Source of the DNA: Blastococcus sp.
Lineage (GTDB): Bacteria; Actinomycetota; Actinomycetes; Mycobacteriales; Geodermatophilaceae
Assembly (NCBI GenBank): GCA_025465355.1
Contig: JAODNN010000022.1
Coordinates: 1 to 41,390 of the forward strand
Length of the DNA: 41,390 nt
Reading direction: 5' to 3'
This document shows positions 1-41,390 of this stretch, in pieces. Under the pieces are notes generated by a model. The model worked only from the letters and a program-made list of their open reading frames with translations. It ran no database searches and was not told where the DNA came from. The position numbers and the translations under genes were made by a program. The first letter of the stretch is position 1, and every line of letters starts with the position of its first letter.

Positions 1-34
1 GGCGGATCTCCGCCCAGTCCTCCACGGACAACAC
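1..34 (-). CDS. istA: IstA-like IS21 transposase, N-terminus only
   Basis: Only the first eleven codons lie in the window (V/M-L-S-V-E-D-W-A-E-I-R); the gene runs off the left edge. This opening is typical of IS21-family IstA transposases, which carry an N-terminal HTH and a DDE catalytic core. The GTG start at 34-32 has a purine-rich ribosome site (GGAGGGACGAG) just upstream. It sits about 90 bp inside the IS end at 127, as expected for istA. The assignment rests on the combination of this N-terminus and the terminal repeats; the catalytic domain is not visible. Confidence 0.65.
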   Translation of the reverse strand, partial: MLSVEDWAEIR

Positions 35-73
35 CTCGTCCCTCCCCGGCTCGGCTCGAGCCAGGGTCTCGGG

Positions 74-113
74 AGGGGGTCAATTTTCGACCGTCGCGAG
101 GGGGTCAGTTTTC
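74..113. repeat. Paired IS21 terminal repeat units
   Basis: Two 15-bp copies at 74-88 and 99-113 (AGGGGGTCA followed by A or G, then TTTTC) differ at one base and are spaced 25 bp start to start. They are likely transposase binding sites within the IS end. Confidence 0.7.
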
Positions 114-156
114 AGGCGCCGTCGACACGCGTTTCCCATCGATCTCCGCTGACCGG

Positions 157-390
157 TCACGTCATTTCCGAGTAGATCGCGACCAACTTGCACGAGTGAC
201 CTGTCGCGGCGTTCTCGCCACCGCAGTCCGGCGTCCCAGCAACTGTGCTCGTCGACGTGGCCCGGCCGCACGAATGGCAGTCATCGCAGGGATGCCGGTC
301 GCAGAAAGCGTTCCCCGCTTCGGTGACGCCATCTACGGCGTGTCCACAGGCCCAGCACGACAGTCCAGCAAGGTCTCTTAGCGTCAGCAC
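157..390 (-). CDS. Small Cys-rich protein, possible zinc ribbon
   Basis: A 77-residue frame with GTG start. The middle is dense in Cys and His: CWACGH near the start, then FCDRHPCDDCHSCGR, then further single Cys residues. This pattern resembles a treble-clef or zinc-ribbon metal-binding fold rather than random sequence. No family was recognised, the ribosome site is weak, and the frame ends 30 bp from the IS21 end, so it may be a remnant of a larger gene disrupted by the insertion. Confidence 0.3.
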   Translation of the reverse strand: MLTLRDLAGLSCWACGHAVDGVTEAGNAFCDRHPCDDCHSCGRATSTSTVAGTPDCGGENAATGHSCKLVAIYSEMT

Positions 391-666
391 GGTCTCTTGG
401 CGTCCCAGGCGGCTGCATCAAGCGGATCTCCCTCTGGCGTCGACCGGTCGCAGCCTACGAGGCTGCCGCCCTCCCGCCGGTCGACCGGAGCACGAAGAGG
501 TTCCCGGTCGTCTGCTCGGTCCTGCTATGGAAGGGCGCAGGGCCCCACCCCGGGGCTACGACAGATTCGCGGATCCACAGGACCAGCACTCGTCAACCGC
601 GAGTGACTGGGCCGCCCGGCTGTACCTACGAACCAGAAACACGGGGACCTACGGAACTCATGCGCC

Positions 667-698
667 TCGTCGAGTGAGCAAGACTGCCCCCACGACGA
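667..698 (+). repeat. 32-bp repeat, left copy
   Basis: Begins TCGTCGAGTGA and ends TGCCCCCACGACGA, with seven variable bases between. A second copy in the same orientation lies at 8735-8766 with 28 of 32 bases identical. The outer six bases (TCGTCG/CGACGA) are complementary to each other. It lies just beyond the 3' end of the aldo/keto reductase gene. The core resembles transposon terminal repeats such as those of IS21 elements, but its origin is unproven. Confidence 0.6.
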
Positions 699-712
699 TC
701 GGGGCCGGAGGG

Positions 713-1744
713 TCAGAAGGAGCTCGAGGCCTCCCACAGGTTCATCTCGAGATCGACGGCGTGTTCGTCAATCCTTTTCAGCTCCTCGTCGGTGAAGTTG
801 AGTCGCTGGGTGGCGGCCAGGTTGTCCTCCAGCTGGCCGACGCTGGACGCGCCTACGAGGACCGACGACACGGCGGAGTGCCGCAGCGCCCAAGCCAAGG
901 CCATCTGCGCCAGGGACTGCCGCCGCTCGGCCGCGATGCCAGCCAACCGCCGGACGCGATCGAGGGCCGCCTCGGACAGGAATTCTGGGCGCAGCGAGCC
1001 GGAGCGGGCGCCACGCGAGCCCGCCGGCACGCCAGTGAGATAGCGGTTGGTCAACAGGCCCTGCGCCAGTGGTGAGAATGCGATGATCCCGACGCCGAGG
1101 TCGGTCACCGTGCCAATGAGATCGTTCTCGATCCACCGGTTGAACATCGAGTACGACGGCTGGTGGATGAGCAGAGGGGTTCCGAGGTCGCGGAGGATGT
1201 CGGCCGCTTCCCGGGTTCGCGCGGCGGAGTAGCTGGAGATGCCGGCGTAGAGGGCTTTCCCTGAGACCACCGCCGAGTGCAGCGCCCCCATCGTCTCTTC
1301 GAGAGGCGTGTTCGGGTCGAACCGGTGGGAATAGAAGACATCGACGTAGTCCAGGCCCAGCCGCCGCAGCGACTGATCCAAGCTGGCCAGCAGGTACTTC
1401 CGCGAACCCCACTCGCCGTACGGTCCGGGCCACATGTCGTAGCCGGCCTTAGTGGAGATGACCAGCTCGTCTCGGTAGCGGGCTAGGTCGTCTCGGAGAA
1501 TTCGGCCGAAGTTGACCTCGGCGCTGCCGTACGGCGGCCCGTAGTTGTTGGCCAGGTCGAAGTGGGTGACGCCGAGGTCAAAGGCCTGGCGGATGATGGC
1601 CCGCTGGGTTTGCCGGGGAACGTCGTCCCCGAAGTTTTGCCACAGTCCCAGCGACACCGGAGGCAGCTGGAGTCCGCTGCGCCCGACCCGCCGGTAACCG
1701 CGGTCTGAGTAGCGGTCCTCGGCGGCCACGTACGGATCGGTCAT
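713..1744 (-). CDS. Aldo/keto reductase, YghZ-like
   Basis: A 343-residue NADPH-dependent aldo/keto reductase that would reduce an aldehyde or ketone in the cytosol. The family tetrad is visible: Asp and Tyr in DLANNYG, Lys in STKAG, His in FYSHRFD. The C-terminal region has the nucleotide-binding VLVGASS segment followed by QLEDN. It most resembles the YghZ/Kv-beta-like branch, which shares the ANNYGPPYGSAE stretch. The ATG overlaps the TGA of the NCS1 permease gene (ATGA), so it is translationally coupled as the last gene of a five-gene operon. An in-frame open extension upstream of this ATG is antisense-like and was not used. Substrate unknown; probably a carbonyl product of the operon's pathway. 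Confidence 0.88.
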   Translation of the reverse strand: MTDPYVAAEDRYSDRGYRRVGRSGLQLPPVSLGLWQNFGDDVPRQTQRAIIRQAFDLGVTHFDLANNYGPPYGSAEVNFGRILRDDLARYRDELVISTKAGYDMWPGPYGEWGSRKYLLASLDQSLRRLGLDYVDVFYSHRFDPNTPLEETMGALHSAVVSGKALYAGISSYSAARTREAADILRDLGTPLLIHQPSYSMFNRWIENDLIGTVTDLGVGIIAFSPLAQGLLTNRYLTGVPAGSRGARSGSLRPEFLSEAALDRVRRLAGIAAERRQSLAQMALAWALRHSAVSSVLVGASSVGQLEDNLAATQRLNFTDEELKRIDEHAVDLEMNLWEASSSF

Positions 1745-3288
1745 GCGACGCTCTCCGGCTCGCTCTCGATTTCCTGCGCTTCCCGGTTGCTGAGCGGAAC
1801 CTCCTCGTCGACCGGAAGCGCCTCCTGCTCCCGGACCGTCCGCCGAGCGAGCAGCAGGTGACCCACGAATCCGAGGACCAGCGCGACGATGACGCCGAGG
1901 TTCGCGAAAGCCCAGGCTCCCTTGACCCCTCCGAGGCCCAGGGGGCCCAGAAGGTATCCCTGCCAGGAGAGCCACGATGCGGCGGTATTGGTGACGAGGC
2001 CCCAGCCCAGCACGGTGGCGACCACGATCAGCGCCACCGGAAGCCACCGGACGTCGCCGTAACGGCCGTGCCGGGAGAAGAGGTCGCGTTCGGAGTAGTC
2101 CTTGCGGCGGAGCGCGATGTCGGCGACGAAGACTCCGCACCAGGCCGCGATCGGCACACCGAGGGTGATGAGGAAGCCCTGGAACGGACCGAGGAAGGTC
2201 TGCGCGAAGAACACGACGTAGATCGCGCCGATGGTCATGAGCGTTCCGTCGATGCTGACTGCGACGAACCTCGGTGCGCGCAGACCGGCGTTGAGGAGGG
2301 ACAGCCCGGAGGAGTAGATGTCCATGACGGCGCCAGCGACGAGGCCCAGGACGGTCACGACGATGAAGGGGACGAGGAACCAGGTCGGCAGGATGGTCGC
2401 GAGTGCGCCGACCGGGTCTGCGGCGATGGCCGAATTGAGCTTGTCCGATGATCCCGCGATGAGCAGCCCGAAGATCAGCAACACGGCCGGCCCCAGACCG
2501 GATCCGAACGTCGTCCACCACATGACGCCTCGGCTGGAGGCCGAGCGCGGCAGGTAGCGGGAGTAGTCGGCGGCGGCGTTGACCCAGCCCAGGCCGAACC
2601 CGGTCATGGTGAACAGCACGGCGCCGATGACAGCTGGGGCGCCGCCCGCGTGCAGCTTGCCGATGGCGGAGACGTCGATTGAGTGGATCGCCACGATGAT
2701 GTAGACGACGGTGAGGATGCCGGCGATCCAGGTGATCCACCGTTGCATCCGCATGATCAGGTCGAAGCCAACCAGTCCGCCACCGACGATCAGGGCGACG
2801 ACGACAAGCAGCGCGACGATCTTGGTGAGTGCCCCGCCGTGCCATCCAAGTCGTTCGAAGATGGTGTTCGTCGCCAGCACGGCCAACGCGGCAAGGACGG
2901 TCTCCCAGCCGAGCGTGAGCAGCCACGAGAGCGCCGAAGGCAGGCGGTTGCCCCGCACGCCGAAGACGCTGCGGCTGATCGTCATGGTCGGCGAGGAGGC
3001 GTGCTTGCCGGCGATCGCGATGTAGCCGACGAGCAGGTAGGAGGCCACGACGCCGACGATCACCACCAGCGTCGCCTGCCAGAAAGACAACCCGAAGCCG
3101 AGGATGAACGACCCATAGCTGATCGCGAAGACAGAAACGTTGGCCGCGAACCAGGGCCAGAAGAGATCACGTGGCCGTCCCTTGCGCTCCGCCTCCGCGA
3201 TCTGGTTGACACCGTTGACCTCGATGCTGATCGCCGTGTCCGCGGACGTACCGAGAGCGGCGGTGGAACGCGCGTCGGGCTGGCTCAT
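1741..3288 (-). CDS. NCS1-family cytosine/purine/hydantoin-type permease
   Basis: A 515-residue integral membrane transporter of the nucleobase:cation symporter-1 family, with about twelve hydrophobic segments between residues 45 and 480 and short charged tails. The early conserved region (PWFAANVSVFAISYGSF) and AADYSRYLP further on are typical of NCS1 proteins that import cytosine, purines, allantoin, hydantoins or thiamine. A GTG three codons upstream is in frame, but the ATG at 3288 is preferred because GAGGTG lies six bases before it. It starts 30 bp after the flavin reductase stop and its stop overlaps the aldo/keto reductase start. In this context it probably imports the nitrogen heterocycle acted on by the neighbouring deaminase-like and monooxygenase proteins; the exact substrate cannot be read from sequence. 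Confidence 0.88.
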   Translation of the reverse strand: MSQPDARSTAALGTSADTAISIEVNGVNQIAEAERKGRPRDLFWPWFAANVSVFAISYGSFILGFGLSFWQATLVVIVGVVASYLLVGYIAIAGKHASSPTMTISRSVFGVRGNRLPSALSWLLTLGWETVLAALAVLATNTIFERLGWHGGALTKIVALLVVVALIVGGGLVGFDLIMRMQRWITWIAGILTVVYIIVAIHSIDVSAIGKLHAGGAPAVIGAVLFTMTGFGLGWVNAAADYSRYLPRSASSRGVMWWTTFGSGLGPAVLLIFGLLIAGSSDKLNSAIAADPVGALATILPTWFLVPFIVVTVLGLVAGAVMDIYSSGLSLLNAGLRAPRFVAVSIDGTLMTIGAIYVVFFAQTFLGPFQGFLITLGVPIAAWCGVFVADIALRRKDYSERDLFSRHGRYGDVRWLPVALIVVATVLGWGLVTNTAASWLSWQGYLLGPLGLGGVKGAWAFANLGVIVALVLGFVGHLLLARRTVREQEALPVDEEVPLSNREAQEIESEPESVA

Positions 3289-3318
3289 GCGGAGCACCTC
3301 TCGAGTGGTGGAGCCGGG

Positions 3319-3852
3319 TTAGAAGGCACGCGGAGAGTCGGTGGGGAGAAGCAGGCGGCGGAACAAGGAACCGTGGAAGACCAGCGGAGCTACGTCGGGG
3401 TCGGCGCCCAGGCCGCAGACCTGGAGCAGCGCGACGGTGTGATCACCGGCCGGGAATTCGCCGTGCAGTGTGCACTCGAACCACACCGGCGCCCCCGCGA
3501 TGAAGCGCGCCGTCGAGCCCGTGTCGCGCAACGGGACGCCGACGAAACGCCGGGTGCGGTCGCGGGAGCCGATCTGCCGCGCGAGGTCCGCCTGGTCCGC
3601 GGCCAGCACGGAAACCCCGAGCGTGGCCGCCTGCCTCAGCACCGGCCAGGTCGTCGAGCTCCGCTGCACGGCGCAGGAGACCAGCGGCGGGTTTGCCGAC
3701 ACGCCGACGGTGAACGCCGACGCCACGATCCCCCGAGGCTCCTCGCCCACGTCTGCGACCAACGCAACGACCCCCGACGGGAAGTACGCGAACGTCCGCC
3801 GAAGCAGCTCTGGATCCGCCTCATAGCGCGGCAAGGCGGCCCGCACGCTCAC
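3319..3852 (-). CDS. Flavin reductase (HpaC/NtaB-like), FMN supply
   Basis: A 177-residue member of the flavin-reductase-like FMN-binding split-barrel family. Typical features are the N-terminal LRRTFAYFPSGVVALVA, the FMN-contacting VASAFTVGVSANPPLVSCAV and the later FECTLHGEFPAGDHTVALLQV with the conserved GDH. Such enzymes use NAD(P)H to reduce free FMN for a two-component monooxygenase. The GTG start overlaps the stop of the adjacent NtaA-type monooxygenase (GTGA), so the two proteins should be made in a fixed ratio. The partner is clear from this coupling; the nucleotide preference is not. Confidence 0.88.
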   Translation of the reverse strand: MSVRAALPRYEADPELLRRTFAYFPSGVVALVADVGEEPRGIVASAFTVGVSANPPLVSCAVQRSSTTWPVLRQAATLGVSVLAADQADLARQIGSRDRTRRFVGVPLRDTGSTARFIAGAPVWFECTLHGEFPAGDHTVALLQVCGLGADPDVAPLVFHGSLFRRLLLPTDSPRAF

Positions 3853-5222
3853 GGAACGGCCTCGTCCGAGACCAGGGCGCCGGCACGGAAGCGTGCCCCG
3901 GGGTGCTCCTCCGGCAGGCGGGCGTTGCCCGCACCGAACAGCCTCTCGCGGAACGTCGTTGCGCTCCGCTCCGTCCGGACCAGCCCGGCGCGCTGCAGCT
4001 CGGGGACGACCAGCTCGCCGAACTCGCGGTAGGAGCCGGGCGAGACGAACGGGGTGAAGTTGAAACCGTCCAGGTCGGTCTCCTCCACCAGCGCGGCGAT
4101 CTGCTCGACGACCCCTGCCGGCGTACCGGTGAGGATGAGCTCGCGCATCCCGCGCCGGATGAAGTCGGCGGCCGCCTCGCGGACCGAGGCGTCCTTGTAG
4201 CGCTCGACCTGCGTCCGGCCACCCTCGGTGGTCACCGTCGAAAACGAGGCATTCGGATCAAGCGCTGCCAGGTCGACGCCGGTCATCATCGCGTAGTAGG
4301 CACGCGCGGCATCCGCGTTGACCCAGGACAAGTACTCCTCCAGCCGATCCTCCGCCTCGGCCGAGGAGGAGCCGGTGACAACCGACAGCCCGGAGATGGC
4401 CTTGATCGCCGTATTGCCGCGACCGGCCGCGACGGCCGACGCCCGCAGATCGTCGACCTGCTTGCGCAGCATCGCGGCGTCCTTGCCCTGCAGGAAAACA
4501 AGTTCCGCGTTGGCGGCGGCGAACGCCCGGCCGGTCGACGAGGCACCGGCCTGCAGGATCACGGGTGTCCGCTGCGGGGAGGGCTCGGAGTTGAAGTATC
4601 CGTGGGAGGTGAAGTAGCGACCCTCGTGGCTGATGGGGTGGATTCGATGGGGATCGGCGTATCGGCGGGTCGCCTTGTCGACCAGCACCGAGCCGTCTTC
4701 CCAGGAGCCCTCGAACAGCTTGTAGCTCAGGTCGAGGAAGTCTTGCGCCCGGGCGTAGCGCTCGTCGTGCGGAATGGCTTGCCGGCCGAAGAGTTCGGAG
4801 ACGACGGCGCTGCTTGTGGTCACCACGTTCCAGCCGACACGGCCGTTGGTCAGGTGGTCCAGGGTGGCGAAGCGCCGCGCGTTGGCGTAGGGCTCCTCGA
4901 ACGTGGTCGACGAGGTGACGGCGAAGTTCAGGTCCGCCGTCGCGGCCGCCAGGGCCGGTATGAGGAGCATGGGATCGTTCTTTGGTACCTCGACCGCCTG
5001 CTCGAACGTCACGTCCAGGGTCTCCCCGTGCAGCCACGGGTAGCCATAGGAGTCGGCGAGGAAAATGAAGTCGAAGAAGCCACGCTCGAGGAGCTGGGCG
5101 AGCTCGATCCAGTAGGCGAGTTCCTTGTACCGGTACGTGTGCTGCTCGGGGTGCGCCCACAGCCCCTGGCTGGTCAGGTTGACCTGGTTGATCTCGAAGG
5201 CACCCAGCAAGATCTGCTTCAC
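3849..5222 (-). CDS. FMN-dependent monooxygenase, NtaA/SnaA/DszA family
   Basis: A 457-residue luciferase-like TIM-barrel oxygenase of the group containing nitrilotriacetate, pristinamycin IIA, dibenzothiophene sulfone and riboflavin-cleaving enzymes. These oxidise heterocycles or amines with reduced FMN and oxygen. Recognisable stretches are FFDFIFLADSYG, DHLTNGRVGWNVVTT and PVILQAGASSTGRAFAA. The GTG start at 5222 is chosen over an ATG eight codons upstream because family members begin M-x-K-Q-I-x-LGAF, GAGAGGGAAG lies before it, and it makes a GTGA overlap with the upstream gene. The flavin reductase gene follows with another GTGA overlap. Substrate unknown; riboflavin or a purine-like ring are possibilities suggested only by neighbours. 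Confidence 0.88.
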   Translation of the reverse strand: MKQILLGAFEINQVNLTSQGLWAHPEQHTYRYKELAYWIELAQLLERGFFDFIFLADSYGYPWLHGETLDVTFEQAVEVPKNDPMLLIPALAAATADLNFAVTSSTTFEEPYANARRFATLDHLTNGRVGWNVVTTSSAVVSELFGRQAIPHDERYARAQDFLDLSYKLFEGSWEDGSVLVDKATRRYADPHRIHPISHEGRYFTSHGYFNSEPSPQRTPVILQAGASSTGRAFAAANAELVFLQGKDAAMLRKQVDDLRASAVAAGRGNTAIKAISGLSVVTGSSSAEAEDRLEEYLSWVNADAARAYYAMMTGVDLAALDPNASFSTVTTEGGRTQVERYKDASVREAAADFIRRGMRELILTGTPAGVVEQIAALVEETDLDGFNFTPFVSPGSYREFGELVVPELQRAGLVRTERSATTFRERLFGAGNARLPEEHPGARFRAGALVSDEAVP

Positions 5223-6259
5223 GATTCGCTTCCCTCTCTCAGCCATGCATCCACGCCATCCTCAATCCGCCGCCGCGTGGCGGCGCTCATCCCCGACGCC
5301 AAGGCCCCGGAACGCGCGAAGTGCGCGAGCCTCGCGTCGTCGAGGCCCCAGACCTTCCGCGCGATCTCGTACTGGTCGGTCACCGAGGTCGAGAACCACA
5401 GCGGGTCGTCGGCGTTCAACGTGACGGGAACGCCTGCGGCGAGCAGCCGTGGCGCGGGATGCTCCGCCAAGCTCGGTACGAGCCCCAGTGCGACGTTGGA
5501 GACGGGGCAGACGTCGCAAACCACCCGGTCGGCGGCCAGCCGCTTGAGCAGCCGCTCGCTCTCCACCGCCCGAAAGCCGTGCGAGATCCGCCGGGCCCCC
5601 AACTCGTCGAGCGCTTCCTCGATGCTTTCCGGGCCGCCGGTCTGACCGGCATGGCACGCCAGCGACAGCCCGGCCGCCCGGGCGATATCCGCCGCCTCCC
5701 GGAACCGGCCCAACCCGCCCGGCTCGATGAAACCGGCGGTGCCCAGCGCCCCGACCCCGGCTCCCGCGTAGGCCGCGGCCGTTCGCGCGAGGTCCACGGC
5801 GATCGGCAGGTCTTCGTCGGTATTGATGGTCAGCAGGGCGTTGACTTCGATCCCGGCGTCGCGTGCCGCCTCTCCGAACGCGTGCAGAATCGTGCGGGTC
5901 ACCTGGTCCAGCGATCCGAGCCGCGGGGCATACAACTGCGGCTCGATTGCCGGTTCCAAGTAGACGACCCCTTGAGCCGCCTCGGCGAGCACGAGCGAGC
6001 GACAGAGAACTGCGAGGTCCTCGTGCGTCTCGACGAGGTCCGGCACGGTTCCGTAGGCCTCGAAGAACTCCCAAACATCCCCGAACGCCGTCGGAACATC
6101 GAACGCCCTACCCCGCCGCCGGGCGAGCTCCCGGACCGCGCCGAGAGGGTAGGCACCGTCCAGATGGGCGTGCAGATGCGCCTTCGGCAGCCCTCGCAGC
6201 GACCGGGAGCTCCTCGAACCGCGCACCCCTACCGGGGAAGGCGCTCCGTCAGCTCTCAC
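5219..6259 (-). CDS. Adenosine-deaminase-like amidohydrolase, catalytic Glu replaced by Gln
   Basis: A 346-residue protein of the adenosine/adenine deaminase branch of the amidohydrolase TIM barrels. The zinc ligands are present: HxH at 30/32 in HLHAHLDGA, His in CHAGQ, and Asp in LNADDPL; the SHGF His is also kept. In the usual HAGE motif, Glu protonates the purine ring, but here residue 206 is Gln (codon CAG at 5644-5642). It may therefore act on a different substrate or have a changed mechanism. The GTG at 6259 is chosen because GGAGG sits nine bases upstream; an upstream in-frame ATG at 6334 lies in the promoter. It is the first gene of the five-gene operon, behind a promoter shared in layout with the RibBA-like gene. 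Confidence 0.8.
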   Translation of the reverse strand: MRADGAPSPVGVRGSRSSRSLRGLPKAHLHAHLDGAYPLGAVRELARRRGRAFDVPTAFGDVWEFFEAYGTVPDLVETHEDLAVLCRSLVLAEAAQGVVYLEPAIEPQLYAPRLGSLDQVTRTILHAFGEAARDAGIEVNALLTINTDEDLPIAVDLARTAAAYAGAGVGALGTAGFIEPGGLGRFREAADIARAAGLSLACHAGQTGGPESIEEALDELGARRISHGFRAVESERLLKRLAADRVVCDVCPVSNVALGLVPSLAEHPAPRLLAAGVPVTLNADDPLWFSTSVTDQYEIARKVWGLDDARLAHFARSGALASGMSAATRRRIEDGVDAWLREGSES

Positions 6260-6297
6260 GTCCGCGTGCCTCCGCCCAGTCGCAACGATGCTCGGAG

Positions 6298-6352
6298 ACT
6301 GTAGGAAGCGCGCAAGCCAACGTCGAAGACACATTGACGATCGACCTATAAG
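6298..6352 (-). promoter_or_regulatory. LysR-type operator and promoter of the five-gene operon
   Basis: On the minus strand the order is CTTATAGGTC (6352-6343), 15 bp, TTCGAC (-35, 6327-6322), 18 bp, TACAGT (-10, 6303-6298). The same box and -35 with the same 15-bp spacing precede the gene at 7423. The start codon at 6259 would follow a leader of about 30 bases. The box is also about 36 bp before the LysR gene, allowing autoregulation. Confidence 0.6.
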
Positions 6353-6387
6353 GTGCGCCGATAACTCACCGACGAGGAGGTCGCGCC

Positions 6388-7314
6388 ATCCGACCGCCCG
6401 ATCTCGACCTGCGCCTTCTGCGGTATTTCAGTGCCGTCGTCGAGGCAGGCAGCTTCACCAGGGCCGCCGCGGCTCTGCACGTCTCACAACCCGCCCTCAG
6501 CCAGGCCGTCCAGACGCTGGAGAAGGTGGTCGGCGCGCGACTGATCGAACGCGCGACCAAGGGATCGCCACGCGGGATCGGTCTGACCCAGGCCGGCGAG
6601 GTATTCCTCGAGGCAGCCAGCGACATCCTGTCGCGGGTCGAGCAGGCCGTGAACGCCGTTCGGCGGGTCGAGGCCAGGAGGCCGTTGCACGTCGGCTTCG
6701 GCACCAGCACCCCTCGGCACCTGGTCCGCGCCGTGCTCACCGCCGCCGACGACGTCGGACTGGTCGACGTCTCCCTGGAACACGTCCCCTGGGGCAGCGA
6801 AGTCGTGTGGCTGCTCGACGGTCGCGTCGACCTTGTATTCCTGCAGGCACCCGAGGACTACTCGAACCCCGAACTCACGCTGGTTCCGCTGCAACCGGTG
6901 CGCCGACTGGCGGTCTTCCACGCGGGCCACCGCCTCGCGTTGCATCCCCAGATCGCCATGGCGGATCTCGCGCAAGAGCCGATCATCGATGCCGCGTCCG
7001 ACCGGGCGTACTGGTTGGTCGACCCGCGGCCCGACGGATCCACGCCTGCCGTTGTCGGGCCGGCGGCGCGAACGGTCGAGGAGATGCTCGCGTTCGTATC
7101 CGCCGGACGCGGAATGGCCATCACCAGCCACTCCGTGGCCGAAACCAGCGGTAGCCAGGAATTGGCGTTCGTCCCGATCCGAGATCTGGAGGCGGCCACG
7201 GTCCATCTCGCGACGAAGCTTTCCGATCGACGAGAGGAAGTGGCGGCGACCCGTGATGCGGTTGCCCGCTCCTCCGCTCTCCGCGGCGATAACGCCACTT
7301 CCTCTACCGGATAG
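6388..7314 (+). CDS. LysR-family transcriptional regulator with probable ATC start
   Basis: A 308-residue LysR regulator. The N-terminal winged HTH is clear (LDLRLLRYFSAVVEAGSFTR followed by AAAALHVSQPALSQAVQTLE), and residues 90-300 form the periplasmic-binding-like effector domain. No ATG, GTG or TTG occurs between the in-frame TAA at 6349 and the HTH. The best start is ATC at 6388, seven bases after GAGGAGG, giving a normal N-terminus; the next usual start at 6526 would delete the HTH. It is divergent from the deaminase-like operon and upstream of the RibBA-like gene, and probably controls both through the shared box. The ATC could also be a point mutation or sequencing error in an ATG. 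Confidence 0.82.
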   Translation: MRPPDLDLRLLRYFSAVVEAGSFTRAAAALHVSQPALSQAVQTLEKVVGARLIERATKGSPRGIGLTQAGEVFLEAASDILSRVEQAVNAVRRVEARRPLHVGFGTSTPRHLVRAVLTAADDVGLVDVSLEHVPWGSEVVWLLDGRVDLVFLQAPEDYSNPELTLVPLQPVRRLAVFHAGHRLALHPQIAMADLAQEPIIDAASDRAYWLVDPRPDGSTPAVVGPAARTVEEMLAFVSAGRGMAITSHSVAETSGSQELAFVPIRDLEAATVHLATKLSDRREEVAATRDAVARSSALRGDNATSSTG

Positions 7315-7320
7315 AGCACG

Positions 7321-7376
7321 CTTATAGGTCCTTCCGGTTTTCGTATTCGACTTCCCCTCCACTGGCGGCCTACGGT
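7321..7376 (+). promoter_or_regulatory. LysR-type operator and promoter of the RibBA-like gene
   Basis: CTTATAGGTC at 7321-7330, 15 bp, TTCGAC (-35) at 7346-7351, 19 bp, TACGGT (-10) at 7371-7376. Layout matches the promoter at 6298-6352 almost exactly. It lies seven bases after the LysR stop codon, so the downstream gene has its own regulated promoter. Confidence 0.6.
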
Positions 7377-7422
7377 CCCGTCCACGGGAGCGTGCCGACC
7401 GGTGAGGCAGGAGACGACGGTG

Positions 7423-8580
7423 ATGCAGCGCGGGCAGCCGAAGGGACCCCCGGAGAGGGGTCAAGCCCCCGACAGCTCTCTCGCGGCCGCCTACGGCGCC
7501 TGGCGGTCAGGAAGCTGCCTCGTCCTTCTGGACGACGTCTCCGCCGTGCCGACGGCTCGCCTGGCCTTCCCGGCGGAAACCGCGACCCCCGATCAGGTGG
7601 CCTTCGCGATCCGCCACGGCTCCGGGTACTTGAGCGTCGCGCTGAGAGCGGCCGACGCGGATCGCCTGGACATCCCGGTGATGACGACGGCTCACTGCGC
7701 CGGAGACGTCGAGGTGGCCGTCTCCGTGGACGCCGCCTCGCACACGACCACCGGGATCTCCGCGACCGACAGAGCACGCACCCTGGCCCTGCTCGGATCT
7801 CGGCGTACGCACGCGGCGGACTTCAGCCGCCCAGGGCATGTGGCGGTGACCCGCGTGAAGCGGCCTGCCACCGACTCCGCGGAATCAGTCGAAGGCGCGC
7901 TCCTGCAGCTGTCCGAAAGTGTCGGCAAACACCCTGCCGTAGCCCTGGTCGACCTCGTCGGCATCGCGGACCCGACTCGCCTTGCAGACGTAGACGAGAG
8001 CATCACGTTCGCAGCCAAATATGATCTCGCCACCTGCCGGGTCAGTGCGGTCGTGGCCCAACTACTGCGCCCAGCAGCACTACGCCGCGCGGCGGAGGTC
8101 TGCGTCCGGGGGGGCCGGGACATCCGCGCCGTCGCATACCGGACCGGGCCAGGCCACCTCCAGCACGTGGCGTTCATCCGTGGCGACATCTCCGACCGCG
8201 ACGCGCAGGTCGACGTCCACGTCGAATGTGACGCAGGGAGCGTCTTCGGTTCGGCGGTCTGCCGGTGCGGCGACGCCATGAACGGCAGGCTCGCGCGGCT
8301 GCGATCCCACAACGGCGTCCTCCTCGTGATTCGTGAGGCACGGGCAGCTGAGGCGTCCACGAGCGGGCGGGCCGTGGAAGGCCGACTTCCGTACACCGGC
8401 TGTGCGAATGAGCAGGGTCCCGACCAACACGCGCTCACGGGCTGCGGAGCTTCGATCGCCCTGGAGATCCTCGCCGACCTCGGGATCGAACCCAACCAAG
8501 CGAAAGCGATACCAGCTCTCGCGGGAGCTGACCTCTCTGCCAGCTCACGCGCGTGCAAGCTCCTAACTTCGCGGTCATGA
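7423..8580 (+). CDS. Diverged RibB-RibA-like protein (DHBP synthase/GTP cyclohydrolase II fold)
   Basis: A 385-residue fusion resembling bifunctional RibBA of riboflavin synthesis. The N-terminal half keeps the RibB-like HTTTGISATDRART and RPGHV, and the C-terminal half keeps the GTP cyclohydrolase II zinc site C-x10-C-x-C (Cys 269, 280, 282 in ECDAGSVFGSAVCRCGD). However, the RibB acidic loop (DDEDRENEGDL-like) reads DDVSAVPTARL, and the RibA RQEGRGIGL motif is replaced by REARAAEAST. Normal riboflavin-pathway activity is therefore doubtful. ATG 7423 (or the adjacent GTG 7420) follows AGGAGA. It has its own promoter matching that of the monooxygenase operon, so it is probably a pathway-specific enzyme or flavin/pterin-binding protein rather than housekeeping RibBA. 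Confidence 0.75.
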   Translation: MQRGQPKGPPERGQAPDSSLAAAYGAWRSGSCLVLLDDVSAVPTARLAFPAETATPDQVAFAIRHGSGYLSVALRAADADRLDIPVMTTAHCAGDVEVAVSVDAASHTTTGISATDRARTLALLGSRRTHAADFSRPGHVAVTRVKRPATDSAESVEGALLQLSESVGKHPAVALVDLVGIADPTRLADVDESITFAAKYDLATCRVSAVVAQLLRPAALRRAAEVCVRGGRDIRAVAYRTGPGHLQHVAFIRGDISDRDAQVDVHVECDAGSVFGSAVCRCGDAMNGRLARLRSHNGVLLVIREARAAEASTSGRAVEGRLPYTGCANEQGPDQHALTGCGASIALEILADLGIEPNQAKAIPALAGADLSASSRACKLLTSRS

Positions 8581-8615
8581 CCAGCTCGGCCGAATATCGC
8601 CAGGTGGTGCAGGAA

Positions 8616-8636
8616 TCCCGGGATGACCGCCCGGGA
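8616..8636 (+). terminator. Possible hairpin terminator after RibBA-like gene
   Basis: Perfect 7-bp stem TCCCGGG/CCCGGGA with a seven-base loop, 36 bp after the stop codon. No T-tract follows, so termination is only suggested. Confidence 0.35.
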
Positions 8637-8734
8637 CGTCACAGCGCCCGTCACGGATAGCGTCGTTCTCGTCAACCTGCTGAGGCCCACCAACTTCGGC
8701 GGTGGAGTACCGCACGGCGGCACCCTCACTCGCA

Positions 8735-8766
8735 TCGTCGAGTGAACCAAATTGCCCCCACGACGA
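8735..8766 (+). repeat. 32-bp repeat, right copy
   Basis: Direct repeat of 667-698: the first 11 and last 14 bases are identical and the seven-base centre differs at four positions. It lies at the right border of the LysR-controlled block. Confidence 0.6.
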
Positions 8767-8843
8767 GCGAACTCATGACGCTGGCGTCCTGTCCCCACGC
8801 TGCCTGACGCGACGTGTCACCGAACCATGCAGCAGTCCCGTCC

Positions 8844-9767
8844 TTATCTGCCTGCCGCTGTGCGCCGTTGCAAGTGCGGGAGGACGTCTCGGGCAAAGAT
8901 GGGCACGACCTTCGCCCGGTCGTGTGCCACTGGCGCGAAGATCAGCCAGTCCGCGCCGGCGTCGTGGTATTCGGCCGCCCGCGCGACGGCATCGCCCGGC
9001 GTTCCGCTGAGCAGGTAGCGATCCGCGAGTCGAGTGAAGTCCTGCTGGTAAACGTCGCTGGCGCCGCGGATCGCCGCCTGGCGTGCGGCCGGGCCATCGT
9101 CGCCCACCGCGCCCCAGCAGAGGATCGCCCCGTGCACGGTCGAGGGGTCGCGGCCGGCACTCTCGGCCTCTTCGCGAACACGTGCCAGGCTTCGCGCCAG
9201 CTGTTCGGGGGTGTACATGTACGGCAGCCAGACATCTGCGTAGCGGCCCGCCCGCCGAACGGCGGCGGCGCTGCGGCCGCCGACCCAGATGGGTGGGCCA
9301 CCGGCCTGCACCGGGCCGGGCTGCAGCTCCAACGCCGGGACCTGGGTGAATCGGCCGTCGAACGAGACCGGCCCACGGGCCCAGAACCGCCTGGCCAACT
9401 CGAGCGTCTCGTCGGTGCGGGCACCACGCTCGGCGGGGTCGACACCGACCGCGGTGAACTCCGGCGGGAACTCCCCACCGACGCCCACACCGAGTTCGAA
9501 CCGGCCACCGGAGACCTGGTCCAGCGTGGTTGCCAGCTTGACCGCGAGCGCTGCGGGATAGAGCGGCAGAACCGTCAGGGAGCTGATCAGTCGGACCCGG
9601 CTGGTCACCCCTGCCGCCGCGGCCAGGGTGACGAAGCTGTTCCCCACCGGACCGTGGAAGAACACGTGTTCGCCACTTGCGACACCGTCGAAGCCGAGCG
9701 CCTCGGCCCGACGCGCCTGCTCGACCGTCCGGGCCGGGTCGGGGCCGATAAAGAGTGCCACCCGCAA
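8844..9767 (-). CDS. LLM-class flavin/F420-dependent oxidoreductase
   Basis: A 307-residue luciferase-like TIM-barrel oxidoreductase. Typical stretches are RAEALGFDGVASGEHV, LDQVSGGRFELGVGVGG, then GGPPIWVGGRSAAAVRRAGR and ADVWLP. Its length and spacing fit the F420-dependent actinobacterial branch better than FMN two-component oxygenases, but cofactor is not certain. The TTG start is supported by AGGAGG seven bases upstream. It is transcribed divergently from the acyl-CoA ligase, and both promoters overlap the same TetR-type operator. It probably oxidises or reduces an intermediate of the acyl-CoA pathway. Confidence 0.85.
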   Translation of the reverse strand: MRVALFIGPDPARTVEQARRAEALGFDGVASGEHVFFHGPVGNSFVTLAAAAGVTSRVRLISSLTVLPLYPAALAVKLATTLDQVSGGRFELGVGVGGEFPPEFTAVGVDPAERGARTDETLELARRFWARGPVSFDGRFTQVPALELQPGPVQAGGPPIWVGGRSAAAVRRAGRYADVWLPYMYTPEQLARSLARVREEAESAGRDPSTVHGAILCWGAVGDDGPAARQAAIRGASDVYQQDFTRLADRYLLSGTPGDAVARAAEYHDAGADWLIFAPVAHDRAKVVPIFARDVLPHLQRRTAAGR

Positions 9768-9801
9768 CGCGCGTCCTCCTGACCTCCGCCTGGGTGTACC
9801 G

Positions 9802-9869
9802 ACGCTATTCCACCCACCGATAGAACTTCAACTAGGTGGTTGACGAATTGCGTGGACCGCCCATAGGTT
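9802..9869. promoter_or_regulatory. Divergent promoters with TetR-type operator, site 1
   Basis: Operator core TCAACTAGGTGGTTGA at 9828-9843, an imperfect palindrome. On the plus strand TTGACG (9840-9845) is followed after 18 bp by TAGGTT (9864-9869). On the minus strand TTGAAG is followed after 18 bp by TAGCGT (9807-9802). Both -35 boxes overlap the operator, so binding would block both promoters. A sequence sharing TTCAAC-N5-GGTTGACGA lies at 14665-14684. Confidence 0.65.
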
Positions 9870-9923
9870 CCTGAGCACCCACGTGGGGTTCCCCGCTCGG
9901 CGGCAGCCACCGAAGGAGTTGGC

Positions 9924-11480
9924 ATGGCCCGTTTGGTGCACGAGTTCGTCCAGTCGGCCGTGGAACGGTTCGGCGACCGGACCGCGCTCGTCGACGACAA
10001 CGGCACGCTGAGCTACCGCGAACTGTGGGACCGCTCCCGTCGCGTGGCCGGTGCGCTGGCCGACCTCGGCGTACAGCCAGGCGATCGGGTCGTCGGGTTG
10101 ATGAACAACCGCAACGAATGGGTCGAGGTCGACAACGCGGTCTCCATGCTCGGCGCCGTCCGCGGTCGGCTGAACAACCGCGACTCGGCGCGGGAGTTCG
10201 CCTTCGTCTTGAACGACCTGCGGCCGACCGTCGTCATCACCGGCCCGGAGTTCACCGACACGATCCAGGGACTGGTGGAGAACGGCGCCGTCCCCGCCAT
10301 GCGAGTCCTGGGCCTGGGCTCGGACGGCGACTACGAACGGCTACTGGCCGCGGCAGAGCCGATGGTCGCCCGACCGACCAGCACCGACGACCCCTATCTG
10401 GTCTTCCACACGTCCGGCACGACGGGCCACTACAAGGGCGCGGTCTACCTGCACCGCAACTGGCTCGCCGTCTACCGGAACATCCTCGCCGAGATCATGG
10501 GGGACGTCGATCCGGACTGCGCGCTGCTCCACGTCGGTCCGCTCTCCCACCAGTCGGGCATCCTCACCTCGCCGGGCCTGTTCCGCGGTGCCCGGTCCGT
10601 CATGCTCGCTCAGTTCGACCCCGTGCGGATCTTCGAGCTCATCGAGCAGCAGAAGATCACCCACACGATCCTGGCGCCGGCGATCATCAACGCCCTGGCC
10701 AGCCACCCCGCGGCGGCCGAGCACGACTTGTCCAGCCTGCGCCGCATCTACTACTCCGGGGCGCCGATCTCACCGACCGTGCTGCGCCGGGCCATCGACG
10801 TCTTCGGGCCGGTCTTCCTGCAGGGCTACGGCTCGACCGAGGGCGGCACGATCTACAACACCATCCTCTATCCCGACGAGCACATCGCTGCGCTGGAGTC
10901 CCATCCCGAGCGGCTCTCCTCGTGCGGGCGCCCCAGCGTCTTCTTCGATGTCCGCCTTGCCGACGACGAGGGCAAGGAAGTAGCCGTCGGCGACATGGGC
11001 GAGATCTGGGTCCGGGGGGACGCCGTCTCCCAGCACTACTGGGAGGAGCCCGAGGCGACGGCCGCGATGTACGTCGACGGCTGGTTCCGGATGGGCGATC
11101 TCGCGGTGCGGGACCCCGAGGGCTACATCACCATCGTCGACCGCAAGAACGACATGATCATCAGTGGCGGTCTCAACGTGTACCCCCGCGAGGTCGAAGA
11201 CGTCATCGCCAGCCATCCGGCGGTTCGGGAAGTGGCCGTCATCGGCGTTCCGCACGAGAAGTGGGGCGAGGCGGTCAAGGCCTGCGTCTCGCTGACGGAC
11301 GGCGGCTCGCTGTCACTGGAGCAGGTACAGGAGCACTGTCGCAGCGCGGGACTGGCCTCCTACAAGAAGCCGCTGAGCCTCGACGTCGTCGACGAGATCC
11401 CCAAGACCGCCGTGGGCAAGCTGTTCCGACGCGGCCTGCGAGAGCCCTACTGGACGGGGCAGGAGCGGCGCATCGGCTGA
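9924..11480 (+). CDS. AMP-dependent acyl-CoA synthetase/ligase
   Basis: A 518-residue adenylate-forming enzyme that activates a carboxylic acid with ATP and CoA. Visible motifs: P-loop TSGTTGHYKGA near residue 160, GYGSTEGG near 305, DGWFRMGDLA near 390, the hinge DRKNDMIISGG near 410 and the catalytic Lys in PKTAVGKLFRR near 500. AAGGAG lies before the ATG. The full motif set and normal length indicate an active enzyme. It is the first plus-strand gene behind operator site 1 and probably starts the pathway handled by the downstream dehydrogenase, hydratase-like and thiolase-like proteins. The acid substrate is unknown; fatty, steroid-side-chain or aryl acids all fit the family. Confidence 0.9.
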   Translation: MARLVHEFVQSAVERFGDRTALVDDNGTLSYRELWDRSRRVAGALADLGVQPGDRVVGLMNNRNEWVEVDNAVSMLGAVRGRLNNRDSAREFAFVLNDLRPTVVITGPEFTDTIQGLVENGAVPAMRVLGLGSDGDYERLLAAAEPMVARPTSTDDPYLVFHTSGTTGHYKGAVYLHRNWLAVYRNILAEIMGDVDPDCALLHVGPLSHQSGILTSPGLFRGARSVMLAQFDPVRIFELIEQQKITHTILAPAIINALASHPAAAEHDLSSLRRIYYSGAPISPTVLRRAIDVFGPVFLQGYGSTEGGTIYNTILYPDEHIAALESHPERLSSCGRPSVFFDVRLADDEGKEVAVGDMGEIWVRGDAVSQHYWEEPEATAAMYVDGWFRMGDLAVRDPEGYITIVDRKNDMIISGGLNVYPREVEDVIASHPAVREVAVIGVPHEKWGEAVKACVSLTDGGSLSLEQVQEHCRSAGLASYKKPLSLDVVDEIPKTAVGKLFRRGLREPYWTGQERRIG

Positions 11481-11506
11481 GCCCGTGCCGCCCGCCGCCC
11501 GCCGGG

Positions 11507-12139
11507 TCAGGAGGACGCTCGGAACAGCCGCAGAAGATTGGCGGCGACGGCGGCGGCCATCGCCTCGATGTCCTTCTTGCGCTTGGACCGGAACCACACC
11601 GGGACGTAATTGATCGCGCCGTGCAGGTTGTGCATCGCGATCTGCTCGTCGACGTCGAACTCGCCGGAAGCGATGCCCTCACGGACGACGGAGCGGAAGA
11701 CCATGTCGTGCTGTCGGCGCAGCGCCTTGCTGCGCTGGCGGTAGGTCTCGGGCCAGTCCATCGGCTGCAGGAACATCCTGGCCATCTGTGGCTGATCACG
11801 GACGATGATCACCAACTGGGTGGCGATGAGCCGGCTCAGCCGTTCCGACGCCGTGCCCGCCGAGTCGGCCGCCACCTCGGCCAGCCGGTCGTTGATCCGG
11901 GTGGCCAGGACCTCCAGGCACGCACTGACCAGCGCTTCCTTGCTCGGGAAGTAGTGGTACAGCGTCGCCTTGGTCAGGTCGAGGCGATCGGCGATCTCGT
12001 CGAGGCTCATCCCGTGGAAGCCGCGCTCAGCCAGCACGTCGGCCGCGGCGGTGAGGATGTCCTGGACCTTCTGGTCGCGCCGGCGGGCCACGCGGCTGAC
12101 CGGCACCTCCGCCGATGCCACCACCGGACGCGTCGTCAT
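11507..12139 (-). CDS. TetR/AcrR-family repressor of the acyl-CoA cluster
   Basis: A 210-residue TetR regulator. Residues about 25-70 form the DNA-binding domain, with ILTAAADVLAERGFHGMSLD followed by IADRLDLTKATLYHYFPSKE. The C-terminal ligand domain ends with HGAINYVPVWFRSKRK, a region similar to TetR proteins that sense acyl-CoA-type ligands. GGAGGG precedes the ATG by nine bases. It is the last gene of the minus-strand operon hydratase-like, DUF35, dehydrogenase, TetR, starting 16 bp after the dehydrogenase stop, so it probably represses its own transcription. The likely operators are at 9828-9843 and 14666-14681. Confidence 0.88.
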   Translation of the reverse strand: MTTRPVVASAEVPVSRVARRRDQKVQDILTAAADVLAERGFHGMSLDEIADRLDLTKATLYHYFPSKEALVSACLEVLATRINDRLAEVAADSAGTASERLSRLIATQLVIIVRDQPQMARMFLQPMDWPETYRQRSKALRRQHDMVFRSVVREGIASGEFDVDEQIAMHNLHGAINYVPVWFRSKRKKDIEAMAAAVAANLLRLFRASS

Positions 12140-12155
12140 CGCGGTTATCCCTCCG

Positions 12156-13334
12156 TTAGGTCAGGGCGGCGGTTCTGCTCCAGCCCGGTTCCCTGCGCAG
12201 CTGCCCCGCCACGATGCGCTGCTGGATCTCGCTCGTACCGCCACCGATGGTGAACAGCCGGGCATCCCGGTAGAGCCGCTCGATCTCGTACTCGCGGATG
12301 TAGCCGTAGCCGCCATGGACCTGCAGCGCGAGATTCACCGCCGAGTTGGCCAGCCGGCCGCCGACGAGCTTGCCGATCGAGGCGTCCAGGATAGCTGGGC
12401 GCTCCCTGTCGACCAGGCCGGCAACGTGCCGGTACAGCAGCCGGCACTCCAACAGCGCCGCAGCGATGTCGGCCAGCATCGCCTGGACGGCGCCGATCTC
12501 GTGGAGAGGGGCGCCGAAGGCGGTGCGGTCGGCCGCGTACGCCGTCGCGAGGTCCAGGGCCCGAGCACACATACCCGCGCCGATGGCCGGCACGGCCAGC
12601 CGTTCGTAGTCGAGCACGTCCATTCCAACCTGCCAGCCCGCGCCCTCCGCGCCGAGCCGGTCGGTGTCGGGCACCCGGACGTCGTCGAGGAGGAGCTCGC
12701 ACGTCGGTGAGGAGCGAAGGCCCATCTTTTCCAGCGTCCGGGCGACCGCGATGCCGGGCGTATCCATCGGGACGACGAACGTCGTCATCGCGCCGCGCGT
12801 GCCTCCGCCGCCGGTGCGGCACAGCACCAGCAGGGCGTCGGCGATGGCCGCGTTCGTGATGAACATCTTCCGGCCGTCCAATCGCCAGCCGTCGCCGTCC
12901 CGCACCGCACGGGTGGTGATCGCCGCGACGTCGGACCCCGTGTGCGGCTCGGTGACCGCCCAGGCGCCGAGGAGCCGACCCTCGGCGACGGCGGGCAGCC
13001 AGCGCTCTTGCTGCTCGGCCGACCCGTGCAGCACCACGGCGCGAGCCAGGAGATAGGTCGGCATGGTCGACATCGCCAGCCCCGCGTTGCCATAGGCCAG
13101 CGCCTCGATGCCCTCGTGCAGTGCAAGCGAATCGGGGCCGGTGCCGCCGAACTCCTGCGGGACGACTGCGCCGTAGAGCCCGAGCCGGCCCGCCTCGAGC
13201 AGCAGTTCGCGGATCAGCGGCAGGTCCTGCGGATGGCTGTCCAACTCGGACCCGCGAGGCAGGATGCGGTCGGCGGTGAAACGCGCGACGGTCTCGGTGA
13301 TAGCGGAGCGCTTCGGCGCTGCCGCGACACTCAT
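12156..13334 (-). CDS. Acyl-CoA dehydrogenase
   Basis: A 392-residue FAD flavoprotein that desaturates an acyl-CoA at C2-C3. The FAD/substrate signature AWAVTEPHTGSDVAA is near residue 130 and the C-terminal GYGYIREYEIERLYRDARLF and GGGTSEIQQ are intact. The usual catalytic Glu of the medium-chain type (YEGTS) is Gly here, but a Glu is present in LDYERL, the position used by isovaleryl-CoA and long-chain dehydrogenases, so an active enzyme of that type is likely. Its ATG overlaps the DUF35 gene stop (ATGA). Position in the TetR operon puts it after the acyl-CoA ligase in the pathway. Confidence 0.9.
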   Translation of the reverse strand: MSVAAAPKRSAITETVARFTADRILPRGSELDSHPQDLPLIRELLLEAGRLGLYGAVVPQEFGGTGPDSLALHEGIEALAYGNAGLAMSTMPTYLLARAVVLHGSAEQQERWLPAVAEGRLLGAWAVTEPHTGSDVAAITTRAVRDGDGWRLDGRKMFITNAAIADALLVLCRTGGGGTRGAMTTFVVPMDTPGIAVARTLEKMGLRSSPTCELLLDDVRVPDTDRLGAEGAGWQVGMDVLDYERLAVPAIGAGMCARALDLATAYAADRTAFGAPLHEIGAVQAMLADIAAALLECRLLYRHVAGLVDRERPAILDASIGKLVGGRLANSAVNLALQVHGGYGYIREYEIERLYRDARLFTIGGGTSEIQQRIVAGQLRREPGWSRTAALT

Positions 13335-13750
13335 GGCTTGTCCCCCGTCGTGAAGCGGAGTTCTGTCCAGTCCCCCTGGTCGACGAATGCAGGCGTCACG
13401 TGCCCGCCGATCTCCGTCGCCCCGGTCACCCGGCCCACCATTCGGCCGCCTCCATCGAGGTCGATGGTGGCGATGTCATAGGGGACGTCGTCGGCGAAGG
13501 CCGGGTCGAAGGCGCGGTGCACGGTGATGAACGAATAGACCGTGCCGATACCCGAGGCCTCCTCCCAGCGGATGCCGGGGTCGGCGCAGTACGGGCAGCC
13601 CGGTGTCGGGGGAAATCGGCGGCGACCGCAGGCGGTGCAGGCCTGGATCAGCACGCGCCCGTTCCGCAGGCCCTGCCAGTAGGTCGCGCTCTGCTCGTCG
13701 GGGCTCGGCCGTGGCCGAGTGGGCGGAGTCGAGGGCTGCGTGCCGGTCAT
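13331..13750 (-). CDS. DUF35 Zn-ribbon/OB-fold acyl-CoA-binding protein
   Basis: A 139-residue protein with a rubredoxin-like zinc ribbon (CTACGRRRFPPTPGCPYC, two CxxC pairs near residues 38-55) followed by an OB-fold (GIGTVYSFITVHRAF and the VPYDIATIDLDGGGRMVGRV region). DUF35 proteins bind acyl-CoAs and partner with thiolase-like or hydratase subunits; in steroid side-chain breakdown the DUF35 domain of ChsH2 binds the aldolase Ltp2. Here the Ltp-like thiolase homologue is encoded just across the divergent promoter at 14725, a natural partner. It lies seven bases after the hydratase-like gene and overlaps the dehydrogenase start. Confidence 0.87.
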   Translation of the reverse strand: MTGTQPSTPPTRPRPSPDEQSATYWQGLRNGRVLIQACTACGRRRFPPTPGCPYCADPGIRWEEASGIGTVYSFITVHRAFDPAFADDVPYDIATIDLDGGGRMVGRVTGATEIGGHVTPAFVDQGDWTELRFTTGDKP

Positions 13751-13757
13751 CAGCGCC

Positions 13758-14570
13758 TCACTTTCCGGTGAACTGCGGCCGACGCTTGTTCGCGAAGGCG
13801 TCGAGGCCCTCGTGCGCGTCCTCGCTGGTCAAGCAGTAGCGCGAGGTCACCTCGCGCTCCAATCGGAGCCCCGCCGAGATGTCGGTCCCTTCCCACCAGG
13901 CCGCGTTGAGGACCTGCTTGGCGTTCCGCACGGCGAGCGCAGACTTTCTCGCCACGCCCGCGGTGAACTCGACCGCAGCCGCCACCAGTTCGCCGTCCTC
14001 GACCACCCGAGATACCAACCCCCAGTCCAGCGCCTCCTCCGCTGCCAGCATCCGGCCGGAGAAGATCAGCTCCCGGGCGCGGGCGGGCCCGACCGCCCGA
14101 GGCAGCAAGGTCAGCGCGCCACCGCCGCCCATCTGGCCGTACGGCAGGTGCGCGTCGCCGATGCGGGCCGACGTCGAGGCGAAGGCCAGATCGCAGGACA
14201 GCATCAGCTCGATGCCGCCGGCGACGGCGATGCCGTTCACCAGAGCGAGGAACGGCTTGGGCTGCTGGCTGATCCGGCCGAAGACCTCGTGCAGGTCGGC
14301 GAGGAACTGCGGAAAGTTGTGCGGATCCCGTTGCAGCGCCTGGTACTTCTTCATGTCTCCGCCGGCGGAGAAGGCGCGGCCGGCACCCGTCACTGCGACC
14401 ACGCGCACCGTCTCATCGGCCGACAGTTCGTCAAAGACCCGGCCGAGCGCCAGGCCGGTGTCCCAGTCGATCGGGTTGAGTTCGTCGGGCCGGTTCATCG
14501 TGACCAGGCCGAGGCACGCTCCCCCGTCGTCGACCGGGATGTGCTCCACGACAAGGGCGTCGGACGCCAT
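13758..14570 (-). CDS. Enoyl-CoA hydratase/isomerase-family protein
   Basis: A 270-residue crotonase-fold protein. The oxyanion-hole regions are visible as GAGRAFSAGGDMKKY near residue 65 and NGIAVAGGIELMLSCDLAFA near 115, followed by AHLPYGQMGGGGALTLLPRAVG. At the usual second catalytic Glu (PEI...G in hydratases) this protein reads D-A-H, so it may not be a standard hydratase; isomerase, hydrolase or retro-reaction roles are open. The ATG at 14570 has GGAG seven bases upstream; a longer in-frame extension runs through the promoter and was rejected. First gene of the minus-strand operon controlled from operator site 2. Confidence 0.85.
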   Translation of the reverse strand: MASDALVVEHIPVDDGGACLGLVTMNRPDELNPIDWDTGLALGRVFDELSADETVRVVAVTGAGRAFSAGGDMKKYQALQRDPHNFPQFLADLHEVFGRISQQPKPFLALVNGIAVAGGIELMLSCDLAFASTSARIGDAHLPYGQMGGGGALTLLPRAVGPARARELIFSGRMLAAEEALDWGLVSRVVEDGELVAAAVEFTAGVARKSALAVRNAKQVLNAAWWEGTDISAGLRLEREVTSRYCLTSEDAHEGLDAFANKRRPQFTGK

Positions 14571-14625
14571 CGCGATCCTCCAGAGTCTGCCGGCCGCGCG
14601 ACGGCCCGTTTCCCGCCGCTGCGAG

Positions 14626-14707
14626 ACGCTAACACCGAGTCGGGTTCCGACGTCAAGGAAGAATTTCAACCGACCGGTTGACGATCGCCCTCCGGCCGCC
14701 CTAGCGT
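14626..14707. promoter_or_regulatory. Divergent promoters with TetR-type operator, site 2
   Basis: Operator core TCAACCGACCGGTTGA at 14666-14681, palindromic in 7 of 8 positions per half. On the plus strand TTGACG (14678-14683) is followed after 18 bp by TAGCGT (14702-14707), the same layout as site 1. On the minus strand TTGACG (14656-14651) is followed after 19 bp by TAGCGT (14631-14626). It lies between the hydratase-like operon and the thiolase-like operon. Confidence 0.68.
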
Positions 14708-14724
14708 CCGGCCCGGGAGGCGAC

Positions 14725-15873
14725 ATGCGGACAGCAGCGGCGGTGGGTGTTGGTTACACGACCCTTAGCAAGGCATCGGGACGGTCGGTTCTTGACCTGG
14801 CCGCCGAGGCCACCCGGGCTGCGGCGGCCGACGCAGGCCTGCCGTTGACCGAGGTCGACGGCGTCGTCTCTTTCAGCGTGCTGAACGACTCGGTGTCCAG
14901 CGAGGCGGTGGCGACGACGCTCGCCCTCCCCGGGCTGCGGTTCGTCATGGACTTCCAGCAAGGGGGCCAGTCGCCGTCGTTCATGATCCAGCAGGCGGTG
15001 ATGGCCGTCGCGCAGGGCTACGCCGAGAACGTGCTGGTCTTCCGGGCACTCAACGGGCGGTCCGGTATCCGGGTGGGCAGCGGCGCGTTCGCCGGCGGGG
15101 CGGCACAGTACCGCTATCCCATCGGCTACAACGCCTACCTGATGTACATCGCCATGTGGGCGCGGCGGTACATGCATGAGACGGGCGCAGGCCCGGAGGA
15201 CCTCGCCGCCGTCGCGATCGCCCAGCGCCCGTACGCCGTCCGCAACGAGCGGGCGATCCTGCGCAAGCCGCTGGACATGGATGCCTACCTGGCCTCGCCG
15301 TGGGTGGCCGAGCCGTTCCGGGCGGCCGACTGCACCAGCGAGGTCGACGGGGCGTGCGCCGTCCTGGTCACCAGCCTCGAACGCGCCCGCGACCTCCGGC
15401 ACCCGCCCGCCGTGATTGCCTCGGGCGCCTACCGGGCCGGCGCCCGCCCGGGTCTCGACATCGGCGACCAACTGCTCTACGACGACTACACCCGCAACTT
15501 CACCGACCTGCTGCGCGACGAGCTGTACGGGCGGGCCGGGATCACCGCCGCCGACGTCGACTTCGCCGAGATCTACGACTGCTTCACCAGCGTCGTGCTC
15601 ATGGGCCTGGAGGGCCTGGGCTTCTGCGGCCGGGGCGAGGCCGGCGACTTCCTCCGGTCCGGCGCGACCGCGCTCGACGGCACGCTGCCCGTGAACACGC
15701 ACGGCGGCCTGCTCGCCGAGGGCTACCTGCACGGCATGAACACCGTCACCGAGGCGGTGCTACAGATCCAGGGCCGGTGCGGCGATCGGCAGGCGCCGCG
15801 GCACGAGGTCGGCGTCGTCACCTCCGGGGCGCTGGCCGACGGCTCCGCCCTCGTGCTCACCACCGACCGCTGA
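14725..15873 (+). CDS. Ltp-type thiolase-fold protein (lipid-transfer/aldolase-like)
   Basis: A 382-residue thiolase-superfamily protein of the non-specific lipid-transfer group. Family stretches are DCTSEVDGACAVLVTS near residue 205, AEIYDCFTSVVLMGLEGLGF near 285 and LPVNTHGGLLAEGYLHGMN near 325. The thiolase nucleophile Cys region reads FQQGGQSPSFM with no Cys, and the C-terminal GHP motif reads EGYLHG, with Tyr in place of the His. Ltp2-type proteins with these changes cleave carbon bonds by retro-aldol chemistry instead of thiolysis. GGGAGG lies four bases before the ATG. It is first in the plus-strand operon behind operator site 2 and probably works with the DUF35 protein at 13331. Confidence 0.85.
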   Translation: MRTAAAVGVGYTTLSKASGRSVLDLAAEATRAAAADAGLPLTEVDGVVSFSVLNDSVSSEAVATTLALPGLRFVMDFQQGGQSPSFMIQQAVMAVAQGYAENVLVFRALNGRSGIRVGSGAFAGGAAQYRYPIGYNAYLMYIAMWARRYMHETGAGPEDLAAVAIAQRPYAVRNERAILRKPLDMDAYLASPWVAEPFRAADCTSEVDGACAVLVTSLERARDLRHPPAVIASGAYRAGARPGLDIGDQLLYDDYTRNFTDLLRDELYGRAGITAADVDFAEIYDCFTSVVLMGLEGLGFCGRGEAGDFLRSGATALDGTLPVNTHGGLLAEGYLHGMNTVTEAVLQIQGRCGDRQAPRHEVGVVTSGALADGSALVLTTDR

Positions 15874-15884
15874 AGGGAACCGAC

Positions 15885-16922
15885 ATGGCCGCGCTGCACA
15901 CCCGGCTCACCGAGCTTCTGGGCATCGAGCACCCGATCATCCAGGAGGGCATGGGCCCGTACCGGACCGATCACCTCGCCGCCGCCGTCTCCAACGCTGG
16001 CGGCCTGGGCACGGTGAGCATGCCGGGTATGACCCAGGACCCCGACGTCGGTGCGCGGGTCCTGCGCGAGCACATCGAGGAGGTCGCGACGCTCACCGAG
16101 CGCCCGTTCGCCGTCAACGTGCCGGTGGGCCGCGACGCCTCCGGGTCGGTGCTACCGGTGAGCGAGGCCTATATCCGGGCCGTGATCGAGGCCCGCACCG
16201 CCGACAGCGCACTGGCCGGGCAGCTGCGGGTACTGACCACCAGCGCCGGCTTTCCGGGCGAATTCCGCGCACTGATCCGCGACGCCGGCCTGATCCACAT
16301 GCACAAGGTGGGTGCGACGGCGCACGCCAAGAAGGCCGAGGCCGCCGGCGTCGACGTCGTCATCGCTTCCGGCTACGAGATGGGCGGCCACACCCACACC
16401 AGTCCGGTGCACACGTTCGTCCTCGTCCCGAACGTCACCGAGGCCGTCTCGGTCCCGGTCGTCCTCTCCGGCGGCGCTCGCGACGGCCGCACCCTCGCCG
16501 CCGCCCTGACCCTCGGGGCCGACGGCGTCGCGATGGGCACCCGCTTCATCGCCACCGAGGACAACACCGACTGGCACCCCGCGTACGCCGAGCGGATCCT
16601 CGCCGCGCGCGAGGGCGACGACGCCGTCTTCCCCGCCGTCTACGGCCCGGCCCGCGGGCTGCGCAACGCCGGGGTGCAGCGGCTGCTCGAGATCCTCGAC
16701 AACGGGGAGTTGCAGGGCGACGAGCTCAACCGCTGGAAGGACGAGGCGCTCATCCGCGCCCAGTCCACCGGCGACGTCGACGCGGGCATCATGGCCGCCG
16801 GGCAAGTAGCCTCCGCCATCTCCGACCTGGTGCGGGTCGCCGAGTTCGTTCCCCGCATGGCCGAAGAGGCCGCCGAGATCCTCACCCGGCTGGCGGCGGC
16901 GACCAGCCCGGCCCGGGTCTGA
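15885..16922 (+). CDS. Nitronate monooxygenase/enoyl-reductase-like FMN protein
   Basis: A 345-residue FMN TIM-barrel protein of the 2-nitropropane dioxygenase/nitronate monooxygenase family. The N-terminal HPIIQEGMGP, SNAGGLGTVSM, the flavin loop ASGYEMGGHTH and the phosphate-binding SGGARDGRTLAAAL and GADGVAMGTRF are clear. Members in acyl-CoA clusters may be reductases or oxidases rather than true nitronate oxygenases. The gene follows the thiolase-like stop by 11 bp, with AAGGGAA before the ATG, and is followed by an LLM gene eight bases later, so it is part of the plus-strand operon. Exact reaction unknown. Confidence 0.85.
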   Translation: MAALHTRLTELLGIEHPIIQEGMGPYRTDHLAAAVSNAGGLGTVSMPGMTQDPDVGARVLREHIEEVATLTERPFAVNVPVGRDASGSVLPVSEAYIRAVIEARTADSALAGQLRVLTTSAGFPGEFRALIRDAGLIHMHKVGATAHAKKAEAAGVDVVIASGYEMGGHTHTSPVHTFVLVPNVTEAVSVPVVLSGGARDGRTLAAALTLGADGVAMGTRFIATEDNTDWHPAYAERILAAREGDDAVFPAVYGPARGLRNAGVQRLLEILDNGELQGDELNRWKDEALIRAQSTGDVDAGIMAAGQVASAISDLVRVAEFVPRMAEEAAEILTRLAAATSPARV

Positions 16923-16930
16923 GCCCGACG

Positions 16931-17971
16931 GTGGCGCAGCCGTCGCAACGCCCGGGAATCGTCCTCCTCGGAGGCGACCTCACCACCGTCGCCTCGGTGA
17001 GCCGGCGGGCCGAGCAGGCCGGTTTCTCCTCCGTGTGGACGACGGAGTTCTACGAACGGTCGGCGCCGGTGTCCCTGGCCGTCATGGCCCAGAACACCGA
17101 AAGGGCCACCATCGGAAGCGCAATCGCCTACGCGGTGGGGCGCTCCCCGCTCGTCCTCGCCGCGGAGGCCCGCGACGTCGACGAGCTCTCCGGTGGCCGC
17201 CTGGTGCTCGGCCTCGGCACCGGGACCCGCACGATGCAGCGCGACTGGCACGGCGTCGACCCCGAGGCCCCGGCCGTACGCGTGGAGGAGTTGGTACCGC
17301 TACTACGCCGCTTCTGGACCATGGACGAGCACGGGATCGACCACGACGGCCGCTTCTACCGGGTGCACCTGCGCCCCACCGTCGAGGTTCGTCCGCCGCT
17401 CCGCCCGGACATCCCCGTGTACCTGGCCGGAGTGAACGCTCGGATGATCCGCGCCGCCGGCCGGGTCGCCGACGGCCTGGTTGGCCACCCGATCTCGACG
17501 CCCGAGTACATGGACGAGGTGGCGCGGCCGGCTCTGGCGGCCGGCGCGGAAGCGGCCGGCCGACGGCCCGGCGACATCCGCGTGGCCGGCTACGTCATCT
17601 GCGCCGTCCACGATGACGAGGCCATCGCCCGGGACGAGGCGCGGGCACAGATCGCCTTCTACTCGGTCGTCCGCACCTACGCTCCGATCCTGGAACTGCA
17701 CGGATTCCAGGTGCACGTGCCTGACATCCGCGCTGCCTGGGCCCAACGCGATCGTGCCGCGATGCTGGCCGCGGTACCTGACGAGATGGTCGACGCGATG
17801 GCATGCGCCGGCACGCCGGAGCAAGTGCGACAACAATTCGGAGCCCGTTTCGCAGGCATCTACGACTCCACGCTGCTCTACTCCCCCAGCTTTGGGCTGA
17901 CATCTGCACGCTTCCACGAGAGCGTCGACGCCATCATCGAAACCTTCACACCGACGGAAACGGACTGTTGA
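16931..17971 (+). CDS. LLM-class F420-dependent-type oxidoreductase
   Basis: A 346-residue luciferase-like oxidoreductase. Recognisable stretches: AEQAGFSSVWTTEFYER, RDVDELSGGRLVLGLGTGTR, PVYLAGVNARMIRAAGRVAD and GTPEQVRQQF. The GGRLVLGLGTG region and length fit the F420-dependent methylene-H4MPT-reductase-like branch. GTG start at 16931, eight bases after the upstream stop. It ends in TGA overlapping a possible TTG start of the hydrolase gene. As the second LLM enzyme under the same TetR operator set, it probably performs a redox step on the same compound. Confidence 0.85.
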   Translation: MAQPSQRPGIVLLGGDLTTVASVSRRAEQAGFSSVWTTEFYERSAPVSLAVMAQNTERATIGSAIAYAVGRSPLVLAAEARDVDELSGGRLVLGLGTGTRTMQRDWHGVDPEAPAVRVEELVPLLRRFWTMDEHGIDHDGRFYRVHLRPTVEVRPPLRPDIPVYLAGVNARMIRAAGRVADGLVGHPISTPEYMDEVARPALAAGAEAAGRRPGDIRVAGYVICAVHDDEAIARDEARAQIAFYSVVRTYAPILELHGFQVHVPDIRAAWAQRDRAAMLAAVPDEMVDAMACAGTPEQVRQQFGARFAGIYDSTLLYSPSFGLTSARFHESVDAIIETFTPTETDC

Positions 17972-18015
17972 CGTCAGCTCGGCTGACGAAGCGGGAAGTC
18001 TGGAAGGAAGTGGGC

Positions 18016-19062
18016 GTGGAGGTCACCGGAACCGCCCAATTCGACGCCTGGCGACGTAGGCAGGTGCCGCCCGTCGAGGCGCTGCGGCCCGACCTCTGGA
18101 GCATCCCCGTACCGATCCCCGACAACCCGCTCCGCTACGTGTCCGTCTACGCCTTGGCCCTCGACGAGGGGATCGGGCTGATCGACACCGGCTGGGAAAG
18201 CGATCCGGGCTGGGGCGCGCTGATCTCCGGGCTGGCCGTCATCGGCGCAACCGTCGCCGACGTCCGAGGTGTGCTCATCACGCATATGCACTTCGACCAC
18301 CTCGGGCTCGCCGCTCGTGTCCGGCGCGAATCGGGCGCGTGGATCGCCATGCACCCCGCTGATGCCGCGGCCGTCCTGCGGTGGAATCAGCGCGATGGGG
18401 CGTCCGCCGTGGCAGCTCAGATCCAGTTCCTGATCAGGCTCGGCGCGGACCGCAGTGAAGCCGAGGAGGACGCCGGACACCCAGAGGCCATGGAGCGCTT
18501 CACCAGGATGGCGGCCCCCGACCGACTGCTCGAGGACAATGATCTCGCCGACTTCCCCGGCTGGCAGTTGCGCGCCTTGCACACCCCAGGCCACACACCC
18601 GGTCACCTCTGCTTCCAGGAAGACCGCACGGGACTCTTCTTTAGCGGTGACCACGTACTGCCGCGGATCAGCCCCAACATCTCTACCGATCCCGACGGTG
18701 ACACCGATCCCCTGCGCTCCTATCTCCACTCGCTGGCCGCCGTTCGGGACCTCGCGCCCACCGAAGTGCTACCTGCGCACGAATGGCGGTTCCGCGGCCT
18801 GGCCGAGCGAACTGACCAGCTCGCCCTCCATCACGAGCACCGCCTGAGCGAACTCCTCCAAGCCCTGCGCGAGCATCCTGGGAGTACCCCATGGCAGGTG
18901 GCCGCCCACCTGACCTGGTCGCGACCCTGGCCCTCCTACACCCGGCAGGTCCGCATCTTCGCCGTGACAGAGACCGACGCGCATCTGCGTCTCCTGCGCA
19001 GTCGCGGCATGGCCATCAGCTCTGATGCGGCGGTACCCACGTGGTCCGCTGTGGCCCGCTAA
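18016..19062 (+). CDS. Metallo-beta-lactamase-fold hydrolase
   Basis: A 348-residue MBL-fold enzyme with a complete dinuclear metal site: THMHFDHLG near residue 93, HTPGHTPGH near 190, SGDHVLP near 212 and LPAHEW near 253. Many members hydrolyse thioesters, lactones or phosphoesters; here a CoA-thioester or lactone hydrolase role would fit the acyl-CoA cluster. The GTG at 18016 is chosen because GGAAGGAAG lies five bases upstream; an in-frame TTG at 17968, overlapping the previous stop as TTGA, is an alternative that adds 16 residues. The extra C-terminal helical part (residues 265-348) is common in this subfamily. It closes the plus-strand operon. Confidence 0.85.
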   Translation: MEVTGTAQFDAWRRRQVPPVEALRPDLWSIPVPIPDNPLRYVSVYALALDEGIGLIDTGWESDPGWGALISGLAVIGATVADVRGVLITHMHFDHLGLAARVRRESGAWIAMHPADAAAVLRWNQRDGASAVAAQIQFLIRLGADRSEAEEDAGHPEAMERFTRMAAPDRLLEDNDLADFPGWQLRALHTPGHTPGHLCFQEDRTGLFFSGDHVLPRISPNISTDPDGDTDPLRSYLHSLAAVRDLAPTEVLPAHEWRFRGLAERTDQLALHHEHRLSELLQALREHPGSTPWQVAAHLTWSRPWPSYTRQVRIFAVTETDAHLRLLRSRGMAISSDAAVPTWSAVAR

Positions 19063-19605
19063 AGACCCCCGTACGTCCGGCACCTTCCGGCAACCCCGCC
19101 GGCTGGGATCTTGGGCCAGAAAGCGCCGGCGGCTGACGACGCGGAGCCGGTCGGTCAGGTGGGGGGATCAAGTCCGCTGGCGTGGTGGGGCTGCCCAGAG
19201 TTCGGTTGACCCGTGCGGGAAGGGGCGATCATGCCGCGCGCGTGGCGTGGGCGGAGACGAGGCGAACTCCTCGACTGCCGGTTCTGCAATCGTCGGCCTC
19301 GCCGCCGACAGTCGGAACCGCCGCAACTCGCGCGCGGCTCCTCGTCGCTGAACTCGCCTCGCACGTGAAGACGCGGCACAGCGGCGTGGCCAGGTATTGC
19401 TCGACTCGTCGAGGAAGAAGACCCCATGGCTCGGCCAAAGTGTGCTCCGATGTGAGCACCGCGCCGCAGTCCGACCGTGTCAGGAAACCGCGCAGACACC
19501 ATCTCCGCTGGGACAGCCGCTGGTTGGGCGGGCCCCCCTGGGTGCCCAAGGGGGAAACCGACCTCCTCCATGCAGTCGCGCGGGCTCCACTACCTTGACT
19601 GACGA

Positions 19606-19716
19606 ATGCTGGATTCAGTCCAGGATATTTCGATGCATACCGCTGGCGAGCAGCACGTACTCTCAGCGCAGATGCACATCGCTCAGGCGTCCCTAGTCCG
19701 CGACTACCTGGACTGA
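19606..19716 (+). CDS. Possible 36-residue peptide before a strong hairpin
   Basis: Short frame beginning M-L-D-S-V-Q and ending R-D-Y-L-D, closed 10 bp before a 14-bp stem hairpin. No ribosome site is evident and no family is known. Listed because the terminator-like hairpin implies a transcript ending here; the RNA itself could be the product. Confidence 0.2.
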   Translation: MLDSVQDISMHTAGEQHVLSAQMHIAQASLVRDYLD

Positions 19717-19726
19717 GATCCCCGAT

Positions 19727-19759
19727 CACCCGCTGACCTGTTTCGCAGGTCAGCGGGTG
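19727..19759 (+). terminator. Strong hairpin terminator
   Basis: Perfect 14-bp stem (CACCCGCTGACCTG paired with CAGGTCAGCGGGTG) with a TTTCG loop, followed by TTTCGCCCC. The strongest terminator-like structure in the window. No well-supported gene lies directly before it. Confidence 0.6.
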
Positions 19760-19779
19760 TTTCGCCCCGTCCTGGCCGT

Positions 19780-19866
19780 TCCTGGTCGGGCCCGCGCGTC
19801 GCTGCCCAGCTCGGCACCACCGAGCGCACCGTCTCCCGACGGCGCGCGTCTCTCGGCGCGGCATGA
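19780..19866 (+). pseudogene. HTH-protein C-terminal fragment
   Basis: The frame reads AAQLGTTERTVSRRRASLGA before a TGA at 19864. This looks like the end of a helix-turn-helix (a resolvase or transposase type HTH is possible), but no body of such a gene precedes it because the hairpin lies directly upstream. Confidence 0.25.
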
Positions 19867-19897
19867 CGGAGCGGACTGACACTCCTACGATCACGTC

Positions 19898-20359
19898 ATG
19901 GCACGGACGGACGCGGCCTCCCGGGTGATCGCCGCCCCGCCCGACCGCGTCTACGCGGCCCTCGTCGATCCCGAGGCGCTCACGGCCTGGCTACCACCCG
20001 ACGGGATGAGCGGCAGGTTCGAACAGTTCGACGCGCGGCCAGGCGGGTCGTACCGGCTTGTGCTGACCTACGCGGACGCCTCGACTGCGCGGGGGAAGAC
20101 AACTGCGGACTCGGACGTCGTCGAGGCCCACTTCGTCGATGTCGTTCCTGGTGTGCGGGTGGTGCAGGCCGTGGAATTCGTCTCCGACGACCCAGCGCAC
20201 GCCGGCACCATGACGATGACCTGGGAGGTCACCGCGGCGGACGCCGGGACGCGCGTGGACATCCGCGCCGACAACGTCCCCGTCGGCATCTCCGCGGAGG
20301 ATCACGCTGCCGGACTCGCCTCTTCTCTGGCCAACCTCGCCAAGTACCTCGAAACGTGA
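19898..20359 (+). CDS. SRPBCC-family protein (AHSA1/polyketide-cyclase-like)
   Basis: A 153-residue START/SRPBCC-fold protein with a deep hydrophobic ligand pocket. The opening SRVIAAPPDRVYAALVDPEA, AWLPPDGMSG and RPGGSYRLVLTY and the closing AGLASSLANLAKYLE are typical of AHSA1-type members. The family binds or transforms small lipophilic ligands; the specific role here is unknown. It stands alone, 32 bp after the HTH fragment, with no good ribosome site before the ATG. Confidence 0.85.
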   Translation: MARTDAASRVIAAPPDRVYAALVDPEALTAWLPPDGMSGRFEQFDARPGGSYRLVLTYADASTARGKTTADSDVVEAHFVDVVPGVRVVQAVEFVSDDPAHAGTMTMTWEVTAADAGTRVDIRADNVPVGISAEDHAAGLASSLANLAKYLET

Positions 20360-20407
20360 CGGAGCCCGGCGCGATGTTCGTGACCAGGAGCACCCTTACG
20401 GGGATCC

Positions 20408-20587
20408 ATGAGCGAGGAGGCCGTGCGTATCGCGCATGAGCATGCAGCCGCAATGACGGCCTGGTAGCAGACACGGCCACGAGGAGGGTTCGCCCTCGCG
20501 GACGTGTTCAGGATCGATGGCGTGGTGCACAACGAGGAGCGGGGGCGAGACCTACGAGGCCAGCTGGTCACCGCCACGGCGACCTGA
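20408..20587 (+). pseudogene. Possible SnoaL/NTF2-like remnant with internal stop
   Basis: One frame reads MSEEAVRIAHEHAAAMTAW, then TAG at 20465, then continues GGFALADVFRIDGVVH to a TGA at 20585. The ALADVFRIDG stretch resembles the late strands of SnoaL-like proteins. A ribosome site is not evident. If real, it is broken by the stop and shortened; it overlaps the 3' end of the XRE gene by 36 bp. Confidence 0.3.
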
Positions 20588-20854
20588 TCGTGCGAGTTCG
20601 CCCCTGCCGTCCGAGTGATTGACCTCCGACCACACCGCATCGAGGGAAAGGCCGAGGACGTCAGCGATCGCAGCGATGGTCGGGAAGGCGGGGGTGGCTA
20701 CGCGACCAGACTCGATCTTCCGGAGGGTCTCCGGTGAGACACCTGCGTCCAGCGCGGTGTTGAGCATCGATCTCTCTCCCCTGGCGCGTCGCAGGAGAGC
20801 GCCGAGGCGCTGTCCGCGTTCGACCTCTGCGGGAGTGAGCGGCAACCTGACCAT
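20552..20854 (-). CDS. XRE-family HTH regulator
   Basis: A 100-residue single-domain regulator. The Cro/C1-type HTH covers residues 10-75, with GQRLGALLRRARGERS, AGVSPETLRKIESGRVATP and PTIAAIADVLGLSLDAVW. Similar small XRE proteins often sit head-to-head with type I methionine aminopeptidase genes in actinobacteria, as here. The ATG has no ribosome site but a TAGAAT -10 box ends six bases upstream, so translation is probably leaderless. It may regulate itself and the aminopeptidase through the repeats at 20870-20891. Confidence 0.87.
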   Translation of the reverse strand: MVRLPLTPAEVERGQRLGALLRRARGERSMLNTALDAGVSPETLRKIESGRVATPAFPTIAAIADVLGLSLDAVWSEVNHSDGRGELARSGRRGGDQLAS

Positions 20855-20919
20855 GGCCCAATTCTAGTACCGGGATAATATGGCCGGGATACTTATTGGA
20901 CGCACGAGTAGGGCGCCGC
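20855..20919. promoter_or_regulatory. Divergent XRE/map promoter region with direct repeats
   Basis: Two CCGGGATA repeats at 20870-20877 and 20884-20891, 14 bp apart, are good candidates for XRE binding. On the minus strand TAGAAT (20866-20861) sits directly before the XRE ATG, giving a leaderless transcript. The plus strand has TAATAT at 20876-20881 as a possible -10 for map. Confidence 0.5.
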
Positions 20920-21690
20920 ATGATCGAGATCCTGAGCCGCACCGAACTGCCTCGAGCGAAGGAGGCAGGCGCCCTGGTCGCTGGCGTGCTGCAGACGCTG
21001 AGGACGCGCTGTGAGGTGGGCACGAACCTCCGGGACATCAACCGGTGGGCCCAGGCTCTGATCACCGAGGCCGGAGCGCAGTCCTGCTACGTCGACTACG
21101 AGCCGTCCTTCGGACGCGGACCGTTTGGCCACTACATCTGCACGTCGGTCAACGACGCCGTACTCCACGGACTGCCGCACGACTACACGCTTGCCGACGG
21201 CGACCTGCTGACCCTCGACCTCGCTGTCTCCAAAGGCGGAGTTGTCGCCGACTCCGCCATCAGCCTCATAGTGGGCGACTGCAAGCCCCTCGAGAGCGTC
21301 GCGATGATCAGGGCGACCGAGCGCGCATTGAGCGCAGGGATTGCCGCGGCCGGACCGGGGGCTCGCATCGGGGACATCTCCCATGCCATCGGCTCGGTGC
21401 TCAGTGAGGCGGGGTACCCGATCAACACCGAGTTCGGGGGTCATGGCGTCGGATCGACCATGCACCAGGACCCGCACGTTCCCAATGCGGGGCGGCCCGG
21501 TCGCGGATACAGGCTGCGCCCTGGGCTGCTGTTGGCATTGGAGCCATGGGTCATGGCGGACACCGCCGAACTTGTCACCGATGCCGATGGCTGGACACTC
21601 CGAAGCGCGACAGGCTGCCGGACAGCGCACAGTGAGCACACGATCGCCATCACCGACGACGGAGCCGAAGTTCTCACCTTGCCGAAGTAG
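20920..21690 (+). CDS. map: Type I methionine aminopeptidase
   Basis: A 256-residue M24-family metallopeptidase that removes N-terminal Met from new proteins. The fold's landmarks are present: GHYICTSVNDAVLHGLP, the metal Asp in LLTLDLAVSKGGVVADSA, the metal His in GHGVGSTMHQDPHVPN and Glu in LALEPWV and AHSEHTIAI. The C-terminal sequence is intact. ATG at 20920 is preferred, with GTAGGG before it; a TTG eight codons upstream is an alternative. This is probably an extra, XRE-linked copy beside a housekeeping one elsewhere in the genome. Confidence 0.9.
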   Translation: MIEILSRTELPRAKEAGALVAGVLQTLRTRCEVGTNLRDINRWAQALITEAGAQSCYVDYEPSFGRGPFGHYICTSVNDAVLHGLPHDYTLADGDLLTLDLAVSKGGVVADSAISLIVGDCKPLESVAMIRATERALSAGIAAAGPGARIGDISHAIGSVLSEAGYPINTEFGGHGVGSTMHQDPHVPNAGRPGRGYRLRPGLLLALEPWVMADTAELVTDADGWTLRSATGCRTAHSEHTIAITDDGAEVLTLPK

Positions 21691-22090
21691 GCGCAACCGT
21701 GAGGTGAGGACTGCCCCCACAGGCCGCCTGCAGGGCATGGGGTGGCGGCGCACATGATCCGCTTCTTGCGGACCTCGGCTCGGCTGGTCGGGGCGAGGGT
21801 CTTGCAGAGTCCGAGTTCGACACCATCGTCCTGCGCGCAGCCGGCGGGAACCTGCGCGTGGCGCAGGGGCTGCGCCGCGCGGGATGCGCTCCTCCCCCAG
21901 CCCGTTCAGCGTTCGGATCACGGCGTCCCGCTCGCGGTCGAAGAGCGGGCGCAGGCGGACGACCCACTCCGGGCAGTTGGGCCAGCTCAGCAGTGCCGCG
22001 TGAGGGGCAGCCGTGCGACGTCGCCGGTGGCGAAGGTCGTGGCATCGGGTCACTTCAAAGGGGGGACACTCCGCTGAACTGCGGCCACAA
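21691..22090. other. Gap with possible degraded minus-strand coding DNA
   Basis: No intact gene. Read on the minus strand, about 21990-21860 gives NCPEWVVRLRPLFDRERDAV and then RTLNGLGEERI, which looks protein-like but has no recognisable family or start. The right part approaches the EAL gene without a clear promoter. Confidence 0.35.
21704..21720 (+). repeat. Partial third copy of the 32-bp repeat core
   Basis: GTGAGGACTGCCCCCAC equals bases 674-693 of the left repeat with a three-base deletion. Like the other two copies it lies just downstream of a gene end. Confidence 0.4.
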
Positions 22091-24178
22091 ATGGTCGATA
22101 CCACGATCATGATCAACAGCATCGGGCCGGCAGCTGCCGCGGGGGATGAGTTGGTGGCGACGTCCTCGGTACGACGACTGCGTCGTGTCCTCGTCCCGGC
22201 GGTGACTTTTTGGGCGTTGGTGATCGTGCTGAAACCGGTGCTCGACGTTCGCCTGGCAGAGCAGCCGGCCTTCATCCCCGTCGTGGTCGCGCTGGTCTGT
22301 TGCTTCAACGTGCTCAGCGCCGTGCTGCTGGTGGGGCAATTCCGGCACAGTGGAGAACCGCGGGTGCTCGCGCTGGCGTGCGCGTATGTCTTTTCGCTCA
22401 TCATCATGGTCGGTTGGGCGGCCGCATTCCCCGGTGTCTTCGCTTCACCGGCGCCGCTCGGGGCCGTGCCGTCAACGACGCTGTGGCTGTGGGCGGTCTG
22501 GCACACGGGCTTTCCGGTCCTGCTGGCCGGCGCCCTCCTGCCCTGGCGGCCGGCCTGGGAAAGGCCGGTGGGCGCCGGCCTACGACGCGTGTTGGCCTGG
22601 ACCGCGGTGGCGGCGATGCTGGGCGCCAGTGCTCTCGTCCTCGCAGGGGTGGTGGTCTTCGCCCGTCACTTGCCCGCAATCATCCAGGGAAACGACATGC
22701 GACCCCTGACGCGCGTGGCCGGTCCCATCATGTTGCCCATCGTCTTCCTGGCCACGGTAGTGACGATCGTTGGATCCTGGCGCCGGACGGGCTTGGAGCG
22801 GTGGGCAGGCCTTGCGGGCGCAGCGTCGCTGGCGGACGTCGTGCTGACCCTGTTTGCCCCCTCGCGGTTCAGCGTCGGTTGGTACGCCGGACGCACGCTG
22901 ACCGTCGTGTCCGCCGCCGTCGTGCTGGTCGCGCTGTTCGACGAGGTCAGCCGCATCCGGCGCCGGCTGGCCGTCGAGGGCGACCGGCTGCGCACGGCGT
23001 TGGAATGCACGGAGCGGCTGGAGCGCCTCCAGCACACCCTGCTGGGACACATGGCCGACGGCGTGATCATGCGCGGGCGCGGCGGTGAACTCGCCGCGAG
23101 CAACCCGGCGGCGCACCGGCTGCTCGGACTGACCGCCGACCAGTTGTCCGGCCGCGCCCCGGCCGACCCGGGCTGGCACGCGCTGCGACCCGACGGGTCG
23201 ATCGTGGACGCCGGCGATTACCCCATCGAGTCGACTTTTCGGACGGAGGCCGGTCAGCGGGACGCGGTCGTCGGGGTGCACACAGCCGAGGGTGGCGAGG
23301 TGCGCTGGTTGTCGATCAACACGGTCCCGATCGCAGACTCGTCGGGCAGCGTCGAGTACGTCGTCTGCTCGATGAACGATGTCACTGACCGGCACGCCGC
23401 CACCCTGGCAACCGAGCAGACGCGGCGGGAGCGACGCGACTGCATCCAACGGGTCCTGGACGCTGGTGGTCCCACCATGTTGTTCCAGCCGATCATCGAG
23501 CTGGCCACGGGTAAGCCGGTGGGCGCCGAGGCGTTGGCGCGGTTCCCGGCCCGGCCGAATCGCTCACCCGAGGAATGGTTCGCCGACGCCGCCGACGTCG
23601 GCCTTGGCGTGGAGACTGAGCTGGCAGCCATCCGGGGAGCCGTGGCACAGCTGGATGCCTTGCCCGCCGGCACCTATCTGTCGCTCAATGCCGGACCGGA
23701 CACCGTCGTATCGCCGCAGCTGCAGCAACTCCTGCGCTCAATACCGGCGAGCCGTCTGGTTGTTGAACTGACCGAACACGTCGCAGTGGCGGACTACGCC
23801 GCGCTCACGGAGGCTCTGGACGCGCTGCGTTACCGAGGCGTCCGACTGGCCGTCGATGACGCCGGCTCCGGCTTCTCGTCGCTGCAGCACATCCTCAATC
23901 TGAAGCCGGACATCATCAAGCTGGATCGGGCGCTTGTTGAAGCCATCGACACCGACCCCGCCCGCAGGGCCCTGGCCGGGGCACTGCTGACGTTCGCCAA
24001 TGAGATCGGCGCCCAGGTCATCGCCGAGGGGATCGAGAACCTGCGTCAGCAGACCGTTCTGCGCCGTCTGGGCGTCCGTTATGGGCAGGGTTTCCACCTC
24101 GGGCGTCCGGGACCAATGCCCCTGGCGGACGAATCCTTGCTCCACCGGCCGCGTCTGTTCGCCGTCAACGGCGGATAA
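22091..24178 (+). CDS. MASE4-PAS-EAL protein, c-di-GMP phosphodiesterase
   Basis: A 695-residue membrane signalling protein. Residues about 20-290 hold eight hydrophobic segments with WAVWHTGFP, fitting the MASE4 sensor; about 310-435 is a PAS domain; 455-690 is an EAL domain. The phosphodiesterase residues are kept: EAL in GAEALARF, Asn in LSLNAGPD, ELTEH, the double Asp in AVDDAGSGFSS, Lys in IIKLDR, Glu in IAEGIEN and GQGFHLGRP. It has no GGDEF domain, so it should hydrolyse c-di-GMP in response to a membrane or redox cue. Start is uncertain: ATG 22091 and ATG 22109 are both possible, neither with a good ribosome site. Confidence 0.87.
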   Translation: MVDTTIMINSIGPAAAAGDELVATSSVRRLRRVLVPAVTFWALVIVLKPVLDVRLAEQPAFIPVVVALVCCFNVLSAVLLVGQFRHSGEPRVLALACAYVFSLIIMVGWAAAFPGVFASPAPLGAVPSTTLWLWAVWHTGFPVLLAGALLPWRPAWERPVGAGLRRVLAWTAVAAMLGASALVLAGVVVFARHLPAIIQGNDMRPLTRVAGPIMLPIVFLATVVTIVGSWRRTGLERWAGLAGAASLADVVLTLFAPSRFSVGWYAGRTLTVVSAAVVLVALFDEVSRIRRRLAVEGDRLRTALECTERLERLQHTLLGHMADGVIMRGRGGELAASNPAAHRLLGLTADQLSGRAPADPGWHALRPDGSIVDAGDYPIESTFRTEAGQRDAVVGVHTAEGGEVRWLSINTVPIADSSGSVEYVVCSMNDVTDRHAATLATEQTRRERRDCIQRVLDAGGPTMLFQPIIELATGKPVGAEALARFPARPNRSPEEWFADAADVGLGVETELAAIRGAVAQLDALPAGTYLSLNAGPDTVVSPQLQQLLRSIPASRLVVELTEHVAVADYAALTEALDALRYRGVRLAVDDAGSGFSSLQHILNLKPDIIKLDRALVEAIDTDPARRALAGALLTFANEIGAQVIAEGIENLRQQTVLRRLGVRYGQGFHLGRPGPMPLADESLLHRPRLFAVNGG

Positions 24179-24383
24179 CCGTTCGCCACGCCGCGGGTAG
24201 TTCCCACGCCGCCGTCCCCACGGTGGCCGTGCTCATGGTGAGCCGTGCTCAGCTTGCGGCTGGCCGCGTCCGGAGACGGCGGGTGTCCAGCCAAGGCCAG
24301 TGGAAACGACCAGCCGTTCTACTTCAATCGACCATCTGCATTGTCGATAGGTCCAGCAACACCAAGATCCGGGAGCGAAGCTC

Positions 24384-25556
24384 ATGACTGCCTTCACCGA
24401 TCTGCGGCCGCAACGGGTTGCCCCCGGTGCACCGATCCTGCTGGTTGACGACGAACAGGCCATCCTCGATGGCCTGAGCCGCCAGCTGCGCAAGAAGTTC
24501 ACCGTGCACACCGCCACCGGGGGTGCCGAAGCCCTGGAACTCCTCGAGTCCGAACCGGTGGCCGTGGTGGTCTCGGACATGCGGATGCCCCAGATGAACG
24601 GCGCCACCTTCCTGTCGAAGGTGCGGACGCTCTATCCAGACATCGTCCGCATCCTGCTGACCGGCCAGGCGGACACCCAGGCCGCCATCACGGCCGTCAA
24701 CGAGGGGCAGATCTACCGCTTCCTGACCAAGCCCTGTCCTCCCGAGGTCCTGCTCGAGGAGATCGGCAGCGCGGTCGAGGTCAACCGGCTGGTCACCGTC
24801 GAAAGGGAGCTGCTCAGCACTACCCTGCGCCGGACCGTGGAGGCGCTCACCACCACCCTGTCGCTGGCTCAGCCACTGGCGTTCGCCCGGGCGGTTCGAA
24901 TCACTCGGGTGGTCACCGAGCTGGCTCAAGCCCTGCAGCTCGAGGACCCGTGGGAGGTCGAGGTCACGGCGATGCTGGCGCAGCTGGGTGCGGTCACCCT
25001 GCCGCCGACGGTGCTGGAAAAGCTGGACGCCGGGCGCCCGCTGGATGAGGACGAGCGGGACATGGCGGTCCGCGTTCCCGTAGTGAGCCGCGATCTGGTG
25101 GCCGCCATTCCGCGGCTGGAAACGGTCGCCGCGGCGATCGGCTGGCAAACCGCCCGCTACGACGGCCGGGGATCTGCGGCCGGCATGCCGGCCGGCGAGG
25201 AACTCCCGCTGGCCGCGCGGATGCTGCGCCTGGCCACGGACTACGAGACGGGCATCTCCCAGCGTTCGGCGCTGCAGGACACGATCAACGCGCTGCGCGC
25301 GGACGCCGGGGCCTACGACCCGCGGCTTCTCGACGCCCTGATCGGCGGCCACGAGGTGACCGAACTCGAGGCACCACCCCGCATGGTCCGGGTTCACGAA
25401 CTCGAAGAGGGCATGGTCGTCTTCGACGACATCCTGACCACCGAGGGAATCCTCTTGATCGGCCATGGCACGGTCGTCACCGACTCCCTCATCCAGCGCC
25501 TGGAGAACTACAGCGAGCAGGGCAGGGTCGACGGTGCCCTTCGAGTGACGGGCTGA
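24384..25556 (+). CDS. Response regulator with degenerate HD-GYP domain
   Basis: A 390-residue protein with an N-terminal receiver (residues 17-135; ILLVDDEQ, phospho-acceptor Asp65 in VVVSDMRMPQMNG, Lys in FLTKP) and a C-terminal HD-GYP-like domain. The metal-binding motifs have decayed: the usual LLHDIGK reads MLAQLGA, the first His is missing from FARAVRITRVV, and HHERWDGSGYP reads ARYDGRGSAAGMP. It therefore probably does not hydrolyse c-di-GMP and may bind a partner or nucleotide. Residues 325-390 form an extra domain. Start ATG follows GGGAG. The histidine kinase gene begins four bases after its stop and is the likely phospho-donor. Confidence 0.87.
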   Translation: MTAFTDLRPQRVAPGAPILLVDDEQAILDGLSRQLRKKFTVHTATGGAEALELLESEPVAVVVSDMRMPQMNGATFLSKVRTLYPDIVRILLTGQADTQAAITAVNEGQIYRFLTKPCPPEVLLEEIGSAVEVNRLVTVERELLSTTLRRTVEALTTTLSLAQPLAFARAVRITRVVTELAQALQLEDPWEVEVTAMLAQLGAVTLPPTVLEKLDAGRPLDEDERDMAVRVPVVSRDLVAAIPRLETVAAAIGWQTARYDGRGSAAGMPAGEELPLAARMLRLATDYETGISQRSALQDTINALRADAGAYDPRLLDALIGGHEVTELEAPPRMVRVHELEEGMVVFDDILTTEGILLIGHGTVVTDSLIQRLENYSEQGRVDGALRVTG

Positions 25557-25560
25557 GCCG

Positions 25561-27186
25561 ATGCCGCCCGATTCCGACGCCGTCAGCGAGACCGCCAGCG
25601 CCGACGACGCCGCCGAGGCAGTGGCGCGGATCCAGCTGCAGACTGTTCTGGACACCTCCGGGGAGGCGTTCGTCGGCATGGCGGCCGACGAGACCGTCGT
25701 CGGCTGGAACGCCGCCGCCCAGGACCTGCTCGGCTGGACGACGGCCGAAGTCACCGGCCGGCCGCTCGTTGACACCATCTTTCCGCCGCAGCACCGCGAC
25801 AGCTATGCCCGTGGCTTGCGTGAGCTGCGTGCCGCCGGGGAGGCCGGGCTGCCGCTGGGTCCGGTGGAGATCACCGCGATGCACCGCGACGGGCGCGAGA
25901 TCTGCGTGGAGGCCAGGGTCGGCCGCGTCCGCTCCGGCAGCGAGTGGCGGTACTACGCCTTCCTGCACGACATCAGCGAGCGCCTCGCCGCGGAGCACTC
26001 ACTCGCCCGGGCGGAGGAACGGTACCGCTTGTTCGCCGAGAACAGCGGCAACCTGATTACCCGGCACGCGCCCGACGGCCGGTTCCTCTACGTGTCGGAG
26101 GCCAGCTACAAGCTGCTCGGGTTCACCCCCGAAGAACTCATCGACCAGGACCCGTGGGCCATCGTGCACCCGGACGACGCGGCGCAGTTCGGCGACCATG
26201 ATCCGGCCACACTTGCGACGCACGCCACCCGGGAGCTCACCTTCCGTATGCGTCACCGCGATGGTCACTGGGTGTGGATCGAGGCGGTGTCCTCAGTGCT
26301 CCGCGACGAGGCGGGGCACCTCGAGGAGATCCAGGTCAGCTCGCGCAATGTCACCGATCGCCGGGCACGGGAGGCCCGCTCCCAGGAAGAGTCGAAACTG
26401 GAATCCCTCGGCCGGCTCTCGGCCGGCCTGGCCCACGAAATCAACTCCCCGATCCAGTTCGTCGGCGACAACGCCCGCTTCCTGGCCGAGGCCTACCGGG
26501 AGCTCATCAGAATCGTGCTGTTCTACCGCGGTCTGCTGGACTCCACCGACCCCCTGGGCTGGGAGGAGAGGCGCGCCCAGATGCGCGACGCGGAAGAGGG
26601 CATCGAGTTCGATTACCTGCAGACGGAGATTCCCAGCGCCGTCGAGCAGACACTCCACGGCATCCAGCGCGTCTCGACCATTGTGCGAGCCATGAAAACA
26701 TTCAGTCATCCCGGTCACAAGGAGCAGGTGCCCGCCGACCTGAACGAGGCCATCGAGGCCACCGTCACCGTGACCCGGCACCAAGTCAACAGCGTCGCCG
26801 ACCTGCGCCTCCAGCTGGCCGAGTTACCACCGGTGCGCTGCAACATCGCCGACCTGAACCAGGTCTTCCTGAACCTGATCGTCAACGCCGCCGACGCCAT
26901 CGCCGACACCGGAGAACCCGGCATCATCGACGTCACCACCGCGCTCGACGGAGACCACGTCGTCATCGCCATCAGCGACACCGGGGGCGGCATACCCGAC
27001 GACGTCCGCTCCAAGATCTTCGACCCCTTCTTCACCACCAAGGATGTCGGCAAAGGAAGCGGACAAGGCCTGCCGTTGGTCCACGCCGTCATCCACGAAG
27101 GCCACGGCGGCACCCTCACAGTCGACTCCACTGTCGGCTCTGGAAGCACATTCACGATTCGACTCCCGGTCGACGGCAAAGCCTGA
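25561..27186 (+). CDS. PAS-PAS sensor histidine kinase
   Basis: A 541-residue cytosolic kinase with no membrane segment. PAS domains lie at about 25-140 and 155-270. The dimerisation box is GLAHEINSPIQF with phosphorylatable His292, and the ATPase domain has LNLIVNAADAI (N box), ISDTGGGIP (G1), FDPFFTTKDVG (F box) and GSGQGLPLV (G2). All parts needed for autophosphorylation are present. It is translated four bases after the REC-HD-GYP-like protein, its likely partner. A long helical insert (about residues 310-375) after the H box is typical of the kinases that carry HEINSPIQ. Confidence 0.9.
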   Translation: MPPDSDAVSETASADDAAEAVARIQLQTVLDTSGEAFVGMAADETVVGWNAAAQDLLGWTTAEVTGRPLVDTIFPPQHRDSYARGLRELRAAGEAGLPLGPVEITAMHRDGREICVEARVGRVRSGSEWRYYAFLHDISERLAAEHSLARAEERYRLFAENSGNLITRHAPDGRFLYVSEASYKLLGFTPEELIDQDPWAIVHPDDAAQFGDHDPATLATHATRELTFRMRHRDGHWVWIEAVSSVLRDEAGHLEEIQVSSRNVTDRRAREARSQEESKLESLGRLSAGLAHEINSPIQFVGDNARFLAEAYRELIRIVLFYRGLLDSTDPLGWEERRAQMRDAEEGIEFDYLQTEIPSAVEQTLHGIQRVSTIVRAMKTFSHPGHKEQVPADLNEAIEATVTVTRHQVNSVADLRLQLAELPPVRCNIADLNQVFLNLIVNAADAIADTGEPGIIDVTTALDGDHVVIAISDTGGGIPDDVRSKIFDPFFTTKDVGKGSGQGLPLVHAVIHEGHGGTLTVDSTVGSGSTFTIRLPVDGKA

Positions 27187-27203
27187 CTCTCCTGTAGCAA
27201 CCC

Positions 27204-27227
27204 CCCTGCCGACTGATCGGCGCAGGG
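27204..27227 (+). terminator. Possible terminator after the kinase gene
   Basis: CCCTGC...GCAGGG with an inner CGA/TCG pairing around CTGA, 18 bp after the stop. No T-tract. Confidence 0.35.
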
Positions 27228-27385
27228 CAACTCACGGCACCGGGGGCCGGAAGTCAGCACACCTCTCTGCTTCCTCGTTTTCAGGCCCACTCATGGCGAG
27301 ACGGGCCGAACAGACCTTGGGTGGTGCCCCCTGGCGGGTCAGGCGGTCGCCTTGACACGGGGCACGAGTTCCTGAGACGAGCGAG

Positions 27386-28291
27386 TCACCATGACCAGTT
27401 GTGCGGCGCGTTCGCGCAATCCTCGAGGTAGACGGCGAGTAAGGCGCGGCCGGCTGCCCCGCGGAGGGCCTCGTCCCGGGTGACGATGCCGAGTTCCCAG
27501 ACCGGTGCGCCGGCCAGCGTCGCGATGGCGACCCCGCCGAAGATGTCGGTGTCGATGCATTCCGGTGGGCCGTAGGAGATGCCCATACCTCGCTGCACCA
27601 TGCTGAGAACGCTGAACCAGTCGTCGACCTCGAGGCGAATCTGTCGCTGCAGGCCGTGGTCCTCGAACAACTGGTCGAACAGCTCACGCGACCGCCATCC
27701 GTCGGGCAGTTCGATGATCGACTCCTCGGCAAGGTCCCGGGGGCGGACCTCCCGGGCCCCTGCCAGGCGGTGGCCTGCAGGGCAGGCGATGACGATCGGC
27801 GCACTGACCAGCGGCTGAAAGCGAAGCGCGGCACTCGTGCGCTCCACCCGTGGAGTGACGGCGAAATCGACCTGACCGTCGGCCACCAGCTCCACCATGG
27901 ACTTCGGGTCAGCGGGGAGCACCCGCACGTCCACGCCCGGATGCTCCTGCTGGAATCGGTGGATCGTCTCGGTGATGTCGATGCTCCGGGGCACAGTCAC
28001 GACGGCGATGCGGACCGTCCCGCGGAGCAGTCCCTTGACCGCCGCCACGGCGTCACGGGCGCGTTCGGTGCTCTCCACTGCAGCTCGCGCCGGCTCGATC
28101 AGAGCCCGACCGGCGTCGGTCATCTCGGCGCCGCGCCGGCCCCGGATGAATAGATCCGTGCCCAGCTCACGCTCCAGCGCCAGCAGCGACGCCGACATGC
28201 TCGATTGCCCCATGAAGACCCGTGCCGCCGCGCGGGTGAACGACCCCTCCTCGACGACGGCTAGGAAGTGCTCGAGCTGTCTCAGTTCCAC
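27386..28291 (-). CDS. LysR-family transcriptional regulator
   Basis: A 301-residue LysR regulator beginning MELRQLEHFLAVVEEGSFTR, with the winged HTH in residues 1-60 and the effector-binding domain in 90-295 (VRIAVVTVPRSIDI, DFAVTPRVE, RGMGISYGPPE). GTG start, no evident ribosome site. No divergent gene of normal quality lies next to it, so its target is not apparent. The region upstream contains an AT-rich stretch (ATCATAAACTCTTCGAT, near 28336-28352) that could hold its operator. Confidence 0.9.
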   Translation of the reverse strand: MELRQLEHFLAVVEEGSFTRAAARVFMGQSSMSASLLALERELGTDLFIRGRRGAEMTDAGRALIEPARAAVESTERARDAVAAVKGLLRGTVRIAVVTVPRSIDITETIHRFQQEHPGVDVRVLPADPKSMVELVADGQVDFAVTPRVERTSAALRFQPLVSAPIVIACPAGHRLAGAREVRPRDLAEESIIELPDGWRSRELFDQLFEDHGLQRQIRLEVDDWFSVLSMVQRGMGISYGPPECIDTDIFGGVAIATLAGAPVWELGIVTRDEALRGAAGRALLAVYLEDCANAPHNWSW

Positions 28292-28863
28292 GCACTGAAG
28301 TAAACGACGCCGTAGTCGATCGACTCCGGTAAGTGATCATAAACTCTTCGATGGGCACCATCGACCGTGGCGATGGGTGGCGTGAATCCTCGCTGGGGCC
28401 CGCGTCGCACAGGTTCCAGCTGCCGGCGGAGCGGACCTCCCCCAGTTCGGGCGACCAGCCTCGTGCAGCGCCGGCAGGCATCTAGGTCAGCCGCGTCTTC
28501 CCCCGACCAGGGACGGGCCAGATTGATGACGACGAGGTCAGCCCCGCATACCGCCAGACACCGGTCGACCTGCTCGGGGTCGACGGCATGTGCCGTGCTG
28601 CGAGGCGTCCACGTGGTGAGCGTCCTGCCCCAGCCGGTGAGCATGATCGCCCTGACCACATTGCCACTGCTCCTCGCCGAGCGTAGAGCCGCCCTCCGTG
28701 CCGAGCGGGGCCCGAGCTGTCTGAGTTCCATAGTTGCGGCTTCGGCTCCGGGCGCCTGCCGGTTGATCACCCGTATTCGCTGGGTGACATCGTTCCGAGT
28801 CACGTCTCCCGTGGGCAGCCCGCACAAGGTCTCCCGCAGCTCGGCTGGAGCCGTGACGATCAT
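28282..28863 (-). CDS. Unrecognised open frame before the LysR gene
   Basis: A frame of about 193 codons from an ATG at 28863, ending inside the LysR start. Parts look protein-like (PEQVDRCLAVCGADLVVINL, DLDACRRCTRLVART), but third-position GC is lower than in neighbouring genes and the frame runs through the LysR promoter. No family recognised. It could be a decayed gene or chance. Confidence 0.25.
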   Translation of the reverse strand: MIVTAPAELRETLCGLPTGDVTRNDVTQRIRVINRQAPGAEAATMELRQLGPRSARRAALRSARSSGNVVRAIMLTGWGRTLTTWTPRSTAHAVDPEQVDRCLAVCGADLVVINLARPWSGEDAADLDACRRCTRLVARTGGGPLRRQLEPVRRGPQRGFTPPIATVDGAHRRVYDHLPESIDYGVVYFSAWN

Positions 28864-29034
28864 GATCTGCTCGATTGGCGAGCCTGGTCGCCTCTCCAGG
28901 AGCCGCACGGCGCTCCTGAGTGATCACCTTCCCACTGGTGCGGCTGGACGCATGCCAGGGTGGCGGATCAACGACGTGATTCACCGTGCGCCGGCAAGTG
29001 AACTTTGACCGCAGGAGACCTCCGGGGGCCGGCG
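28292..29034. other. Gap between LysR and LCP genes
   Basis: Apart from the weak minus-strand frame at 28282-28863, nothing supported. The last 100 bp should contain the LCP promoter. Confidence 0.45.
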
Positions 29035-30546
29035 ATGAGCGGAAACGACCGTCCACTGCCGCCACGGCTGGACCCCCGGCTCGGCCGGGAGTCCGCACGG
29101 GGTTCGTCCGCGCACTCGCCGGGGGCCCGACGCGCGGTGCGGGCAGCGGTGGTCGCGCGGTCGATCGCCGGGGTGCTCAGTGTGCTGCTGCTGGCCGGGT
29201 GCGGCTGGGGCTGGTACCTCGCCCGGGTCGCACAGGCCAGCGTCAGCCGCACCGACGCCATCCCCGGCTCGGGGAACTCCGACGTCAACGGCAAGCACCA
29301 CGCCGGCAAGGAGATGAACCTGCTGCTGGTCGGCATGGACTCCCGCAAGGGCCTCACCCCCGAGCAGCAGCAGGAGTTCAACACCGGTGACCCGGCCGGG
29401 CTGCTCAACACCGACTCGATGATGCTCGTGCACGTGCCGGCCGACGGGTCCGGTACCTCGTTCGTCTCCCTGCCGCGGGACACCTACGTGCCGATCCCCG
29501 GCTACGGGAAAGCCAAGCTCAATTCGGCCTACGCCCGCGGGTACAACGCCGTGCAGGGTACGGAGGCGGAAAGGGACGCCGCCGGGGCGCAGCTACTCAT
29601 CCAGACAATCAGCCAGTTCTCCGGCCTGCAGATCGACCACTTCGCCGAGATCAACCTGCTCGGCTTCATCAACCTGAGCAACATCGTCGGCGGGGTGACA
29701 GTGAACATCTGCGCGCCGACCACCGACAGCGCCACGGGCGCCCACTTCGACTCGGGCGTGCAGACGCTGAGCGGAAAAGACGCCCTCCTGTTCGTGCGGG
29801 AGCGGCACGGCCTGCGCCGGGGGGACCTGGACCGGGTGGTCCGTCAGCAGGTCTACATCGCCGGCATGCTGCGCAACGTGCTCTCCTCACACCTGCTGCT
29901 CAACCTCGGCAAGCAGAAGGCGTTCGTCGAGCAGGTGGGCAGCAGCGTCACCCTCGACCGGGGCCTGGACGTCTTCGACCTGGCCGCGCGCTTGCAGGGC
30001 GTGCAGCTTGGAAACATCACCTTCCAGACGATCCCCGGGCTCACCGACGCGAAGGTCGGCACCAGCGACATCCTGCAGCCGCCTGCGGACGAGGTGCTCA
30101 AGGCGTTCTTCGCCTCGCTCACCGCCACGCCCGCGGCCGGCTCGTCGGCGACCGCCCCGACCAGCAAGCCCCCCGAGGTGTCGCCTGGCTCGGTGACCGT
30201 CAGCGTGCTCAACGGCTCGGGAGTCTCCGGCGCCGCCTCTGCGGCCGCCGCCGCGCTCACGGGCGCCGGCTTCAAGGCCAGCAGCGGGGGCAATGCCACC
30301 CGCACCGACACCACGACGGTGCGGCACCACGCCGGGGACGACGCCGCCGCCGCACTTGTCGCCGCCCAGGTACCCAGCGCGGCGGTCGCCGTCGACAACA
30401 GCGTCCCGGCCGGCACCGTGCAGCTGGTCATCGGCCACGACTACAACGGCATCGGCCGGGCCGTCACCACGCAGCCCCCGGCGGCGACCGCCGGCAGCTA
30501 CGCCAGCGTCGAACGGACGGCGGCCGACTCCACCTGCATCAACTGA
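29035..30546 (+). CDS. LytR-CpsA-Psr family protein, wall-polymer ligase
   Basis: A 503-residue membrane-anchored enzyme of the LCP family, which attaches polymers such as arabinogalactan or teichoic-acid-like glycans to peptidoglycan outside the membrane. One TM segment at about residues 45-65 (SIAGVLSVLLLAGCGWGWYL) follows a basic cytoplasmic tail. The LCP domain (90-330) has NLLLVGMDSRKG, NTDSMMLVHV, SLPRDTYVPIPGYGKAKLN and RERHGLRRGDLDRVVRQQ, with the conserved Arg/Asp set. Residues 380-480 form the LytR_C domain. ATG at 29035 is preferred over a TTG ten codons upstream. Its 3' end overlaps the convergent HxlR gene by 49 bp. Confidence 0.9.
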   Translation: MSGNDRPLPPRLDPRLGRESARGSSAHSPGARRAVRAAVVARSIAGVLSVLLLAGCGWGWYLARVAQASVSRTDAIPGSGNSDVNGKHHAGKEMNLLLVGMDSRKGLTPEQQQEFNTGDPAGLLNTDSMMLVHVPADGSGTSFVSLPRDTYVPIPGYGKAKLNSAYARGYNAVQGTEAERDAAGAQLLIQTISQFSGLQIDHFAEINLLGFINLSNIVGGVTVNICAPTTDSATGAHFDSGVQTLSGKDALLFVRERHGLRRGDLDRVVRQQVYIAGMLRNVLSSHLLLNLGKQKAFVEQVGSSVTLDRGLDVFDLAARLQGVQLGNITFQTIPGLTDAKVGTSDILQPPADEVLKAFFASLTATPAAGSSATAPTSKPPEVSPGSVTVSVLNGSGVSGAASAAAAALTGAGFKASSGGNATRTDTTTVRHHAGDDAAAALVAAQVPSAAVAVDNSVPAGTVQLVIGHDYNGIGRAVTTQPPAATAGSYASVERTAADSTCIN

Positions 30547-30896
30547 TGCCTGCCTTCGTTTCGTCTTTGCGCGGCGAGGTCTGCCGCCGAGTGGGCGTGT
30601 CCCCAGTCGACTATGGCGGCAAGGATCGGTCGCACCGTCTCCCCGCGCTCGGACAGGGAGTACTCGACGCATGGAGAGGGACCCGTGCCGACAGCGCGCA
30701 CGATGAGGCCATGGGTCTCGAGGTGCCGGAGGGTCTGGGTGAGCACCTTGTGGCTGACCCCAGGGGCCAGGCGCTGCAGCTGGTTGAACCGGCGAGGCTG
30801 CTGGGCAAGGGCGTACAGGACGATCAAGTGCCATTTGCCGCCGACGACATCCAACGCCGTGGTCAGCGGACACGGTGGGGGCGGTGGAGTGTCCAT
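30498..30896 (-). CDS. HxlR-family regulator
   Basis: A 132-residue winged-helix regulator. The opening CPLTTALDVVGGKWHLIVLY has the Cys that several HxlR proteins use as a redox or electrophile sensor, followed by RRFNQLQRLAPGVSHKVLTQ and LETHGLIVR. ATG at 30896 follows GGGAGGAG. It is divergent from the NIPSNAP and YciI genes, and the 80-bp region between them holds two perfect palindromes. It is probably an autoregulated sensor for those two genes. Confidence 0.88.
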   Translation of the reverse strand: MDTPPPPPCPLTTALDVVGGKWHLIVLYALAQQPRRFNQLQRLAPGVSHKVLTQTLRHLETHGLIVRAVGTGPSPCVEYSLSERGETVRPILAAIVDWGHAHSAADLAAQRRNEGRHQLMQVESAAVRSTLA

Positions 30897-30920
30897 CCTC
30901 GCTCCTCCCTGCTGACGACC

Positions 30921-30957
30921 ACGCACCTGCAGGTGCGTTCTTGTGCATCCCGGATGC
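30921..30957. promoter_or_regulatory. HxlR operator candidates, two palindromes
   Basis: ACGCACCTGCAGGTGCGT at 30921-30938 is a perfect 18-bp palindrome, and GCATCCCGGATGC at 30945-30957 is a perfect 6-1-6 palindrome. They lie between the divergent HxlR and NIPSNAP starts, as expected for HxlR operators. Confidence 0.6.
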
Positions 30958-30976
30958 GTCCTCGACGGTGGCACCT

Positions 30977-31333
30977 ATGAGCGCCGTGATCGAGGTAAGG
31001 ATCTATCGTGCCAAGCCGTCGATGCGCGCACCGCTGCTTGAGCTGCTGCGCTCGCGCGCCTTCCCGCTGCAACGACAGCTGGGGATGAAGGTCCTCGGAC
31101 CGTTCCCCAGCTCCGAGGACGAGGTGACGTTCGTGTGGCTGCGCGCCTTTCCTGACGAAGCGAGCAGGCAGCCACTCAAGGCGGCGTTCTACGCGGGAGG
31201 GGACTGGCTGAACGGCCTCGAGGGGAAGATCTTGCCCATGCTCGACGACTACACCGCGGTGGTCGTGCAGGACATCGCCGACCTGTGGTTGCGCTGGCCG
31301 GCCGAGACTGCGGCAACTGCAGCGGACGTGTGA
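30977..31333 (+). CDS. NIPSNAP-family protein
   Basis: A 118-residue dimeric alpha/beta-barrel protein (IEVRIYRAKPSMRAPLLELL, then LGPFPSSEDEVTFVWLRAF and PLKAAFYAGGDW). NIPSNAP-type small proteins often act in stress or small-molecule handling, but the biochemical role is undefined. The ATG at 30977 is chosen because upstream sequence is operator DNA. Its stop overlaps the YciI start (GTGA), so both are made together under HxlR control. Confidence 0.85.
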   Translation: MSAVIEVRIYRAKPSMRAPLLELLRSRAFPLQRQLGMKVLGPFPSSEDEVTFVWLRAFPDEASRQPLKAAFYAGGDWLNGLEGKILPMLDDYTAVVVQDIADLWLRWPAETAATAADV

Positions 31334-31653
31334 GGGACCCGACGGTGGCCAACTTTGCGCTGACCCTGGTCCATGGAAAGGGCTGGGACGACTCGCTCGG
31401 CATCCGAGAGCAGCAGGAGTGGAAAGCTCACGCGGCGTTCATGGACGACCTGGTCGCTGATGGCTTCATCCTGCTGGGTGGGCCGGTCGGGGACGGCCAG
31501 CAGACGCTGCACGTGGTCGAGGCCCGCGACGAGAACGAAGTCCGTCGGCGCCTGGCCGAGGACCCGTGGGCCGGTGCCCGACTCCTCGAGGTCGGCTCGA
31601 TCCGGCCCTGGGCGCTCTGGCTGGACTTCCGAAAGGACGCGCCCAGCAGCTGA
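31330..31653 (+). CDS. YciI-like protein
   Basis: A 107-residue ferredoxin-like-fold protein of the YciI family (LVHGKGWDDSLGIREQQEW, HAAFMDDLVADGFILLGGP, VGDGQQTLHVVEA, DPWAGARLLEVGSIRPW). The family has a conserved His/Asp pair thought to be catalytic in some members. The GTG at 31330 overlaps the NIPSNAP stop; GTG 31345 is an alternative. Second gene of the HxlR-linked unit. Confidence 0.85.
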   Translation: MRDPTVANFALTLVHGKGWDDSLGIREQQEWKAHAAFMDDLVADGFILLGGPVGDGQQTLHVVEARDENEVRRRLAEDPWAGARLLEVGSIRPWALWLDFRKDAPSS

Positions 31654-32007
31654 GCACCTGACACCAGCAGTAAAGAAGGCGACCGGCCCGGCGGCGCGCG
31701 GGGTGCCCAGCCAAAGGTAAACCGCGAGACCTTCCGTACCGGTCGCTGTGGCGCCCGTGATCAGCACACGGCTCATCACCGCACGCGGATCCCCTGCAAC
31801 CGCAGCGAGCGCAGTGCTGACGCTCACCTGGCAGCACCTCAATGCCACACAGATGAGGGGAGGACAGGCTCCAGCGTCGCTGGACCCGATTCGAATGGCG
31901 CCATGCGAACGTCTCGCAAGGCGAACCGCTATCGGACGCTGAAGAGACGACCCGGTCTCCGCCCGCAAGGCGCCCCGACCGGGATCCTCAGCGACGCAGG
32001 GTCTCCT
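31654..32007. other. Gap without a supported gene
   Basis: A minus-strand stretch reading MSRVLITGATATGTEGLAVY (start near 31767) looks gene-like but runs without a stop into the antisense of the YciI gene, so it is not called. Nothing else is seen. Confidence 0.45.
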
Positions 32008-32379
32008 TCAGGAAGCCCAGGGTGGCATGATGCGGTCGCCGTCAGCGGTGACCGCTTCCAGCCCCGGGGTGCTGGTGACCCACACTGTCGCCCCCTCGGG
32101 CCCGGCGTCGACGCGCAGTTCGCCGTCGGCCGGAACGAGGAGCGCGTCGCCGCGGCGCAGCGCGCTGACCACTCCATCGAGGGTGGTTCGCAGCTCACCG
32201 TCGAGGACCAACAGCACCTCCTCTCGAGAGGGCCGGTGAGCTACCCCCTGCAGGCCGGCCGGGACGCTCAGCTGCCACGCGCACAACTGGCTGCTGCCGC
32301 GTGAGGGGCTGACGTAGGACAGGAAGCGGCTTCCGTGGACCTCGAAAGGCACGGCGTCGGTGGGGCGCACTACAGGCAT
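32008..32379 (-). CDS. Cupin-fold protein
   Basis: A 123-residue single cupin barrel (PVVRPTDAVPFEVHGSRF, VAHRPSREEVLLVLDGELRT, RRGDALLVPADGELRV). The first cupin motif has His and two Glu in HRPSREEVLLVLDG, and the second strand pair is PEGATVWVTS without the usual His, so metal binding may be incomplete. ATG 32379 is preferred because GGAGG is five bases upstream; an ATG four codons earlier overlaps that site. It is divergent from the MarR gene, with a perfect palindrome between them. Confidence 0.85.
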   Translation of the reverse strand: MPVVRPTDAVPFEVHGSRFLSYVSPSRGSSQLCAWQLSVPAGLQGVAHRPSREEVLLVLDGELRTTLDGVVSALRRGDALLVPADGELRVDAGPEGATVWVTSTPGLEAVTADGDRIMPPWAS

Positions 32380-32404
32380 CGGGACCTCCATTTAGACAGG
32401 GAAC

Positions 32405-32419
32405 TTGACCATATGGTCA
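32405..32419. promoter_or_regulatory. MarR operator candidate with overlapping -35
   Basis: TGACCATATGGTCA at 32406-32419 is a perfect 14-bp palindrome. A plus-strand -35 box TTGACC (32405-32410) lies within it, so MarR binding would block its own promoter and, 26 bp away, the cupin start. Confidence 0.6.
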
Positions 32420-32450
32420 GGGGCCTTGTCTGGTGTGTCAAGCTGGTCCC

Positions 32451-32894
32451 GTGCGCGACGAGGACTGGGCCACCGCCACGGCGATCCTGCGCCTGGCCAG
32501 CGAACTGGTTGAGGGCATCCAGTCCGGGCTGGCTGAACGCGGCTACGACGACGTGCGCCCCGCGCACGGCTTCGCCTTCGTCCGGCTGAGCGCCGTTCCC
32601 GCCACCACCGCCCAGCTAGCGGAGTACCTGGGCATCACCAAGCAGGCCACGAGCGAACTGGTCCACCACCTGATCGCCCGCGGCTACCTCGCCCGCCGGC
32701 CTGATCCGAGTGACCGGCGCGCCCAACTACTGGTCCTGACCGACCGCGGCCGGGCCTGCACCCGTGCCGCCGAGCAGGCGGCCGCGGAGACCGTCGACTC
32801 CTGGCGGAACCGCCTCAGCACTGAACAGTTCGCCGAGTTGCAGAGCGCGCTGCACGCCATCGCCCGGCCTGGGCGCCTGCGACCAGCCTGGTAG
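32451..32894 (+). CDS. MarR-family regulator
   Basis: A 147-residue winged-helix regulator. The HTH reads ATTAQLAEYLGITKQATSEL, followed by the wing RRPDPSDRRAQLLVLTDRGR, typical of MarR. The GTG at 32451 is chosen; another GTG at 32433 is in frame. It is divergent from the cupin gene across a palindromic operator, so cupin expression and its own are probably under its control. Confidence 0.88.
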   Translation: MRDEDWATATAILRLASELVEGIQSGLAERGYDDVRPAHGFAFVRLSAVPATTAQLAEYLGITKQATSELVHHLIARGYLARRPDPSDRRAQLLVLTDRGRACTRAAEQAAAETVDSWRNRLSTEQFAELQSALHAIARPGRLRPAW

Positions 32895-32945
32895 CCGCAG
32901 GACGATCGCTGACTGACGAGCCGCTGCGAGTACGAGGCTTGGTTG

Positions 32946-33365
32946 TCAGGCGACGCAGAACTCATTCCCCTCGGGGTCGGCCATGACGACGTGGTGTCCG
33001 GTGAACTCATGCAGCGCGACCGCGCCGGCGGCAGTCAGGCGTGCGACCTCGTCGGTGATGCGTGACCACTTCTGCTCCGGCGTGCCGTCGCCGGAAACCC
33101 GCAGATCGAGGTGGAGCCGGTTCTTGGCGGTCTTCGGCTCAGGCACCTGCAGCAGGCACAGCCGCGGAGCGATGCCGGTCGGGTCGTGCAACCATGCCCC
33201 ACCCATGCCGTCGTCGTCCTCGTCGTCAAACTGCGCCAGCCACTGCTCGCGGGTGGTGAACGGCGGTAGCGGGGGCTCGTCGACGTACCCGGCGGCGGTC
33301 TTCCAGAAGTCGGCCAGCACATCCGGGTCGGCGCAGTCCAGCGTGAGATCGACGCGCGTCAGCAT
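32946..33365 (-). CDS. VOC/glyoxalase-like domain protein
   Basis: A 139-residue protein with the paired beta-alpha-beta-beta-beta units of the vicinal-oxygen-chelate fold (RVDLTLDCADPDVLADFWKT, RLHLDLRVSGDGTPEQ, HHVVMADPEGNEFCV). Such proteins include glyoxalases, dioxygenases and drug-binding resistance proteins. Length, DPEGNEFC and the LHLDLRV pair match the Glyoxalase_6-like group often seen in actinobacteria. ATG 33365 has a weak ribosome site. Substrate unknown. Confidence 0.87.
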   Translation of the reverse strand: MLTRVDLTLDCADPDVLADFWKTAAGYVDEPPLPPFTTREQWLAQFDDEDDDGMGGAWLHDPTGIAPRLCLLQVPEPKTAKNRLHLDLRVSGDGTPEQKWSRITDEVARLTAAGAVALHEFTGHHVVMADPEGNEFCVA

Positions 33366-33544
33366 GCCGGGACGATAGGACCAGGCACGGACAACCCCGC
33401 GAAATCCTGGGTCCACGGAACTGGCTGGTTGCCCCGATAGGGACCGGCAATCGGAGTCGACCAGCGAAGCCGCTCGGCCACTCCCCCGCCGTCTCGCAAG
33501 GGGGATCCTGCTGCGGACGTCCGCTGGTTTTCCACAGATGCCAG

Positions 33545-34141
33545 TCAGTGGCGCAGCTTGAATCGGAGGTGCAGCACCCGGTCACCCTGGATGACGACGT
33601 CAGGATCTTCCAGCAGATGACGGCCGTCGACTCGCCCGAAGTATCGCTTGCCCTTGCCGAAGACCACGGGCACGACATCCATCGCGACCTGGTCGACGAG
33701 GCCGAGGGCGAGTGCCTGGCCGCCGACGTCGCCGGCACAGATTGCCACGACACCGTCGCCGGCGCGCCGCTTCGCCTCCGCCACCGCAGCGGCGACGTCG
33801 TCAAGGAACGGTACGTCGGCTTCGGGGTGCCAGCCCTCGGGCTTGGGTCGGTGCGACACGACAAGGAGGTGCTCGCCGGCGGGTGGCTGAGCCTCCCAGC
33901 CGTTGGTCAGGTCGAACAGGTGTCGCCCCTGGATAGTCGCCCGGATGCTGTCCCAGAACGGCCGGACGTAGGACAGCGAGGTCGACGACACACGAAACGG
34001 GGCATGCTGCTGCTCCCCAGGGTCGTCGACGATTGGCTGGTCGCCGTTGAAATACCAATCGAACAGTGGTCCGACCTCGTCGTTCTCGTCGGCGATATAG
34101 CCATCGAGCGAGGTCACGGCGTGCATCACCACAGTGCTCAT
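33545..34141 (-). CDS. Dihydrofolate-reductase/RibD-fold reductase
   Basis: A 198-residue single-domain protein of the DHFR/RibD C-terminal family (MHAVTSLDGYIADENDEVGP, GDGVVAICAGDVGGQALALG, MDVVPVVFGKGKRYFG). The NADPH-site GGxxxxxxxLxxxL is present as GDVGGQALALGLVD. Such proteins are widespread in actinobacteria and their substrates are mostly unknown. 174 bp downstream of a paralogue in the same direction; a third copy is at the right edge of the window. Confidence 0.87.
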   Translation of the reverse strand: MSTVVMHAVTSLDGYIADENDEVGPLFDWYFNGDQPIVDDPGEQQHAPFRVSSTSLSYVRPFWDSIRATIQGRHLFDLTNGWEAQPPAGEHLLVVSHRPKPEGWHPEADVPFLDDVAAAVAEAKRRAGDGVVAICAGDVGGQALALGLVDQVAMDVVPVVFGKGKRYFGRVDGRHLLEDPDVVIQGDRVLHLRFKLRH

Positions 34142-34315
34142 TGCTTCTCCTTACGCATTTTGGGCGGGGTGGACCCTTCGCTTCGGGAGACAGCTGGACA
34201 CGCGGATTCTCATCGGCCCCGCGCTGATGCGTGTCCCCCGAGGGTGGCCACCTGGGCAGGCAGCAGCGCTGTCGAGGCGCTTCACCGCTTGCCCGTGGCC
34301 GGCCCGCCTGCGGAG

Positions 34316-34921
34316 TCAGCTGACGCGGCGATAGCGGATGTGGGTGGTCAGGGGTGAGTGGAGCACCTCGGCGGGTTCGAAGCCGAAGGATTCAACCCCG
34401 TCGAAGATTCGTTCGCCCGAACCGAGCAGAACCGGTGCGATGTCGAGGGTGAGCTCGTCGATCACGCCGGCGATCAGTGCCTGTCGGACGGTCGAGGCCC
34501 CACCGGCGATGTCCACGCCGTTGTCCCCGGCGGCCTGGCACGCCGCGGAGTAGGCCGCGTCGAAGCCCTCGGTGACGAAGTGGAACGTCGTCCCGCCGTC
34601 CATCTGGATCGGGTCATGTCCGTGATGGGTCAGCACGAACACCGGCGCGTGATACGGCGGTTCGGGGCCCCACCACCCGGTCCATGCCTCATCCCAGTCC
34701 CCGCGGATCGGACCGAACATGTTTCGACCCATGACATACGCGCCCCGCGGGCGCATGAGCCACTCGCTCGCGACCTTGTCCGCATCGTTGGCTCGCGGGT
34801 CGCCGATGTGCCAGCCGTGCAGCTCGCGTCCCCGCTTGCCCAGGGGTTCCTCGCGGCTCTGGTCCGGCCCGGCGACGAAGCCGTCCAGCGAGATCGACAT
34901 GTGGCAGGTGGTGTCCGGCAC
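34316..34921 (-). CDS. Dihydrofolate-reductase/RibD-fold reductase, second copy
   Basis: A 201-residue paralogue of the neighbouring gene with the same layout: SISLDGFVAGPDQSREEP, GRNMFGPIRGDWDEAW, GVDIAGGASTVRQALIAG and LDIAPVLLGSGERIFDG. GTG start with AGGAGG six bases upstream. The three cofactor regions are intact. Its upstream neighbour on the other strand is a broken HxlR gene, so any original regulation by that protein is lost. Confidence 0.88.
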   Translation of the reverse strand: MPDTTCHMSISLDGFVAGPDQSREEPLGKRGRELHGWHIGDPRANDADKVASEWLMRPRGAYVMGRNMFGPIRGDWDEAWTGWWGPEPPYHAPVFVLTHHGHDPIQMDGGTTFHFVTEGFDAAYSAACQAAGDNGVDIAGGASTVRQALIAGVIDELTLDIAPVLLGSGERIFDGVESFGFEPAEVLHSPLTTHIRYRRVS

Positions 34922-35005
34922 CGCGAACCTCCTGAGTGACTGCGACGTGCAAGCGGTCGTGCGGACGGTAGCGGGTGATGGCGAACCGCACCTGCTTTAC
35001 ACGGG

Positions 35006-35250
35006 ATGGTGACGCAGAGGTCAGACCTACCGTGCTCGGTCTGCGTGATCAACGCCGCGGTGGAGGTGATCGGCGACTGCTGGTCGCTGCTGGTCCTGCG
35101 CGCTGTCATGTTCGGCAACTGGCGACACTTCGCATCCTGCAGGAACGCTCCGAAGGAGGAAGCGCCTCGAACATCCTCGCCGACCGCCTCCGGCGGCTGG
35201 TCGCCGACGGTCTCCTCCGCCGTCTCACGGCTGACGCTGGCCGCGTGCCC
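35006..35250 (+). pseudogene. Frameshifted and truncated HxlR regulator
   Basis: The first frame gives CSVCVINAAVEVIGDCWSLL followed by VLRAVMFGNWRHF, a clear HxlR N-terminus. At about 35131 the homology moves to another frame (ILQERSEGGSASNILADRLR, then LVADGLLRRLT), as if one C were lost from TTCCGC. After about 35245 it stops, leaving out the last 40 or so residues of the family. It is divergent from the DHFR-like gene at 34316. Confidence 0.75.
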
Positions 35251-35644
35251 CTCCCTCCGATCCTGCCGGGATCTCACCCAGGATCCGGCGCAGCTGCCGC
35301 GACTGGGCCACGAGGGTGCCATCCGTCGTCCTGAGCTCCGCCTCGTCGACGCAGAACCATCCTGTCGACCACACAGTGCGTTGCTCGATGAAGAACCACT
35401 CGTCCGCCGGCTGCACTGGGCTGTAGTGCAGGGTGAACTCCACGGTGGGGATCACGACCGGCGTGGAGAGCACCGCGTACAGGGACGGCACCAGGCCGTC
35501 GAGCAGCACGGCGGCCACCGCCGGCTGGTAGGCGGACGGCGGCCGCAGGCGCAGCCACGCCGTGAGTACCGGCTCGTCCCCGCCCTTGGTCGAGATGTCA
35601 TGTCTTCCGGGCGGAACCACGCACGCCACGGCCCCACTGGGCAT
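35225..35644 (-). pseudogene. Thioesterase-like protein, C-terminal half only
   Basis: A 139-codon frame whose middle matches the second half of TesB-like (double hotdog) acyl-CoA thioesterases: LLDGLVPSLYAVLSTPVVIP, TVEFTLHYSPV, then FFIEQRTVWSTGWFCVDEAE and LVAQSRQLRRIL. Family proteins are about 260 residues, so the N-terminal hotdog is missing. It ends tail-to-tail with the truncated HxlR gene, which suggests a deletion or rearrangement here. It might still be expressed from the ATG at 35644. Confidence 0.6.
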
Positions 35645-35743
35645 ACTCGCAGCCGCGCACGACAGAACCGTGCGCCGTCGGTCCGGCCCCTCTCACATCC
35701 ACCGCAAGGGGGCCGCTGCCCGACTGGTCGATAGGAGGTCTCG

Positions 35744-36208
35744 GTGCCGCAGGTCGTCGATTTCGAGAACGTGTCCACCAGCGGCTTGGAGTCCTCGCCG
35801 GTTGCGGAGGCTCTCGCCGGGTTGAGGGCCAATGAGGCTCGCTACTACAAGAACAAGTTCGGCCATGTCTTCACCGTCGACCCTGCGCCCGAAGCAGCGG
35901 AGACAGTCGACTGGGTGCACCGCATCCTCAAGGACGAGCGCGACCTGGTCATCTCGGCCCGCCCTCTCGAGGCCACGACCTTCGAGGTCGACGGGACCCG
36001 GATGGCCTACGTGTTCTATGAATCCGGCCTGTCGATCAATGTGATGTACGGCCTGGACGACGGGAAGAAGCGCGCGGTCGGGTTCAAACTGTCCGATGGG
36101 ATGGACGTTCCGGAGGAACTCGCGCCCCGCTTCAAGTTCGCGCGTCAGAAGTCGAAGCTGGCCGGCACGATCCGCGGATCCTTCTTCGTGATCAAGGGCG
36201 AGTACTGA
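35744..36208 (+). CDS. Uncharacterised 154-residue protein
   Basis: A well-formed gene: GTG start with AGGAGG five bases upstream and strong third-position GC. Residues 1-60 are polar (FENVSTSGLESSPVAEALAG, ARYYKNKFGHVFTV); the rest alternates short strands and turns (AYVFYESGLSINVMYGLDDG) and ends basic (FKFARQKSKLAGTIRGSFFV). No membrane or signal segment. I do not recognise the family. The neighbouring genes run the other way, so it is monocistronic. Confidence 0.75.
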   Translation: MPQVVDFENVSTSGLESSPVAEALAGLRANEARYYKNKFGHVFTVDPAPEAAETVDWVHRILKDERDLVISARPLEATTFEVDGTRMAYVFYESGLSINVMYGLDDGKKRAVGFKLSDGMDVPEELAPRFKFARQKSKLAGTIRGSFFVIKGEY

Positions 36209-36274
36209 AGCGGGAAGAATGCGGGCAGTAGCCGCGGTGGCGGCGCGCGTTGCCGTTGACCGCTGGCGCGGTTC

Positions 36275-36886
36275 CTACGTCGGTGCGCTGGTGGCCAGCC
36301 AGTCGGTCCAGGCTGGCCAGAGCAGGTCCGCCAGCACGGCGTATCCCTCGCCGGAGGGGTGGGCACCGTCCCCCGCCTCGACCTGCCCCATCCAGACCGA
36401 TGACTCCGTCAGAGACGCCAGGATGCTGACGTAAGGAACGTCGAGTCGACTAGCAACGGCGTGCAGCTGCTCGTCGAGGTGCAGAGTCCGGTCGTTGTGC
36501 GCGGGGTCGGAGACTGGCGGCGGCCCAACGACAAGGACCGGCCAGCCCGTTGCCCTCGCGCCTTGCAGCATCTCGGTCAGGTGTGTGCAGCTGTTGATCG
36601 TGTCGACGTGCTGCCGGCCGTATTCAATGGTGGTGTCGTTGACGCCGAAGGAGACGATCAGCCGCGCGTCGCAGCCGGCGGGCAGTCGCGCCGAGCACTC
36701 AGCCCACCAGCGATCACGAATCTCGCTGCTGGTTTGCCGGCGGACGCCAAGGTTGTAGGCGGTCAGCGGCCGTCCGGCCTGATGGGTGCGGGTCGTCAAC
36801 CGTCCGGCCCAGCCGAGGTGCTCCGGGTCACCCGTGCCGGCGACGAAGGAGTCGCCAAGGAAGCAGACGCGGAGATCGCTATCCAT
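36275..36886 (-). CDS. SGNH/GDSL-family hydrolase
   Basis: A 203-residue esterase or lipase with all four SGNH blocks: VCFLGDSFVAGTGD (Ser nucleophile), YNLGVRRQTS (Gly), VSFGVNDTTIEYG (Asn) and DGAHPSGEGYAVL (Asp-His). No signal peptide is seen, so it is probably cytosolic and acts on esters of small acyl or sugar compounds. ATG 36886 is chosen; an in-frame GTG or ATG upstream (to 36934) adds a non-conserved tail. Confidence 0.88.
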   Translation of the reverse strand: MDSDLRVCFLGDSFVAGTGDPEHLGWAGRLTTRTHQAGRPLTAYNLGVRRQTSSEIRDRWWAECSARLPAGCDARLIVSFGVNDTTIEYGRQHVDTINSCTHLTEMLQGARATGWPVLVVGPPPVSDPAHNDRTLHLDEQLHAVASRLDVPYVSILASLTESSVWMGQVEAGDGAHPSGEGYAVLADLLWPAWTDWLATSAPT

Positions 36887-37118
36887 CGACGCGCAGCTTG
36901 CCAGAGCCGCGACGCCCCCCGACTCAACCTCCATCTGCGTCCCATCAGGGATCGATCAGTGGGACACACATGACCTGGCCGACGACGCTGGGATTGAAGG
37001 TCGAGCAGCACGACGACGGCAAGCAGCCCGGTATGCCGTTGACGGATTGAGGCCGAGGCTGGGGTGGGTCGTCTGGCGCTGCGCTCCTATCGGGGTTCTA
37101 CCCGTGGCGCGGCGTCCC

Positions 37119-37955
37119 TTAGCTGTACGAGGGCATGACGTGTGGTGACGCGCGGTCGACCGACGCCGGTTGACGACTCGATCGCGCCGCGGGGTCCATG
37201 GGCCTGATGTTGGTCCAGCCGGTCCAGCCGCGCTCCTCGAGGAGCTGGAGCAGGCGCGGCGCGCACGGGAAGGACTCGACGAACGCTGCATCGAGGAGCG
37301 CGACCAGGTCGTCGCTGACTGGCTGTTCCTCCTCCACCCCCGCGGCCTCGGCGGCTGCCGCCTCGATGAAGGCGGCTACACGGTCCGCGAGCGAAGGCAG
37401 CCGCGGGTCGTCGGGCGCACAGTCGGCGAGGTCCCCGATGTCGAGATACAGCCGGCGCAGCGTCTCGTGCTCGATTTGCGCGTGCTTGATCGCCATGAAG
37501 GCCGGCACCTGTTCCGGCATCTGGGCGGCGATCAGGATCCAGCTGTCGCGCTCGATCTCGATCAGCCGCTTTCGAAACCCGAGCTCGTGCATCCGGTTGA
37601 GGTAGGCGACCGCCTCGCGCGGCAGCGCCAGGCTGTCGCCTGCTGCGAGTTGGGCGATCCGCACCCGGTGACGCTGGCGTTGGCGGATCTCGGCGCGCAG
37701 ACGGCGGTCGATGTCCTCGACCGCCGCTGCGAACGCTTCGTCCCCTGCCGCCAACAGTTCGCGCACCCGCGACAGCGGTACGCCAGCATCGGCCAGGGTG
37801 CGGATCCTGATGAGCTCCACGACGGCTGCCGCGTCGTAGCGCCGGTAGCCGGAGTGGTCACGCTCGGGCTCGGGCAGCAGACCCTTGGCGTGGTAGTGCC
37901 GAACCGCGCGAACCGTCACGCCGGCGTACGACGCGAGTTGGCTGATGGTCAGCAT
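37119..37955 (-). CDS. MerR-family regulator
   Basis: A 278-residue MerR regulator beginning MLTISQLASYAGVTVRAVRH and HYHAKGLLPEPERDHSGYRR, with the dimer helix around residue 75-120 and a large effector domain (130-278). The C-terminal part is of the multidrug/antibiotic-sensing type with no metal-binding Cys cluster. The ATG overlaps the DUF1048 stop by seven bases. Last gene of the ABC exporter operon, it probably activates it from the dyad at 39889-39907. Confidence 0.88.
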   Translation of the reverse strand: MLTISQLASYAGVTVRAVRHYHAKGLLPEPERDHSGYRRYDAAAVVELIRIRTLADAGVPLSRVRELLAAGDEAFAAAVEDIDRRLRAEIRQRQRHRVRIAQLAAGDSLALPREAVAYLNRMHELGFRKRLIEIERDSWILIAAQMPEQVPAFMAIKHAQIEHETLRRLYLDIGDLADCAPDDPRLPSLADRVAAFIEAAAAEAAGVEEEQPVSDDLVALLDAAFVESFPCAPRLLQLLEERGWTGWTNIRPMDPAARSSRQPASVDRASPHVMPSYS

Positions 37956-38296
37956 GGAGCTAGCGCGAGCTTCTTGGCAATGTCGCGGTTGAGCGAGGCC
38001 CGCCACTTGTCGAGGTACGACGTGGTACCCCGCAGGCCTTCGTCGCACAACGCGGCGACGTCCTCGCCTGTGACGTCCAGAACGCTCTTGCCCTCGGCCA
38101 CGCTCGCCTCGAAGACCCCGAGCACCTCCTTGAGAAGGGCGACGATGTCCATGCCGTCGCCGGTGGTGAACCGCCACATGTAGGACTTCATCTCGCCGTA
38201 GACGATCCGGTAGTCGCGGGGCAGCGCGTTCGCACGGGCCTCCATCGCCTTCCATTCCTTCTTGTCGCCGAGGATCTTGATCAAGATGTTGCTCAC
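37949..38296 (-). CDS. DUF1048-family protein
   Basis: A 115-residue helical protein (ILIKILGDKKEWKAMEARAN, DYRIVYGEMKSYMWRFT, DMVALL-like and SVLDVTGEDVAALCDEGL). This matches DUF1048, a small family often found with PadR or MerR regulators and DrrAB-like ABC transporters; function undefined. GTG start with AGGAGAG upstream. It lies 34 bp after the permease gene and overlaps the MerR gene, so it belongs to the exporter operon. Confidence 0.82.
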   Translation of the reverse strand: MSNILIKILGDKKEWKAMEARANALPRDYRIVYGEMKSYMWRFTTGDGMDIVALLKEVLGVFEASVAEGKSVLDVTGEDVAALCDEGLRGTTSYLDKWRASLNRDIAKKLALAPC

Positions 38297-38330
38297 GACT
38301 CTCTCCTGCTACCGGGTTGTTGGGTGGGTG

Positions 38331-39092
38331 TCAGGCGATCTTGCGGCGGTAGGTGCTCATCGCGAGCGCATAGGCAACGAGCAGCAGGCCGACGCACCAG
38401 GCGACGGCGATCCAGCCGTCGTTGCCGACCGGCTGCGCGGCATAGAGGTTGCGGAGGGTGTTCACGATCGAGGTGACCGGCTGATGCTGGGCGAACCAGC
38501 GCACCGGGCCCGGCATGCTCGAGGTCGGGACGAATGCTGAGCTGATGAACGGCAGGAAGATCAGCGGATACGAGAACCCGCTCACCCCGTCTATCGACTT
38601 CGCGGTCAGCCCGGGGATGACTGCCAGCCAGGTGAGCGCCAGGGTGAACAGCACCAGGATCCCGAGGACCGCAAGCCAGGCGAGCACTCCGGCGCCGGAG
38701 CGAAAGCCCATCGCCACGGCGACGAGTACGACGAGCGCGAGCGAGATCAGGTTCGCGACGACCGAGGTCAGCACGTGGCCCCACAGCACGGCCGACCGAG
38801 CGATCGGCATCGACTGGAACCGTTCGAAGATGCCGCCCGAGACGTCGGTGAAGAGCCGGAAGGCGGTGTAGGCGATGCCGGAGGCAACGGTGATGAGCAG
38901 GATCCCGGGCAACAGGTAGTTGACGTAGTTGCCGCCCCCGACCTCGATCGCGCCACCGAAGACATAGACGAACAGCAGCAACATGGCGATCGGCGTGACA
39001 GCAGTGGTGATGATCGTGTCTGGGCTGCGCAGGATGTGGCGCAGGGACCGCTTCAGCAGGACTGCGGTGTCGCGGAAGACGTAGGTGGTCAT
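38331..39092 (-). CDS. ABC-2 type permease (DrrB-like)
   Basis: A 253-residue membrane protein with six hydrophobic segments and the ABC-2 hallmarks: RHILRSPDTIITTAVTPIAM, the GIAYTAFRLFTDVSGGIFER coupling region and FPLIFLPFISSAFVPTSSMP-like segments near residue 170. Together with the upstream ATPase it forms a two-gene exporter of the daunorubicin-resistance type, for drugs or lipids. ATG 39092 follows GAGGACC. The ATPase gene ends ten bases upstream. Confidence 0.88.
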   Translation of the reverse strand: MTTYVFRDTAVLLKRSLRHILRSPDTIITTAVTPIAMLLLFVYVFGGAIEVGGGNYVNYLLPGILLITVASGIAYTAFRLFTDVSGGIFERFQSMPIARSAVLWGHVLTSVVANLISLALVVLVAVAMGFRSGAGVLAWLAVLGILVLFTLALTWLAVIPGLTAKSIDGVSGFSYPLIFLPFISSAFVPTSSMPGPVRWFAQHQPVTSIVNTLRNLYAAQPVGNDGWIAVAWCVGLLLVAYALAMSTYRRKIA

Positions 39093-39102
39093 CGTGGGGT
39101 CC

Positions 39103-39870
39103 TCACTTGTTGCGGCCGTCGTGGCCGACGACCGCCAGGAAGATGTCTTCAAGGGTCGGCTGCTTCTCGACGTACTCGACCTTGGTTGGCGGGAGCAGTT
39201 GCTTGAGCTCGGCGAGGGTGCCGTTGGCGATGATCCGTCCCTCGTGGAGGATCGCGATCCGGTCGGCGAGGTGCTCGGCCTCGTCGAGGTACTGCGTAGT
39301 GAGCAGCACCGTGGCGCCCTGGCCGGCGAGCTCCCGGACCGTCTTCCAGACCTCGATCCGCGACTGTGGATCGAGTCCCGTCGTCGGCTCGTCGAGGAAG
39401 AGCACGGGCGGGTCGCCGATCAGGCTCATCGCGATGTCGAGGCGACGGCGCATCCCGCCCGAGTAGGTCGCCACTCTGCGTCCGGCCGCGTCGGCCAGCT
39501 CGAACCGTGCAAGCAGGTCGTCCGCGATCCCGCCTGCATCCTCGAGGTGTCGCAGTTGGGCGATGAGTACGAGGTTCTCCCGCCCGGTGAGGATCTCGTC
39601 GACGGCGGCGAACTGTCCGGTGAGACTGATCGATTCGCGTACTCTCGCGGCCTCGGTGGCGACGTCGTACCCGTTGACGGCTGCGGTCCCGCCGTCGGCT
39701 CTGAGCAGCGTGGACAGGATCTTCACCGCCGTGGTCTTGCCGGCGCCGTTGGCGCCCAGCAGAGCAAAGACCGTGCCCGAGGGAACGCTCAGATCGACGC
39801 CCCCGAGTACCGCGTGGTCGCCGTAGGACTTGGTGAGCCCGGCGATCTCGATGGCTGGCGTCTTGGTCAT
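39103..39870 (-). CDS. ABC transporter ATPase (DrrA-like)
   Basis: A 255-residue ATPase with Walker A GANGAGKTTAVKIL near residue 37, signature YSGGMRRRLDIAMSL near 136 and Walker B PVLFLDEPTTGLDP near 155, then the H-loop in TTQYLDEAEHL. Normal length, and it ends in the short DrrA-type C-terminal tail (QPTLEDIFLAVVG). It starts a four-gene operon ATPase, permease, DUF1048, MerR. GGAGG lies eight bases before the ATG, and a dyad in the promoter suits MerR. Confidence 0.92.
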   Translation of the reverse strand: MTKTPAIEIAGLTKSYGDHAVLGGVDLSVPSGTVFALLGANGAGKTTAVKILSTLLRADGGTAAVNGYDVATEAARVRESISLTGQFAAVDEILTGRENLVLIAQLRHLEDAGGIADDLLARFELADAAGRRVATYSGGMRRRLDIAMSLIGDPPVLFLDEPTTGLDPQSRIEVWKTVRELAGQGATVLLTTQYLDEAEHLADRIAILHEGRIIANGTLAELKQLLPPTKVEYVEKQPTLEDIFLAVVGHDGRNK

Positions 39871-39888
39871 GGCGTCAGCCTCCAGCCC

Positions 39889-39907
39889 TGACCCTGCGTC
39901 AAGGTCA
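39889..39907. promoter_or_regulatory. MerR-type dyad in the ABC operon promoter
   Basis: TGACC and GGTCA arms enclose nine bases, giving a 19-bp dyad (centre 39898) 19 bp before the ATPase start. On the minus strand a TTGACC -35 box overlaps the first arm. A convincing -10 box was not found. This position fits a MerR operator. Confidence 0.55.
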
Positions 39908-40163
39908 AGCCCGAGTCTCCGGCGGCTCTGGGCGTGCGCACGTGGCCAGTTGGGTTGCGCCCGGATCCCTGGACAGGCAGACCGGGGCTTCGTAAGTCAA
40001 TCGGTGTGGTGAGTTGGGGGCCGAGCCGCGGTCTGCCACTACATGGCCCGAACGATCGGCTCTCGCCCGGCAAAGACCACCGGGTACGCAGGCGGCGCTT
40101 GGGCGCGCCTGGTGGCGCTCGCCCTGGTGTGTCGCGCCGATGTGACTGCTAGAAGTGCCAACC
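39908..40163. other. Gap between divergent exporter and immunity-like genes
   Basis: No gene seen. Short frames here are not supported. Confidence 0.5.
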
Positions 40164-40679
40164 ATGATCCTCCCGAAGATCCGCGACTCTCGCTTCGTGA
40201 CGATCCGGCGCGGTGGGACCCTGACCGATTCCGACCACCATCTCCTCGCTCTTTGGGCGGCATCGTGCGCCGAGCACGTCCTTCACCTCTTCGAGTCGGC
40301 TGCGCCTCAGGACCCACGACCGCGTCAGGCGATTGAGCACATCCGCGCCTGGGTGCGCGGTGAGGTCACGATGACGCAGGCTCGCGCGGCGGGCGGCCAT
40401 GCAATGGGCGCGGCCCGAGACCTGCGTGGGGCTGCACGGCATGCCGCATACGCGGCCGGACAGGCCGGGACCGTCGCGCACGTCGCCGCGCACGAACTCG
40501 GTGCGGCTGCCTACGCAATCAAGGCCGCCCGTGCTGCAGCGCCACACGATCAGGGTGAGGCCGCAGGACGACTCGAGTGCCGGTGGCAGCGTGACCAGCT
40601 CCCGGAGGCGATTCGTGAGCTTGTACTCGACGACCAACGGTTGCGTAACGACATCTGCTGGTCAGTCTTCGACCGCTGA
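40164..40679 (+). CDS. Putative immunity-like protein
   Basis: A 171-residue helical protein similar to actinobacterial proteins named putative immunity protein. The stretch RRGGTLTDSDHHLLALWAAS, then CAEHVLHLFE, RAWVRGEVTMTQARAAGGHA and the Ala-rich helices with QWQRDQLP-like (RWQRDQLPEAIRELVL) C-terminus fit that group. These sometimes accompany polymorphic toxins. No toxin gene is visible nearby, so it is an orphan here. ATG 40164 is preferred to GTG 40155; ribosome site is weak. Confidence 0.7.
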   Translation: MILPKIRDSRFVTIRRGGTLTDSDHHLLALWAASCAEHVLHLFESAAPQDPRPRQAIEHIRAWVRGEVTMTQARAAGGHAMGAARDLRGAARHAAYAAGQAGTVAHVAAHELGAAAYAIKAARAAAPHDQGEAAGRLECRWQRDQLPEAIRELVLDDQRLRNDICWSVFDR

Positions 40680-40861
40680 GCGCGCAGGGTCGCCAGCACT
40701 GCCCGCACGCCAACCGAGCAGACACCACCTCCAGCGCCAGCCGGGGTGGTCCCGCCCTCGCCCGCATAGCACCACATCGCAATGTCGCCCTCGGGCGCGG
40801 GCGCCAGGATCGCGAACAACGGCCGCGGAGCCCGCGACTCGGCATGCTGGGGCGATGCCGC
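40680..40861. other. Gap without a supported gene
   Basis: Nothing convincing is seen between the immunity-like gene and the small frame at 40862. Confidence 0.5.
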
Positions 40862-41071
40862 TCAACGTCCGATGGTCCCGCCAACTCGGTTTCGGACCGC
40901 CGCCGGGATGCGTGGCCAGTCGCCGAGGTGGTGGCAGCCTCCGGATGCGGCGTAGCGCCTGGCCAGCTCCTCGGTCTGCCAGCCGTCGTCCGGAAGAATG
41001 GTCGTCCTCGTCAAGACGACGTAGACGCCGGCGTCACCGATGGCGCTGACGTGCCCGGCGATGCCGTCCAT
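40862..41071 (-). CDS. Possible 69-residue protein
   Basis: A frame with high third-position GC (about 80 percent by eye) reading AGVYVVLTRTTILPDDGWQT and EELARRYAASGGCHHLGDWP. It overlaps the 3' end of the DHFR-like gene by 61 bp. No ribosome site and no family. It could be a fragment of a larger gene whose start is lost. Confidence 0.35.
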   Translation of the reverse strand: MDGIAGHVSAIGDAGVYVVLTRTTILPDDGWQTEELARRYAASGGCHHLGDWPRIPAAVRNRVGGTIGR

Positions 41072-41390
41072 CGAGACTCGGCAGCAGCCACGATCAACCG
41101 CGGGCCGCTGTCCGATGACACCACCCGGTAGCGCAGGTGCGTGACGCCGGGCGCGTCGAGCACGCGCGTCAACTCGAGCTCGATGCGGTCTGCGCCGAAC
41201 AGCCGCCGCCCGTCACCGAGCACGACCGGGATCAAGTGGATCTCGAGCTCGTCGAGCAGGCCTTCGCGCAGCAGCGACTGCGCGAGCCCGGCGCCGTGCA
41301 CCATCACGTCCCGGTCGCCGGCGGCGGCCTTGGCCTCGCGCATCGCGGTCGCCGCGTCAGGCACGTAATGGACCCAGCCGCTCTGCGGCT
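41011..41390 (-). CDS. Dihydrofolate-reductase/RibD-fold protein, third copy, cut by window edge
   Basis: The C-terminal part of a DHFR/RibD-fold reductase; the frame is open to the right edge, so the N-terminus is outside. Visible are GDRDVMVHGAGLAQSLLREG, LDELEIHLIPVVLGDGRRLF and GVTHLRYRVVS. A non-conserved tail of about 35 residues follows the usual end. Confidence 0.8.
   Translation of the reverse strand, partial: PQSGWVHYVPDAATAMREAKAAAGDRDVMVHGAGLAQSLLREGLLDELEIHLIPVVLGDGRRLFGADRIELELTRVLDAPGVTHLRYRVVSSDSGPRLIVAAAESRWTASPGTSAPSVTPASTSS

Follow-up and report, generated by a model that had tools for sequence, protein, structure and literature searches.

The Rut pathway of pyrimidine breakdown is built from a permease, an LLM monooxygenase, a flavin reductase, a hydrolase and an aldehyde reductase. 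In lux operons, a riboflavin-synthesis paralogue is regulated together with a luciferase-family monooxygenase. In the riboflavin route described in excerpts of PMC12746152, riboflavin lyase is one of a set of five genes, and a 25-gene cluster that includes a P450 and several hydrolases is required to break down lumichrome. Among the hydrolases, guanine and cytosine deaminases of the amidohydrolase superfamily use a Glu in proton transfer (excerpts of PMC12828455), and cog1816 includes Patl2390, a cytokinin deaminase for which adenine is not a substrate (excerpts of PMC13296781).

Here we describe a rare, self-contained gene set that looks built for the import and breakdown of a ring-shaped nitrogen compound. 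It lies in a 41,390-nucleotide stretch of Blastococcus sp. DNA, hereafter the window. An earlier sequence-only reading could match it to no pathway, and we likewise found no assignment of this gene set in the open-access literature, a search that took in few subscription papers.

Results

Five tightly packed genes, all on the minus strand, form an operon at 713-6334. A LysR regulator is divergent from it, and a RibBA-like gene lies behind the regulator, read away from the operon. Families were assigned with Pfam and NCBIfam profiles; all genes named in the sequence-only reading are present where it placed them.

657..701, plus strand: left copy of an imperfect direct repeat of 45 nt (82%), immediately flanking the block
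713..1744, minus strand: aldo/keto reductase (AKR), YghZ/AKR14 type (NF007388, 482.9 bits, cut-off 448)
1741..3288, minus strand: NCS1 permease (PF02133, 134.8 bits, cut-off 23.5)
3319..3852, minus strand: flavin reductase, GTG start (PF01613, 101 bits, scanned as the protein without its GTG start)
3849..5246, minus strand: NtaA/DmoA-family FMN-dependent monooxygenase (TIGR03860, 442 bits, cut-off 279.7)
5219..6334, minus strand: ADA-fold hydrolase, HAGQ for HAGE (Q231) (PF00962, 235.5 bits, cut-off 27)
6343..6367, sequence read on the minus strand: primary candidate LysR operator in the divergent promoter, GAGTTATCGGCGCACCTTATAGGTC (matrix from 13 relatives)
6388..7314, plus strand: LysR regulator, probable ATC start (Pfam/NCBIfam)
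7306..7330, plus strand: second, weaker candidate LysR-type operator upstream of the RibBA-like gene, ACCGGATAGAGCACGCTTATAGGTC (matrix and genome pattern)
7402..8580, plus strand: apparently degenerate RibB-RibA paralogue (RibB and RibA domains)
8725..8769, plus strand: right copy of that 45-nt repeat

From sequence and coordinates, the NCS1 and AKR genes overlap by ATGA (1741-1744); the monooxygenase stop and flavin reductase start share GTGA (3849-3852), and the ADA-like and monooxygenase ORFs overlap by 28 bases. The true start of the ADA-like gene is probably some 75-130 bases inside its ORF, near 6205-6259, because residues 1-36 align with little in the relatives and nearly all have pLDDT below 50. 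The LysR frame has no ATG, GTG or TTG before its HTH; its best start is the ATC at 6388, behind GAGGAGG.

A scan of species genomes, limited to records containing either of two short peptides, found the cluster in at least 20 relatives from Actinomycetota, Alphaproteobacteria and one Acidobacteria MAG. In 19 of the 20 the ADA-like and monooxygenase genes are neighbours, and LysR is near the operon in 18. The sequence-only reading had proposed a joint function under one LysR regulator, together with a search for conservation of the cluster; the search was run, and for this core the proposal is supported. Synteny of the core across three phyla indicates that the arrangement is more than chance. 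Among 72,556 plasmid records there was no clade member, the best identities being 34.0% (hydrolase), 45.3% (monooxygenase) and 34.4% (RibBA-like).

The remaining genes are more variable, the AKR and the flavin reductase each being unseen in about half of the clusters. An AKR orthologue (68-75% identity) occurs in 11 of 20 relatives and a flavin reductase orthologue, besides that of the window, in eight; clusters lacking the latter may use a reductase encoded elsewhere. NCS1 orthologues are present in eight relatives and ABC transporter genes instead in ten others, so that one of three transporter types accompanies 18 of the 20 loci. To this end, all 20 loci were checked against the transporters and neighbouring genes of L059, L061, L064, L072 and L073. 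The two ABC types are NMT1/THI5-like and spermidine/putrescine-like (PotD-like), the Bosea cluster carrying a complete PotABCD-like set; both families have thiamine-related members. The NCS1 protein of the window scores below the NCBIfam NCS1 cut-off (93.3 vs 353.1) and matches CytX, a hydroxymethylpyrimidine model, weakly (63.1 bits, cut-off 309.85); its nearest annotated plasmid-borne relatives are cytosine permeases, at about 37% identity. The three transporter types are thus exchanged among relatives, and we take the cluster to have spread horizontally. The two Mycolicibacterium clusters (2/20 loci) have an amine oxidase adjoining NCS1, and an AKR was seen in neither. Behind the Shinella AKR (1/20 loci) lies a ribokinase-like gene (194.2 bits, below the cut-off of 299.65).

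Within the monooxygenase clade, the 20 relatives share 60-84% identity with the window protein; the matches that follow within the order reach 40-47%. The best solved relatives of the window protein are the alkane monooxygenase LadA (393.5 bits), riboflavin lyase (376.1) and DmoA (353.6). Kinship to the riboflavin lyase RcaE, once offered as a clue to the substrate, says little, with LadA scoring higher.

The ADA-like protein passes the adenosine deaminase equivalog TIGR01430 (230.4 bits, cut-off 216.55). All 20 proteins of its clade, the window's included, carry Gln in place of the catalytic Glu (HAGQ, Q231; family HAGE). The outgroup L035 has Glu there, and the two further ADA-like matches (L078, L079) found at E <= 1e-70 in 346 genomes of the phylum have HAGE. 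The HAGE Glu is presumably equivalent to the proton-transferring Glu of the guanine and cytosine deaminases. The suspicion of an altered deaminase is thus borne out across the clade, and loss of this Glu argues against ordinary adenine or adenosine deamination. In contrast, H55, H57, H228, H252, D309 and D310, which we take to be the ADA active site (putative metal ligands and the catalytic His and Asp), are invariant in the 20 sequences, so that a purine-binding geometry is seemingly kept. A structure model of the protein (pLDDT 90.0) has as nearest solved folds in Foldseek 3rys, the adenine deaminase AAur1117 (5.2e-23), and 3ou8 from P. aeruginosa, titled adenosine deaminase and presumably the adenine deaminase PA0148.

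By promoter comparison we found a LysR operator-like element common to relatives across phyla. The candidate at 6343..6367 is the top-scoring site in the window, and none of 60 random windows reaches its score, with a matrix from 13 relatives' sites that were picked by eye in the promoter regions of 18 relatives after the window site was known. None of these training sites came from L056, L061, L062, L064 or L069. A later matrix gave a strong promoter site in L069 (29.3), outside the training set, and no promoter site in L056, L058 or L067. With this matrix, the promoter sites of L061, L062 and L064 score only 8.6-8.7, while an unrelated place in L061 reaches 15.3; in L073 an unrelated place (18.7) exceeds the promoter site (18.1). 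Copies also stand upstream of alternative transporters in relatives. The box behind LysR in L069 lies ahead of the sole NMT1-type binding-protein gene found at that locus.

A search pattern written from the two window sites, which therefore match by construction, has no third match in the 4.9 Mb of the window's genome. In five alphaproteobacterial genomes the operator pattern is not enriched by count alone (9 matches vs 15 for a backward control), and G252 has no match. Kaistia and Bosea each have only two matches, located at the cluster and at its transporter, with none by a purine operon. Two of the four matches in Shinella lie elsewhere, by proteins that, read from sequence alone, are MFS- and trimethylamine-methyltransferase-like; these two we judged to be chance.

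Does the RibBA-like gene belong to the pathway? None of the 20 relatives' clusters carries RibBA, and we rejected it as a pathway marker; the earlier idea of a general pathway member reduces to local co-regulation, and that of a riboflavin or pterin substrate loses its specific support. The gene is probably co-regulated with the operon here, because a weaker second operator copy precedes it; with the 13-relative matrix this copy scores 8.43, just under an unrelated site at 34135 (8.50). The protein falls far below the RibBA equivalog cut-off (160.3 vs 569 bits). Aligned homologues keep the DHBP synthase motifs RENEGD and GHTE (10/10) and the GTP cyclohydrolase II motif H(E/D)GRGIGL (9/10), all three of which are absent from the window protein. 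By its motifs, the paralogue is apparently degenerate, with catalytic motifs lost in both domains. It does keep the cyclohydrolase Cys motif, presumably the zinc site (HVEC..VFGS..CRC aligned with HSEC..VFGS..CDC). Of 249 genomes searched at E <= 1e-60, the window's own was the only one with a match; at E <= 1e-30, six of the 20 relatives' genomes gave matches, and all nine homologues there keep RENEGD.

Host genomes provide some metabolic context. The Celeribacter cluster, together with its ABC transporter, is separated by about 400 bases from a ureidoglycolate lyase gene; farther on come a bicupin, urate oxidase and an OHCU decarboxylase with a fused deacetylase-type domain (a putative allantoinase). 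Urate genes adjoin the cluster in this one locus of 20. OHCU decarboxylase is encoded in 20 of 21 host genomes, against baselines of 32-62% (130/248, 63/199 and 123/199). At the window family's own rate (31/39) for all hosts, the chance of this co-occurrence is 0.047; the host strata and a rate of 0.62 for five hosts are assumptions of the calculation. The co-occurrence is confounded and could reflect large, versatile genomes.

Discussion

What does the locus degrade? We tentatively prefer, at less than even confidence, a LysR-controlled, horizontally spread catabolic operon whose most likely substrate is a substituted purine-type base. This choice is based on the transporter and deaminase families, the Celeribacter urate genes and the OHCU decarboxylase of the hosts, and the Shinella ribokinase-like gene also speaks for it; against it, neither ABC transporter type points to purines, the proton-transfer Glu is lost, the AKR and the flavin reductase are each unseen in about half of the clusters, and the Kaistia and Bosea operator matches lie by no purine operon. 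Of riboflavin, a pterin and a purine-like compound, the substrates suggested by the sequence-only reading, the last fares best on these same grounds, tempered by the confounding.

In the purine-type reading, NCS1 (ABC transporters elsewhere) would import a small amino-substituted heterocycle, likeliest a purine-type base substituted on N or on the ring. FMNH2 would come from the flavin reductase, and the monooxygenase would oxidise the carbon next to a nitrogen, as its relatives do in N-dealkylation, releasing an aldehyde that the AKR probably reduces to the alcohol. The ADA-fold hydrolase would act on a substrate for which protonation by the usual Glu is unnecessary, for example one with an N-alkylated or NH-lactam ring, and would hydrate it at a ring C-N position. 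From there, purine/ureide catabolism of the ordinary kind, encoded elsewhere, would take over the product. The RibBA-like gene would have been drawn into the regulon only in this lineage, perhaps first for FMN supply, and would now be inactive or repurposed.

In a bolder reading, to which we give less than even probability, the substrate of the whole pathway would be undescribed and the Glu-to-Gln ADA-fold enzyme would perform a new kind of hydrolysis coupled to FMN-dependent C-N oxidation. On that reading, the LysR regulon captured, in one lineage, a RibBA that lost its original activities and may now be a new enzyme of the pathway.

Rut-like scavenging of pyrimidines or thiamine pyrimidines, by FMN-dependent ring cleavage and ADA-fold hydrolysis with the AKR in place of RutE, would explain the shared division of labour, the CytX match and the alternative transporters with their thiamine-related kin. 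However, RutA (39.7 bits, cut-off 498.3) and RutF (44.7, cut-off 254.75) models both fail and the urate-pathway association is left unexplained; we consider this reading unlikely. We also regard as improbable a substrate other than a nucleobase (a cyclic amide, an alkaloid or an organosulphur compound, for example), in which case the ADA fold and NCS1 kinship would mislead. The lost Glu, ABC transporters not typical of nucleobases, and monooxygenase relatives named for NTA, EDTA, dimethyl sulphide, hexachlorobenzene and alkanes would suit it, but not the invariant active-site residues. Quite unlikely is a special case of the purine-base reading, in which cytokinin-type N6-alkyladenines would yield a purine and an unsaturated aldehyde that the AKR detoxifies. 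Patl2390 in cog1816, compared by description (excerpts of PMC13296781), and the Mycolicibacterium amine oxidases fit; yet open-access literature on cytokinin catabolism yielded no such cluster, and going by names and habitats as we know them, hosts such as Celeribacter, Elstera and thiocyanate-reactor MAGs are not all plant-associated. Riboflavin, flavin or pterin catabolism is very unlikely: the riboflavin lyase subfamily, the probably co-regulated RibBA paralogue and the Shinella ribokinase-like gene recall it, but LadA is the closer match, RibBA is absent from all 20 relatives' clusters and the neighbours scanned are unlike the published riboflavin route as excerpted from PMC12746152.

The most likely target of a compact, mobile gene set found across three phyla is a natural compound widespread enough to exert selection, and the operator offers a route to the inducer. 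The natural Gln-for-Glu clade provides a direct test of the role of that Glu in the amidohydrolase superfamily. The RibBA case illustrates that gene adjacency can suggest the wrong substrate.

How does the locus compare with described systems? In riboflavin catabolism (rca/lum), an N-heterocycle loses its side chain through the action of a related LLM enzyme, in clusters whose other gene content, as far as excerpts of PMC12746152 describe it, is unlike that of the locus. Homology of the window monooxygenase to LadA (3b9n), RcaE (5w48), DmoA (6ak1) and hexachlorobenzene dehalogenase (6lr1) is full-length, the TIGR03860 match is above cut-off, and a flavin reductase, possibly the cognate one, adjoins it here, but the window protein belongs to a clade separate from these characterised enzymes. 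The Rut pathway follows the same logic, with an oxygenase and a reductase whose models the window proteins fail. The locus resembles lux operons in having a riboflavin-synthesis paralogue probably co-regulated with a luciferase-family monooxygenase; the paralogue here differs in having lost its catalytic motifs. AAur1117 (3rys) and PA0148 (3ou8), members of PF00962/cog1816, are alike in fold (Foldseek ranks 1-4, TM 0.86-0.88 on the target) and share the putative metal ligands and catalytic His and Asp with the ADA-like clade; at 29-30% identity, the window protein has HAGQ where they have HAGE and HLDG where they have HLEG or HIEG.

Organization of the gene block

Profile searches of the window confirmed all seven genes, with the families that the sequence-only reading had assigned to them, at these positions:

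713–1744, minus strand, aldo/keto reductase (AKR)
1741–3288, minus strand, NCS1 permease
3319–3852, minus strand, flavin reductase
3849–5246, minus strand, FMN monooxygenase
5219–6334, minus strand, deaminase-like hydrolase (ADA-like)
6388–7314, plus strand, LysR regulator
7402–8580, plus strand, RibBA-like protein

The five minus-strand genes form a tightly packed operon that is transcribed away from LysR, and the RibBA-like gene lies 3' of LysR on the plus strand. Within 6352–6525, the LysR frame contains no ATG, GTG or TTG ahead of the HTH. Its best start is an ATC at 6388, preceded by GAGGAGG; the closest relative, L055, reads ATCGTG at this position, with a GTG start. Either the start codon is a rare one, or the ATC stems from a mutation or an assembly error. 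A second luciferase-family gene (8844–9767) belongs to another subfamily, TIGR03619, and the relatives' loci hold only weak matches to it (≤31% identity). Together with a further luciferase-family gene at 16931–17971 it flanks a set at 9924–15873 that comprises an acyl-CoA synthetase, a TetR regulator, an acyl-CoA dehydrogenase and a thiolase-like gene.

Conservation of the gene set

Is this block a functional unit beyond the window? Among 249 genomes of the window's order, its own included, a close monooxygenase orthologue was found in just one other, the order-mate genome G026 (75% identity); the remaining matches reached 47% at most. The G026 gene is adjoined by LysR, ADA-like, NCS1 and AKR genes, and neither a flavin reductase nor RibBA is present in that cluster. 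When 84,980 species genomes were scanned, with the search restricted to records containing one of two short peptides, 22 loci emerged, 19 of which (L055–L073) match at 60–84% identity. The distant loci L074–L076 (33–35%) were left out of all counts, so that the relatives are these 19 plus G026. Scanning 397 genomes of the order of Kaistia returned just the two clusters already known.

The ADA-like gene adjoins the monooxygenase in 19 of the 20 relatives (the exception is Kribbella, L057), and LysR is close by in 18 (the exceptions are L058 and L067, the latter on a short contig). For this core, the earlier proposal of a conserved joint gene set and an undescribed pathway holds. Cluster membership is lower for AKR (11), NCS1 (8) and flavin reductase (8), counts that are lower bounds, as some contigs stop inside the cluster. 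A ribokinase-like gene is added in the Shinella cluster. Two Mycolicibacterium clusters carry an FAD amine oxidase directly behind NCS1 (L061, 12938–14272; L062, 12914–14191), and no AKR was seen in either. Locus L035 in genome G087 has another pairing, at 9281–11640, of a monooxygenase (46% identity) with an ADA-like protein (37%); the latter carries the ordinary HAGE. The pairing of the two families may be wider than the window's clade.

Most clusters that lack NCS1 have ABC genes, which fall into two internally conserved types. The NMT1/THI5-like type, made up of a binding protein, an ATPase and a fused permease, occurs in L064, L066, L068, L069 and L071, and its permease alone in L067, on the short contig. 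A spermidine/putrescine-like set occurs in L059, L070, L072 and L073; its binding proteins are 67–75% identical to that of L072, and the Pot-type matches score under the equivalog cut-offs. With NCS1 and both ABC types counted, 18 of the 20 relatives have a transporter. The two clusters in which none was seen are L057 and L065; the L065 contig stops behind the monooxygenase. We count the interchangeability of these three transporter types among the most useful new facts.

A candidate LysR operator

The promoter regions of many relatives have in common a palindrome-like element, GGTYAT-N8-CTTATRRC. A matrix derived from 13 relatives, with the window left out, places its best window site at 6343–6367, between LysR and the operon, with a score of 17.66 that was reached by none of 60 random windows. 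A weaker site at 7306–7330, upstream of the RibBA-like gene, scores 8.43, a value reached by 6 of 2000 random 101-base stretches and equalled at an unrelated site, 34135. Both sites contain the exact 10-mer CTTATAGGTC, which is found nowhere else in the window and turned up in 0 of 100 shuffles. Across the 4.9 Mb genome, the pattern ATN8CTTATAGG matches at no third place.

Extra boxes precede the ABC set in Shinella (L059, at 14970), Kaistia (L072, at 3830) and Bosea (L070, at 7894; the transporter genes run leftwards from 7643), and the binding-protein gene in L069 (at 4235; the gene runs leftwards from 4052). In L069 and L070 the extra box sits behind LysR, the place that the RibBA-like gene takes in the window. 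The element is not universal, because six of the 20 loci (L056, L058, L061, L062, L064 and L067) lack a good promoter site and unrelated sites score 15–19 in L061 and L073. That an operator-like element is shared across phyla is also among the most useful new facts.

The RibBA-like paralogue

The RibBA-like protein aligns with the genome's own RibBA at 38% over 276 residues. The synthase-domain motifs RENEGD and GHTE and the cyclohydrolase-domain motif H(E/D)GRGIGL are missing from it; the Cys motif is retained. Among ten aligned homologues, RENEGD is present in all and the cyclohydrolase motif in nine, the exception being L090 of Amycolatopsis. The gene is intact but possibly under weaker constraint, since its base composition is of the coding type, with a GC3 of 0.79 (second half 0.76) that lies below the 0.84–0.89 of the operon genes. 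Judged from sequence, it probably belongs to the LysR regulon here and stands outside the conserved pathway. Because it would be co-regulated with an FMN-consuming oxygenase, we infer that it was first used for FMN supply. The earlier suggestion of riboflavin or a pterin as substrate was based on this gene, which is local (in none of the 20 relatives' clusters) and degenerate, and we consider that suggestion unsupported.

Probable horizontal spread

A midpoint-rooted tree of the monooxygenases puts the window in a well supported group (100/99) whose other members are three actinobacteria and five alphaproteobacteria. The order-mate G026 stands apart from it and pairs with Amycolatopsis. Across 18 clusters, pairwise identities of the monooxygenase correlate with those of the ADA-like protein (r = 0.62) and of LysR (r = 0.71). 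These patterns suggest that the gene set moved between phyla, broadly as one. A 45-nt imperfect direct repeat (82%) at 657–701 and 8725–8769 directly flanks the AKR-to-RibBA block and is a possible trace of its insertion as a unit. A tRNA search of the whole window found none.

A possible link to purine degradation

What could the substrate be? In Celeribacter sp. HF31 (L073, 16786–21290), the cluster and its ABC transporter lie beside urate-pathway genes: a ureidoglycolate lyase, a bicupin, an OHCU decarboxylase fused to a deacetylase-type domain (a putative allantoinase) and a urate oxidase. No relatives of these four neighbours were found in the other 19 loci. Of 19 relatives' genomes, 18 encode OHCU decarboxylase, although one of these shows only a partial match of 29.5 bits; with the genomes of the window and of G026, which also have it, the total is 20 of 21. 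Baselines, which take in some host genomes, are 130/248 for the window's order, 63/199 for the family of Herbiconiux (L066) and 123/199 for the order of Kaistia. The chance of 20/21 is 8e-6 with strata of our own choosing, 6e-4 if 0.62 is applied to all, and 0.047 if the 0.79 of the window's family is; all three values are uncorrected for genome size and general versatility. We take this co-occurrence as a moderate indication of a purine-derived product. Rough gene calls in the relatives' loci revealed no further catabolic gene set recurring near the clusters.

Predicted chemistry and comparison with known enzymes

The monooxygenase belongs to the NtaA/DmoA family over its full length. Its solved relatives include LadA (alkane), riboflavin lyase, dimethyl sulphide monooxygenase and hexachlorobenzene dehalogenase; by sequence, none is near enough to fix the substrate. 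NtaA, EDTA monooxygenase and riboflavin lyase perform oxidative N-dealkylation and release an aldehyde. Were the monooxygenase likewise to N-dealkylate its substrate oxidatively, the AKR would act on the resulting aldehyde, which would explain its presence in the operon.

AlphaFold2 predicts the fold of the ADA-like protein with confidence (mean pLDDT 90.0). Among solved structures, 3rys (adenine deaminase AAur1117) and 3ou8 are nearest to the model, and the sequence search agrees. The residues that we take to be the ADA metal ligands and the catalytic His and Asp are invariant in 20 sequences. At the catalytic-Glu position, all 20 sequences of the clade have Gln; Glu is kept in the outgroup L035 and in two further ADA-like hits, L078 and L079. 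Within the superfamily, guanine and cytosine deaminases use such a Glu to take up the water proton via His and to pass it on, first to the ring nitrogen and afterwards to the leaving amine (PMC12828455). Because Gln replaces this proton-transferring Glu, conventional deamination of adenine or adenosine is improbable for this clade. Its substrate could have a ring nitrogen already alkylated or protonated, or a different leaving group. This Gln-for-Glu clade, too, ranks among the most useful new facts. At the N-terminal motif, the two nearest structures read HLEG/HIEG and the ADA-like protein reads HLDG. In this it resembles adenosine deaminases, in which the Asp of this type of motif touches the ribose.
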